Positions 1 to 64,000 of a DNA stretch of 64,000 nucleotides are shown piece by piece. How positions within the stretch are numbered: position 1 is the first letter of the stretch; every line of letters starts with the position of its first letter. Location of the stretch: positions 56,823,251-56,887,250 of the forward strand of contig CM056994.1 in assembly GCA_029891345.1 (NCBI GenBank). The letters run 5' to 3'. The notes beneath the pieces were generated by a model. That model was not told the DNA's origin and did no database searches. It saw only the letters and a program-made list of their open reading frames with translations. A program made the translations under genes and the position numbers. Source of the stretch: Dryococelus australis. Lineage: Eukaryota > Arthropoda > Insecta > Phasmatodea > Phasmatidae.

Positions 1-195
1 ATGTGTAGAAATTAGCAAATTCGTAAAACATTCCACTTTTCTAATAATTCCACAGTTGTACTTGACCGACGTATGAATTAAGTGATCAGGCCCTCGTTGA
101 CGTTAATTTTACATGCGATGAAACTACACGACGTGCATACAAGTAGGTCGTGAGCAGGACTCTCAAAAGTGCTCAGTTTACCAGGAATAGCCTGT
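1..195 (-). mobile_element. MITE family A, terminal half
   Basis: This matches the terminal half of the family A MITE, whose complete copies lie at 6929-7350 and 30871-31301. Shared blocks are the cttgaccgacg...gaattaagtgatcaggcc segment, gtgcatacaagtag, and the decayed terminal repeat near 165-195 (aaaagtgctcagtttacc...agcctgt). The window start truncates it. Family A elements have no coding capacity; they are about 420 bp long with ~30 bp TIRs and would be mobilised in trans by a transposase not seen here. Confidence 0.75.
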
Positions 196-390
196 GGTTG
201 CACTACAATAGTCAATACGCGCTCACGCGGGCGCGATGTGTACTGGACGGGGCAGGTCGCTCGGAAATAACACACAAGTGCAGAAGTCCGTCGCCTTCTT
301 GTCGCTTGGCAGCAGCTCAGCCAACATTCCTCCTCCGCAGACGCTACACGCTCGCCTGCTCGAGAGCATCGTCTTGAGAACTTTTCCACA

Positions 391-868
391 TGACTTTACC
401 ATTTGACGTTACGTTTGCTTCCCGACATGTTGTTTCTTGTGGAGCTCGACACAATGGAACTGCCACAGGTAAAGACAGCACTTTTAACGTTTGACTTTAC
501 CATTTGATTTTACGTTTGCTTCCGACATGTTATTTTTTGTGGAGCTCGACACAATGGAACTGTCACAGGTAAAGTCAGCACTTTTAACGTTTGACTTGAC
601 CATTTGATTTTACGTTTGCTTCCGACATGTTTCTTGTGGAGCTCGACACAATGGAACTGTCACAGTAAAGTCAGCACTTTTAACGTTTGACTATACCATT
701 TGACTTACGTTTGCTTCCCGGCATGTTGTTTCTTGTGGAGCTCGACACATTGGAACTGTCACAGGTAAAGTCAGCACTTTTAACGTTTGACTTGACCATT
801 TGATTTTACGTTTGCTTCCGACATGTTTCTTGTGGAGCTCGACACAATGGAACTATCACAGGTAAGAG
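391..868. repeat. ~100 bp minisatellite, five units
   Basis: Five tandem units begin near 391, 492, 592, 688 and 788. Each unit contains gactttaccatttga, acgtttgcttccgacatgtt, gtggagctcgacacaatgg and ggtaaagtcagcactttt. Units differ by a few substitutions and 4-6 bp indels. The last block of each unit differs by one base from the family A MITE end (ggtaaagtgagcactttt), so the array may have grown from a MITE terminus; this is inference. Confidence 0.9.
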
Positions 869-1277
869 TGAGAGTTATTTTATTGTAAGGTGATTTCAAT
901 ATCGGTATATTAAACAGAGTTTGTCTTAAATTAAATTTACGGCAAACGAATATAATGTGAAGAGGAAATATAATAATTTACATTTTTGAATAAAGTAAAC
1001 AAGTAAGTTTCGGTTTTGAAATAAACTTTTAACACACATTTTAAGTCTATTAAAAAAAAAAGGTATATAAAATGCATTCCTCTGGATAATGTGATAATGA
1101 TTTACATAACAAGATGCACATTTTTACGAAGCTCGCAAAACCGATGTTTAATTGTTGTCAACTCTGACTTTACAATTATATTGTGTATTGGTGCTTTCGT
1201 CAGAGGAAAGGAAACATAAATTCAAATGCTAAAGTTTTCTATTGTGTAAGAAGCTTTACACCCCACCACCATAACTT
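869..1277. other. AT-rich, unassigned
   Basis: AT-rich sequence with short A runs. I see no reading frame, repeat or RNA signal that I can support. Confidence 0.5.
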
Positions 1278-1296
1278 AAGCTGGACTCACAACATA

Positions 1297-1823
1297 AGCT
1301 GGACTCACAACAGTCCGTTTCATCCGTCAGTCGCCCGTCCGTCCGTCACGTGATCATCAACCAATCGCAGGGAAACTTTTTTCTATCCGTCGTTCCGTAC
1401 AGTATATTTCAATCTTTAACTTTCGACGGTCCGACGGATGGTCCACAGCCTTGTAATTTCGTTCCTTGAACATGGCTGTCGGAAAACAGTCACTTGTTTA
1501 TTTTTCTGAATTTATTTTTCTTTTTAAACACACAAGGCAGTAAAGTTGTTTACTTTTTTTACGTTTCGCCTTTGAATTGAACTGAAGACGACTTGTAGAT
1601 TTTCAGAGGAAACGCTGCTAAATTATGTTAGGGAAAAATAATATACGTATGACATTCAATAAAAACATTTGTCTCTGCGCGAGAAAGTTCGTGTTGTTCG
1701 CTGGTAACACTGAACATTTTCTGGCCAGACGGATCGTCGGATTTCTATAGACGGATGATAAAACCGACGGATGCCTGACGGACGGGCGAGTGACGGAAGC
1801 TACGGATGGTTGTGAACCAAGCT
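1297..1823. mobile_element. TIR element with CCGTC-rich ends (~527 bp)
   Basis: The left end (agctggactcacaacagtcc, then CCGTC-rich sequence) and the right end, read in reverse (agcttggttcacaaccatcc, then CCGTC-rich sequence), form imperfect terminal inverted repeats of about 55 bp. Both ends are thick with CCGTC/GACGG motifs that resemble subterminal transposase-binding repeats. The left end is partly duplicated: ataagctggactcacaac occurs at about 1277 and again at 1295. ATA flanks both sides. There is no coding capacity, so this is a non-autonomous DNA transposon. The superfamily is uncertain. Confidence 0.75.
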
Positions 1824-1860
1824 ATACCTCTTTCTTGGCGGGGAGTTTCGCTTGGAGGAT

Positions 1861-2077
1861 GAGGCCAAGGTCGTGTAGTGGTCACACTACAACTTTCACG
1901 TCTAGGTGAACCGGGTTCGATTACCGGCCCGGTGGGAATCGTGCCGGACGATGCTGCTAGTAGGCGGGTTTTCTCGGGATATCCCGTTGCCCCCGCTCTT
2001 GAATTCCGGCACTGCTCCATACTTTTCTCACTTCACCTTCGTCGGCTGCCAAGACCCCGATGTTAAGAGCCGCCCAA

Positions 2078-2146
<69 letters not shown>

Positions 2147-2150
2147 AACT
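1861..2150 (+). mobile_element. tRNA-derived SINE, family 1
   Basis: This is a short interspersed element. A tRNA-like head with a B-box-like GGTTCGATTAC at 1914-1924 is followed by a body containing gtgccggacgatgctgctag, ggcgggttttctcgggatat, a gaattccggcactgctcc block and a cccgatgttaagagccgccc tail. The same body occurs at 42880-43130, about 55880-56125 and 57050-57293. The element runs straight into a (CT)n tract. Such elements are transcribed by RNA polymerase III and moved by LINE machinery. It encodes no protein. Confidence 0.85.
2083..2147. repeat. (CT)n microsatellite
   Basis: About 65 bp of almost pure TC dinucleotide at the SINE 3' end. It produces spurious Ser/Leu and Arg/Glu reading frames. 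Confidence 0.95.
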
Positions 2151-3664
2151 TAATTCTGAGCAAAGTTTATCGCGCAATAATTCAATAATTGCAAAGTGCA
2201 AAATAGTTTGTTGGAATTTACATTACATTAGTACATTAACTGTTCTATGAAAGTAATTTCAACGCAGATTAAACAAATAATTTACACGCGGTAACGAAAT
2301 CATCTGGTGTGAATAGAATATCTGATTTATTACACAATAATATTACGATATTTTTTAAGATCTCGAGTGAGTTGTTTTTCTTCAGTGTATCTTAGATACG
2401 CCTAGAGAAAAAAACTTTTGTTTGCAGCGCTAGGTAGCACAAATAGTCATGCAGAAGAAAACAATCTCGTTTTCTAAAATAGCAAAATGAAATAAGCAAA
2501 AAGGTAACAATTTAAATATGTGAAGACGTCGAGCTTTGCTACCACGGTTTTCCACTTATATTAAAATATATGGCCTAAAAAAACTCAGTTTTTGTTTTAC
2601 ATTGCCACCATAAAAATGCTAGCAAAAATAACGTTGACTGATATTTTTATGTTATTGACATGAAACTCTTCATAGTGAATTCAGATTTTTTTTTTTTTAA
2701 TAACCGCTCAGTAAATCATACCACAAAACCACAGAATACCTAATAATACAGAAACGAAACTACTGCACGCATATAGTGAACTTCCACCTTACGCGCCAGC
2801 AAGATGGCATAGTACTATAAATATGGTTAAACACAGTTAGTCATCAGCACTTGGGGACGCGCTTGTACATGATAGCCCAACCAAGACACTTTTTACAGCA
2901 ATCAAGTCGAAGGCCCGTTTGCAAAACCGTTGTCAATTTATTGCACAATAATTGTTTTTGTAATTTTGCAAAAGAAATTGAAAACAAGCTGCTAAATAAG
3001 TTCCATAAAATATTACAAGAAGACATTTTAATTTTAAATTTCGTTAAGATAACGGTGTAACAATTAAAAATTTTATGGAACCAAAATAATTAACTAAATA
3101 TTTCAGTTCTTAATAATTAACTTCGTCAACCTGCATCGGGCAATTTTTTGGGTTGGCACTACCGAGTACGCACACAAACGTTGTACTGTGAATGGTCGAT
3201 GGTCACTTCTTCAGCACACGACAGAAAGTAAAGAAAGCGTACGAACTCAACGAGATGGTCTCAACAACACTTTCTGCTAACACCGACGCTTGCAACCAGC
3301 AGCTTGGCCTTCTACAAACACGTTCCTGCAAAGTAGAAGTGTTCGTGTACCCGGCCCTGCTAAGAGTAGAGACTCCACCATTTCGTGTTTACACACGATG
3401 CCATCCCTACACGTGGATACGAGCACATGGTTGCCATCGCTCAACACCATCGTGTTCGACTCGGCCCAGGAGCAAACGGACTGCAGACTTTCGGTTATGG
3501 GGGTTGGAAGGGGAGAGGGTGTCACTTCCATATTGTGTAGTGCGCAGGTGTAGACTCTCGAGCAGTGGCATGGGAGAAAGGTACTGTATCAATATAATTT
3601 CAGGAAATCGTATAAAATTAATCACACGAAATTAGTATTTAAAAAATTCTGATATTTGAGTTCA
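2151..3664. other. Unassigned; GC-richer patch near 3190-3560
   Basis: The first kilobase is AT-rich without recognisable features. The patch at 3190-3560 is richer in GC and is open in several overlapping frames on both strands, up to about 147 codons. None of the translations resembles a family I know, and open frames on both strands argue for base composition rather than coding. Confidence 0.4.
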
Positions 3665-3734
3665 GTTTTAAAACATTCACAGATCACTTTCATGACAAAG
3701 TTTTAAAACATTCACAGATCACTTTCATGACAAA
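3665..3734. repeat. Exact 35 bp tandem duplication
   Basis: The 35 bp unit gttttaaaacattcacagat... occurs twice head to tail without a mismatch, indicating a recent local duplication or an assembly artefact. Confidence 0.95.
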
Positions 3735-4399
3735 GTAGGTTTTCGGGGAGAGGAGGTCATGTCCCCCTTTAACCATCCCCCCTCCCCCTTCTGGGCCCAA
3801 GTTTGCAAATCGTTCAGATTCCTGCAGGGCGCGTCGTACGAGCGTGGGTCCAGTGACACCCGTTAACGTTTACGGGTAAAATGTTTCAATATCTGAAGGT
3901 TTGAGGTGTCGTCCGAGTGAAAATCTATGGCCTCATTTGACTGGACCAACGAGAATTCAACTAACCAAATACTCAACTTGTGTGACGTCCACAAACAGTA
4001 GAGACATGTCTCGTGTAATCACAAATGTAGCTATCAGCTTTTCAAGAACATGTTGGTAAATGTGTTTGGTTTGATTTGACTCACTGCAAACGAATCAAAG
4101 TGGTTCCGCATTAGAGAGGCAGCTTCTCATTGGCATAATCGAACGGAGAAAACAGCTTTTCGCACAGACGATAGCCAGTATGAATACAGTTAATTGAAAA
4201 ATAATAATCAGTCATCATAGGCGAAACTGTCGAAGTTCTAGATTCCACAATCCTGTACATGCTCGAGGTGGGACTATTTGATGATAGGCTGCTGCTGTGG
4301 TGAGATCTGATTGGACTAGGCATAATCCGGTCACTCCATTGTGAAATGTTTATTACTGGCCTTACGTTATCTGTAGTGAGTAGTAGGATTTAATAGAGC
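3735..4399. other. Unassigned single-copy-looking DNA
   Basis: No feature that I can support. Confidence 0.4.
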
Positions 4400-4970
4400 G
4401 CAGGAGCCGGCCGTCGCCATGTTGTTACGTCACCGTCCACCATTTTTTCCCTTTTCCCTCAAAATTTTCCTTTCTCCCTCAAAATCAATCAAAATGCCCT
4501 AAAAATCCCCCTTTTTCCTAAAAATTTCCCTTTTTTTTTCCCTAAAATTTCTCTTTTTCCCTCCAAAAAGTTAGAAGGGCCCCTCCCCACCCCATGTGCA
4601 GAAACAAACCCTCGAAATCCAATTTTCGCCAATTTAATTAATTTGAGGGGCTTCCTTAGGACCGACAGAGCAGTGGTGGCCATATTGGTTTTATAGGCAT
4701 AGGGTATGCCAAATCGATACAAGGGATCCAGGATCAGAGTCAGGCCTAACCATCAGCTATCTTGGTTGGCAGGCATCTTGCATCCATATTGTATGCAGAT
4801 TACTTTTGACCTTGACCCATTACCTTTGACCTTGACAATCTGAAAAATAAAAAAATGAAAAACTCACAAAAAATTCCAAAAAATCCCAAAACATTTATTG
4901 TTAAAAATTAACCATCAAAAATTATAAAAAAATATTAAAAAGCTATTTAAAAACTTATAATTTAAAAAAA
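4400..4970. repeat. Low-complexity block with TTTTCCC and GACCTT repeats
   Basis: It opens with gccggccgtcgccatgttgt and acgtcaccgtccaccat, and similar gccggc/gccatgttgt/acgtca/ccacca strings recur near 22790 and 23700. It then runs through pyrimidine-rich TTTTCCC repeats (about 4440-4570), two GACCTTGAC motifs near 4800-4840 and A-rich aaaaattccaaaaaatccc repeats. This looks like a dispersed repeat family shared with 22780-23800. Confidence 0.5.
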
Positions 4971-5026
4971 ATCTTTCAGCATTAACAGTCTTTAACACTT
5001 AAGCTAGTTTATGTATAAAATGGTGA

Positions 5027-5133
5027 GGCTCATATCAATTTTAATTTTACACAAGAAAGAAGATTACACAACTTGCATACAAGTAGATCTTAAGCAGGGC
5101 TTTCAAAAGTGCTCCGTTCACCGTGAACAGCCT
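5027..5133 (-). mobile_element. MITE family A, one end
   Basis: Terminal ~107 bp of the family A MITE: acttgcatacaagtagatct, taagcagggctttcaaaagt and the terminal gttcaccgtgaacagcct. The other end is missing. Confidence 0.75.
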
Positions 5134-5383
5134 TTGGCTGCATTTACACACGACAGTCAATAACGAAAGTAAACTGTCGGACATCTGCACAGTATAGGTA
5201 CGTTGAATCGTAGCAAACAATTAACGTTTCCCGTGATAAACCATTGCCTATAACTATCGTCTCTTATTAAAGACTGGATAATTTCCCGTGTTCAACGGCC
5301 TTTGGTCTCTACTTTGGAGTAGGTCTATGCAGTATAATATAGCCTGAAATGTGCTCTTAAATTGACAGTGAGAAAAAAAAAAA

Positions 5384-5836
5384 TTTACTTACTTCGTTGC
5401 AAGTAATTTAGTCCTTTCTGAGGGCTTGGTACTGGTCTAGTGAGTTCTCTATGTAGCATTTCTAACAAACTGTGGTACAATCGCAAAACAGAAACACACA
5501 ATCGTTTATAAAGTCTATCCTTACATCGAACGAATTCTATAAATTATTTACTTACTTCGTTGCACGTAATTTAGTCCTTTCTGAGGGCTTGGTACTGGTC
5601 TAGTGAGTTCTCTATGTAGCATTTATAACAAACTGTGGTACAATCGCAAAACAGAAACACACAATCGTTTACAAAGTCTATCCTTACATCGAACGAATTC
5701 TATAAATTATTTACTTACTTCGTTGCACGTAATTTAGTCCTTTCTGAGGGCTTGGTACTGGTCTAGTGAGTTAAAACAGAAACACACAATCGTTTATAAA
5801 GTCTATCCTTACATCGAACGAATTCTATAAATTATT
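5384..5836. repeat. 163 bp tandem repeat, three units
   Basis: Units start at 5384, 5547 and 5710 with the phrase tttacttacttcgttgca. The first two are nearly identical over 163 bp. The third lacks about 37 bp in its middle. Near-identity implies a recent expansion. Confidence 0.95.
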
Positions 5837-6928
5837 CGAAGTGTACACATGACAGTTGATCAAGTGTACAACATGTACGATTTGTTAACGCAATAGGATC
5901 AAAATTCATATGTTATGTCACTATTAGAGAGAGCGATTTTTCACGAAAATTTATTGGAGCAGGTTAGTTTTCAACATATGAATGTTGGTTTTTTTATTAT
6001 CTTTTTTATATTTTTTATATATTTTTTTCTTGTTTCTGGCGGTCGTACGTATGAGACGTTGTGCATCGACGTTTGATAGACCCCTAAGAATTCGCCTACT
6101 CTGATTCTGATATTGAACGTCTGTGATTCACCTAAAAATAAAGCATTGGTTTGGGTGTAAGGCTGTTTGCAATCCGACTGATACTGTTGTTGACTTGCAG
6201 GCGCGATAATGGACAGCCGCATTCCACGGTTTATGGACGTGGGACAGGCTGTTTTTACTGGTCCTGGCTGCTTGCGTTGTAGTGATCGTGCGATTAGTAC
6301 TGACAAATCCACGAGTGGCGCGCAAAATAAGTATACGCCACTGACGGTAAAGTGAGCACATGCACTAACAAACACTTACTATCCTAATTGTCACAAAAAC
6401 TGCAAACAAACTCTCGAGCTGTATTTTGTATTTTCGAACGAAGGCAATCAAATTAGTAACCAAACAAATACATACATTTGATTCAAACAAATAATTTGTC
6501 AACTGTCTAAATTATTTTTGGCCTAACACAAAGGTTTTGTTAATTGAAGCGTTAATTTTTTGATAAACTAAATTAATTTAGTTGCTTTTCAAATTTTGTT
6601 TACCCAACAAAATATTTTTTTGGTGCAAAAGAAATATATTTTTGGCCCTGTACAAGCTAATATTTTGTTGTCTGACCTGTTCTGTCAGTACAAGGTGGTA
6701 TAGAAAGCGCTCTGTAATGCCGTTAACAGCCTGTAATAGTACGGACGATCGGTTTGCCTCCACTGGAGGTTGCCTGTTGAAGCTGGGCTCGCGCTGGAAG
6801 TGGTTTGGCACTCCGCATGCTGGAGGACATCACGAGGGAAATCCCTGTCTCCCTGATACTGGCCTACGTCTTGAGCTGCGTGAAGACTGCGACGCTGTCC
6901 TGGAGAGACAGCAGGGGTATGGTTAGTA
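5837..6928. other. Unassigned; GC-rich patch about 6680-6920
   Basis: AT-rich DNA followed by a ~240 bp GC-richer patch that is open in one plus frame (6582-6926, ~114 codons) and one minus frame (6578-6811). The translation shows no motif I recognise. It could be a degraded element or a host exon fragment. I cannot decide between them. Confidence 0.3.
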
Positions 6929-7350
6929 TAGGCTGTTCACGGTAGAATGAGCACTTTTGAAACCCCCACTTAACATCTACTTGTATACAAGTTGTGTATT
7001 CTTACGCCATGTCAAATTAACATTGCCATGGACCTCATCACTTTATCCATGCGTCGGTCAAATAAAACTGTGAAATTATTACGAAAGTAAATAGTTTACG
7101 AATCTGCTCATTTTTACACTTCGATGCATTAAACAACAGAAAGCGAAAGAAATAATTTTAACTTTTCACAAATGGTTACCTAACACTTTTTATTTGACGT
7201 TAAAATATGGATCTACATCCCATCCATCGTTACCAACTTTACTGGACGAATGTCACTCAGTGCACCCATCAAAATATATGCATGCAGGGGCAAGTGACTT
7301 TTTCCTAAGGTTCATTTCTAAAGTGCTGGCTTTGTCGTGAACATCATCTA
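6929..7350 (+). mobile_element. MITE family A, near full length
   Basis: This is a good reference copy. The left end is taggctgttcacggtagaat, the interior has atctacttgtatacaagttg and cacaaatggttacctaacac, and the decayed right end is aagtgctggctttgtcgtga. The outer dinucleotide is TA, which suggests a TA target and a Tc1/mariner-type mobiliser. It has no coding capacity. Confidence 0.85.
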
Positions 7351-8083
7351 CCAAGCAGGCCCCAGCGTCCCGAATAGGAAAAACGAATCCTTACCGAAGA
7401 TGCCCAAAGTCGAGACACCACGGCATTACAACTTCGGTTTAAAATTATTGTTTGCTTATTCAAACAGAATATTGACTACGTGCACATCGCGTAATCATAA
7501 GATAAAATATACTGCAGTTTTTGTCTATAGATTTTGCATAAATGCGTATTTGGTTACTTACATGTTTTCATTTTGATGGCGATAGCATGTATTCTGTGTC
7601 TATGTGTATTTAACGAGTGTTATCTCGCACCACGAATATTATCGTGAATATTTGCATGAAACTGACTGCATATAAAGTATTGTTTCGTCTTCGTGATTAT
7701 GATTCTGACTCACTCGAATCCTTTTTGATATAAAATAACTGCGGCCAAATGAAGTACCTAATAAATAATTCTATGGTGTTGCGGAAGAGAGCGTTAGGAC
7801 AGAAAGGGTCGATTTGAGTTTTGTCAAGGAATAGGTACACATTGCTGGTTGCTATTAAGGTAAACCGAGTTATGTCAATAAAACAAATTATAGAGGCTGT
7901 TGTTGCAGAATGAAATAGCAGATAAGATGATATTGTGAATACTCTTGTACTTTCTTTGGCCTCTGCTGAAAATTTGACATTTCTGACTAACCTTCTCTGC
8001 TGTAACTTCACAGAATTGTGTCCAGAAAAAGTAGGCCAGAATTAAAATAAAAAGAAATTGGCGACGTCATGCGCTTTATCTAA
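7351..8083. other. Unassigned AT-rich DNA
   Basis: No supported feature. A minus-strand open frame at 7697-8011 translates to low-similarity sequence with no recognisable domain. Confidence 0.4.
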
Positions 8084-8504
8084 AGGCTGTTCACAATAAA
8101 GTAAGCACTTTAGAAATGAACCTTAGAAAAAATCACTACCCCTGCCTGCACATATCTTAATGGGTGCACTGAGTGGCATTCGCCCAGTGAAGTTGGTGAC
8201 GCTGGATGGAAAGTAGTTCCGTATCGTATCGTCGAATAAAAAGTGTTAGGTAACTATTCAAGATAACTTAAAATTATTTCGTTCGCTTTCTGTTTTTTTT
8301 TATACATCCAAGCATAAAAATTAGCAGATTTGTAAAGTTTTTTTCTAGGTAATTTCAGAGTTTCATTTGACCGACGCATAAATAAAGTGACGAGGCCTAT
8401 GTCAACGTTAATATTTTATATAAGGCGGGGGAATACACAACGTGTATACAAGTAGATCTTAAGCAGGGCTGTCAAAAATGCTCATTTTACCGTGAACAGC
8501 TTAT
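8084..8504 (-). mobile_element. MITE family A, full length
   Basis: Opposite orientation to the 6929 copy. Left end aggctgttcacaataaagta, right end ttttaccgtgaacagcttat, with the internal ggtgcactgagtggcattcg and aacgtgtatacaagtagatc blocks in order. Confidence 0.9.
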
Positions 8505-8846
8505 ACCATCGTACCAATTGAAAGAGAGTGGGGGTGGATTTTGTAAAGGCGAACAATTTGAACTTTGTGAATTTGTTTCTTCACGTTAATTAGTTTTAAG
8601 TAAAAAACAGATCCCACATGCTTCAGAGTTATGCTAAATTGTTTTAAAATACTTTTTGTGTTATTTGTTATTTGATTTCGGATAACTGAACATGATAAAA
8701 ATGTACGAAGATGAGTATCTTTTGTTGAATGTGCATACTATTTTTTTTTTTACGCTTATCTGACGGATAGAGTTCTGATAGTTTGGCGTTAAACGTTGTA
8801 CGCAAATATTTAGTATTCAGCCAACATTCGTAAGCGTTGTGATTAA

Positions 8847-9207
8847 GGCAGTTCCCACCTGCCATCTTGGATTTATGGATTTTTTTTACCATACTCTGGA
8901 AGTGCAATTTTGTTTCATTGTTTTTTTGGAACGCGACACAGCACAGATTATTGCCTAGTGCATTGTCTTATGTCAGTATTTATTGATTACTGTTGATACC
9001 GTCGCCTTTGTAATCGTTCGCAAGAAATAATCTCGCATTTCGCCCCGACAGTTACCAGCTAAAAATTAATAATTGTATCGAAGCTGTGGCAGTTCGATAA
9101 AGTTTGTGAGGCTGTTATTTAGGGTATGTCGTGCAGGAAATTTCAATTCGCCTTCTGAAATAGAAGCGAAAAATCGATAAATCCAAGATGGCTGGTGGGA
9201 ATCCGCC
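8847..9207. mobile_element. MITE with ~45 bp TIRs and TTAA flanks
   Basis: The left end reads ggcagttcccacctgccatc then ttggatttatgg. The right end, reversed, reads ggcggattcccaccagccat then cttggatttatcg. Both flanks are TTAA (8843-8846 and 9208-9211), the classic piggyBac-type target duplication, although a TAA duplication would also fit. At 361 bp it has no transposase, so it is non-autonomous. Confidence 0.8.
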
Positions 9208-9640
9208 TTAAAGTTTAGCGTCGCGGCGATGTCTTTCGTCGATCGTAGCCACGCCTATTATTCAACATGTATCCACGTGTTACTGTGACGTTTTATGGTA
9301 ACGTCAAGTCAGTTAGCAGACAGGGCTTGAAAGTCACGACCGGACAGTGAGAGAATGTCAGCAGCTCTCGACAGCTGACTTCCGAGAACGCAACTACCGG
9401 CGTGTGTACCTGCTTTCATCACCTGAGGTGGGAGCGGGAGAAAAATAAATGGAGAGATGAGAGATCCACTCTGTGTGTTGGCAGAGTAAACAAGACGTTT
9501 TTTTTATTTTCATTCCATTGTTTGTCCGGGGTAGTACCAAGTGCTGACTCATTTACAACAGAAACAATAAAAGAGAACAACTGTTTACGCCGTGTTCTCA
9601 CAGTCGGTGGCCAGAACACACAGAAATGTCACTGTATGTT
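9208..9640. other. Unassigned
   Basis: Mixed-composition DNA with short open frames on both strands (9402-9656 plus, 9419-9619 minus) and no recognisable product. Confidence 0.35.
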
Positions 9641-9988
9641 TCGACGGGCGCACTGAGTGACATGTGCCCAGTAAAGTCGGTAACGAAATATGGAAAGTAG
9701 TTCCATATCTTAACGTCGAATAAAATGTGTTAGGTGTCCATTTGTGATAACTTAAATTATTTTTTTTCGCTTTCTGTTTTTTAATGCACCGGAGTGCAAA
9801 AATTACCAGATTTATACAATATTTACTTTGTTAATAATTTCACAGTTTCACCTGACCGACGAAGGAATAAAGTGACGAGACCCATGGCAATGTTAATTTT
9901 ACATAAAGAGGAATAATATATAACGTACATACAAGTAGGACTTAATAAGGGCTTCCAAAAATGCTCATTTTACGGTGAACAGCCTGTA
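9641..9988 (-). mobile_element. MITE family A, 5'-truncated
   Basis: Begins inside the element at cgggcgcactgagtgacatg and runs to the terminal cattttacggtgaacagcct. The first ~75 bp are missing. Confidence 0.85.
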
Positions 9989-10122
9989 CAGCAGATGAGG
10001 TGCGCAGTGCTGGTCACAGAATAGGCAGGCATACAGAAGCGAAGTGGCGTGATGTTTCTTTGTTGACGTAGGCGTGGTCAGTCGCTGATCATCTACACTC
10101 CTGTACGGCGTCTGCCAGGTTA

Positions 10123-10190
10123 TAAGGCTGTTCACGTTAAAGTAAGCATTTTTCAAATCAACCTTTTGAAAAAAAAAAATGAACACTGTC
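10123..10190 (-). mobile_element. MITE family A, terminal fragment
   Basis: aaggctgttcacgttaaagt followed by aatcaaccttttg marks one family A end. It decays into an A run just before the TIR element at 10196. Confidence 0.7.
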
Positions 10191-10195
10191 TATAA

Positions 10196-10494
10196 CTAAG
10201 GGACAGGTATTTTTCGCGAAAAGATTTCAAGACCAGTTGTACTCCAAATCACTTTTGTGATATGCACGTTCGTAGTTGGATAATTTTAAATTCCAAGTGC
10301 TTCATGTGTCTGTCCACGAATCATGCAGTATTTTTTTTTTTATAATTGGCCCAGTCAAATAAGAACATGTCTTCTCATGTAGACACGCGGCCAATAACCA
10401 AAGGAAGTTGCGGATGTGAAAATAGTCTATTTTGAGTCTAAAATAGTCTATTTACATGGCCAGAAATATTTTCGGGAAATACACCAGTCCCTAG
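10196..10494. mobile_element. ~300 bp TIR element (CTAGGGAC ends)
   Basis: The left end ctaagggacaggtatttttc gcgaaaag and the right end reversed (ctagggactggtgtatttcc cgaaaata) form ~30 bp imperfect TIRs. A motif, tctattttgagtctaaaata, is internally repetitive. No coding capacity. It sits between two family A ends that may once have been one or two adjacent copies. Confidence 0.7.
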
Positions 10495-10501
10495 CTTTAA
10501 C

Positions 10502-10809
10502 TATAAGTTGTTCACGATAAACTCAGCACTTTTGAATACCCTGCTTAAGATCTACTTGTATGCACGTCGTGTATTCTTCCGCCTTATGTAAAATTATCAT
10601 TGCCATGGGCCTTATCACTTGACTCATGTGTCGTTAAAGTGAAAGTGCGAAATTATTACAAAAGTAAATTATTTACAATACTTTCCCTCCATCGTTACTA
10701 ACTTATTGGGCTCACGTCACTCAGTGCGCCCGTTAAAATACATGCAGGGTAGGAGCAGTGACTTTTTCCAAGGTTCATTTCAAAAGGCTTTCTTTATCAC
10801 GAAAAGCCT
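10502..10809 (+). mobile_element. MITE family A, internally deleted
   Basis: Starts at ataagttgttcacgataaac and ends at ctttatcacgaaaagcct, about 308 bp against ~420 bp in full copies. The segment around the cacttcgatgcattaaa block is missing. Confidence 0.8.
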
Positions 10810-11021
10810 TTTCAAATATGTTACAGTGCACACTGTCAAGCAGGCTTCCAGTTAAGTTAGCAGCGCAGAAATAGAAATAGTAATAAGACTGAACTTGTGA
10901 ACTTAATGTTTACATTTGTGTCCAGTGAGGCTAGTGTATCTTATTTTATTCACATTATTATAAGAATCTCTATAAGTAACACGTTTACACGCCTAACAAA
11001 TTTACGATTTCACGTAGGTGC

Positions 11022-11155
11022 CGTATGAATATAGAGATCAGGATCCCATGGCAATGTTAAATGTAGTACATATGGTGGAAGGATACAATGTAAGCAGAAA
11101 AGTAGATCCTAAGCAGAGCTTTCAAAATTGCTCGGTTTACCGTGAACAGTCTATA
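11022..11155 (-). mobile_element. MITE family A, terminal fragment
   Basis: Contains agatcaggatcccatggcaa, aagtagatcctaagcagagc and the terminal gtttaccgtgaacagtctat. The other end is absent. Confidence 0.7.
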
Positions 11156-11220
11156 TATACATGCTTGCCAACGTATTCCCTGCGTTAATGGTTTGCTATT
11201 GGCCTGGAAGTACGGTATGT

Positions 11221-11457
11221 ATAGGCTATTCACGGTAAAGTGAGCAATTTTTGAAGCTGTTTCATAAGATATAATAACCAATATATACATTTCATTGTGG
11301 CCTCCTACTTTTGGTTTTGGTTATGGTGAATGTATACAATGTGTTTATTACTCACATGGCAGTGTTTACATTAACGAGTGGTGGAAGGATATTAATTGGT
11401 TGAAAGAAAAAAGTAACTATGGTTTCAAAAGTGCTCACTTTACCGTAAACGGTCTAT
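11221..11457. mobile_element. MITE family B (~237 bp)
   Basis: It has the same terminal repeat as family A (taggctattcacggtaaagt ... actttaccgtaaacggtcta) but an unrelated, shorter interior containing atggtgaatgtatacaatgt. Other copies are at 19987-20232, 56220-56460 and 56759-56999. Sharing the TIR implies one common transposase for both families (inference). Confidence 0.85.
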
Positions 11458-12470
11458 AACCACATGGGCTCGTTCGTGTTTTAACAACGCATTGTGGAAG
11501 TAAACGATGAGCAACAAATCAGCACTTTATATGTTTAAAATACGTTGTTGATATGACACAGGCACAAATTTTGCGTTTTATGACATGAAAATGGCTGACT
11601 TTCTGGATTGTATTTTCAAAATACTCTTATATTGTGGCATCTGTCGGCGAATTTCCTAATTACTTCATGTAACTGCAGCCTAATGAGTAAAACTAACCCA
11701 GGCCTACCAATAAAATGCCGGACCCCTAAGCAATGTGTACTGTGGGGACCCCTACGCCCTCCCCACCAAAAATCGACAATTATTAACAACTTAAATAGTC
11801 GTCGTCCATGCAAAAAAGTTAATAAGTTTTGAGTGCCGAAGTTAGATTTTAACGTAATACGCAGTTCTATAAATAAACATTTACGAGTCGGGTCCTACTC
11901 GGGCCCTTGAGCATTGCACCCCCTTGCACCCCCCCCTTTTTTTTTCTTGTAGAGCCAGAAATAACCTACCGACTCACTTACTCTATTATAAAACAAACTT
12001 TTAACTGTCGATTTTTATGTAATATAATACTTCACGTAATAACTGGCATTTTGCTATGAAACTGTATACTTTGGAAATTATCGACGAAGTTCGCTCTTTC
12101 CGCGTGCTGAAATTTCGGCGTGAATTTACTTTTTGAGGCTAGTGCAGTAAACGAGGGCGCCCTATAATTGGCTGTTCAGCCTTCTACTCTTTTCGTTCGG
12201 AGTATCAGAATACATGCGAATGAGGACTTCGCACTTTGCCCTGTCAGTGAGGCCACTGAGTAAAGATATACCTAGAGCGGACTTCCTTCCCAAGGTTACA
12301 TTTTCTGACCACTCCAGCTGTAGTTCGAGGGATGAACACCACGTCGCGCTAGTCCAATTTTCGTGGCGTGTGCGTGGGGAAAGTAGGTGGCGTTGCCACG
12401 TTGTCATCTACCCTCTCTCTCACTCATACTCCATCCCTGCCCCCCCCCCCTCCTTTGCCAGACCCAACTC
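11458..12470. other. Unassigned; GC-richer 12190-12470
   Basis: No supported gene. The stretch 12162-12522 is open on both strands but matches no family I know. It adjoins the repeat copy starting near 12478. Confidence 0.35.
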
Positions 12471-12477
12471 TGCAACA

Positions 12478-13145
12478 GTAGAACGAGTTCTGAATGTCTG
12501 CTTTACCCACAAGTTGGGATAGGCAATATGGCGGACACCCAAGTACCTATCTCAATTCGTAGATATCCGTTTACGATTATAATACAAGTTCTGTAAAACA
12601 TATGTATGAACAAAATGAAACTTAATGTACTCATAAGTAACGGGCAACGTTGCATATTACTCACACGGTCATAATAAAAGAATAAACACCACTTTATTAA
12701 ATACGCGATAACTGTGGATTTATGTTGTATATATACTTTATCACACGTGTGCAGAGAAAATAGTTTGTGTAGCTCACTAGGGTGTAGAGTTCAAGTCTCC
12801 TACTAACAACGAATTTTTTTTAGGTGACACATTAGGGCTGTTTATAACTTATTTTATTGTTAGAAAACGTTTATTTCCAGAATAGCTTTGTTTGCAAGTA
12901 ATAATACGCAAGTGTCAGCACAGTACAATAGACTAGCAGTGATTGTTTGCTAATCACATCGATTGGTTTCTAAAGTAGAGAATTTTAGCTGTATAGCGTG
13001 AGTAATGTTAACAGGCACACATGAAAGCCTTGAGATTATTATTGTAAGAGTTCTGTCTTCTTTTGGCCGTATAACCCTAAAAGTGTGTTTAATTACGGAG
13101 AGCAAAAGATTCATTATTATGCTCATTAAAGATACACATTTAAAA
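12478..13145 (+). mobile_element. Partial copy of the 1.69 kb TIR element at 50620
   Basis: Collinear with about 50775-51870: gtagaacgagttctgaatgt, aatatggcggacacccaagt, acttaatgtactcataagta and gtttaattacggagagcaaa all have counterparts in the same order. It has one tRNA-like module (12765-12912) where the 50 kb copy has two. The terminal inverted repeats are not visible here. Confidence 0.75.
12765..12912 (+). repeat. tRNA-like module (candidate SINE 2)
   Basis: gtgtagctcactagggtgta resembles an A-box and agagttcaagtctcctac a B-box. The tail has aaaacgtttatttccagaat. The same module appears at 51055-51437 (plus) and 51492-51690 (minus). The A-to-B spacing is short, so this is a degenerate Pol III-like head rather than a tRNA gene. 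Confidence 0.5.
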
Positions 13146-15169
13146 ACAGGGACGGAGCCGGATGGGAAGTGATATATTGGGACATATCTCACCACCGAAA
13201 TGAAAATAAACGTTGAAAACAAAATTACAAGTTTTATTTTAATTCAAGCATTATGTGATCTTCCTTGAACATGAAGAATGTTTATAGCATTTTGTGATTC
13301 CATATAAATATGTATATGAACCCAATGATTACAAATAATTATGTAACTATGAATTTGTAATAATACAGGTTTTGTATTTTGTTCAAAAATAGAAATATGA
13401 AATCTCCCCTTCCCCCCTTCACACACAAAAAGGAGTACATTCCTAGCTACGCCCTTGTTTAAATATACGAATTGAATCTACACTTGCTGTATGAATCAAC
13501 ACTTCTTGTTATGAAGATAATCGTACATGTTATCAAATATATTTCGTTAGTATAGTATATCGTGCAAACAAAATGAGTGGCCGTTGACTGTAAAAGAATT
13601 TATTCATTCAATAAAACATGGGACACACAGAACATAACTACTTTTAGGAAAAGTAAATTATAATTATGTAAATACGCCACAAAGTTAACACACAAAAATA
13701 CCCTACTGTGACAAATCATTCCAATTTTTACATAGTGTTCGGAAATTGCTGTCACCATCCATTTGTAGGCTAGGAGACGACGAAAATTCCAGAATACACG
13801 AGAAATTTTTGACACAGTCAAGATATTTAATAATATTTCTGTTATTCTTGGTAACAACTGTTCACTATGAACAGAGAAATGTATAGATTAGACTGCATTT
13901 AAACACACCTGCACACCGTAATGCAGCGTAAGCTGCGACATTCGAAGTAAAGCTGCGTTTACAATAGAATTATTTAAGCATTATATTACGCGTTAAGATG
14001 TGTGCAGAAGAAACGAATATGCGTTCTCTTATGTTTTGGTTACTAGTGGAACTTATCAGGTCGTGGGCGTTAGTGGGATTTCCTTAAGCATTGAAAGAAT
14101 AGTTGTATTTTATATATATAAAGAAATAATTCCTAGGTTACGACCAAGCAGTCGGTGTTGTAGTAGGGAAACTGTTATTTAGAGTAATGTAAGTATAAAT
14201 CAATATGACAAAGGTATGTATGTGCACATGTTGACAATTATATTTGTTCACAAATAATTAGCTTCTCTGATAGCAAATATCGGTTTTGAAGTATGATCTT
14301 CTTCAATATAGTTGTTTTTATACGAGGTTATGTTAGGAACAAAAGTAAACATGACATGCTTGCTGCTTGTTCCCATTCGCTGGAATTAAGAATAATACTA
14401 ATTAATCAAGAACGGAAGTTTTTGCATAAAAAACGCTGTTTTTGGAGGGCCGCTGTGGGCAAACGGAATATATGGGAGAAGCCAACCCCCCCCCCCTCAC
14501 TGATCCCCCATAATTCGTTTTTGACCCCCCCCCCCCCCCCAAGTGACCCTTCCTCTTCAGGGAGGAGTTTTAGAGGGACAAGGGGGGTATGTTTTCCATT
14601 TTGTGGGATTGTGGTCCGTCCCATATTTAACCTTTTTGAACCTCTTTATGGTGAAGCCAGTATGAGCAAGCCCTCCTTGGGGGGGGGGGGGGCAGGGTCA
14701 ATTGCCCATTCCTCTTTTCTTTGGCTGTATTCGGCCTGGAAGACGCATTTTTTGATCGATTTTCTTCACGTTTGGGGGAGGGTTGCCTTTCCGTTCCCCG
14801 CCCTCTCCCCATGGGCAGTTAGGCCCTTCGTAGGCCTTACGCCTTAGGTCTTAAGTCTTATGTTTTATGTCTTAAGTTTAAGTATTAAGTCATACTTTCA
14901 GCATAATTACTATTGCATGTCGAGATGTGCGAGCGAGAGCCGATAGGCGCGGACGAGCACGTGCCGAAGTTCTGAGACGACGTTGCACCATAAATACTAA
15001 TTCATACGGTTACCTGCTTCATCTATGGTGGCTCAGCCCGCGGGTTCCACGGGCCCGACTCCTGGTTAAAACATTAATGGGAAACTGCAAATACAGAAGA
15101 CGTGTTTCCGTATGACATATAAGCGCCTACTTCATAATTCTAAATGCATTAGTTTTGAATTGTAAACGT
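13146..15169. other. Unassigned; poly-C/poly-G rich 14490-14700
   Basis: Mostly AT-rich. The stretch 14485-14700 has several runs of 9-14 C or G and forms long but composition-driven frames on both strands (14293-14847 plus, 14406-14624 minus). A taggtcttaagtcttatg-type short repeat lies at 14840-14890. No gene supported. Confidence 0.4.
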
Positions 15170-15708
15170 AGGCCGTGTCCGAAATGGCAGATTGTGTTGA
15201 AAAAATGATCACGAGACCCCATTTTGTATACAAACATTCTGACGTATTTGGCAAGTTGATATTTGTTATCTTGTATATAACGGATGTTAACAAAAATACA
15301 AAATGACAAAATCAGCGCCATGTTGTTTTTTACATTCAAAACACATGCGCGAATGCGTACGTAAAACGTCTTTTAAAACAAATAACTGTTCATAAAATAC
15401 TCTAGACATGTTTTAAAAAGCAAGTAAGTGTTGTGTTTTGTTTATATATTTCGCAAAACATGTTTTATTATAGTCTTTATTGGATATTATATTATTTTCT
15501 TGTTTATTAACATATTCGCAGCATTCCAGTGATGTCTAGAAATATTACATCCATTTTAAGCATTTAATTTATATAAAACGAATTTTCACTGTTAATGTAA
15601 GAATGTGTTGCCGCGAGTGCTAAACAAGTGACAGTCGACAACATCCAAATTGAAACCTACGAGATGACAAATTACAAAATATCGAATTTGTCCTTTCGGA
15701 CACGGCCT
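15170..15708. mobile_element. Candidate TIR element (AGGCCGTGTCCGAAA ends)
   Basis: aggccgtgtccgaaatggca on the left mirrors the right end, which reads aggccgtgtccgaaaggaca in reverse: 15 matching terminal bases. About 539 bp, no coding capacity. Lone similar ends occur near 16950-16972 (ggttcggacacagccttaat) and 25346 (aaggctgtgtccggaattaa), so the family is probably dispersed. The target duplication is not clear. Confidence 0.6.
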
Positions 15709-18700
15709 TAGCTTGTTGACTATTAGTGATTGGCACCGAGTCATTGCATTCAACCGATGTTTAGTGTAGAAATAGTTATATTTTGTAATGTACGTAGTCT
15801 GAAGTATAATATTGCGACTCTCTTTGTTATGTCTAGTTTTCATGTGTTTGTTAGTGTTAACATTACTGATAAACACTTCAGTGTCGACGTTTTTCGCACT
15901 GTTAAGAGTCCGAGGTTTCAGTGTAGAATAAACCATGGTGTGCTGTGTTACACTCTTGTAAATGTAAACACACACAGCTGCCAACTTTCCAGACAATATC
16001 CACTAATGCACATCATTATTGTAAACTTGGATCTTACAGAGACAACAGTTGTATTGTCGCTTTTAAACAAACATATGTTAGAGTTGAGCCTTAAACGTTA
16101 TCGTTAATGCCCTTTCCCCGCATTGTGCATAGTGTTTTCTGCTTAATAAAATCCACACTCATACAGCGTTTCGTATTCGTCTACGTACGGAAATGTTGTA
16201 CTTGTCTCGGGGAATGACATACGCACGTACACGGGGAAACGAATGTGTGTACGTCTCGCGCCCTTACAGGCCATAAGCTACTAATTTGAAAATCGATTTA
16301 TATGTAGTTAATAATTGTTATTCCTAATATTTGTTTTTATAAAGAGTGGAATGGAGGCATTAACTTTCTGGAAACGCCACTGAACAAAGTTCTTAACCGT
16401 TAATGATCTTGAAGAACCGGGATAAACATAACCAGTTTTCTTCGTGATTTGTTGTAAACCGGGCGTGGTATTGAATTTATAGTTAATATGCAGAGCAGTG
16501 AGAACACTTCCAATGTTTTTACAAGGCAAGGAATGGATGAGTGAAAACGTTATATCAAAATGCGACATTTAATTTTTACTCATACTAATATTATTGTTAA
16601 AAGGAAATTAACCTCTAGTTGTTGCCAGTTTTAATGATACGTTATCGATAACTGCGGTTACTGACCCAAATATATATTCATTCCTTTCTAGTAAAAATGT
16701 CTATGATTGGTTAATAGGAACACTTTCATTGTCATACGCTTTCCAGCTACAGCTCCTAATGGGTTGATCATTCTGAATATATGCGCCTACGTTCCAGCAC
16801 ATATTCAGTATGTGTTTTCCGTCAAAATGCTTATTCAGAATCTTTTCAGCTAACTAGTTGCTGTAAAGGATGCAAATATGTATGTCTATCGGAAATGTAT
16901 CACGTTTCGAGCCGAGTGGAGTATGCTTATATACATAAGTGCATTCCTAGGTTCGGACACAGCCTTAATGACACTTGAATCGACACATTGAACGTACTGA
17001 TTATTTGTACGAACAGTCACCTTTGTAGTACATCACAACTCCAAACTGTAAACATTGCGTTCAATTGTAGACTTTCGTGCGTATTTCTCCACTATTGGAC
17101 AATTATTTTCTGTCCATTTCCTTAAACATAAGAACGGAATGAAAAGTTTAATATGATGTATGACTTCATTCATGATTAATATAAAGGTTTTAATTGTAAG
17201 TGCTAACAGTAGGTCTATTCGTATTTTATCATGAACACCTAAACTATAGTAAAATATATATTATAATTGAAAACAATGACCGTTATATATTTATGATAGT
17301 TCATTTTCGTGGAGGTAAATAAAACCAAACAGTAGTTTATATCGCTGCATATTTCCGCGCACACATAATTCTACGACATAAACGAAACACATGTCATGGT
17401 CGCCACTAGTGAATCATGTGTTGGGTATTCGCAGCTGCAATGAATGCTGGTAACTCGCTTTTGACAGGCTTGCCTTTGACAGAACTTTAACGAACACATA
17501 GGTGAGCCGAGACCAGGGCGCGGTTCGCGGCTGCCGAATTGGCAACGCCGCGTGGATGACGTCGTCGAGAAGACTAGCGCTCCTCTCGATCATTAGCGGA
17601 ACCAACACATAGAACTGGTCAGACTTTTTCCTATCCCATGGCCACTCTAATGTATATCTTTACTCAGTGGTTAGGCTTGCATCTGGCGATTTAAGAATCC
17701 TTGGTCGGTGATTGAAGGCCTCGCGTCACACTGCTGTTTTTTGCGAAATTTTTGCGAATGCGCATAATTGAAGTTGCTAAATAGGCACGACAACTTCACT
17801 TTCATATAATTACGTTGTGTAACACTAGCGATGTAATTACAAGCACCACCTTTCAAACCGCACACAAATGTCCTCGTGAGTTGTTAGACATACGACATTA
17901 AGGCTGGGCCGTATTTTACATAATTTCACTTTGTCCTTGACTAATTTGACCCGTGATTCGTTTATTTCTAACATGAGGTGCTGCAAGATATTACATTTTT
18001 GGGCAATTTAATACTTACTTATAACTAATAAATACCTATAGCTTATAGAAAAGGATGAGTAATACGATCTCCTACTGTTCAGTCGATCCAGCATCGTTGT
18101 GGTAGTGGAAGTCACTCTTTGTTCAACCTATGGCTGGCCATGTATAAAAAGTCAGTTACACATTTGTGACATACTAGCAGAGGTCAGTAGCATTATCCAA
18201 AGATATGTGTTTGTAATGTTGTTGACACTTTGACACACACGTTAAAAATGTAATTTTAGTTACTTTGCGTTACAATAACTTACATGTGTATATTTGGCAT
18301 TAAAAGTTAAGGGTTAAATAAACCTGGGAAGGTGTTGATAGCATACTGAGAGATATTACCTACTCTCCTGGTGAACGCCGTTGCACTGGAGGAATTTGTA
18401 GCTGTTCCATATTCTAATGTAGATAATAATAAGAAAGATTTCTGCCGCGTTTTGGCACTACATTATTATTAGTATTATTATTACACAAAATTATTAAATC
18501 TCTCGATTTTGCTTAAAAAAAATCGTTCTTCATTACTTAGTATTTCGTACCTTTCAGTACTAACAAAAATTAACTACAAGATACGAAGTCTCTACAATGA
18601 AATTTTTTATTACTAATGCTGTATGTTGCACGTGAAAATATAATTTAATTGTGTTGACTATATTTAAAAAAAATTGTTGTAATGAATGTATTTTGTTGAA

Positions 18701-18940
18701 CGTGAAATTGTTATTGCTGTAATTATATAGCGTTACTTTGAGACATTTCTGAGAGGAGTACTAAAAACTAGGTTTTATTTAAAGACTAGGAGAACCAGCT
18801 CGTGACCTTTTTTTTTTTGTATTGTCGCGGGGCTAGATCAGTTACCGAGTTAAAAATTTGGTTATCATACAAAGACTGAAAAAAATATTGCATGGATATA
18901 TGTAGGTAATAATGAAATAATGTGAAATTAACTCATTGAA
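15709..18940. other. Unassigned 3.2 kb AT-rich region
   Basis: No recognisable coding, RNA or tandem-repeat feature, apart from a lone element end near 16950-16972. Small open frames such as 15730-16107 (plus) and 15592-15996 (minus) overlap each other on opposite strands and carry no motif. Confidence 0.4.
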
Positions 18941-19680
18941 GCGACTGCGGTCCCATTTAATATTTCTCTATCCACTTGACCGCTGCAGCCTCACGTGACA
19001 TAGTTCTATCAGCTGAGCCACTAAGGTCCCACTTGATATAGTTCTATCCACTGAGTCACTGCAGCCCCACTTGGAATCTCTCTATCAACTGAGCCACTGT
19101 GGCCCCACTTGCAAACTCTCTATCCAATGAGCTACTAAGGCCCCATTTGATATATATCTATCCACTTGGCCACTGCAGCCCCACTTGATATAGTTCTACC
19201 CACTAGGTCACTGCGGCCCCACTTAATATAGTTCTATCCACTGAGGCACTAAGGCCCCACTTGGAATCGCTCTAATCACTGAGCCATTGCGGCCCCACTT
19301 GGAATCTCTCTATCAATTGAGCCACTAAGGCCTTACTTGATATAGTTATATCCACTGAGCCCCTGCGGCCCCACTTGAAATCTCCCTATCCACAGAGCCA
19401 CTAAGGCCCCACTTGGAATCGTTCTATCCACAGAGCCACTAAGGCCCCACTTGATATAGTTCTATCCACTGAGCCACTGCGGCCCCAATTGGAATCTCTC
19501 TATCAACTGAGCCACTAAGGCCCCACTTGATATACTTCTATCCACTGAGCCACTACGGCCCCACTTGGAATCTATATCGACCAAGACACTAAGGCCCCAC
19601 TTGGAATCGCTCTATCAACAGAGCCACTAAGGCCTCATTTGATATCGCTTTATCCACTGAGCCACTGTGGCCCCACTTAA
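18941..19680 (-). repeat. 38 bp minisatellite carrying Pol III A-box
   Basis: About 20 tandem units of 38 bp, typified on the plus strand by cactaaggccccacttgata then tagttctatccactgagc. Units with actaagg and actgcgg often alternate, suggesting a partial dimer order. On the minus strand most units read tggctcagtggataga, which fits the tRNA A-box TRGCNNAGTGG. No B-box follows. The array therefore seems to be built from the 5' part of a tRNA or tRNA-derived SINE. Confidence 0.9.
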
Positions 19681-19986
19681 TTAACTCATCAATGAAGTGA
19701 GACATCTATAGTAAACAAAAATGGTATTCCATTACCTTCATATCTCTATGCAATATTCTCTATGCATTAATACAAAACTTTCATAGGAAAAAATTAATTA
19801 AAAAATTAGTTTTTAGGGTAAAAGGTAAGGTAATGGTTGCGTAATCTGATCTTGCTGGAATTCGAACTTGACCTGAATTTTACCCTGACGATTCGCTCTG
19901 CAAAATCTGAAGAACTTCTGTTTAGTTTCAAGGGACTTACAGGTATTATTAAAGGCGGACAGACAGACAGACATCGTATACTTATT
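19681..19986. other. Unassigned spacer
   Basis: AT-rich, with a short gacagacagacagac run near 19963. Nothing else supported. Confidence 0.4.
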
Positions 19987-20232
19987 ATAGGCCGTTCACG
20001 GTAAAGTGAGCACTTTTTAAGGCCCTTCCAAACTTTACTTTCAAACTATTTTTTATGTTTAAACCACTTTTTAATATCAGTATTGTCATGTGGCTAATAA
20101 ATATGGTGCATACTTTCACCAATTTCAAAGGTTAATGTCTGAGACTGCAAATAAAACATATTTATTAGTGGTTAATACCTGTTTGGGGGGGGGGGGGCTT
20201 AAAAAGTGCTCACTTTATCTTGAAAAACCTAT
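19987..20232. mobile_element. MITE family B
   Basis: Left end taggccgttcacggtaaagt, right end aaagtgctcactttatcttg and aaaaacctat. The interior holds gcaaataaaacatatttatt and a 12-13 bp G run. Its interior is closest to the 56759 copy. Confidence 0.85.
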
Positions 20233-22770
20233 ATAAAGGATTTGTATATCCTTTTAAAGGTTTTATTTTTATAAAAAAGCAATTTTAATGAGGGTAACTA
20301 TTTTCTAATTCAATTATACGAAGCTGTCGATTACCGATTCGCGTATTATTAGAAACCGTAATTATGCGACATGTTATCTGGTGTCACATTTTTATTAATT
20401 CCATGTATGGCCACGTCCTATCATTTTCTTATTCTTGTCTACGTTTGTGAGAAACCACTTTCCTTTTCAACTGGTTTACACATGATTTGGTCTCTCTCTC
20501 TTTTTATTTTTGCCATTTTTTTTAATCCTCTCTGAATTTTATTGAGTTTTTGTTGGATTTCCGCGTACTTTATGCCTACAGCTTTTTTGTCAGTGCTAGC
20601 TGTAATTCTGAATTGGACAATATGTCTTCCTCTACGATAATATTTAACTCCCTTGGTTAGACCGAAAAAGAAAACCTTCGTTTAAAAAATGCATCACATA
20701 ATTTACAAAATAACTAATTACAACGTCGCTCGTATTGCAACTGGGTATCGTTGTCGCCAGTCGACACAGTCACTAGTTCTAAAGAAGCAGTTTTGCTGTC
20801 GTTTCGGCATGCACACCACCATGGATGGTCCTCATCGCAACCGACTGCTACGGGCGTTTATTGGCATTTCGTCTTCCTGCAGAGGTCGTCGCCCTTTTCG
20901 TCTTCCTCGGCGGGAGAAAGTGCTGCAGAAGGCTTCCATTCTTTTTTTTCTTTTCATCTCCTCGCTGTTCAAACACAGCACTTGCACAAGCTTCCCGAAG
21001 AGATACAAACGTCTACTTGTGAGAGCGCTGGCCATGCAAATAAGGCGGTGAGTGATATTCGTGTCGACACGCCTGGCTTCCTTGCTGCAGAATTGCGTCT
21101 TCCTGCCGCCAATGGTGACGCACTACTCCTCGGAACACTCCGGTCTGCTGAACGAAGAAACGAGTTCTTTTTTTTTTACAAAGTCTGAACACCAATACAC
21201 TAACATCAGAGCATAGCGGAAAATCGGGGCGCGGTTGTACCGGGAACACGGCCTTGGGTTTTACGCGTATAAGTATGCTTTACCAGGTTTTTTTTTTGCA
21301 TATGAGAACGAAATTAAAATAACGAAATTGAAACTTGGATTTTTATCGTTTAAATCGACAGTTCTATGCGATATCTCCCTTCTGACACAAAAATCAACGC
21401 TCTAGTACATCCGAGTAGCGAGTAATACGCCACCTAGCGCGACCTTTACACTTTGAGGTTATGTCATACACCTCGCAACTTCAAAAATTCATAAATATGA
21501 AATTATTACACCAATTTCCAAAATTCAAATACTGTTATATAAAAAAAAATGGCAAATCGACTACATAACAAAAATATCAGTTAAATCACAAGTTAATGTA
21601 GAACCATAACCTACATATACAAGATTAGACTACAGTGACTCGCAGACGAATTTATTCCATTTTTAGCATTTACACAGTCTGCTGTTATATTATCCTGCAC
21701 CAGGATGATGCAGGGATGGAGGAAATATTAATTTCTCCGCTCCCCCCTTTCACAATAATTAGTATGTCAACATGTGTAAATATACATTGAATGTAATTGA
21801 TATGCAAAGTCTGAGTCCTTAGCATTACAAGCGCCACCCGCGCATGTATCGGACACAAGCGTTTTTTAATGCAAGGTCATGCTCACATCGAAGTCGTATC
21901 CCCAATCAAACAAAACCAAATTAATTTCAATCGCGTTATTAGTCGGGAACTTATAAAGTCGTAATAGATCACCTTGCAAATGTTATATAGCCTTTTTCGT
22001 CCTAGTACCCCTTGAGTCAGTGTGATTCTGAAGATTTAGTTACGTCAAAAAAGCCACAATTTGTGTTTTGCGTTGCTTGGTTGTGCATCAAGTGTAAAGA
22101 TGATGGGGTTGCTTGAAACATATCCACGTTTTTGGGACCAAAGCCGCAAGCAATGTTTTGATGTCCAGTAATGTGTTGGCCTTGCAACAGGGAGAATGAC
22201 TCTTAGGTGGGTCGAGGTTTCGGTGCAGTGTACGTCTCGCTGAAGTAAAAAAAAGAAGAAAAAAAAACATGCTGAGACACATCTTGAAATTCCAACTCCC
22301 GTGCATTCATCTGTAGTGTGTAGGCGCTTACATACTTAACATATACATTTTCCTTTCTTACTTAGAATTTGTTACATTACATATTATTTTGGAAGCGCAA
22401 TAGCCTAATGTTGTCGTCTAGGAGTTTCATTAATTTTATCACGAGGTCTAATTTAATATTGAATTTTAGAATTATCAGTGACTTTAATGTCAAGGACTAA
22501 GATTTGGACCTCAGAATAAATTTAAAAAAAAAAAAAAATTGAGCAAGTATAATTTTAATTATCCTCAAACGGTAACAATTTATCATCATGCAACAACCTA
22601 CACTGTAAATATGTATGTGCATTTTATAAGCATTTCTTTAGAAACGATTTGAAAATATTTTCATGTAATAGCACGACTGAAATACTGTATCTTTACAACA
22701 CATTGTTTTATGCAACATACAAAATTGTTTACAGTAGAATGATTTGGATGAGTCAGGGACAAGGGAATAG
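20233..22770. other. Unassigned; GC-richer 20750-21180
   Basis: The patch 20689-21188 is open in three plus frames and two minus frames, up to 145 codons. No motif is recognisable and the frames interleave, so I do not call a gene. The rest is AT-rich with poly-A/T runs. Confidence 0.35.
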
Positions 22771-22779
22771 GAAAGTATG

Positions 22780-23180
22780 CGCCAGATGCCAGCCGGCCGC
22801 CATGTTGTGACGTCATCCGACCACCATGCTGGATCCAGGTGACACTGACCTTCCATTGACCTTGGATGACGTTGAAATCAAAACATTCCAAAAAAATGCA
22901 GAAAATGTATGAAATCCCAAAAAGTTACAAAAAGTAAATTAAAAAATTACTTAGATGTACATGTAGGAGGTTCGGGGTTCGATGACAGGTGGATCGACTA
23001 AGATCCCGACACGACCGACCCTCGCCAGGTCGGCCAATGTCCATCTCGTCAGCCATGTTAGAGGTCGATGACCATGACCCGTGACCTTTGACCTAGACCC
23101 TGTTGACCTTTGACCTAGACCCTGTTGACCTTTGACCTTAAACCCAAAAGATTCCGAAAACATTAGAAAATTCCCAAAGA
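22780..23180. repeat. Repeat block with three DR1-like AGGTCA motifs
   Basis: Starts with ccggccgccatgttgtgacg and atccgaccaccatgctgg, as at 4400 and 23700. TGACCTTTGACCT occurs at 23082-23094, 23104-23116 and 23126-23138. On the minus strand this is AGGTCAAAGGTCA, the direct-repeat-1 half-site layout bound by RXR/USP and HNF4-type nuclear receptors. The last copies repeat at a 22 bp period (tgttgacctttgacctagac). Any receptor binding is inference. Confidence 0.7.
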
Positions 23181-23199
23181 ATTCCAACATATTCCCAAA

Positions 23200-23560
23200 A
23201 TCTCCTTGACACTTAACTCAAGACCCTTGACTCAAGACCCTTAACCCAATACTTATGACTCAAGACCATTGACTCAAGAAACTTGACTCAAGACCCTTGA
23301 CTCAAGACCTAAGATCATTGACCAAAGACTCAAGACTTTTGACTCGAAACCCTTGACTCAAAACTCAATACTCAAACCATTGACTCAAGACTCAAGACCC
23401 TTGACACCAGACTCAAGACCCTTGACTTCAGACTAAAGACCCTTGAATCAAGACCCTTAACCCAATACTCATGACTTAAAACACTTAACTCTTGATTCAA
23501 GACTCAAGGCTCAAAACCCAACACTTAAGACTCTTCACCCAAGACCGTTGACCATTAACC
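23200..23560. repeat. ACTCAAGACCCTTG simple repeat
   Basis: About 360 bp of diverged 13-16 bp units such as cttgactcaagacccttgac. Unit length and sequence drift along the array. Confidence 0.9.
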
Positions 23561-23689
23561 ATAAACCCAAAAAAACCTACAAATTTCTAAAAATGCCAAA
23601 AAATCCCACCCCCCCCCCTCCAAATAGTTATTTTAAAAAATCGATTGTTTGGCACACTGGCGTCTGGTGTCGCAGCTGTTCATTCTCTG

Positions 23690-23830
23690 TCATTTCTGTA
23701 GCCGGCGGCCATATTGTCCACCGTCTTGGATGTCGGTGACCTTGACCTTGATTTTTAACCTTGCGTCCAGGGACCTTTGACCTTGAAAACCCAAAACATC
23801 TCAAACTTCTCCAAAAATAAAAAATAATAA
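23690..23830. repeat. Second gccggcggccat/GACCTT repeat block
   Basis: gtagccggcggccatattgt, ggtgaccttgaccttgattt and gacctttgaccttgaaaacc, followed by A-rich sequence, match the arrangement at 4400-4860 and 22780-23180. Confidence 0.55.
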
Positions 23831-24394
23831 TTTCCAAAAATGTATAAATGATTATTAAAAAGTTATTATTAGAAATTGATTTTAAAACTTACATTTCCGG
23901 AAGTTTCATCAGCAACATGTCCAATAGACGACTGACCCTCGCCAATTATTCTTATTGGTTAATTGGTCGATTCCCCTCCAATCCCTTCACCAATGTTTCT
24001 CATTGGTTGATTACTTGTGCCCGCTTCAACCCCTTCCCAAAAATGGTTTTTTATTGGTTTATTACTCACGCTGCTGTTATTAAAAATTTATAATTTACTT
24101 TTACAGTTATGGAGTCTTTTTCAAGTCTTAAATTATTAATTTTTACTCTGTTTCATTTGTAAAATTGCATATTGACTATTTTGATCATCTTTACCATACC
24201 ATTTAGATTATATACATGAATTAGTGCATTTATTGTGCAAATAACTTTGCTGTGGTTTATTAGAAGAGGGCCTAGAATATATATTGTTTAGGAAGGAGGA
24301 AGGGGGGAAGGACTATAAATATATCACTACTGTGCTTTCTGCTCTAGAGATGCGGGCGATTGGGCGTGAATGAAAGAGTTTTGCGCGCCACTTA

Positions 24395-24530
24395 ACAGCT
24401 AAAGTCCACCACATTTCCATCAAATGTTTACGTCCGGGACGACCCTGCAGGGAATCGAACCCGGTTCGACGAGATGGCAAGCGGGATTTCAGACCCGTAC
24501 AATTGCGTGGCTCATTACTTCAGCCTTAAT
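24395..24530 (-). mobile_element. tRNA-derived SINE head
   Basis: Read on the minus strand, gagccacgcaattgtacggg precedes a clear B-box, gggttcgattccctgcaggg. An A-box-like tract and a ggtggactttagctgttaag tail are present. It lacks acceptor-stem pairing, so it is a SINE rather than a tRNA gene. Body and tail are poorly defined. Confidence 0.55.
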
Positions 24531-26828
24531 GGCAATGCAATTTTTTTCTGGTGAATAAAATTTACAATAACACATCTCACTAGATTTTTTATTAATTTCT
24601 TGTCTTTTATTTGCTACGAATAAAGTCTTAAAACGGTTTTATGTAGTAACTAGAAACAGTAACTTGCAATGCAAAATAACGGAAGCTCTAAAGTTTTGGA
24701 GTTTTAACATTTTTTCTTAAGAAGCTGTTTTGCCATATAACTAACCTAGTGAGTTTTTCGGCTTATCTTAAAATGAACTTCGAAAACTTCAACTTGGTCA
24801 GAAATGCGATGGTTAAAAATACAAATAAAAAGAAGCTACTCTGTTCACAAACAAATCGAAGCATCACTTCGTCGCGAGAAATAATCGTACCTAGTCTTTT
24901 ATTTGAATTACTACAAATAGGTGATTTCAATAAATCACAGGCCAAAATAAGCAATTTGAAGAGATACGCATGTTCAGCTTCGCCCAGGAGCTTAAAAAGT
25001 TACTCGTTTCATTGTTTGTAGCTAAACTCCTCACTTCTGTGTACGCCTACGCTTAGGTCGTTATGATTTGCTCATCTGCTGCTGCCTTTAAGAGAAACTT
25101 ATCTTTACTCCTGGGCCCACTATTCGCTCATTCGTAAGTTGAGAGTTATCATGAGCGTGTCGGAGAAACTGCGGTCCAAACGCGTAAAAGCAAACAGGCA
25201 AGGCTTGCGTTTCGTCGATCGGGAGGTCATGAAAGACGGGGAAAAAAGATTTTCGGACAAGCGGGTCTTCTTAGCCTGCAGTGAGAAACCATTTGAGCAT
25301 TCGTCTCGAGTGATTTATAGAAACAGTAAAACCCGAAATCATGAAGGCTGTGTCCGGAATTAACCTGGCTCGTCCTGATCGTTATGTGTGTTACCATTGC
25401 GCCAACTCGTGTGGTTCTAGAAAAAAAAAAACACGAGTACTCCAGCGCAAATTTTGTTTTACCGAAATTAATTAGAAGAAAAAAACTAAAACGTTGTAAG
25501 AAATTTAAAATTGCAATTATTTTAAACAGAAACATACTTTACTCATCATTACAAAAAAAATGGTTTTCTGTATTTCAATTATTTTTATTTAAAAACTAAA
25601 AAAAAATATTATTGAAAGGAAATTATATTTTTATGCTCAATAAAAGCGATTTATTTCATTTTCAGTAATTTCCGTAATGTTTTTCCAGTTTTAATTAATT
25701 TTGTAGTCTTTTATTTCGATTTTTAATAGATTAAAAAGTATGTTTTATAATTTTCAACGAAACGTTTGTTTCATAATAACTATAATAATGTTCTTATTTG
25801 ACGATTTGTATTTGTTGGTTTTAGTTAAGTTTTACCTGCACTAGTATTCTCCTATTACCTCTACTCGCTAACAAAAGGCTGTACTTGTCAACATATATGA
25901 TGGAAACTGTCACTAAAAGTTGATGAAACCAAAGTTTCGCCCGTAATAACTTCTCCCGTTGCACGGTCATGATCACAAAGCTTGTACGTCGTGGTTAGCG
26001 AGACGTTGTGAGGTTAGATAACTGGTTATGCAGGTTACTACAAAATTTACAGCGCTAAACGGTGGCCATAACGTGACAGACACAAAGCCGAGGGAAAATG
26101 TGTACTTAGGTAGCTAAAAATTCTGCATAAAGAAAAATTTGAATATATTTGCATGTATTTGAGATATTTCGATTCGTTATATTCTTAACTGCTTAAATAT
26201 TTCATTACTCTCATTAGACGCAGAGGAAAACGAGATTGTTCTTAATAATGATGGTACCACCACATATACACCAGAATTGCACCAGTGTCCTCAAATCAAG
26301 ATACCTACGGAATACAAACAGATTCCCATGATCACGAGACACTTTATCTGTACTGTAATGGCCACGAGACATTGTTATGCAACATTATTGTATGCAACTT
26401 AAATGAGGTAACTGAACGAGATGGTGGGAAACTGATCAGTTTCAGGGTAATTTGCAATCATACGATTGATACTTGATTAAGGCAGTGTTTTCAGGATATA
26501 TGTAAAGTACAATACATGACAACTATAAGATCTTCGTTTGAAAATGTGTAGGTAAAATAGTCCGTTCTCTGGTTTAAAGTGCATTGTATCAAACTGCACG
26601 GGAATCTCACGCTTATTGACACTGCTGAGTCGCAGTTCCCGAGTGTCGTCGCAAAACAATGCGTTCTGAAACATAAGGTGGTTACGAGCATTGCTCTGGC
26701 CATTTTCTTAACTGAATTTCATAATCATCAACCTTTACTTTCTAGCAGTTGGCCTATCAACACCAGCCACCGATATACGTGAATATTGGCAAATGCAACG
26801 CTTACAGCTGCGAAATATTTTCACTCAC
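24531..26828. other. Unassigned AT-rich region
   Basis: No supported gene. Short frames at 24749-25021 and 25139-25363 (plus) carry no recognised domain. A lone TIR-like end, aaggctgtgtccggaattaa, lies near 25346. Confidence 0.35.
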
Positions 26829-26869
<41 letters not shown>

Positions 26870-26901
26870 ATGTGTGTGCGCGCGTGTGTGTGTGTGTGTG
26901 A
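26829..26901. repeat. (TA)n(GT)n compound microsatellite
   Basis: About 22 bp of TA followed by GT/GC dinucleotides to 26901. Confidence 0.95.
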
Positions 26902-28581
26902 TCACACTCACGATTAGCCATTGGTATTATCTCTTCTTAAGCAACATAAAATAAATACGTGGTTATCGGCCCTTGCGAGATTGTCTCATTACCATTATGG
27001 ATTACATTTTTCATTTTGATTAATTTTTTGAGAAAACGTGATTACGCAACGGGGTGTGCGGTGATACATCGGTAAGCACAAGGCTTTTCGGTAGGTATGT
27101 AGCCTACTGTGCGGTACACATCTTCAGTCCTCACCAAAAACTTTGTTAGGTTACCGATATAGATACGGTATATAACCTAATTCGTGCAAAATCATCAGCT
27201 TGGGAATAACACAGTGTGGAAATTGAATTTCAAGAGGCGAGATTTCAAGGTAGCAGGGCCGGATTTTGGTGGAAGGGGCGGATGGCAAGGGCACTCTTAG
27301 GTACCTTAAACTGGAGTGATATCGATATCCCGGGATGATGGTAATTCGCAGCCACACAAGGTCACTATTTACTGACACACGGTGGTGACTTTGGAACTAA
27401 AAGGCACTGGTCGATCAGAATAATCCATAGATGATAAATCAGATGTGAATAGCCAGGTTACGTTCGAGCGACTCTAGGTTGAAATCCCAGATATTGTCCA
27501 TTTCATATTAAGTGTAGTACATTTTGACAGACAATGTGATCAAGCTACGCAATATGTAAACGGTAAATACTCTCGTTTGCAAAGTGTTGTATCAGCTGAT
27601 GAATTGCCGCGGGATGTACGTTACGGTGTTCACCGCGAAGCGCCACAAATATCATTTACGTTCCGAAGTTTTAAGTTAGTTGGTTTCAGGAAACGGGCGA
27701 ATTAATTTTTCTGAATGATTGTGCAAATATATTACTTCATATCACTGTCAGACAAATGTGATTTCAGTGAAGTAATCGTGCAAGAATTTCCGTAGAAAAA
27801 CACGTGTTCAAGAGATTGTGAATTACAAACATTAAGCTAGCGTGTTTTTTAAGTAATGTATTTTAAACGGTTATTACAATTTTTGAAATTCACGTCGCTT
27901 ATAAAAATCTGCACTTTCGACTCTTTTGTAACGTAAAAATAACATTTGCTTATTTGATCTGTGTATGGTACAGCCAAAAAGTGTAAGGTTAACTTCGATA
28001 AAAGTGTGTGTGTGTGTTGGTGTGTACTGCTGAATCTGTACGAACAGCGAAATATGTATCACGTTTTGTTCTTCCATTGAAGTTAAAACTTTCGAAGTTG
28101 TTATAATTTGGATGTTATTTCCGTACGAGTAAAATTTACCACTTCTCCATCGAAACAATATATGCAATTCAAAATGACACTCTCGTAAGAACACTCAAAG
28201 AAATTATTCGGAAATTTACCATGCCACTGTATACGTTTAGTGAGAAAGCAGGAATGGTAATGTTTTCCCCTATACATTCAATGTGGCGTTACTGCATTTG
28301 CTCAGGCAACAGCCAAATGCATAGAGAGTAGCGCTCTTAAACATTCCTATATGTGCAACTTGATGTATGGTATTATTGCCATGCAGTGTATAGTTAAAAA
28401 CTTTTATTACGATTTAGGAAATATACCAGAAATTTTTTTACAGTGAAGAACCGCAAAACTACGCCATCTCTCGAAATACATTAAAATAAAGTCTCTACCT
28501 TCCCTTCTTTTTTACCCTCGAAATAAAATAAACAATGCCGCAACAAACTTACTTAGTCATTACAAAATAAACAAGTTGGAA
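26902..28581. other. Unassigned AT-rich region
   Basis: No supported gene or repeat beyond a short (GT)n at about 28003-28017. A minus frame at 27874-28194 (106 codons) has no recognisable motif. Confidence 0.4.
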
Positions 28582-28772
28582 TACAACCTAGCTATAATAC
28601 CTACAACGATTAGACGGAAGTTAATAACGTCAGTCTTCAGCGCTACCATGACAGAACACGAGAAAATAAAACATTGATACAACCTAGCTATAATATCCTA
28701 CAACGATTACTGGACGGAAGTTAATTAAACGTCAGTCTTTCAGCGTCTACCATGACGAGAAACACGAGGAAA
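28582..28772. repeat. ~95-100 bp tandem duplication with indel-only differences
   Basis: acaacctagctataatacct (first) and acaacctagctataatatcc (second) begin two adjacent copies running to the accatgac...acacgag block. The first copy lacks about ten single or paired bases that the second has, with almost no substitutions. That is the pattern of a noisy-read consensus rather than of mutation, so the duplication may be false. Confidence 0.8.
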
Positions 28773-29397
28773 ATTAAAGTGTGCAATGAACTTATAACAT
28801 TTGTTTACAACTCGTTAATCTTTGCTGACAGAACGCTGTGCGGAAGGATAATTGTGTTGCACTACTTTTCGATTGTCAATAATATACTATTTACATGAAA
28901 TGGAAGTGATGAATAAATCGTTATACGCGCAAGTCTCACCTTCACATACTAACAATCCACTGGAAAAAAAAATTGCTATTGGGTCTGTACTTATTTACAA
29001 AACATTCAAACACGTCAGCTAATACAATCCCCACTCTATAAATATCAGCTGAATTCTTAATATAAAATTCCCTGTATCGCTTTCGGGCTGCTATTTACTA
29101 TAAATTTCACTAGGCTCTCGCTGTCAATCTTATTGTTTTGAGTGAACCACTGTTCCAGTAAAATGGTTCTTTAATATAAAGATATACTCCGTCGAGTTCT
29201 TTTCGGTAAATATACAACATTATTCTCTGGCTCATCAAAATTAATGCGATGACGTGTTATTGTAAGATACTAGAGGAAAGTGTAAGCAAAATAATGAAAA
29301 AAAATATATATGTGTAAGTTTTGTTTTAAAGATGGCAGAAATTTTTGTATCGCCGTTGCCAGATAGGCGTGATTCTCGACGTGTTACTGATCGCCGT
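28773..29397. other. Unassigned
   Basis: AT-rich DNA with no supported feature. Confidence 0.4.
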
Positions 29398-29636
29398 TTA
29401 GGGCCGGTTTCACCAACGAAGATCAACTTCTCAGAATATCGAGATAATTTTATCCAGATGAGAGGTTTAACATCGATTTTAATCTCGATATGTTGAGCGT
29501 GTTTCACCAGGTTTAATTGCCATAAAGAATACCTCGTTAAAATTATCTCGATATTCTGACTTAATCGAGATTTTATCTCGGTACACATCAGAGATTTTGC
29601 TTTGAACTTGTAGGAGAAATCATTTTGAGAAAATTA

Positions 29637-29880
29637 TGGCAAGTTGTGAAGGTATTTTGGTCCTAAGGAAACAGCGAAGCAAAAATTTCTCATCCATGAA
29701 AAACACATTTTCTTAGAGTTAGTAACAGAACATTTCAATATCGTTGAAAATAATCAAACTGATGCTGTGACACAATTAAATAAAGCGAAACAGTGACAAA
29801 CGATTGAGAATAGCTTCAATTGTACATCCCGTGAAGGCGGTGTGGGATAACCTAAAATAACTTACGGGATAAATATACGC
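29637..29880 (+). pseudogene. Myb/SANT-like DNA-binding remnant of Harbinger ORF
   Basis: In one frame from about 29658 the translation shows FLELVTEHFNIVENNQTDAV and then KAKQ-stop-QTIENSFN. This fits the Myb/SANT (zeste-like) helix pattern of Harbinger accessory proteins, in which a tryptophan is expected where the TGA stop now stands. A start codon at 29637 is in another frame, so one frameshift and at least two stops (the second near GVG-stop) disable it. The accessory protein normally helps recruit the transposase to DNA. Confidence 0.6.
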
Positions 29881-29964
29881 AGACGAACGTGTTCAAATAG
29901 TTGACGGAACAGGTTATATATTATACGTCTGTTTGACAATAATGTGTTTGACTTAAACAGACAA

Positions 29965-30192
29965 TCAAGTGTTTGACGCAAGGTGACAGTGTACTTTAAA
30001 ATTCTCTTCATCATAAAGTTCAAAAGAATTTATTCTTTCACGTAAACATCGCGGACAGCAAACAATAAAATCATCATCACTTTCCTCTTCAAAAATTAAA
30101 TTGTACAATGCCTGAGCCATTTTCTCTTTACTCTCGATGAAATAACTTTGCCCTCGCGTCACCTTCCCAAGATATTTGTCTATGCTATACAA
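29965..30192 (-). pseudogene. Short acidic ORF, possible Harbinger transposase N-terminus
   Basis: 75 codons on the minus strand, including EKMAQALYNLIFEEESDDDF and a CCPRC motif. Its place inside the PIF/Harbinger element, converging on the SANT remnant, suggests the start of the transposase gene. The catalytic DDE domain is missing entirely, so this is an inference from context. Confidence 0.35.
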
Positions 30193-30350
30193 TTTAATCT
30201 CGATAATGTGACTTAAACCACCAAATTATGGATATTCGGAGAAAATCGAGATTAATGTGCGTGGTGAAACATAAAATACAGACAATCTAGATTATTCGTC
30301 AGTTAATCTCGATAAACTATCATTATCTCGCGTGGTGAAACCGGCCCTAA

Positions 30351-30870
30351 GTTGGATTTTTTTTTTTTATCTCCCCTCATCTCAACCGGGTCAAGGCCGT
30401 CATTAGTACTGTTTTCGAAATGAGAAGCGGTTGTACCTTATAATTGTGTCAACGCTGTCCCAGTCAAGATTTTCCTACGTATTATGAAGGTAAGTAAGGT
30501 GTACCGTCATCAAACCAGTTCTGAGAAACTCCCCCCCCCCCCCCGTCCCACTAATTTACAATTTATTAGCCGAACCAGCAAGATTATGTACACCCCTTTT
30601 TGTTCCACTGTAGTTTCACCTTGAAATCTCACAACAGAATGAAAAGTCTATCACTGCGTGAAAGAAACTGAGCTATGTATTAATAAAACGTCCAGAAAAA
30701 CATTAATAACTACTGTAGAGGTACGTGAATTTCGCAATTTTTTTTTTCCGGTGGCTGGCTAGTTTCAAGCACATAAACAATACTCAAGTGTTGGATTGGA
30801 TTTGAAAGGGCTTATTAACGTCCCCCAGTGTTATGCCTGATGGCTTATCAATTTGCGACCTAACTTATAC
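30351..30870. other. Unassigned; 14-15 bp poly-C at about 30530
   Basis: No supported feature apart from the homopolymer C tract. Confidence 0.4.
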
Positions 30871-31301
30871 TAAAGGTTGTTCACTGTTAAGTGAGCACTT
30901 TTGAGAACACGCTTAAAAAAAGAAAAGTCGCTGTCCCTGCCTGCATATATTTAAACGGGCGCAATGAGTGACATGCGGCCAGTGAAGTTGGTGACGATAG
31001 ATGGAGAGTAGTTCCATATCTTACTGTCAAATAAGAAGTGTTAGTTAACAATTTGTGTCAACTAAGATTATTTCTTTCCTTTTTATTCTTTTTAAATGTA
31101 TTAACATGTAAAAATAAGCAAATTTGTAAAATATTAACTTTTCAAATAATTCCACTGTTTCGCTTGACCAACGCATTAATAGAGTGACAAAGCTCATGAT
31201 AATGTTAATTTTTCAAATGGCGGAAGATTACACAACGTGCATGCAAGTAGATACTAAGCAGGGCTTTAAAAAGTGCTCATTTATACAGTGAACAGCCTAT
31301 A
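30871..31301 (-). mobile_element. MITE family A, full length
   Basis: Left end aaggttgttcactgttaagt, right end tcatttatacagtgaacagc. All internal blocks are present, including ctgcctgcatatatttaaac and aacgtgcatgcaagtagata. Confidence 0.9.
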
Positions 31302-31311
31302 ACATCCATCC

Positions 31312-31395
31312 CTTACCTAGGATTCGAATCCTGAACCTCCCGCACCCCAGTCCGGCGACGGGTGCACCAACCGACTGCGCCACGGGAGGTCGGCT
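31312..31395 (-). mobile_element. tRNA-derived SINE head fragment
   Basis: The minus strand reads cctcccgtggcgcagtcggt (A-box) and caggattcgaatcctaggta (B-box, GGATTCGAATCC). The 5' and 3' ends do not pair into an acceptor stem, so it is a tRNA-like SINE head and not a functional tRNA. It abuts the family A MITE. Confidence 0.6.
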
Positions 31396-31680
31396 AGTGT
31401 AAACTAAGCTTCGCTACAGAGTAGATAAATACACAGAGGCGAAACGGTCGAGCGGTTCCTTTGGTAGGGGCGTACCCATTCTCTGATTGGCCGTGGGACT
31501 CCCTGGAAACGGGCGCTGTGTCTGATTGGCTGCTGCATGCTACGAAAGGTTCCCTGTTGGCCGGGCTGCTGCGCTGGCAAGTAAGCCACCATGGCGCTGA
31601 TTGGCGAACAGCGTGCAGACATGTTGTTGGCCAGTGACGCCATATTGTGGGTGCGTGCGGCTCGAGTTCGCGGAATAAGC
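31396..31680. promoter_or_regulatory. GC-rich segment with three CTGATTGG (inverted CCAAT) boxes
   Basis: CTGATTGGCC at 31483, CTGATTGGCT at 31522 and CTGATTGGCG at 31597 all fit the NF-Y consensus in the same orientation, inside an unusually GC-rich ~280 bp stretch (accatggcgctg, gacgccatattgtgggtgcg). No clear gene follows. It may be an orphan promoter or part of a retroelement LTR or 5' region. Confidence 0.35.
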
Positions 31681-33151
31681 ACCGTGAGATACGAGTGTTG
31701 ACATCGGAAAAAAAAAATCTATATTACTTGTATTGGTTATTTATAAAAGTATCATTTTACAGAATGATATATCGAAAGAAAGGTGTTGATTTTTCGATAC
31801 ATCACAATCCGATATTTTATGTATTAAAGGACCTTGACAAGTGTAAAAACAGAGCTTGTTAAAAGGGCATCGTGAAATCTGTATTTCCGTTACTTGGTTA
31901 AAGATATTGATTTGAATAAAATATATAGTTGAAATATATCGATGACATATCAACGATGTATCGACATTTTTTATTATTCCTACTATGAGAGCAGCCAGTG
32001 ACTTAACTGTTGTGGCCCGAACATGTAGAGGACTGAGTATTCTAGGCTGCTGCCGCATGAAATCGCAAAATTTACGTATATACGGAATAATTCGCGAGTT
32101 CAATGACCCGAAATGGATACGCGAATTTTTCAGGTCTTTATATATTCGTAACCTGAACGCTTTGAGGGAGAGAGATACTTTAAAAGTTTTTTTTTTTTTT
32201 TTTTTTTAATATCTCGCGTTATAAATCTAAATGGGACTACTGTGCAAGTTTCTAAAATATATTCACACCTACGGTTCTGATCATAGTGCAATAAAAAATT
32301 ACGCGGTGAAGGCACCTGCTATTTCAACACGTGGCTGTAAACGCCTACCGTTTACAGAGGCGAGAGCGCAATATGTCAAGGTCGATTTCATAACAGTTTC
32401 TCGTTCATACGAATGAACCCTGAGCGGGACAGGTTCTTTTATGCGGTTCCGCCCACCTGTTGTGCGACGCGGGGCGTACTCGGACAGTAAATTATTTCTA
32501 AAAGAACAAATACTTTAGAAGATTCGAAGTCCGTCGTATACAGGCTGTTTCTAAATTAGAACGGAAAATTTCGGCTGCAAGTTAATCACGAAAAAGGGTG
32601 AAAACATATATACTTTGAAGGTGGACCTGAATCACTAGTTCATTACTACTAGTGGAGATGGAACACTAAATGTCTGGATAATGTATAAAGTTAATTTTTA
32701 CATGCGGGTTAATAATCGATCTTTTAAATCCAAAGTATGCTACAGAGTTACGGATGTTAAGGGGGTAGTCTACTCCCTCTTCTATTTTTGATACAAATAT
32801 TATGAATAAGAATTTATTACCAGACATAAAAATCAACGCTAGACATGACATAGAGACTACTTACAGACTTTTTTTTATGTTCCCTATGCTTTGACTAGCT
32901 TAGTCTTTAAATATTTACTCAGAAAATTATAGTATGGAAGAAAATACGGAAATCCAAGATGGCAAGCATACTTCACTCTTAGTCAAAGTGAGGGCAGTAA
33001 CCATGATTATTTTCCATGAAATAAAATTTGATGACAGTGACATGTGGGTGTGGAATATTTACATATCTTTTTTTCCGTTACACATTTTCGAGACACTCAA
33101 TGGTACATCCACCATTGCGATTCACTTTAGACCATAAGTCACACATATATA
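31681..33151. other. Unassigned AT-rich DNA
   Basis: No gene supported. A 22-bp T run lies near 32187-32208. The segment 32540-32600 (aggctgtttctaaattagaa ... cggctgcaagttaatcacga) resembles the hairpin at 33152-33231 and may be a relative. Confidence 0.35.
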
Positions 33152-33231
33152 GTATCTAAATTGGACAGACAAGCATATGCAATTTTTCGTGATTAACCCG
33201 CAGCCGAAGTTTGTCTGTCCAATTTAGATAC
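33152..33231. repeat. 80 bp hairpin with perfect 21 bp arms
   Basis: The arm at 33152-33172 (gtatctaaattggacagaca + a) is the exact reverse complement of 33211-33231, around a 38 bp loop with gattaacccgcagccgaag. It could be a tiny palindromic transposon remnant or a structured RNA precursor. The related sequence near 32572 favours a repeat origin. Confidence 0.8.
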
Positions 33232-33611
33232 GTTCTATTGAACGAAGTAACATTATGTAAGAGCTTCATTTCAAAATATACTCACTAAAGTACAAGAAGT
33301 TACTGATAACTAATGAATCTACTTTCCTCTACATGGGTGCAAATAAATTTTAGTGAATTTCTAGATCGCTTAGATGGTAGGTAGCCGTTGACGTCTCATT
33401 GAAAGCAATATTATTAGAGATGTAACCAGAAACATGTGAAACAGTACAAAGGCAATTCAAATTCAAGAGTGACTTACCCGGGATTCGAGTTCAGAAAAAT
33501 TCATAAAATTAAGCTAGTTTTCAATCAACTGGATTCCATTCGGAAAATAAGAGACTTGCGTACTTAAACCATATCAATTAATACAGCATACCAAAATATA
33601 ACTTCTTCGCC
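33232..33611. other. Unassigned spacer
   Basis: AT-rich, nothing supported. Confidence 0.4.
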
Positions 33612-35050
33612 AAATTTGAAAGAAATCAATTAATTGCTTCTCGTAATGCGACATAAAAATGATATTATTTTAAGTGGGGCTGTCTCACAAAATGGCGAAG
33701 AACTAAGGCTTTGCATTGAAAATTTTGATGGATCTAACTGATACTGGCACCATACAAAGTTGAGTTGAAATTTATTTTGAAGTTTCGTAAATAAAAAATT
33801 CGGAGCTAAGATTTTTATATGGCCGCCATTTTGAAAACGTGCTTCCTATCCTCTCAAAATTTATTAGTTTACATAGCTTGCCATAGTGTTAATGGTTAGC
33901 CATATTTGGTAAAAATCGGTTGATTTTTCGGAGCTCACATAATTTTCCTTTGTCAGGTGATACTATTTTACAAAATGACGGACAAAAGGGATTTTGTGAA
34001 CACATTATTGCTGTAATATACAAGCCATCATACAAAGTTTCATTGGAATTAATTACATGGTTTCGACGATATAAAAGATAAAACAAAAATAGCTTAATGG
34101 TCGTCATTTTAAAAATAAGTGTCTGATATACTTGAAACGTATTTGTACATATCAATTGCGGCATTACTACTTGATTGCCAAATTTGGCATGAATCTGTCA
34201 ATTGTTTCCCTAGAAACTACATAAAAATTTGATTAATTACTGTATCGCTATCTTACAAAATGGTAGACAAACGTAGTTTTTTTTAAATATTTGATGATTG
34301 TAAAGAATACTGCCAATTAACAGAATTTGTCTAAAATAGATCGAGTTGTATAATAGTTATACCAAATAAACCTAAACTATTTTTATGGCTCCCATTTTGA
34401 AAATAAATGCATAATAAAGTTCAACTACTCATTTTTACTTGGCCTATCGTACTACTTATTTCTTGCTTGCCAAAATTGGCGATAATTGGTTGAGTAGCTT
34501 TACAGCTGTAAAGTAAAAGATTTATTTTTACATGCGGCGCTATCTTTCAAAATGGCCCACAAAAGTGATTGTTGTCTGGTTTATATGATGTTTGTTATTG
34601 ATACTGTTAGCGTACAAAATTTGGTTGAAATTGGTCAACCGGTATGGTACTAACACCAAATAAATCTAAAATATTAATATGGCCGCCATTTAAAAAATAA
34701 GCATCTAATTACCTTCAATTACTTACATTTACATGGCCAATAGTAGTATTACTTACGTGCCAAATTTGGCGGAAATAGGTTGAGTAGTTTTCGAGATATA
34801 ATGTAAAATATTGATTATTTAATGTGGTGCTATCTTCCAAAATGGCTGACCAACAACACTAATTGGGTTGTCAGCATACGAAAATTGGTTAAAATCGGTA
34901 GAATGGTTTCTGAGACATGACATATCGCCATAAATTTTTTAATGGCCACCATTTTGAAAGTAAATGCCCGGAATGGTCGAAAACTATAAAAGTCAGGCGT
35001 ACTTACTTAGTAATATGTGTACCGAGTTTGCTGAAATTCGGTTCACAGAT
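33612..35050. repeat. Diverged ~285 bp tandem repeat, five units
   Basis: Three landmarks recur in order: ccaaatttggc..gaaat.ggttga (about 33612, 33900, 34180, 34482, 34761, 35025), acaaaatggc.gac.aa (33690, 33972, 34256, 34548, 34838), and ggccgccattttgaaaa (33821, 34099, 34387, 34681, 34943). Spacing is 262-294 bp. Each unit carries AATGGC and GCCATT motifs facing each other. Identity between units is low, so the array is old. No frame is kept open. Confidence 0.85.
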
Positions 35051-35074
35051 TCAAAAAAATGAAGCGTGTAGGGG

Positions 35075-35160
35075 ACATACAAACCCACATACACACAACA
35101 GACAAATACACACATCAACACACACGCATACACACACAGGCACACATACAGGAAAGTGAT
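35075..35160. repeat. (CA)n-rich microsatellite
   Basis: Imperfect acacac repeats (cacatacacacaacagacaa and following) just after the tandem array. Confidence 0.9.
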
Positions 35161-35634
35161 CTCATAAGCTTTTCTTTCCTTTGGAAAGTAGGCTAAATAG
35201 TGTTTAAAACGTGTTTCCTAGCTATCAATAAAATTATTCTACAATGCAAAATTATTTTTTCTAAATAATTTAGCAATACAAATTTACAATTTCTATTTAT
35301 GTACACGTCTGTAATGTAACAGTGGTGAGCAATATGGTATTCAAAACTTATATGTAGTGATGAAAATAGCCTTGCAAATTTGAAATCTGGATAACAAAAT
35401 CGTTTCAAACCACGTCCCGATGATCTATGCTCCTATGTCACAGGTTTCAAGCAATTTTATGAATCTAGTAGTTGAAGTCTCACATAACAATATTTAGGGA
35501 TCTTGCTTGTATTTCTAAGAGGCGAACAGTTAAATAATTTCAAATAATGCCAGTATTTTTAGCCTATTTTCCGAAGGAAAGAAAGGCTTATGAGATCACT
35601 TTCCTGCCTCTGTGCCTGTGTGTGTGTGCGTGCG
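35121..35634. repeat. ~75 bp inverted repeat around a 361 bp loop
   Basis: The left arm 35121-35196 (aggaaagtgatctcataagc ttttctttcc) and right arm 35558-35634 (ggcttatgagatcactttcc tgcctctg) are inverted copies at roughly 90% identity, and both run outward into CA/GT repeats. They could be the TIRs of a ~510 bp element or two opposite copies of one repeat terminus. Confidence 0.75.
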
Positions 35635-35639
35635 TGCGT

Positions 35640-36770
35640 GCGTGAGTTTGTGCGCGCGCGCGCCTCTGTGACGTGTTACGTGAAACGTGAAGTCGTAATC
35701 CCGGCCTAACTTAACCGTGATTAACTCACTCTGACAGAAAATTTATCGTCACAAATATTACACACCAGATAGCAAGAGGAAAGTTTCGAATCTGCACTAA
35801 CCTGTACGAAAATACCGATACGAGAGCAGTATTTAGTTTACCAAATTTAGGCCCTAAATATTTGGGAATCTAGGGTTGAAATTTACTGAGGTGAAGTAGC
35901 ATACTAAATCCCCAAATAGGTCCGTAAAATCGTCTGCTGTAGTTTATTTACGTCTTATTTCCCACTTTGTGGTGGAAACGCCGGTATTTACTGTTCTTCA
36001 AACGCTGCATAATACATGCACGTGAAGAATGGAAAATCAGGGATGTGTATATTATTTCGTATATAAGTAATAAGTTATCTTAAGTTCGTATGTTGTTTTC
36101 AAATTGCCAAAAAAAAAAGCTATCGATTGTTATTTGAAATGGAATATCAATTGCAGGGAGCTAAGAAACAACCAGAAGATTGATATCGGCTAGAAAAAAA
36201 TATGATCAGTAATTCACAAAACAATGGGGTTACGTGAAAAACGCTTGGGGGTAAGTTATTTATTGATAGGGTGATTTAATTATCATTCATTAATTTTACT
36301 AGAAGTATTCGTCTTTACATGGAAGTGATAACTGGCATAACCTTGCAGGTCTTTCGAGGTGAGTACTTAACGACCCTGCCTATCAAGTCCGCAGTCATGA
36401 ACTTCAAATGGAGAATCAAAATGTTAAACGAAATTCCTTCTCAATGCGTCAATTCTAAAGATAACTATTTCAAACAAAAAGTATTCTACGTGAAATTTGG
36501 AATGTTAATGTAGGAATGATCCTACATTAACATATTTTGCCCGTTTTTTTGTTTAACATGTTTTTTTTTATCAAATGTAAATATTGAAATTTAGATATAA
36601 CAAAAAAAAAAGATGGATCAAGTGGTTTTTTTTATTTTTTATGTAGCAATATTCTCTGAGAAAATCGCAACGTGTTTTTTTTTTTTAAATAGTTACAAGC
36701 CGTTCGAAACTATCTACCCTAAATTCCTAAACCCTAATTCCCCGAATTGGCAGTTTCGGGCCCGGCTTAA
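35640..36770. other. Unassigned AT-rich DNA
   Basis: Starts with a GT/GC microsatellite tail. Otherwise nothing supported. Confidence 0.4.
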
Positions 36771-37150
36771 AATGCTCAGGTGATGATGGCGGAGGAATTG
36801 GACGAGCTGTAGCTACTGCCATGTCAGCGTCTGTGAAGGTGGCTGGTGCAGAGGAAGGTGCTCGCTGGCAGGCTCGCGGACTCCGTTATTTCCTTCCGTC
36901 ACCCGAACCGGTTTGTCGTCTCCCGTGAAGCGGGAGGCGATGCCATCACAGCGGCGGGCGATACATACTCGCCAGACCGGTTCCTCTCGAACTTGGCCGC
37001 GGGTACGCACTCCCAAGCCGCATCGCCGCTCCAGTATTTCTTCATTAACTGCACGTGCAATCTCTTCGCTGGTGTCGCTGAACTGTCTTGGCGAAATCGC
37101 GTGTCTGTCGAGCCGCGCTGTATAGACGCAGGCCGCCTTCGCATATAGTC
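36771..37150. other. CpG-rich island with overlapping ORFs
   Basis: About 380 bp that stands out from AT-rich neighbours by its CpG content (ctcgcggactccg, gaagcgggaggcgatgcc, cagcggcgggcgatac). It is open on the plus strand (36846-37148, 100 codons) and the minus strand (36899-37246, 115 codons). No translation resembles a known domain. Options are a host exon, a promoter CpG island, or a fragment of an unrecognised element. Confidence 0.35.
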
Positions 37151-39299
37151 TACACGCGATTTATTAACACTCTTTGCATCAAACCTTTGAAAAATCGCCC
37201 CATGTGTGACATTTTTTGGTTGTTTCCCAAATATGTAATGTATCACAACCGTTTCAGACTTGTTTTAAAATATAAAAAAATATCTTATTTTTTATAAACT
37301 GGACATTTACGTATATACTCTCTATGTATTATATTATTTCATTCATAATTAATATGAATATAAACAAGGAGGAAAATATGTGTGTTGGTAATGCCTAGTA
37401 AGAAATAGTTCTCGTGCAAAATATTAACACACTCAGTGCGCAATTTTATATACTTGGTTTAAGTTTTGTTTGCATGATACGGAGGAATATCCTAGAAGTG
37501 GAGCTTTAGCAGGGCTTCAGAAAAGTTGAAAGTATCTGTGAATGGACTTTCTGCTGCATGCGGTGCACCGGTTATGTGTCATGCGCTTTTCAGTATCGCT
37601 TCGAAACATGCTGTCAGTATCCTTAGCTGTCAGTATCCTTAGCCGTGTGATATATCGCTTCCAGAAAAAAATAAATTGAAAATATATGGCGATATATTGT
37701 AAACATCGCTTATATTCATATCACAAATACCGGCAAGGCAAATATCGCTCATACTGGTATCGCAAATGTCGATATTGCAGATATCTGTCTTACTGGCATC
37801 GCAAATTTAGAAATTCTAATGTCTGTATTGGTTTATCGGTAAATTACAATAACACTAATATTAAATGTTCCACAATAATATTACTATTAAAAATTTTAAA
37901 AATCAAAGTCTTTATTGTCTTTAAATACCTTAAAAATATCGCGATACCAGAACACAGCAATCTCGCTAACATCTTAAAATCGACAAAACCATATATATCT
38001 AATATCTCGATATTTGGTATATTGATATAAATAATTGTACCACATCGCAGTTGCGGTATTTCAATACTTTTTCCCAAGGTTGATATACCTCTATATTGTA
38101 CAGGCCTATTTACGGTCATAGCAGTTCTCGGTCAGAGCTCTCGTAGAAACATGGGATTGCTTGTGGTGTTTTTTGTAACGCTGTATTTCCTACACAACAC
38201 CCAGTAATTTCATTGCTACAAACACATTTAACAAAACCGAAATAGCGTTTAAATGAAATCATTAAATTTAGACTGAGTGGTTAATTACCACCTACCCACT
38301 ACTGGGGGTCCGCCTTTGATCTTAGGATTGGGCGGGATGGAAACAGATCTTCTGGTCTTGTTAGGGTGGAGGCTATTGTCGTGGTTTGGTGTTTTCTCGA
38401 GGTACTCCCTTTAAATCCTCCACGTATCTCGATCGCCGTGCTCATCGGAGAGCCGTCTTCGTAATTACTGCAATAGTCTAACGACAGGTGCTTGGGTGAC
38501 TTTAAACAAATATATCTTCATTTATGTTAATTCATTCCTTCCTTTATTCTGCCCGCTGATCTACCTGGTTGGCTGGCCGGAACTACACCTCTGTCCTTTT
38601 GGTAGGCAAGCCAGCGCCAAACTGCGCTAGCCTCCTCCCATACACTGTGATATTCCTGAAAGCGAGAATACTGTGCAGAGTTTTTTATAGCCTGTAGCTG
38701 CTTGGCTAACGCCCGATTTTTCCCCGTCGAGCTTAACAATATCACTACTTTTAAAACCACTAAGAGAACTGTGCTGAATAATGCCAACCAAATAAAGAAC
38801 TATAATGTAAATAATTACTTTGGTTAGAAGAAAATGTTATTGTTCAATGCCAGAAGTATTCGGTTGATTCAACTGTCCTATATTTCAGTTAACGATCTGA
38901 CTATTACGGTCAAATATACATACATTTGCAGATTTTTAGACAAACAATTTGCATTGACCCGATGAATCTTTTTTCTAAGAATGCGTTATATTTTTGGAAT
39001 TCGCACATTTCTTAGTAAGGAAAGTTGGGAATGAAATCCCAGCATGCTGGCTGGCAAAGAGTGAAGCGACCGGCCTTGACATTGTCTCAAGTTTGTGTAA
39101 TATAGCTTCGTAGTATATTTATTAAAGTCATATGGTTAAACAATAAAATTGCGCCTGTTCATCTGTTTGCTGTCGAACGGCAATCTTACTAATCTATTGA
39201 CCGGATATCAATGAAGTGGCATTTAAACTGTTGTTGTAAACCACTATTCGGAAATACAAAAACATCCATATATATTTTTATAAATTAAATTTCCTAAAC
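37151..39299. other. Unassigned; ATATCG-rich tract 37680-38030
   Basis: The stretch 37620-38030 is rich in tatcgc/gatat motifs (for example gtcgatattgcagatatctg) and in short duplications such as gctgtcagtatccttag x2. The segment 38280-38460 is moderately GC-rich and could be a SINE tail, not confirmed. Confidence 0.35.
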
Positions 39300-39900
39300 C
39301 CTTGTTTTATAAATATTATTCAGTAAAGCAAAAATGTACATTAAATATATTAGATAATTTAACTGAATTTATATCTAGTTATGAAAGGATCTCGCTTTTA
39401 ACAGTTAGATGTAAAAACAAAAGGTGCATTGTTATTAATTGTCACGCACCAATAAATGAAAACTACAGGAAGAATCAACGAAAAAAAAAAAAAAAAAAAA
39501 AACCTCGGATCTTATAGAAAATGAAACATCCAATATCTCAAAAACAAGCGTTATAAATTATTGGGCAACTTCAATGTACAAATAAGCAAAGAAAAAAATT
39601 GATAAATGGTAGGGTAATGCCCAGACCACAGAAGAACAAATAAAAATGGCATGCGACTAATTAATCAATATAAGGGCTTTCAATTTAAATTTATAAATGC
39701 CAAGCTTCGTCAGAAAGCTCCCAAGGAAAGCCACGAGATGGATATCTCCGAACCCGATGCTAGGAGAATTTCAACTAGACCATGTGGCTATTCTTCAAAT
39801 AAATTTTACGGAAATTAAGAATGTTATAAGCAATAGTGAATTAGATTCTAATTACTATCTCTCTAAATTTATACTAAAAATTTTCCCTTAGATGATAAAA
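39300..39900 (+). pseudogene. Non-LTR retrotransposon, endonuclease remnant
   Basis: Translated pieces resemble the apurinic-endonuclease domain of LINEs: ISLLTVRCKNKRCIVINCHA at about 39385-39450, a degraded lGdFN-like motif near 39560-39600, and WISPNPMLGEFQLDHVAI at about 39738-39795, matching the usual W-SPDG...QIDHI block. A 21-bp A run and stops or frameshifts separate them. The enzyme would nick the genomic target for reverse transcription. This copy is inactive and 5'-truncated. Confidence 0.65.
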
Positions 39901-40479
39901 GAAAATCTTTACACAAAGTAATAAAATATAACATAGACAGTCTTACCATACACGAAGGATCAATAGGAAAGTTTTAAGAAATTAAAATAATTAAAGATGT
40001 TATCTGGCAAGAACTAACTAAAGGTGTCAATAATGCAGCAGAGAAAATATTTGAGCTAATAAGACATAAAAAGAAAGTATGGTGGAATGAAACATGTGAC
40101 GAAGTGGTAACAGAACAAAAAAAGGGGGAAATTGGAAATGCTCAGGGAAAACTGAAAACTACGAACTATTATTCAAACAGCAAATAAAATAAACAGCAAG
40201 GATAATAAGGGGAACTAAAATATCGTTCTATAATAAAAAATTATGGAAATACAGGAACATTTCGCAAAAAAATACCTCCCGAGACATTTTATTATACTTT
40301 GAAAAGTAAACTGAAGGGCTATAAAGCACCAAGTGTTTATTTTAAAAATGAAAGAGTTATAATAATCTGAAAAAATACTGAAAACTGTGAAATACTTGTA
40401 AAATATTTTGATCTACTTTTGAATTGCCCAGAACGGAATCATAAGTTAGAATTTCCAAACATCTGTCGAAGAAATCGAA

Positions 40480-42090
40480 GTAATTAAAACCTTGAAAAAT
40501 AATAAAGCCAGTGGAGAAGATTCCATAACAGGTGAATTCTTTAAATTGTCCCAATCAAATATCGAAAACTATCTACAATTAATTTCTGAAGAAGTTTGGA
40601 AAACAGAAAGATTCCGGAAGAATGGAAAGTGGCATTAATACGTACACTACATATGAAAGGCAACAAACAAGATGTTAAAAATTACAGAGGAATCTCGCTA
40701 GTACGAGTTGCATATAAAATATTTTCAAAAATTCTATTGAATAGAGTAGGAAAAAAAAAGGAAAGTCATTTAGAGGAATACCAAGGGGGATTTAAAAAAG
40801 GGCAGATCCTGCAAAGAACAAATTTTCAATCTGAAGTCAATAATACGACACAGACTACAGAACTCTAAGGATTTAGTCGTGATATTTGTCGATTGTAAAA
40901 AAACCTTCGACTCTGTTGACAGAGAAACTGCAGATAAAATAATCAGAGAATTTGGTATTAAATCAAAATGGGCAAATCTAATACATGAAACTCCTACAGA
41001 CACAATCTCAAAAGTAAAATTCATGGGCAAAATATCTAAACCTTTCTAATAAACACAGGTGTAAGACAAGGTAATGGTTTATCTTCACTCCTTTTCAACT
41101 GTGCTCTGGAGAAAATAATGACAATTTGGGATGAAAAATCAAAAGTATACAAAATATCACCAATAACGTTGGGAAGACTGAACAAATACATTCAAATCAA
41201 TTTTCTAGTATTCGTAGATAACTTTGCTATACTTTCTGAAAATATAACAAATGCAGTAATACTAGTTAATCTCTTAAAATACATAGCCAGTCGAACAAGC
41301 TTAAAAATTTCCGCAAAAAAAAATATTTTTTTAATCATAAACATTAAAAATACACCAAAATTCATTATAACTGATTTTGGCTATACAGAAGGTTAAAAAA
41401 TCCAAGTATCTAGTGGAAATAATGAAAGAAAATGGCCTAGAAAAAGCCGCTATAGAAGAAAGGATACATAGAATGGAAAGAGCATATGATAAAAAAGTGT
41501 ATCTAAGAATGTGAAAATAATATATTACAATGCAGTAATATAGCCGGAATGCCTAAATGCAAGTGAATGTCTAGAATCGAATTATAATCTGGAAAAACTA
41601 GACATATTAGAAAGACGCATCATTGGAGAAATACCAGGCCTACGAAAAAATACAGAAGGCTGGAAATTGAGGAGTAATTATGAAATATATCATAATATAG
41701 AAAAAATAACAGAAACAATGAGAAAAATAAGACTGATATTTTTTTGGACATTTGTGCAGAATGGAGGAAAATAGGCTAACAAAACTGATCTTCAAATATC
41801 GTTTGAAAAATTAGTCAACCACAAGTTTGATTCGGGAAGTCAAGAAGGATTTATAAAGAAACAAAATTTAAGCAGAAAAATAAACAGAAAAATGGTCCGA
41901 AGAAATAAAAAAGAAAACAGTGAGAAAATAAAAAGTACTGGAAGAAAAGAACAAATTACAAGACATCAAAATTGACATGTGGTCCCAAGATAGCATTACG
42001 GAAATTAAAAAAAAAAAGTCCACAGTCACAGTCTCCTTGAGTCGCTGGACCATGATCTTGGGCACAGAAATGTTAATAAAGCATAGATAA
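40480..42090 (+). pseudogene. Non-LTR retrotransposon, reverse-transcriptase remnant
   Basis: In different frames the sequence carries the LINE RT blocks in order: KASGEDSITGEFFK (about 40505), IPEEWKVALIRTLHMKGNKQ and NYRGISLVRVAYKIFSKILL (40605-40740), EEYQGGFKKGQ (40768), VIFVDCKKTFDSVD (40877), TGVRQGNGLSSLLFNCALEK (41055-41115) and FLVFVDNFAIL (41200-41232). In the last block the catalytic FADD motif has decayed to FVDN. A basic C-terminal tail with WSEEIKKK follows. Several frameshifts and stops show it is dead. The motifs look closest to the RTE/CFDP2-like group, which is tentative. Confidence 0.8.
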
Positions 42091-42879
42091 GACAGATATT
42101 TGTGGCATGCTGCCCACTGTTAGTCTTCGTTATGTACACGTGGAGTATGGTTATTTACCCGACAGCACGGTATTACCTTCCTGGACGAGGCGTGAAGATA
42201 AGGTTTAAACTGACCTGTGCCCTCTTGAGAAGTACATACTCGCTTCCATCGTACTCCCGTAGATTTACTAACTGACACCCGGACAGTAGGCACATCATAT
42301 GCAGTCAGATGCCGCTATGTGATATAGTGTGCAAATTTTGTAGCGAACTGTACATCAGAGAATTATTGGTTCAGAGTCTTCAGGTGATGTCAGATAAGTC
42401 GTACCTGTATTATACCTGTGTTAGAAGTTTAGCTTGTTCCGAAACAAGTCCGTGAAGTGTTTGGTCCATAGTAACAGGAAGTTAAAATCTAATAAGTGAG
42501 TGTTGAGCGGCATGATGGGTTGGGTCGGGGGGGGGGGGGGCAGGGGGTTAAATATTAGTTGTTCGTAACTGGACCGTACAACGAATTTCAGCGACCGACT
42601 GGCAGCAGCTGTGCTCGACTCAACTTATCGCCATGATATCCAACACAAAACTTCATTTTTTTTCCTTCTTGTTGACAATTGATGAACGCGCACCAGGTCA
42701 GGCGAGCGGGAAATTTAAAATGGGTCCCTCACAAGTATTGCGAGGTCAGTAAAACATACTATGTAAAGTTATGCCAGGAAATTACTGCTGATCTAAATTC
42801 TTTCCAATCCATATTTGCAAGGTTATCAAGTCCAAACAGTGACGTTTTATTTCGACTTGGGAGAGTGGAGTGGAGAGAA
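42091..42879. other. Unassigned; poly-G tract near 42529
   Basis: No supported feature besides a ~12 bp G run. Confidence 0.4.
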
Positions 42880-43130
42880 ATGTTCTGGGTGGCTCTTAAC
42901 ATCGAGGTCTTGAGAGCCGATTGGGGTGTAACGAGGTGGGTGTGGAGCAGCGCCGGAATGCGGGGGAGGTGGGTAACGGGAGATCCCCGCGAAAACCCGC
43001 CTACCAGTGGCATCGACAGACACGACTCCCACGTGCGAAAATCCGGGAGCGGCCCCGCCAAGAATCGAACCCGGTTCCCCCTAGGTGGGAGAAGAGTAGT
43101 TTAACCACTACACCACCGCGGCTCCACTAC
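42880..43130 (-). mobile_element. tRNA-derived SINE, family 1 (best copy)
   Basis: Read on the minus strand: gccgcggtggtgtagtggtt (A-box at GTAGTGGTT), then ccgggttcgattcttggcgg (B-box), a ggtaggcgggttttcgcggg core, gcattccggcgctgctccac, and cctcgatgttaagagccacc at the 3' end. It is the least decayed of the four copies and defines the family. The frames read across it (42679-43104 and others) are not genes. Confidence 0.9.
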
Positions 43131-44575
43131 AACCCGGGGACACAAGGAAACTACTACAGGATAGCCACTAAATGTCATCAGATGTCTTTATTGGAGTGTA
43201 AGCTTTGAAAACACTGTTCAACGTATGTGTGACGTGGGGATCAGCGAGACAGCAGCAAGACGAGGCCTGTTTATTTTCTCACGTCCATCAACGGAAGACC
43301 TTAACGAATAGTTACGCGGAAAATGGCGTAAGCCACACGAGTGCACCCAGATAATGCTATTCTCCTACAGCTCTTTTTTTTTTCTCCTTCGAATTGCGAG
43401 GCGCCATTGAAGGTCAGATTCAGTGTTAGAACATCTGTCTCGTCACTGCCATCAACGAGTCCCCTATTCTACTCGCTACCATGTCGGTTGCAGCGCACGA
43501 AATAGTTTATTTACGATTCGTGCACCGTCACGTCAAGAGACGTTGTCTTAAAATTTTTTAATAAATAAACGTGAAAGCTGTGTAGCCATCGCAGTAAGCA
43601 AATTTTTCTCGCCAAGTGAAGCCAACGCGCGCTTGATACTAGATTTCGCAATTTGTTCAAAAACGGTCGGGAGAACAGGAAACTTTTTAAAGCACAATAT
43701 TAAAAGCCCCATTCAGAAAAACAGAAAATTAAAATTATATTAATTTTTAGATTCTAAATGGACTACTTTTAAATCCAGTAGACAGATTTTTTTCCAACGA
43801 ATTAATATAGCTGAGGTATTAGCGCGATAAGTTTTTGATCGTACAAGTCCATAGAAAAATTAACAAAAATTATTGTACGCGCACGTATACTATCATCTCG
43901 ACACACGTATAGTGCATTAATGCATGTAATGCACATATATAAATTGCATTGGTTTAAAGTAACGCCTTGAAGAGTATTGTGGTTTTATTCAATTTCCGTT
44001 GCTGAATTTCATTACATGCAAATTTAAATATTACCCTACAATTGTCGAACATAGTTCCAAATTTTCCTATCAATATTGTGTTAATTTTCCTCTTTTGACG
44101 ATAACCATAAACGTGAGAAAATAAACATTCGTCTCGCATTAATTTTCTACTATTTTTAAGTAAATTTAACCATAATTTATATTTTAGTGCTAAATGTTTG
44201 GAACAGCATTATCATACTGTAAAACACATCATTACAGTTTTCCGTGAAATAAACAAATAAATACACGTACAGACATACAGATACGTAGTAATATTGTAAG
44301 TCGAAGACAAGTTTGATATTATCAGCATTTCAATATAGACCTGTTATCAAATTTTTCGCTAAGAATAATTCAGATCTCTTCGGTGAAAATCAATGGAAGA
44401 ACGCATTTCAGTAACGGTTTGCGAGAAGAACATCAGCACTAGTCACATCACACTTCACAGCCGACCGTTATTGATCGGCGTGGATTAGCAAGGGGAAATC
44501 GAACGATGCACCCGAACTATTCCCAGCGGTTCTACCATATACTGCTGTAGAAAGTTAATGCGGATATTACTTAGC

Positions 44576-44576
<1 letters not shown>
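43131..44576. other. Unassigned AT-rich DNA
   Basis: No feature that I can support. Confidence 0.4.

Positions 44577-44641
<65 letters not shown>
44577..44641. repeat. (TA)n microsatellite
   Basis: About 65 bp of pure TA. Confidence 0.98.
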
Positions 44642-44643
<2 letters not shown>

Positions 44644-44737
44644 TCTGCGGATTTTGTTTTCTGTAAAATGGCATTGGTATTAGTTTTTTTAATTTACTGA
44701 ATGACACACTGAATATTCTTATAACGAAAACTAACTC

Positions 44738-45100
44738 TCTGAAGTATGCATGTATGTAGGTATATATGCAAGCATATATGCATTTATGTATGTATGCATG
44801 CATATATGCATTTATGTATATAGGCATGTATGCATCTATGCATTTATGTATATAGGCATGTATGCATCTATGCATGTATGTACAATGTATGCATGCATAT
44901 ATGCATGTAAGTACAATGTATGCATGTATATATGCATGTATGTATGCATGTTCGTATACATGCATGTATGCATTTGTGTATGTAGGCATGTATGTATGAA
45001 TGTATGTACGTATGTATGTAGGTATGAATACATATGTGTATGTATGCATGTATGTATGCATGTGTGCATGTATGTATGTATACATGTATGTATTTAGGTA
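44738..45100. repeat. (ATGT/ATGC)n tetranucleotide array
   Basis: About 360 bp of tatg/catg-type tetranucleotides with a higher-order ~36-40 bp duplication (gcatttatgtatataggcat repeated at about 44810 and 44850). It creates long artificial Tyr/Met/Cys and His/Tyr/Thr frames on both strands. Confidence 0.95.
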
Positions 45101-45405
45101 TGGCTTAAGGAACCCACCTAACTTGAGCTTGAATTGCGCTGCAGACTGTTTGACATACTCGTTTTCCTACGAAACTATTTGACGTCCAATCTCCTAACCT
45201 ATGAAAATAACACACACTTCAAAGAGGCCTGTTGAGTGGTTTCAGGACGTCACGCACATTAGAAATTCCACAGAGTACTTTAAAATGGCTAAAAATGGCT
45301 CTTTCGAAGCGCTATATCATAAAATACGTGTCAGATACATACAAAACTAATCGAGTGTCCTGCATCGAACATTGCCGCAGGATGCCCACCAATAAAATAA
45401 TAGGG

Positions 45406-45633
45406 TTACTGCTGAATATCTCGTAAGCATGTGCAGCACGACGACAATGCACGCCAATTAAAAGGCTTGCTCTTAGCGACCTTGGCACACTTGATGCGCG
45501 TGGCCGTTTTGCCCTTATCGCTCTCGCGCTTCTCGGCCTCAGACGCAGAAAATAGCTCCAGATAGGCGAGAGCCTTAAGGTAGAAGTAGAATGGTTCCCA
45601 GTGGAACTTCGTACCCGACTGTACAAGCTGCAC
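45406..45633 (-). CDS. Candidate exon or gene fragment, unknown product
   Basis: A 75-codon frame on the minus strand with coding-like features: G/C-biased third positions and a helix-rich translation (FYFYLKALAYLELFSASEAE, then KRESDKGKTATRIKCAKVAK). It stands in AT-rich surroundings. I do not recognise the family. The same DNA is also open in an overlapping minus frame (45312-45626). It could be an exon of a split host gene, a processed-pseudogene fragment, or chance. A family A MITE end begins 8 bp beyond it. Confidence 0.35.
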   Translation of the reverse strand: MQLVQSGTKFHWEPFYFYLKALAYLELFSASEAEKRESDKGKTATRIKCAKVAKSKPFNWRALSSCCTCLRDIQQ

Positions 45634-45640
45634 AGCTCAT

Positions 45641-45725
45641 TAGAGGCTGTTCACGGTAAACTGAGCACTTCTGACATCCATGCTTAAGGTTAAATGTTAT
45701 GAATATGTAGTGAGATTCTCTACCG
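45641..45725 (+). mobile_element. MITE family A, terminal fragment
   Basis: gaggctgttcacggtaaact gagcacttctgacatcc and tgcttaaggttaaatg match the family A left end, then homology stops. Confidence 0.7.
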
Positions 45726-46559
45726 AGTGATGGCAGCACTTTCGGAATAAAATTTGTTAAGCAGATAACTTGAAAACCCTTGCGTGGATTTTAAATCTGA
45801 AAACGGAATTGTACATCGGAAAACCACGCGTATTTAGCAAATTAGGTCGTTTTTTATTCAAAATAGATTGTATAATTAAAGTCAGTATAGACAGAAACAC
45901 ACAATAATCAACGTCAAAAAACAGAGGAAGGAATCACCCATACTTTTCAATAATGGACTATACCCGCATTCACCTACAGTTACCTCAGGAAATTATGGGT
46001 AGTCGTAATCAGGATGGCCAAATCTGTATTCGAACGTGGTCCTCGCGAATGCAAGCCTCATTTAGGCCTATTACCACAACTTTTTTTTGTGTTATACCAG
46101 ATGCACTGAATGAAGCCCATGAAGGCTTACAAAGCCAATTGTTGCCCATACTTTTCCAGTCTGCCATGTAGTTCTGAGAGTTGTAAGACATTCTAGGAAG
46201 AATTTTTGGAACTGTGTAAAAAAATAAAGGTAATTCTTGCGGAAATTAATGTACGTTTAATACACGCGGAGGAAAAAATTACACAATAGGGCCAGTGGCC
46301 AGCCAAATTTCGTTTCATATTAGAATGGAATACATTACAAATCTTTGTGCAGTTATTTACAGAATTATGAAAATACAAAATATTTATGCCCTTACCATAA
46401 ACTTTTACCAAAGATATTCCTCCTTTTCTACAGTGATTGAAGAAAAAATATGTTATTTCAAATATGACTGTAATAAGTGTATTTCCAAAATATATTACCA
46501 CCATAACATCGGCAATGTGCAACAACACAACAAAAGACAAATAAACCTTCGTATTACAT
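45726..46559. other. Unassigned
   Basis: AT-rich. Short frames (45953-46171 plus, 46193-46579 minus) show no motif. Confidence 0.4.
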
Positions 46560-47340
46560 TGGGAGAAAAAAAACATCAAACTGTGTGCTTAGAAGAATCA
46601 AGTTCCCGAATTGGTAATGATCTCGTCATTCTCGGGTTGATTATCTCCGGAAGAATGACTTCTACATGGCAAAACTGGAGTTTTTTGGTCATTTTCATGT
46701 TCCAAAAATAGTCGCATTTTATATTTCTTCTATGTGTTTATTTTTGTGGGTCCAAACTACAAAGTGTGGATTTTTTCTCTCACTGATCTGGAGTAGTCCT
46801 TGGACCTGATAATAGTGGCCTTGTCTCAGTTTTTTTGTAACTGGGTCTATGCAAAACTTTTTTTATTTTTCTGTAAGCTTCTGTGATAGTCATGTCTTTG
46901 GCTGATTCCGGACATTTTATTTATCTTATTGCATCATCTCCTACGACACCATCGGGGGAAGCACCTTGAAAACCATACGTTCTATGAACAAAAAGTCCAC
47001 GTAGGCCTGTGTTACGTTCGAAACATCGTCTAGCTATTCCTTCATGATTGCAGCCGTATTACACAGCTCGGGAACGTTAACTGCCGTAAAGGCCACTTTG
47101 GCCTTCTTTTATAGTTACATACGTCATATATAAAGTTAGAAGCTGTTAATCTGTTTTTTTTTTTTTTCGAGCCATGTGCCATTTTTCATTTCCATTTTGT
47201 CCTCTAGTTTCTATCTACAATGCTGTTGTTTCATTATAATTCAAATTCAGGTCTTGTAATTTCTCTTTCTTCAAATCTTTCATTTCTTTGTCTTCAATGA
47301 CTAGTTGGGTTGCCAATTCGCCATGGCCTTGAGATCCATT
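46560..47340 (-). pseudogene. YqaJ/lambda-exonuclease-like nuclease, decayed
   Basis: Minus-strand translations, spread over frames, show the family's blocks in order: IETRGQNGNEKWHMARK and RLTASNF (about 47225-47125), CNHEGIARRCFERN (about 47040), GASPDGVVGDD (about 46955), IKCPESAKDM (about 46910), YYQVQGLLQIS (about 46795) and FWNMKMTKKLQFCHVEVILP then EIINPR (about 46690-46630). The core is PD-(D/E)XK type: the aspartate is in SPDG, and the ExK glutamate before IKCP is now a TAA stop. Relatives digest DNA from 5' ends and support recombination in phages and some DNA viruses; invertebrates carry multi-copy versions. At least two frameshifts and several stops disable it. A MITE truncates the upstream side. 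Confidence 0.8.
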
Positions 47341-47362
47341 GTTAGCCTTCCTTGGTGTCTTG

Positions 47363-47734
47363 TATGAACTTTGTGTATTATTCTGCTTTATGTAAAATTG
47401 ACATTGACAAGGGCCTAATCACTTTATTCATGCGTCAGCCAAGAGAAACTGTGGAATTATTAGAAGAGTAAATATGTTACAAATCTGGTCAACTTTTTCA
47501 CTTCGAGGCATAAAAAAAAATCAGAAACCGAAAGGAATATTTCAAGTTATTATAAATGGTTACCTAACACGTTTTGTTTGACGTTAAGATGTGGAACTAC
47601 TTTTCCATACACCATTACCAACTTTACTGGGCGCATGCCACTCAGTGCGCCTGTTAGAATATATGCAGGTGGGAGCAGTGACTTTTTTCTAAGGTTGATT
47701 TCAAAAGTGCTCACTTTATCGTGAGCAGCCTTTA
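47363..47734 (+). mobile_element. MITE family A, 5'-truncated
   Basis: Begins at atgaactttgtgtattattc and runs through ggttacctaacacgttttgt and cactcagtgcgcctgttaga to the right end gctcactttatcgtgagcag. The first ~50 bp are missing. Confidence 0.85.
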
Positions 47735-47778
47735 AAAGTAGTACACGCACTATAAAAATAGTCAGCAAAGTGTGATTT

Positions 47779-48993
47779 ATGTTACATAGGAAAGAAGTAT
47801 AAATATATCTTGTAACACTGTTAAATCTTTTGCTATAATTTACACTGAATCAACCCATGTTATATTATGGGGGTTGGTATTGCAAAAACAAACTTTTTTT
47901 TATTAGTGCTGTTCTTAAGCTGACATAACTACTCTTCTTCGTTACCACAACCAATAAGCTATATGCTTTGTGCTCGGTGATCAGTGACATGGACTAGTCA
48001 TAACGTAGAGCAGTGACACGGCGTAGGTATCAGTTACTCCCAGGAAACGTCATTAGGCACTGAGTCTCGCAGTGTGCAAACCCGGTAAAACTGTGCAACA
48101 ATTACACAGTTGTCTAAATCGGCATGAAAAGGTTACATTGCTGTAGGTACGGACTCCTGATGTACTGATGCGCCGTTTATCAACCGATTGTTAACTGAAT
48201 CTCTATAAAGTAATGTTTCACTGAGTAATAATATAGATTTATAATGCACTGGTACGTGCTCACTCCTTCCATCGAGAGCGAACGAAGAGGACAGAAAGTC
48301 GTTATATGATAGCGGCGGCAGAGCGAGCGATGATGGCCGCGTATCAGTTACAAAAAGCAAGCCGACACTTTAATCTCCTCTGCGACGCAACGCTGCGGAT
48401 CCTGGTTGTATTTATTTCTCCGTTTATCTGAAGAATGTTCTGGATTACTGACCTCGTACTCTCAGCGCAACTCGGGGTACGTTGAACCTTCGATATGGTC
48501 AGGGCAACGCTATAAATATTGCGACAGGCTACCGGACCGGGAGATGAGTTGGAGTTGATGAGTGAATGAGTGGCTGAGTTCCGAGCGATAGAAGATCGAG
48601 CGGCGAGAGAAGCGACCAATGTAAGGGAAGTCAGCGACTGCGAGTATCAAGCAGTAAAGGATGAGGCTGTCAGGCTTGACTATTGGACTAGATGCTTGAG
48701 TGAAACACGTTATAAATTATGGCAACACATAGACTGAACACGTGTTAATGAGTTTGAGTTAATTGACTGTAACGAACAGAGACAATTAAGAAGAACGTTA
48801 ATTAGAATTGAAATAGACATTAAATATTGCGCTCACTGTTAAACAAAAAGATTAAAAGTAGAGGCAGATAATTTAATGCTGTAAATAATAGCGGAGTGAA
48901 TAAATTACAAATCAAATTTAGTTATTTTATTTTCTTATTAAGATCTCCATCCCTCACGAACTCAGATACGCCCCTCAGGGTTCAGCACGTAAC
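47779..48993 (+). mobile_element. Possible solo LTR
   Basis: The segment starts tgttacatagg and ends cacgtaaca, giving short inverted ends (TGTTAC/GTAACA). It contains a TATA-like ctataaatattgcg at about 48509, a GC-rich stretch after it, and an aataaa signal at about 48897. This order resembles an LTR retrotransposon long terminal repeat. No matching target duplication is visible, and no second copy is in the window, so the call is weak. Confidence 0.25.
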
Positions 48994-49304
48994 AGTACGA
49001 TGATGGGTACCAAGTTTATAAAATACGGTAGTTAAGTATTTTAAAGAGCATAATAAAGTTTACTCATAAATGACCGTCGTCTTACTCATATTTACTTTAT
49101 TGTAATTTTTTGCAGTATTTGTATTCATTTAAATCACTCGATAAACTGTATATATCGCACTTCGTGTGTTCATAGATTTTGCATACAATCGCGGAATCTA
49201 GCGATCTTTTGAGGCAGAAATATTCCAGCCGAAGTAGTGTTCGTGAAAAATTCGTCAGAGGAAATTGGAACACATCATAGCTGGTTTCGGTAGACACAGA
49301 ATTG

Positions 49305-49357
<53 letters not shown>

Positions 49358-49646
49358 CTTAAATGACAGTTCACAACTTGGCCTGTCTGACGTTAAGTTC
49401 TTTGGCTTTTCACTGCAGATTTTTCAAAGTCAACTGGATGCTTGTGGAATCCTTCATAATTCCCTTTTTATGCCTACTACGTAATGTTTCATCAAACGTA
49501 AAATTAAAAGATACCACTGACTAATGTCGTAGATTCACGTATCGAGTATGTGCCGCTATAAAATTGTTATAAATATACATTTTACTGCTAGTTTTTGCTG
49601 TAACGTTGATGAAGCTAAATGAAATAGATTTAGCCTATGTAGTGTT

Positions 49647-49699
<53 letters not shown>

Positions 49700-50378
49700 T
49701 GTGTGTGCGTGCGTGCGTGCGTGTGTTTGTGTGTGTGTGTTTATCTGCACGTGTGTTAAACGTCTGTTTATTTGTTGACAATATTTCGGAAAGTGTGATA
49801 AGTAATGTTTACGTTACTAAACGTATTCGTAACTACGAAATATTTTCTCTCAAAAGTTGATTCAAATGTTAACACATTACCTCGAATACACTCTACATCC
49901 TGTATACCTGCTTCACGAACGTTCAATGACGGTACGAGCTATTATTAAAAGAAACCACATCTACCATTGAAAACGCGTTGTTTCATTCTGACACTGCGTT
50001 ACCAAGAAACCAGTTCGTAAACAGACAAGCTAGAAAGGCACAGTCACGCGGCAATTCTTAAAACCTTGCGGCATAACTTTGGTGTTAATTTATATTACTA
50101 ACCGACGTAAGTGGAATAGTTTTATTTTTGTAGGGTTGGAAAAGGGGGGGGGGGGGGGTGATTACGAAGTAAGAAGTCCTGGGTTCGAGTAAGCATTTTT
50201 TAAAGCGTAAATTAAAATTTATTTTGCAGTGTAATATGATTTCCTCTTTGACTACAGGTCTGAGTATAAAGCATGGGATTTAATAACAACAGTAAAAAAA
50301 ATTTAACTCGCTAATTAGATAATATTTCGTAATCAACAAGCATAAATATATGTAATTGCGTGTAGGAACACACACAGG
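48994..50378. other. Unassigned AT-rich DNA with two TA microsatellites
   Basis: (TA)n at about 49311-49356, and (TA)n followed by (GT/GC)n at about 49652-49742. A 15-bp G tract lies near 50143-50158. No gene supported. Confidence 0.6.
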
Positions 50379-51054
50379 TATACAGGATGATACGAGACTC
50401 AATCAACATAATTCAGCAGCGTGTTATACAGATCATTGGAAACAAAAAATGTCATGTACACAATCACAATTTGGCTATGCAGCTCCATTTCAAAGTTACG
50501 GGGACTTAAATGCAATAAAAAAGAAAATTGAAATGACTGAATATCGCTGATGCAATTGACTACATTCATGTTATTAAGTCCCACACAAGCTGTTAAAAAT
50601 GTTCCCTATATGACCGTAAAGCCGGCCCTACACGATACGCGTTTCCGTAGCAGTTTTCATACTCATTTTCCCGCTAACGTTTCTGTTCCCGTGTAGGTTA
50701 CAATCCAGCCTCCTCCGGAGGGGTCTGGCTCCGGGTATAGCAGTTTCCGTACCCATGGGCATGTCCGAAACGGTAATAGAACGTGTTCTAAATATCTGCT
50801 ATACCCACGGAGCTACGACAGACAAGATGGCTGACACTCGAGTATTAACCTCAAAACGTATATGTCCGTATACGAGAAAATTACGGGTTCTGTACAACGT
50901 ATTTATGTACAAAGTGGAACTTAATGTACTCATAAATAACGGGAAACATTTTTATTTACCCCCACGGTCATAATAAACACAATTTAAAAAAATGTGTGTT
51001 AACTATGGATTTTTAGAGTGTATGTAACATTTTGCACGGCACACCTACAAAAAT

Positions 51055-51437
51055 GTGCGAGTAGCTCAGTGGTGGGTACTGCCCCCATAGTTCATGGGTA
51101 GGGTGGCCACATGTAGTCGAGGGGTCGTGGGTTGGCACCCCGGCCCCTCCGCGGCAGATTTTCAATTTGCTTGTCGCACTGGGAACTTGTCAGCAAGTCG
51201 GTCTCACTTGAGCGTTGTCAACGTCAAATGTCCCAACAATGTCAAATGAAGGAAACCGAAAAAATATATATATGTGGTTTCGTGCGTTGGTTCGCGCCAC
51301 ATAATTATAGGTTTTAGAGTTCAAATCTCCATGTAACGAAATCTTTTCAGTAATTTTATGTGATACATTATTGCTGTTTATAATTTAAGTTATTGCCTTA
51401 AAATGTTTATTTCTAGTATATCTTTGTCTAAAAGCAA
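51055..51437 (+). repeat. tRNA-like module, interrupted by a SINE at about 51080-51287
   Basis: gtagctcagtggtgggtac resembles a Pol III A-box. After the insertion, ttttagagttcaaatctcca resembles a B-box, then aaaatgtttatttctagtat. The inserted sequence has its own tRNA-like part (gtagggtggccac, gtgggttggcaccccggccc). The second, oppositely oriented module lies at 51492-51690 and is uninterrupted. Confidence 0.55.
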
Positions 51438-51491
51438 TAATACAAACCAAAGCTAAATAAAAAAAATACAGGCAGCCGATTTCGCTGTGCA

Positions 51492-51690
51492 GTTATTAGC
51501 ATATTATTGCTTTTATACAAAGAAATTCTCGAAATAAACGTTTTCTGACAGTAATGTAACCTATAAACGACAATAAACTATTTCATAAAATAATTAAAAA
51601 TTTCGTTACGTGACGGAGATTTGAACTCTAAAATTTTTTTGGTACTAACCCATGCACTAACCCACTCTGCTACAAACACAATTTACAAAT
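51492..51690 (-). repeat. Inverted tRNA-like module
   Basis: The minus strand reads gtagcagagtgggttagtgc (A-box-like) and tagagttcaaatctccgtca (B-box-like), then aaaacgtttatttcgagaat. It mirrors 51290-51437, giving a ~130-150 bp inverted repeat with a ~60 bp spacer. It is absent from the related copy at 12478-13145, so it was added later, by insertion or inverted duplication. Confidence 0.65.
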
Positions 51691-52344
51691 GGAATGTGTA
51701 AACGGTAGTTTTAATATACGTGGCAGGAGTGATAACCCCCAACACACAAAATCTTTATTATTAGTATTGTGATATTTTCCCCTTCTTTTAGTCTCCTAAC
51801 CGTATAAGCTTGTTTAATTACGGAAAGCACAAGATTGATTACTATGCTTGTTAAAGATAAATATTGGAATATTTTAATAATGTTTTAATTAGCCGCGTAA
51901 ACGTCCGTTGTACATAAATGTGAATACAGTACCTTGTTTTTTATACATAAGCAGTGCACGTTACTAACAATATTTTCCATATATTAATAGTCTAGTACAT
52001 GTACTCAGAAACTTAAATAAATACAGTCTTCAGGGGGGAAAATAGTCTTCGTACTTTTTTGATGTACCACAAAGCTCTAACATATAATATTTGATTGCAT
52101 TTGTAGCCCTGCCAACTGCGGAATGTCTGCCATTTGCGAGTAGTTTTTGCCTGACATTTACAATTTTCTGTTAGCACTTTTGGTAACGCGTGGGTATGAA
52201 CTGATGTATTCTTTCTTCTCTTCTGCTATTGAAACTTCTAAGCCTTCCGTTATGTCCATGGGTATAACAGAAGGTAGCAGAAATTGGGTATCGTGTAGGG
52301 ACGGCTGAAGCAGACACTGCAAGTGTGGCTGGCATGGCCAGTCT

Positions 52345-52719
52345 TTGTTAGAGTGTCGAGGCGAGTGGTTGTGCTACAATTCCAGAAATGTGTACACATG
52401 CAGTGTACGCAGACATGGTTTTGTATACGGATACTGTGATACAGCAGCTGAGTATCCGCGCAGGTGGATTGGAAGAGGTTTGTCAATCCCATGGCCTGCG
52501 CGCTCTCCAGACCTCTCCCTGTTTGACTTTTTTTTCTGGGGCTGCTTAAAGAGTAGGGTTTACAGCGGACGGCGATCAGACACTCGAGACCAGTTGCTAC
52601 AGATGATAACTGACACCACTAATCATCTCAGAAATGGATTTGCAGGCATGCAGTGGCAGCATGCCATGCCACTAGCCTGTTTACGGTCAGATGTCACGCA
52701 TTTCGAAGAGCTCATGTGA
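52345..52719 (+). pseudogene. Mariner-like transposase, C-terminal remnant
   Basis: Frame open for 124 codons. Around 52490-52570 it encodes WPARSPDLSLFDFFFWGCLK, the highly recognisable SPDL-P-DFFLWG-LK block that contains the second catalytic Asp region of insect Tc1/mariner-type DDE transposases, followed by TRDQLLQMITDTTNHLRNGF. The N-terminal DNA-binding half was lost at the nested insertion or deletion. It is not functional. Confidence 0.75.
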
Positions 52720-52911
52720 GACATTCAACATGCATGCAGTCAGTTACATTAAAGACATTCAGTAATTCCAATTTGTGTTTTTGTTGCATTTACGTCCCTG
52801 TAGCTCTGGAAGGAAGCCGCATAGCCTACTTGGCATTTTTTATTGCCAATGATCTGTATAACACGCTGCCGAAGTATGTCGGTTGAGTTGCGGAACGTCC
52901 TGTGTATGAAC

Positions 52912-52960
52912 ACACACACACACATATATATATAATTTATTTATATATACATACACACAC
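52912..52960. repeat. (CA)n(TA)n microsatellite between two elements
   Basis: CA then TA dinucleotides that separate the two mariner-like elements. Confidence 0.9.
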
Positions 52961-53992
52961 AGGGTGAGGCGCCTAAGGCATGCCACCTGAATAACACTGC
53001 CTTTTTAAGTGATAGAAGAAAACATTTCATACAAAAGTGGCTTGAGTCCAAGGCGCTAATAACACGAGAGCGATAATTTCTCCTTTCGTGGAAGGGTAAA
53101 AAAGACACAAAGGTCAACTTCGTTACTTTAAATGGAATGATAATTTTTATTAACGCCCCTCGACAGTGCGTTTGAAGATGTAATAAATACGATGTAATTT
53201 GCCGTTCATCCAAATTCGCTGAAGGTCAATGACGAAACAAACTGCGCTGCCGCACGGACATAAGGCACTCCATGCGGTACCAACACGACGGATGACTCGT
53301 TCATTCTGCACAATGGATTACAACGGTTGTTAGCGGTACTTTCGGTGGTCGTTGGATCGATCGGTCTGGTAACACGAAATGGTCTACATGTTGCCCAGAC
53401 TTAACGCCTATGGACTTTTTGCTATGGGTAACATTAAAGCAACAGGTCTAAAAAGACCCAACGATGATTCCCGAAGACATGAAACGTCGTATAACACAAG
53501 CTTGTTGTGTGTTAAGTCCAGATGAAATTCGACGTGCAGTATTGTCGGCTCAGAATCGCTTTACAGCATGTATCAGTGTACAAGGTCACCAATGTGAACA
53601 CCTGATATCAATAATAAAATAACAAAGGAAGAGTAGCCCGAGGCTGGCGTTAGTTTAAACAAACGCCAGCTACAGGACGGATACAATCGCTACGGGACAG
53701 CGTCACGTCGGCCCATTGTTCCGTGTGGCGGCGCAGTTTGCTTCGTCATTGACCTTCAGCGATCTTGACTGTACGGCAAATGTCATCGTATTTACCACAT
53801 CTTAATACGTACCTTCGAAGGGTGTTTATAGAAATTATCATTCCATTTAAAGTTACGAGGTTGACCCGTGTGTCTTCTTTACCCTTCCACGTACGGGGAA
53901 ATAATCACTATCAATTTATTTGCGCCTTGGACCCAAACAACTTTTAAGTGAAACATTTCCTTCTACCAGGTGGCCTGCCTTAGGGGCCTGTA
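52960..53992. mobile_element. Second mariner-like element, ~290 bp TIRs
   Basis: The left end (gcgcctaaggcatgccacct) and right end, reversed (cccctaaggcaggccacctg), extend as inverted copies for nearly 300 bp, up to the shared tgaaggtcaatgacgaaaca near 53220-53240 and its complement near 53740-53758. The centre carries a decayed transposase. Length is ~1.03 kb. It differs in sequence from the 50379 element but has the same architecture. Confidence 0.85.
53345..53625 (+). pseudogene. Mariner-like transposase remnant
   Basis: One frame reads CCPDLTPMDFLLWVTLKQQV, a stop, then DPTMIPEDMKRRITQACCVL, SPDEIRRAVLSAQNRF and GHQCEHL. The SPDLTP-DFFLWG block and the C-terminal G-H-EHL end are typical of arthropod mariner-like transposases. 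An internal stop and the missing N-terminal half make it a pseudogene. Confidence 0.75.
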
Positions 53993-54570
53993 TATATATA
54001 TATATGTGTATATATCGAAATACTGCAACTTCGCAGAAGGTCATCATGTACTCCACAAAGAATTGCCGCAATTACCGCAAATAATGTCACGTGTGCGTGC
54101 CACTTATTCTACACGTAAAACTTCACTGTCCAAAATTTTTGTACTTTATTGCGTACACGAGTAAGTACTTAATGCACGATGGAATTTTACTGTCACGGAA
54201 TTATTTGGAAAACTACGATCCCAACTACACAATTTTTACCAGCGTATTTTAGGCGGGAAATGATAAAAACGTAGTTATTATGTTGTCATTTTGGAGTAAA
54301 AAAAAAAATTACCTCGCGGAAGATCTAAGGTTGTTATTGCAGTTTCACGTATCGCAGGCATCAGATATGATTTTTCGCTCTCCACTAAGGCAAGTTTCCA
54401 AGTGGAAATACTCTTCATTTTCGAAGCGGTAGTGGCAGCTAAGCTCCGCAAGTATCAGGGGAATCAGAATGCAGAATGAGGCGGGGGCGAAGAAGGCATT
54501 TGAACCCCCTTCCCTTCAGACTCGCTAAGGGCAGCCACAAGCAAACAACGTAGATGAAAATTCATGTATG

Positions 54571-54609
<39 letters not shown>

Positions 54610-54990
54610 CTATTTACTTACTATTGTCCATTCGCGGTCACTTACAACTTTACTGAAGCCCTGCCAATGTTCTACTTCCAGGATATTCCTTCGCCGCATG
54701 CTAACAATGTTTCACCGAGTCTACAGAATTACACCAAAGGAACAACGCACCGCGATCGTGCGCATACACTGTAACAACATTCTGCATGAGAACTATTTCA
54801 TACTAGGCATTGCCAACACGCTTATTCTCTCTCTCTGTTTTTATTGATATTATTTATAAATGAAATATTATAATTTGCAGATAAAAAACGTCATGCATGA
54901 ATGAGGTGATTTTTCAAAGGCTTGATTCAAAAAGTGTGAACAAACCGCGAATAGACTCTACACATGTATATCAGTAATCATACGAATTAT
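53993..54990. other. Unassigned; (TA)n at 53989-54004 and 54575-54605
   Basis: AT-rich DNA with two short TA repeats and no gene supported. Confidence 0.5.
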
Positions 54991-55403
54991 AGGCTGTTCA
55001 CGGTAAAATGAGCACTTCTGAAAGCACTGCTTAAGATCTACTTGTAAACCCGCCGTGTATTCCTCCACCTTATGCAAAATTAATTATGCCATGGGACTCA
55101 TCACTTTATTCATGCGAAAGTCAAATGAAACTGTGAAATTAATAGGAAAGTAAACATTTTATAAATCAGCTAATTTTTACACACTGATGCATAAAAAAAA
55201 AACAGAAAGCGAAATAAATAATTTGAATTATCACAAATGGTTACCTAACGCTTTTTATTCAATGTTAAACTATGTAACTACATTCCACCCATCGTTACCA
55301 ACTTTACCGGGCGAATGCCACTCAGTGCGCCCGTTGAAGTATATGAGGCACGGGCAGTGTTTTTTTTTTTGCTTGATTTCAAAAGTGCTCACTTTATCGT
55401 GAA
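54990..55403 (+). mobile_element. MITE family A, full length
   Basis: taggctgttcacggtaaaat at the left, aaagtgctcactttatcgtg at the right (last bases decayed to aaaatt). Interior blocks are complete, including acaaatggttacctaacgct and cactcagtgcgcccgttgaa. Confidence 0.9.
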
Positions 55404-55879
55404 AATTTTGAAGTATCAAGTACGCCAGATTCTCTACATGATCGTGCAATGTTCCCCCTCCCCACCAGCGGACCAAAAGTGGTTCCGACAACCCTGTGAG
55501 TCTGCGATGAAAAATACGTCGGGGGCTCTGCTTGCCGATTATCTCAGCAACCGCCGACGCTATCGTTCGCACTTCCCCAGTGCTCATAGTGTTTGTTTAA
55601 AGACGGAGTCAAGTAGAGAATCATGCGAAATTTCCACCGGGCCCAAAGAAAATTAGAGAACTTCCGAGCAGTGTCCGCGGTCATGAAGCACTCGATTAGA
55701 TCAGAGCAGAATCACAGAGTTCTGTTGTACTGTATGCTGCTTTCACGTCGCGTGGTGATGTGCGTGTGAATTTCATTGGCGACAAGTCTTTCAAAGATCA
55801 TGCAGAGGGCTTCACGCTTCTGATGGTGCCGCGACTCGCTAAGGCAACAGTCATCTCACGTGGCGTGGAGGAAGGATCG
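55404..55879. other. Unassigned
   Basis: Moderate GC, short frames on both strands, no recognisable product. Confidence 0.4.
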
Positions 55880-56125
55880 GTCATGGTTCAAGCCCGACCT
55901 CGGGTAAGATAGGTCTCGTCGACAGTGAGGTAGGTCATTGTAGGACGGGGAAGGAATCGACCTTGGCGTGTATCGTGTCGGACGGTACCACTGGCCGGCG
56001 AACTTTCTCGGGGATCTCCCGCCCCTCCCCCCCGCCCTCTCATTCCGGCGCCGCTACATACTCACCTCGCTTCACCCTCATCGGCTCTCAGGACCTCGAT
56101 TTTAAGAGCTGTCCAAATCTCTTCA
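55880..56125 (+). mobile_element. tRNA-derived SINE, family 1, head decayed
   Basis: The body is clear from about 55962: gtgtcggacggtaccactgg, ctttctcggggatctcccgc, cattccggcgccgctacata, ctcacctcgcttcaccctca and aggacctcgattttaagagc. The tRNA-like head upstream is much altered. A separate B-box-like ggttcaagcccgacctcggg sits at 55884. Confidence 0.75.
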
Positions 56126-56219
56126 CTCACCCCGAATGTGAGTCGGATGGTTTACCAATGTTTCACTTCGTTCGATTAGCTTCCGGTAAAAATTTAGTTT
56201 CTGAGCATCGAACAGCGAT

Positions 56220-56460
56220 ATAGGCTGTTCACGGTAAAGTGAGCACTTTTTAAGGCCCTTTCGACAGTTATTAACGACTAATAAATCGATTTTATTGCAG
56301 CTCCAGACGTTAACTTTTGTTAGTGGTGAAATGTATACACCGTGTTTGTTAGTCTGATGGCAATATTTATGGTAAAAAATGACAGGAAGACAAAAATCTA
56401 ACGAAAAGAACAAATCAGCAGGGCCTTAAAAAGTACTCACTTTACCGTGAACAGCCTATA
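56220..56460. mobile_element. MITE family B
   Basis: taggctgttcacggtaaagt at the left and tactcactttaccgtgaaca plus gcctata at the right. The terminal ~35 bp are near perfect. The interior has cagctccagacgttaacttt and gtggtgaaatgtatacaccg. Confidence 0.92.
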
Positions 56461-56569
56461 TAATATGGAAGTTTCCGGCTTCACATTCCTTTCAGTGCGT
56501 AAACATACGACGCAGATTTACCTCTAATTCTGAGTCGTCACAGAGGATTCGCGCGATAGTGCAGTTGCG

Positions 56570-56758
56570 AATGGAAGCACCGCGGCTACAGGGTCAGGGT
56601 CAGGGGGAAATGAAGCAGCAATGGAATGCAGGGACACAGAAAGGGGGGAGATGAGACCGCCCCGAGTAAAATCACCTGCCAACGACAACACAAAGTCGCA
56701 CACGTGCAGGAACCCGGATTGGCACCACCCGGGGGTCGAGCCCGGGTCGGCATGGTAA
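56570..56758 (-). mobile_element. tRNA-derived SINE, another family
   Basis: Minus strand: ccgacccgggctcgaccccc (B-box-like GGGCTCGACCCCC) near 56750-56720, then a body with gtgattttactcggggcggt and tgcattccattgctgcttca, ending in the simple ccctgaccctgaccctg. The A-box side is incomplete. It lies between two family B MITEs. Confidence 0.5.
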
Positions 56759-56999
56759 GTAGGCTATTCACGGTAAAGTGAGCACTTTTTAAGGCCCATC
56801 AAAAACTTTCCCTTCATCCTATTTCCATCTTCCTGTTGCTTTCTAATATAAACATTGCTTTGTGACGAATAAACACAGTGTATATATTTCTCCACCCTCA
56901 AAATTTAATGCCTGATGCTGCAATAAGATATATTTATTAGAGGTTGATGCCTGTTGGGAGGGCCTTAAAAACTGCTCACTTTACCGTGAACAGCCTGTA
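56759..56999. mobile_element. MITE family B
   Basis: aggctattcacggtaaagtg at the left, ctgctcactttaccgtgaac at the right. Interior taaacacagtgtatatattt and caataagatatatttattag are closest to the 19987 copy. Confidence 0.92.
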
Positions 57000-57049
57000 T
57001 CGCGAGTTGCATAATTGCTACACACCTCCGTCTTGCCACGCTGGGAAGG

Positions 57050-57293
57050 GTCTTGGGCGGCTCTTAACATCGAGGTCTTGAGAGCCGATGTGGGTGAAGC
57101 GAGGCGAGTATGGAGCAGCGCCGGAAGCAAGGGAGGATGGAAACGGGAGATCCCCGAGAAAACCCGCTAACCAGTGGTACCATCCGGCACGATTCTCACA
57201 CGCGAAAATCCGGGGGCGACCCCGCCGGCGATCGAACCCGGTTCGCCTGCGTGAGAAGGGTCGCGGCATAGCTACGTGCTCCCCTCCTCCGTA
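57050..57293 (-). mobile_element. tRNA-derived SINE, family 1
   Basis: Minus strand: ggagcacgtagctatgccgc, gaaccgggttcgatcgccgg (B-box), gtgccggatggtaccactgg, gggttttctcggggatctcc, ttccggcgctgctccatact and gacctcgatgttaagagccg. A nearly complete copy. Confidence 0.9.
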
Positions 57294-57299
57294 CTTTTT

Positions 57300-57618
57300 T
57301 TTTCACGGTAAATTGCACACTTTTGAAAGCCCTGCATAGGAACTAATGGTGTACCCTTTCGCCTTATATAGGTACAATTAACATTGCCGTGGGCCCGATC
57401 ACGTTATAAATGCGTCAATCAACAAGTAAACTCTGAAATAAAATAAAATAAACTTATTTTACGCTTGTATGTATTTGAAAAACAGAAAGCAAAATAAATA
57501 ATTCAAGGTTAAGACATAGAACTACTTTCCCTTCGTCGTTACTAACTTACCGGGCGGATCCCATGTGCAGGTAAGGCAGTGAAATTTTCAAAGGTTGATT
57601 TCAGGAATGCTCAAGTAA
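57300..57618 (+). mobile_element. MITE family A, internally deleted
   Basis: Starts at ttcacggtaaattgcacact and ends near tcaggaatgctcaag. It lacks part of the centre and both outermost terminal bases. Confidence 0.75.
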
Positions 57619-58027
57619 AGGCTGTTGACGTTACAGTGAGCACTTTCAAAATCAGCACTTGAAAAATGTCACTATCCCGACCTGCATGCATTTTTAACGG
57701 GTGCACGTAGTGGAATGCGCCCAGTAAAGTTGGTAACGTCGGAGAGAAAGTAGTTCCATATCTCAACTGTGGATTACAAGTGTTCGGTAAACATTTGTCA
57801 ATACTACTATGATTAATTTTCTTTCCGATTTTATAATGCATAGAATTGTATGGATTGGAAAATGGTAAAAATATTCACTTTTTTACTAACTTTACAGACG
57901 CATGAATAAAGTTATCAGGCCCCGCGCAATGATGATTTTACATAAGGCGGTAGGATATACAATGTGCTTACAAGTATATTTTATGCAGGGCTTTCAAAAG
58001 TGATAATTTTATCGTGAACAGCCTATA
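57619..58027 (-). mobile_element. MITE family A, full length
   Basis: aggctgttgacgttacagtg at the left, ttttatcgtgaacagcctat at the right. Opposite to, and directly abutting, the preceding copy. A further cccgtgaacagcatgta scrap follows at 58028. Confidence 0.88.
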
Positions 58028-58309
58028 CCCGTGAACAGCATGTACTCGAGTGGCGTTTCGCCTGCCCTCCCTCACTCCCCCCAGCAGCAAAACCTCCTGC
58101 GCGCCGCGAATTAATAATAAACAAGTTGGCGGGCGCTTGGCCGGCAGCTGTTTAGCTCCCGCGCTACGTCACACAACACATATGCGTGTGTTATTATTAT
58201 TTTTTTTTTTGTTGGTTGGCGTGGCCGGGCGCCCAGGGAACTCTGGCTCTTTCACACGCCGCCAATACTCACAGCGCCGTGCTAATTCTCTTGCGTCTTT
58301 CTCCTCAAC

Positions 58310-58310
<1 letters not shown>

Positions 58311-58381
<71 letters not shown>

Positions 58382-58396
58382 CCCCTCTCTCCCCTA
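58311..58396. repeat. (CT)n microsatellite
   Basis: About 80 bp of CT followed by a C-rich tail. It generates a spurious Ser/Leu-rich frame. Confidence 0.97.
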
Positions 58397-58466
58397 CTGG
58401 ATGTTGGCGCTGGTGTCTACTCTGGAGCCCGGCGTTCTCTATACAATCCCGCAATCCCGTACCTAA

Positions 58467-59165
58467 GGCCCCTGTCACACTGTAAAATTTTTCCTGTCAA
58501 ACTGCTTTCAATAAGTTTGGTCAATTACAGTTGGACAGTTATGGCGTCATTGAAACGTCATTAACGCCGCCATATTTGTCTAAAAAAAAAAAAAAAGTTA
58601 AATGGCTTCAGTTTCCTCAAACATTTGAAAATTGGACCGGTTCTAAAATTTATTTGATGTTTGACGGTCTCATGCAATCAGAATCGTGCACAACAAAAAA
58701 GGACGTCAAGAAACTTAAAATAACGAACAATTGGTGGAAACGAAGTAAGTTGTGATGATAATTTATATATTTAAAGCTGTCTGGGAATTAATGCTATTGT
58801 AGGTGAATTTGCACATAATATTACACACCCAGAGGCATTAAATTTCATTGTGCAGGAAACATCTCTGATTAATAAAAAATTTTATTTAGTTATGAATCGA
58901 AAATAAATTACGATATTACTTAAATGTCGTCCTGGAATGGACCGCATAGAAAAACAAAAGCAATAACTCGCTATGAAAATAATTTTTAAATAATATTTCA
59001 AATTAGATTATCTAAATAAAAGAAATTTGATAGTGAGCTACGTCTTCAAATACATTCAAGATTATTTGATCGAATTTGTTGGAAGGAAAAATTTTATGGC
59101 CGTATTTTGTCCTCAAATTTTACTGTCAAATACATTTGAAAAAATTTGACAGTGTGACAGGGGCT
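58467..59165. mobile_element. 699 bp TIR element, TAA target duplication
   Basis: Ends ggcccctgtcacactgtaaa and, reversed, agcccctgtcacactgtcaa give ~15-25 bp TIRs, with direct TAA on both sides (58464-58466, 59166-59168). Three-base TAA/TTA duplications and GGCCCTGTCACAC-like ends fit PIF/Harbinger non-autonomous elements. A 74-codon frame inside (58531-58755) has no recognised domain. Subterminal aaatttgac-type motifs recur. Confidence 0.8.
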
Positions 59166-60329
59166 TAAGCGAGCCTGTCAGCAAGGTGTCATTGTTTTAT
59201 ATTACACGAAATACTGTCCAGTTTTTACATAATGCGTGTACGACCACTTCATGGCTACTTCCAACTTTTCTGATGCCCTGCTGAAGCTCTACTTTCGGGA
59301 TATTCCTCCTCCTCATTCAAACAAAGCTTAAAAAAATTACACCAGATGGCCAACGCACCGGATTCGTGTGAACTCAACGTAATAATATGTCGCATAAGAA
59401 CTATTTATTACTAGGCAACACCAACACAACTATTTTCTCTGTCTTTATTTATATCAAAGGAAGTCCCTGGCGCGTGTCTGTCTGTGACTGCATTAATCTC
59501 GATATCCACTGAATGGATTGGATGCGGTTTTTGCTGTTAAGATATGTATTTATCGAGGAAGGTTTATGTGTATTAAAAATTGCCCATATCACATATAAAA
59601 GAGCTGAGCATTAATGGTATTAGTGAATCAAGTCGGAAAAAAGTTTTTTAATACACATAAATTTAATACACATAGATTTTTTTTTTTAATTAAAAAAAAA
59701 TCTAAATTGTACCCGTGCGTAGCCGGGCCGGATCACTAGTTAGTTATAAATGATAACTTTTATTTGAAGGATTTCAAAGTTTGTTGTAACAAAATGTAAG
59801 ATACATTTATGTAAACACAAGTATAAAATGCTTGTGATATATGACATATTTAAGAAGCAACCAAAAACGTCATAATTGGGGTGTTTTTTCAATGGGTTGA
59901 TTAACTATTTTTGTGAAGAAACTGCTATTCGACTATAATGTAATTTCCCGTAGTAACTATAAATCTACAAGTCAAACAGGCCAAAGTCAAATTATTTATG
60001 TTTTTGAAAGACACTAGTAAAACAAACAATACAATTTAGAATGCACATTAGAAATATATAAGCGAAAACGTATTGTACGCACGAACATTCTTACATTTAA
60101 TAGTAAAAATAAATGAAAATTAAAAAATTCATTTATTTCATATCTGTACTAATATCATAAATAGGTAATGTGAGTTTGTTTATTTGTTTATATGTATAGG
60201 GTAGTCCTGGAAATTTCACGGCCGATTGTTGTATTTTTTTTACTATTACAAAGCTACATTCTTCCAGATGGACATAGTGTTTCTAACTGCTGCATGGGAT
60301 AATTACATGAACTGTATTCTGGCTTACAG
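59166..60329. repeat. AT-rich DNA with dispersed repeat termini
   Basis: The block 59450-59740 (agtccctggcgcgtgtctgt ... acccgtgcgtagccgggccg gatcactagt) resembles a widespread invertebrate repeat. It ends in a short CCCG/CGGG hairpin followed by CTAGT, as Helitron 3' ends do, but this is not proven. The block 60140-60300 (ataggtaatgtgagtttgtt ...) looks like the opposite end of a related repeat. Confidence 0.35.
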
Positions 60330-60534
60330 GCGCGATTAAATTACTGGATTTGCACATGTTTTCAGCATTTTATTAGCGAGTAGCCGCGCGCGGCTATACA
60401 ACACATCTGTCTTCCTCCAGACTCTCTTCACAACTGAGCGCGAGCGAGCCCTTGCTGTAAAAAAAAAAAAAAATCGTCCTTGAGGTCTCGGCTTCGCAGA
60501 CCACAAACAATACAAAAAGTATTGAGTTTCAACA
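60330..60534 (-). mobile_element. BEL/Pao 3' LTR (inner end clear, outer end approximate)
   Basis: On the minus strand the LTR starts at tgttgaaactcaatactttt right after a purine-rich tract. It contains a cgctaataaaatgctg poly(A) signal near 60370. The outer end could not be fixed because the 5' LTR is outside the window. Confidence 0.6.
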
Positions 60535-60553
60535 TGCCGGCCCCCAAAAAGGG
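60535..60553 (-). promoter_or_regulatory. Polypurine tract
   Basis: The minus strand ccctttttgggggccggca directly precedes the LTR and would prime plus-strand DNA synthesis during retrotransposition. Confidence 0.6.
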
Positions 60554-60777
60554 ATTGAGCCACTTTTTCTACTACACATTCAGATATCGTAAATGCTAAA
60601 TGTTACGCATCACAACTTATGACTGCAAATGATAACACTGAACACAATGATACAAGAAATACATACACAATAACTCGAATGGTACATTTGCGTAAGATCA
60701 ATGTCATTATGCATAAGCCATATGTAATCATCATTATGTTCAGTTCAGTACACAGTAAAAATGTTCTGGCACCACCA

Positions 60778-61960
60778 TTAATTCACTGGCAGCAGACATA
60801 GCTTCGTAACTGGTCTCTTGTAGGTTCCAGCAGAGATCCGGACAGTAGCTACTCGTACCAGTTTATCAGTTCTTGAGTGGACCTCTTCGATGACTCCCAT
60901 TCGCCAGCATAATGGTGGTACATTGTCTTCCTTTAACACCACTAATTCGCCAGCCTTTATGTTGGTAGAATATGATGTCCATTTGGCCCTTTGCTGTAAA
61001 AGGTTCAAGTACTCCTTGGACCATCTGTGCCAAAACTCTTGATATTTCTGTTGAAGTAGTTGCCATCTAGAGAGCAAGCTAAGTTTAACATCACCTAAAT
61101 TTGGTTCAGGGATATTTGTGAGAGCTGTAGGGTCACTGGGATCATTAGAGAGTTTAACAAAGGGTCTGGAATTTAGGCAAGCTTCGATTTGGGTCATCAA
61201 TGTGACGAGCTCTTCATATGTCAAACATGTGGTCCACATAACACTGTGTAAGTGGGATTTTAAAGATGTTATGCCAGCCTCCCATAGATCACCGAAGTGT
61301 GATGCTCCAGGAGGAATGAAGTGCCACTTCATTCCTTCCTGTGTGGTGAAGCCAAGAAGACAGGCCTGATGATTTTCATTCTTAAAAAGAATGTACAGTG
61401 CTTGCAGTTATTTCTGAGCTCCTAAAGAATTGCTTCCATTGTCACTGTAGATGTTGTCACATCGACCTCTTCGTGACACAAACCTCTTCAGAGCTGCCAT
61501 ACATGCCTGAGTGGTCATATCAATCACAACTTGTAAGTGGATTGCCTTTGTAGCTATACAAATGGAGATCGCAAATTAGCATTTAATCTGAATCTTGCTC
61601 TTAAATGTTCCCGATTTTATGTAGATGGGTCCAGTGTAATCCACTCCACAGTTGAGGCAGGGTCTTGCTGAATTGACTCGACTGTGAGGCAACTGACCCA
61701 TGAGATGTTGGGAGGTTTCTGCCTTCAGTTTTTTACAAACAATACAGTGATGATGATGAAGGATGCTTCGAATGGAAGCTTTTCCATTTACAATCCAAAA
61801 GGTTTGTCTTAATGATGAAAGTAACAGCTAAGAATTTGTATGAAGCAACCACAGATGTTCTCTTTCGATGACCAACTGTGTTAGGTGATGTCTCGGAGGC
61901 ATAGTTATTTTATGTTTCCATTCAAAAGGAAGTTTCGAGTTCTGGAGCCTGCCACCAATG
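60778..61960 (-). pseudogene. BEL/Pao integrase and C-terminal DUF5641-like domain
   Basis: From upstream to downstream on the minus strand: KHKITMPPRHHLTQLVI, then HCIVCKKLKAE (integrase zinc-finger H and C residues), LPHSRVNSARPC and VDYTGPIYIKS (first catalytic Asp), IYSDNGSN (second Asp), FGDLWEAGITSLKSHL (catalytic Glu), then the DUF5641-like end with FWHRWSKEYLNLLQQR, GELVVLKEDNVPPLCWRMG and RPVTKLCLLPV. Only the last 184 codons (60778-61332) are open; stops and frame changes interrupt the rest. The enzyme would insert the cDNA into the genome. Confidence 0.9.
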
Positions 61961-62341
61961 TACAGCAGTTGGGCCTTGTACACAGATGGTTCAGGCACTT
62001 GAGTTTGCTCTTGCTGGCTATTTGCTGGCTATTGCTCAGGGCATGAATTTCACTTGGAGTTTCTTGTGATTGGACTATTCTGATACATGTATGTAATGAT
62101 TTCTCTAGTTCTTCTAGTTCAAGTGGAACAATTTTCCCCCATTGAATGTGGTGACACAGTTATGTGAGAATCTGAAGCAATATGCTATCACCCTTTGGAG
62201 CCTGATTAGCTTGGAAAATCTCATTATGATATGATCTGGTGTGGTCACGATGATGCTGATTTTAAGTTTACATTGTTCAGGTACATCTTGAATGATAGGC
62301 TGTGTACTTGTAGGACATGTTATGAAGGAGTTTGAAAGCCA
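61333..62341 (-). pseudogene. BEL/Pao region between RNase H and integrase tail, heavily mutated
   Basis: No long frame stays open, but the order of motifs continues from RNase H to the integrase zinc finger. Stops and indels are dense around 61960-62340, where I can recognise almost no motif. This is the most decayed part of the element. Confidence 0.6.
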
Positions 62342-62760
62342 TTATGGACCATGCCACCCCAAGGTGTTTTCAATAAGCTGAGTTGGACGTGCTGCACGCA
62401 AAATGATATCAGCAGGATTCTCTCTTGAGGATATAAGTCTCCACTCAGCCATTGATGTGCTGTCTTGAATTTCTGACATCCTGTTAGCCACAAATGTATT
62501 CCATTTTGTACAGGGTGATGACAGCCATGCCAGAACTATTGTGGAATCAGTCCATAGAATAGCTTGACTTATAGTGAGGCTGATTACACTTCTGGCCTTC
62601 TTGAACAATCTTGCTAGCATGAGTGCACCACACAATTTTAGACAGGGTAAGGAGATCCCCTTTAATGGGTGCAACCTTTGATTTGGAACATAGAAGTTTG
62701 ACTATGGGTTCTCCCCTTTCGTTTGTTGACCTCATGTAGAGACACGACATGCTCCGCAAG
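62342..62760 (-). pseudogene. BEL/Pao RNase H-like region
   Basis: Two overlapping frames carry EPIVKLLCSKSKVAPIKG and then LKLCGALMLARLFKKA, ILWTDSTIVLAWLSSPCTKW, FVANRMSEIQ and SSRENPADIILRAA, the usual order after the Pao reverse transcriptase. A frameshift at about 62735 separates it from the upstream domain, and a second lies near 62640. The domain would degrade RNA in the RNA-DNA hybrid. Confidence 0.88.
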
Positions 62761-63958
62761 CCTTTCCAGAAGCATCTGAGAAGCCATAAAGTTGGGTGTC
62801 AGCAGGTGCTCCTGGTGCTAGAATAAATCTGTCTATTCTGATATTGTCCACAATGGGAATCTGTTGAGACAAATCTTGCCAGATTTTAGCTAGCCCTGAT
62901 GGTTGAAGCTCATTTGCACCTAATTGGTTTTGCCACAGCTGTTGAAGAAAAATCTTACAACGAATAACTACAGGACTGATCAAACTGAGAGGATCAAATA
63001 TTGATGCAATGATGGTCACCACTATCCTATTGGTAAAATGAAAGACCCTTGATGGTGCTCTGCTGTATGGTCCAATTACAATCTGGAATTGATCGGCTGT
63101 GGGGTGCCATATCAGTTCAAGTGTCCTGATGTTATCATTCTTGTCCAGATGCAATGAAATGCACTTTTCCCTCAATTCCTCTGGAATGTTCTGGAACAAT
63201 GCTGGGATATTTATGCACCATTTTCGCAGAGGAAATCCACCACTATTCAAGAGCTGCAACAATTCCTGTTGTATTAACAGAGTTTCTTCAATGGTTTGTG
63301 CACCAGACATGCAATCATCTACATGAAAGTCATGCAATACTATTTCCGATGCCCTAGGATATGGTTTTCTCTCGTAGATGGCTAGCTGCTTCAGACACCT
63401 GGCTGCTAGGAAATGGGCACTGACAGTATCATATGTCACAGTAGCAAGCTTGTATTCCTTGAGTGGGGGTGAAGGGCCCTTCAGCCACAAGATCGTCTGA
63501 ACATCACAATCTCGGGAATCGAGCCTGATTTGTTGATTCATCTTTGAAATGTCTGCTGCGAAACACACTTGATGTGTGCGGAATCTCATGACAATGAAAG
63601 ATAAATTCTGTTGGATCGTTGGCCCTACCATAAGTGTGCCAGTCAAGGAAGTTCTGCTGCTCGATTTAGCAAATGAATCAAATACTACTCTCATCTTTGT
63701 AGTTGTGCTTGACTCTTTGAACACTGGATGATGTGGCATGTAAAAGGTGATGTCTGTGGAACAATCTGAACTATTTGAGAGCTTCGTGTATTCCAGCGCC
63801 TCATATTCATCCACGAAGTCCGAATATGCCGTCTTCAGGTCTGGTTGCCTGCTTATTCTTCTTTCCAACTGATGGAACCTTGCAACTGCCATTTGATAGG
63901 AGTCTCCAAGTTGTGTGGTGTCATGTCGAAAATGTAACTGAACGGTGAACTGTCCCAA
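62732..63958 (-). pseudogene. BEL/Pao polyprotein: protease-RT linker and reverse transcriptase
   Basis: A 408-codon open stretch. Pao-type blocks include YMPHHPVFKESSTTTKMRVV-like residues near 60-95, VGPTIQQNLSFIVMRFRTHQ, ADISKMNQQIRL (first catalytic Asp region), VTYDTVSAHFLAARCLKQLA, FHVDDCMSGAQT (the YVDD-type site as HVDD), GGFPLRKW and IWHPTADQF, then GFSDASGKACGAC at the frame's end. The altered VDD neighbour and TYDT for the usual TYGT suggest decay. Gag and protease lie beyond the window end. Confidence 0.92.
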
Positions 63959-64000
63959 TTCTTCTCTTGTAAATATTTCTGTGAACTGTCTTTCGCATTC
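63959..64000 (-). mobile_element. BEL/Pao element continuing past the window
   Basis: The reading continues on the minus strand toward the upstream protease region (RQFTEIFTREELGQF-like residues). The element is cut by the window edge. Confidence 0.6.

Follow-up and report, generated by a model that had tools for sequence, protein, structure and literature searches.

YqaJ exonucleases have been described in DNA transposons of animals. ISL2EU transposons encode a THAP-DDE transposase and, as a second gene, a YqaJ exonuclease (PMC4482050, PMC9179366). The first of these papers describes an AT duplication and autonomous elements that average about 4.8 kb, and states that the role of the extra open reading frames in transposition is unknown (PMC4482050). 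KolobokE elements encode a lambda-exonuclease-like nuclease, and Kolobok elements have TTAA duplications and RR ends (PMC9587614). YqaJ genes were counted among the transposon-related families in work on a scallop (PMC10225492), were filtered out as transposon genes in work on a weevil (PMC13289751), and a paper on a clam placed YqaJ domains among endogenous viral elements (PMC7826175). Our literature search found no report of Kolobok together with YqaJ.

We analyzed a window of 64,000 nucleotides from the stick insect Dryococelus australis. A first-pass annotation had described a YqaJ-like nuclease fossil on the minus strand at 46560-47340 and had called the type of element that carries such genes poorly described. 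Profile matches and motif blocks confirm the fossil. The statement about the carrier is wrong or incomplete; ISL2EU and KolobokE are both published (PMC4482050, PMC9179366, PMC9587614). We found that the fossil lies within a copy of a miniature inverted-repeat element (MITE) that is split in two. YqaJ in animal transposons was already known; what is new here is the fossil nested within the split MITE copy. The remnant is thus a real but ordinary genomic fossil of a known kind, in a nested structure.

A broken YqaJ-like exonuclease gene

The gene remnant (PD-(D/E)xK, lambda-exonuclease superfamily) extends over 46630..47339 on the minus strand, as placed by Pfam, PHROG and the coordinates of the motif blocks, and is interrupted by stops and shifts of frame; the gene may lack its 5' part. 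All of the motif blocks named in the first-pass annotation were found on the minus strand in the order claimed, and they are indeed spread over several frames, namely three. The blocks ETRGQ..W (47211-47161), N-x-E-x-x-AR (within 47058-46924), SPDG (46959-46948), IKCP (46920-46909) and LPEIINPR (46653-46630) are in frame 0, RLTASNF (47152-47132) is in frame 2 and YYQVQG (46814-46797) is in frame 1. The best-preserved piece, from N-x-E-x-x-AR to SPDGVVGDD, is at 46924..47058, and a block from YYQVQG to FVVWT lies in a different frame at 46722..46862. From 46560 to 47358, frame 0 has stops at 8 of 266 codons, and the other two minus-strand frames have 22 of 266 and 17 of 265. Because the gene is broken at several places, the remnant most likely has no activity in its present state.

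The comparison with the Pfam YqaJ profile that the first-pass annotation had proposed gave a significant match. A hand-picked frame-0 piece, with X at the stops, matched PF09588 at E=5.1e-7 and 30.5 bits, above the cut-off of 22. The profile also matched a 303-residue frame (E=2.2e-6) and the whole 9-kb frame of 3,000 residues (E=5.6e-5, 23.9 bits); piece 47058-46924 by itself scored slightly below the cut-off (E=6.9e-4, 20.4 bits). In addition, PHROG 434 (RecE-like exonuclease) matched at E=4.8e-5, starting at about the ETRGQ block, and the solved exonuclease 3syy matched the remnant at E=2.8e-4. Matches to the lambda exonuclease structures 6m9k (E=0.72) and 1avq (E=0.73) were too weak to count.

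We also searched the window as a whole. One piece of the fossil was used to fetch relatives from viral contigs in IMG/VR, where 11 of 46 pattern matches were confirmed, and an HMM of these 11 relatives was run against the 3,448 six-frame stop-to-stop pieces of at least 12 residues. Piece 47058-46924 ranked first (E=2.7e-6, profile positions 79-125), a rank that is biased because this same piece was part of the query that retrieved the relatives. Piece 46862-46722 ranked second (E=0.091, profile positions 142-173); it was absent from that query and its rank is free of the bias. The two pieces are on the same strand and keep the order of the profile, and their frames differ. The third-ranking piece, at 22200, reached only E=0.64.

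Other blocks were tied to the family less directly. The YYQVQG piece alone had no Pfam match, and in searches that reach close relatives only it had no confirmed relative among 18 pattern matches in viral contigs and 87 in genome contigs. The RLTASNF and LPEIINPR pieces had no YqaJ match in Pfam, and no search tied either one to the family. Both would fit animal YqaJ proteins, and two of the viral-contig relatives (L001 and L003) show a block comparable to RLTASNF, with T-A-S or T-S-S.

The stop codon at the glutamate of the ExK motif

The first-pass annotation had placed a TAA codon at the ExK glutamate, and the alignments bear this out. The codon, at 46923-46921, is an in-frame stop directly before IKCP, and both 3syy and two proteins from viral contigs have the Glu of EIKCP at the aligned position. 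Against 6m9k_A, too, the alignment as printed sets the stop opposite a Glu, residue 129 by our own count. This Glu of lambda exonuclease is catalytic. The catalytic D...ExK set is therefore not intact, with SPDG and the K kept and a stop at the position of the Glu, and the remnant is a dead relative of the YqaJ / lambda-exonuclease family. Selected inactivation at the catalytic Glu was considered and rejected, given the further stops and frame changes in the remnant. The TAA needs no special cause, because it is one lesion among several.

MITE families in the window

The window contains many copies of short elements with terminal inverted repeats (TIRs). The TIR core of MITE family A, AGGCTGTTCACGGTAAA, was found 29 times in the window with at most three mismatches (1.37 expected), and an overlapping 20-mer of the TIR was found 28 times (0.06 expected). 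Many of the occurrences of the core are ends of MITEs. Full copies of family A, about 424 bp long, are at 6927-7350, 8081-8505, 30871-31301, 54988-55410 (with a worn right end) and 57616-58027; these five are 69-82% alike in pairwise comparisons. Partial copies are at 3-193, 5011-5133, 9635-9988, 10502-10811 and 10976-11155. Family B, about 242 bp long, is at 11220-11458, 19986-20233, 56219-56460 and 56758-56999. Families A and B share the terminal 30-45 bp only, that is, two internal sequences have one set of ends. The exact TIR pattern had no match in viral contigs or genome contigs.

The MITEs are flanked by TA. In eight of nine elements, paired by eye, TA is present on both sides at an offset that we chose after inspecting the flanks; at eight other offsets the same 2-mer was found on both sides in 0 to 4 of the nine. 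The split copy is among the eight. This count left out 54988-55410, the composite at 10122-11155 and the partial copies, which have no clear pair of ends. TTAA and TATA duplications were considered for the MITE and dropped, the shared 2-mer having its peak at the TA offset.

Several other features were noted in the window. The composite at 10122-11155 consists of an L-type MITE end, other sequence, the MITE copy at 10502-10811, other sequence and an R-type end, and is possibly a longer relative of the MITE with a MITE nested inside. A tandem array of ~100-bp units at 391-865 has a consensus that includes sequence resembling the MITE terminal repeat. An inverted repeat at 51344-51600, with 99-nt arms that are 78% complementary and 59 nt apart, is perhaps another MITE. 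A DUF5641 domain (PF18701, E=1.1e-33) is encoded on the minus strand at 60790-61071; its stop-to-stop frame (60778-61407), at 209 codons, is the longest among the frames listed. Polyproteins of Bel/Pao-type retrotransposons have DUF5641 as their C-terminal part. Searches of the window for tRNAs and against Rfam gave no match.

The remnant lies inside a split MITE copy

A MITE had been placed at 47363, at the upstream edge of the fossil. The MITE is real, with homology that starts at 47359, four bases from that position. It does not merely adjoin the fossil, because its other end sits across the fossil at 45641-45688. The short half of the split copy (45641..45688; blastn and alignment) is a TIR end of type R and corresponds to positions 1-48 of family A, and the long half (47359..47734; blastn) holds the interior and the type-L TIR end and corresponds to the remainder, from about position 54. 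By blastn, 45639-45688 matched 54986-55035 at 88% identity (E=5.7e-12), and the long half matched 6980-7343 (E=1.5e-82) and 8452-8081 (E=2.3e-80). The outer ends still pair: the left arm of the TIR (39 nt, 45640..45678, plus strand) is 85% complementary to the right arm (39 nt, 47697..47735, minus strand), and there is TA on both outer sides of the split copy.

The joined halves are 87.4% identical, over 420 columns, to a family A consensus from which the split copy was excluded. Six other copies, all of which contribute to the consensus, are 79.5-91.2% identical to it. At the joint, the split copy lacks about 5 bp of the MITE consensus. All ten of the other aligned MITE copies, including the diverged end at 11155, cross the joint without interruption. 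Since the two halves match adjoining parts of uninterrupted copies, the 1,670 bp between them (45689..47358, with boundaries from blastn and alignment), which hold the fossil, sit inside one MITE copy.

A search for TIRs of the 1.67-kb segment gave a score of 11, compared with a shuffle mean of 13.1, and 914 of 1000 shuffles scored as high or higher. When the outer 250 bp of the segment were included, the best pair was an A-rich decamer that 126 of 300 shuffles equaled. The best match between the ends of the segment, AAGGTTAA/AAGGCTAA (7 of 8), is no better than in shuffles; it would permit a very short TIR at 45688 and 47347, and a TIR of 6 bp is indistinguishable from chance. No clear target-site duplication of the segment was found at its junctions, and there is no second copy of it in the window, the best other matches being at E=0.006 for DNA and E=0.026 for protein. 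A weak resemblance of ~47320-47343 to the MITE joint was equaled in 28 of 500 shuffles when compared to the first 70 bases of the consensus and in 201 of 500 when compared to the whole consensus.

A proposed insertion into a MITE

We propose, with a probability of roughly 0.57, that a MITE copy took in a truncated segment from a DNA transposon that encoded YqaJ, most likely one of ISL2EU type and less likely KolobokE. The genome would first have carried the 424-bp non-autonomous transposon (MITE family A, with a TA target-site duplication). One copy (45641-47734) would later have gained the 1.67-kb segment, which would derive, in truncated form, from a DNA transposon of animals that encodes the YqaJ exonuclease. 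In the intact carrier, the PD-(D/E)xK exonuclease was presumably made beside a DDE transposase and perhaps processed DNA ends in transposition. Once inserted, the functionless segment would have decayed by drift, and the stops, the shifts of frame and the missing Glu codon of ExK would all stem from this decay.

It is also possible that the whole of 45641-47734, a 2.1-kb unit with TIRs and a TA duplication, is a YqaJ-carrying transposon from which the 424-bp MITEs arose by internal deletion. The outer TIRs are common to the unit and the MITEs, TA flanks the entire unit, and the inner segment has neither significant TIRs nor a duplication of its own, all of which fit such a history, and MITEs frequently originate through internal deletion. 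However, all ten of the other aligned copies cross the joint, and the deletion would therefore have to predate all of them. The unit also has no transposase domain. We consider this history unlikely and prefer to it, by somewhat over two to one, that a truncated or captured piece was inserted, because every other aligned copy, the diverged ones included, is unbroken.

Phylogenetic trees of the copies (12 and 9 rows) were star-like and give no decision between the two. The partial copy m193 is the partner of the split copy in the 12-row tree (support 34). In the tree of 9 rows, the split copy joins m11155, the most diverged copy, beside the midpoint root (support 56), which counts for an ancestral unit; in both trees, however, the branch of the split copy is among the shortest, which counts against one.

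If the 2.1-kb unit were ancestral, it would represent a further transposon lineage, with TIRs and with TA duplications in place of the AT of ISL2EU or the TTAA of Kolobok, that recruited a YqaJ nuclease of phage type and gave rise to the 424-bp MITEs, and it would be one more system for asking what the accessory nuclease does in transposition. Such a lineage seems to us an improbable outcome. With insertion as the preferred reading, the nesting in a MITE lets the arrival of the remnant be ordered.

The carrier of the exonuclease gene

Pfam scans of all six frames gave no DDE, THAP or HTH transposase domain in 43001-52000 or 45689-46600, and no transposase domain in 1-19800 or 52001-61900. The whole-frame Pfam scan is blunt, in that the match of YqaJ itself drops from 5.1e-7 to 5.6e-5. 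Several matches below cut-off (ATG7_N, LegC3_N, DnaA_N, DUF2130, RHG20_PH, DUF3915, Atrophin-1, Pre_tape_measure and ACPS) were dismissed as chance or low-complexity matches. Because the scanned parts have no transposase domain, we infer the ISL2EU origin from the gene alone. The AT pair that the target-site duplication of ISL2EU would leave is also absent from the junctions of the segment, an end of which may be truncated. A missing transposase and a missing AT duplication are what a truncated fossil would show; membership in ISL2EU is not proven.

The segment could instead have come from a KolobokE element. At the left junction the sequence is TTAA|GG, a better fit to Kolobok, with its TTAA duplications and RR ends (PMC9587614), than to the ISL2EU site, A|AT|T. 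In addition, the right end reads inward GGCTAA, compared with GGTTAA at the left, a likeness no better than chance. However, the right junction has no matching TTAA and fits neither type of element, and the match at the left is expected anyway because the MITE consensus itself contains TTAA. A KolobokE rather than an ISL2EU source thus appears quite unlikely.

Another possible source is an endogenous large DNA virus (herpes-like or NCLDV) or a prophage, a piece of which might have been captured. The 11 relatives confirmed in IMG/VR point in this direction, the three that we inspected (L001, L003 and L011) resemble phage or prophage DNA, and YqaJ domains have been treated as endogenous viral elements in the clam (PMC7826175). 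Against this, the alkaline-exonuclease profile (Viral_alk_exo) scored 15.7 bits where its cut-off is 20, no further viral domain was above cut-off in 43-52 kb, and the YYQVQG piece had no confirmed relative, viral or genomic, in searches for close relatives. We regard a viral origin as very improbable, and the case shows how the remnant of a phage-type exonuclease in the DNA of an animal may be interpreted as debris of a transposon instead of being recorded as a viral insertion. Finally, several of the blocks are short, in different frames and chosen by eye, but the matches in Pfam (both the hand-picked piece and the whole 9-kb frame), PHROG and PDB concur, and the probability that the likeness to YqaJ is due to chance is negligible.

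Comparison with known systems

The MITEs in the window are like other MITEs with TA duplications: they are short and multi-copy, with TIRs of about 35-40 bp and TA on both sides in most of the paired elements. The split host element shares its TIRs and sequence with the other family A copies. It is unlike them in its inner segment of 1.67 kb.

The fossil is related in sequence to the RecE-like, LHK-type and lambda exonucleases (PHROG 434 and 149; 3syy and 1avq), all of phage type, with which SPDG and ExK align. Unlike those enzymes, the fossil no longer has the Glu codon or its reading frame, and it is set in eukaryote-like, repeat-rich DNA.

Among transposons, KolobokE has RR...YY ends flanked on both sides by TTAA, and its nuclease lies downstream of a Kolobok transposase domain. 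The fossil differs from KolobokE in having no transposase domain, no second TTAA and no significant pair of TIRs, and resembles it in its lambda-exonuclease-like nuclease and in the TTAA followed by GG at one junction. ISL2EU elements (PHIS superfamily) have TIRs of 6 to 259 bp that start with GG; the best match between the ends of the fossil segment, given above, is at chance level. The segment is also small, about 1.7 kb compared to the average of about 4.8 kb given for autonomous elements (PMC4482050). In the scanned sequence the fossil has no transposase, significant TIRs or AT duplication, and unlike an intact ISL2EU element it is truncated and dead. What it has in common with ISL2EU is the YqaJ exonuclease gene of an animal DNA transposon, present here as a remnant.
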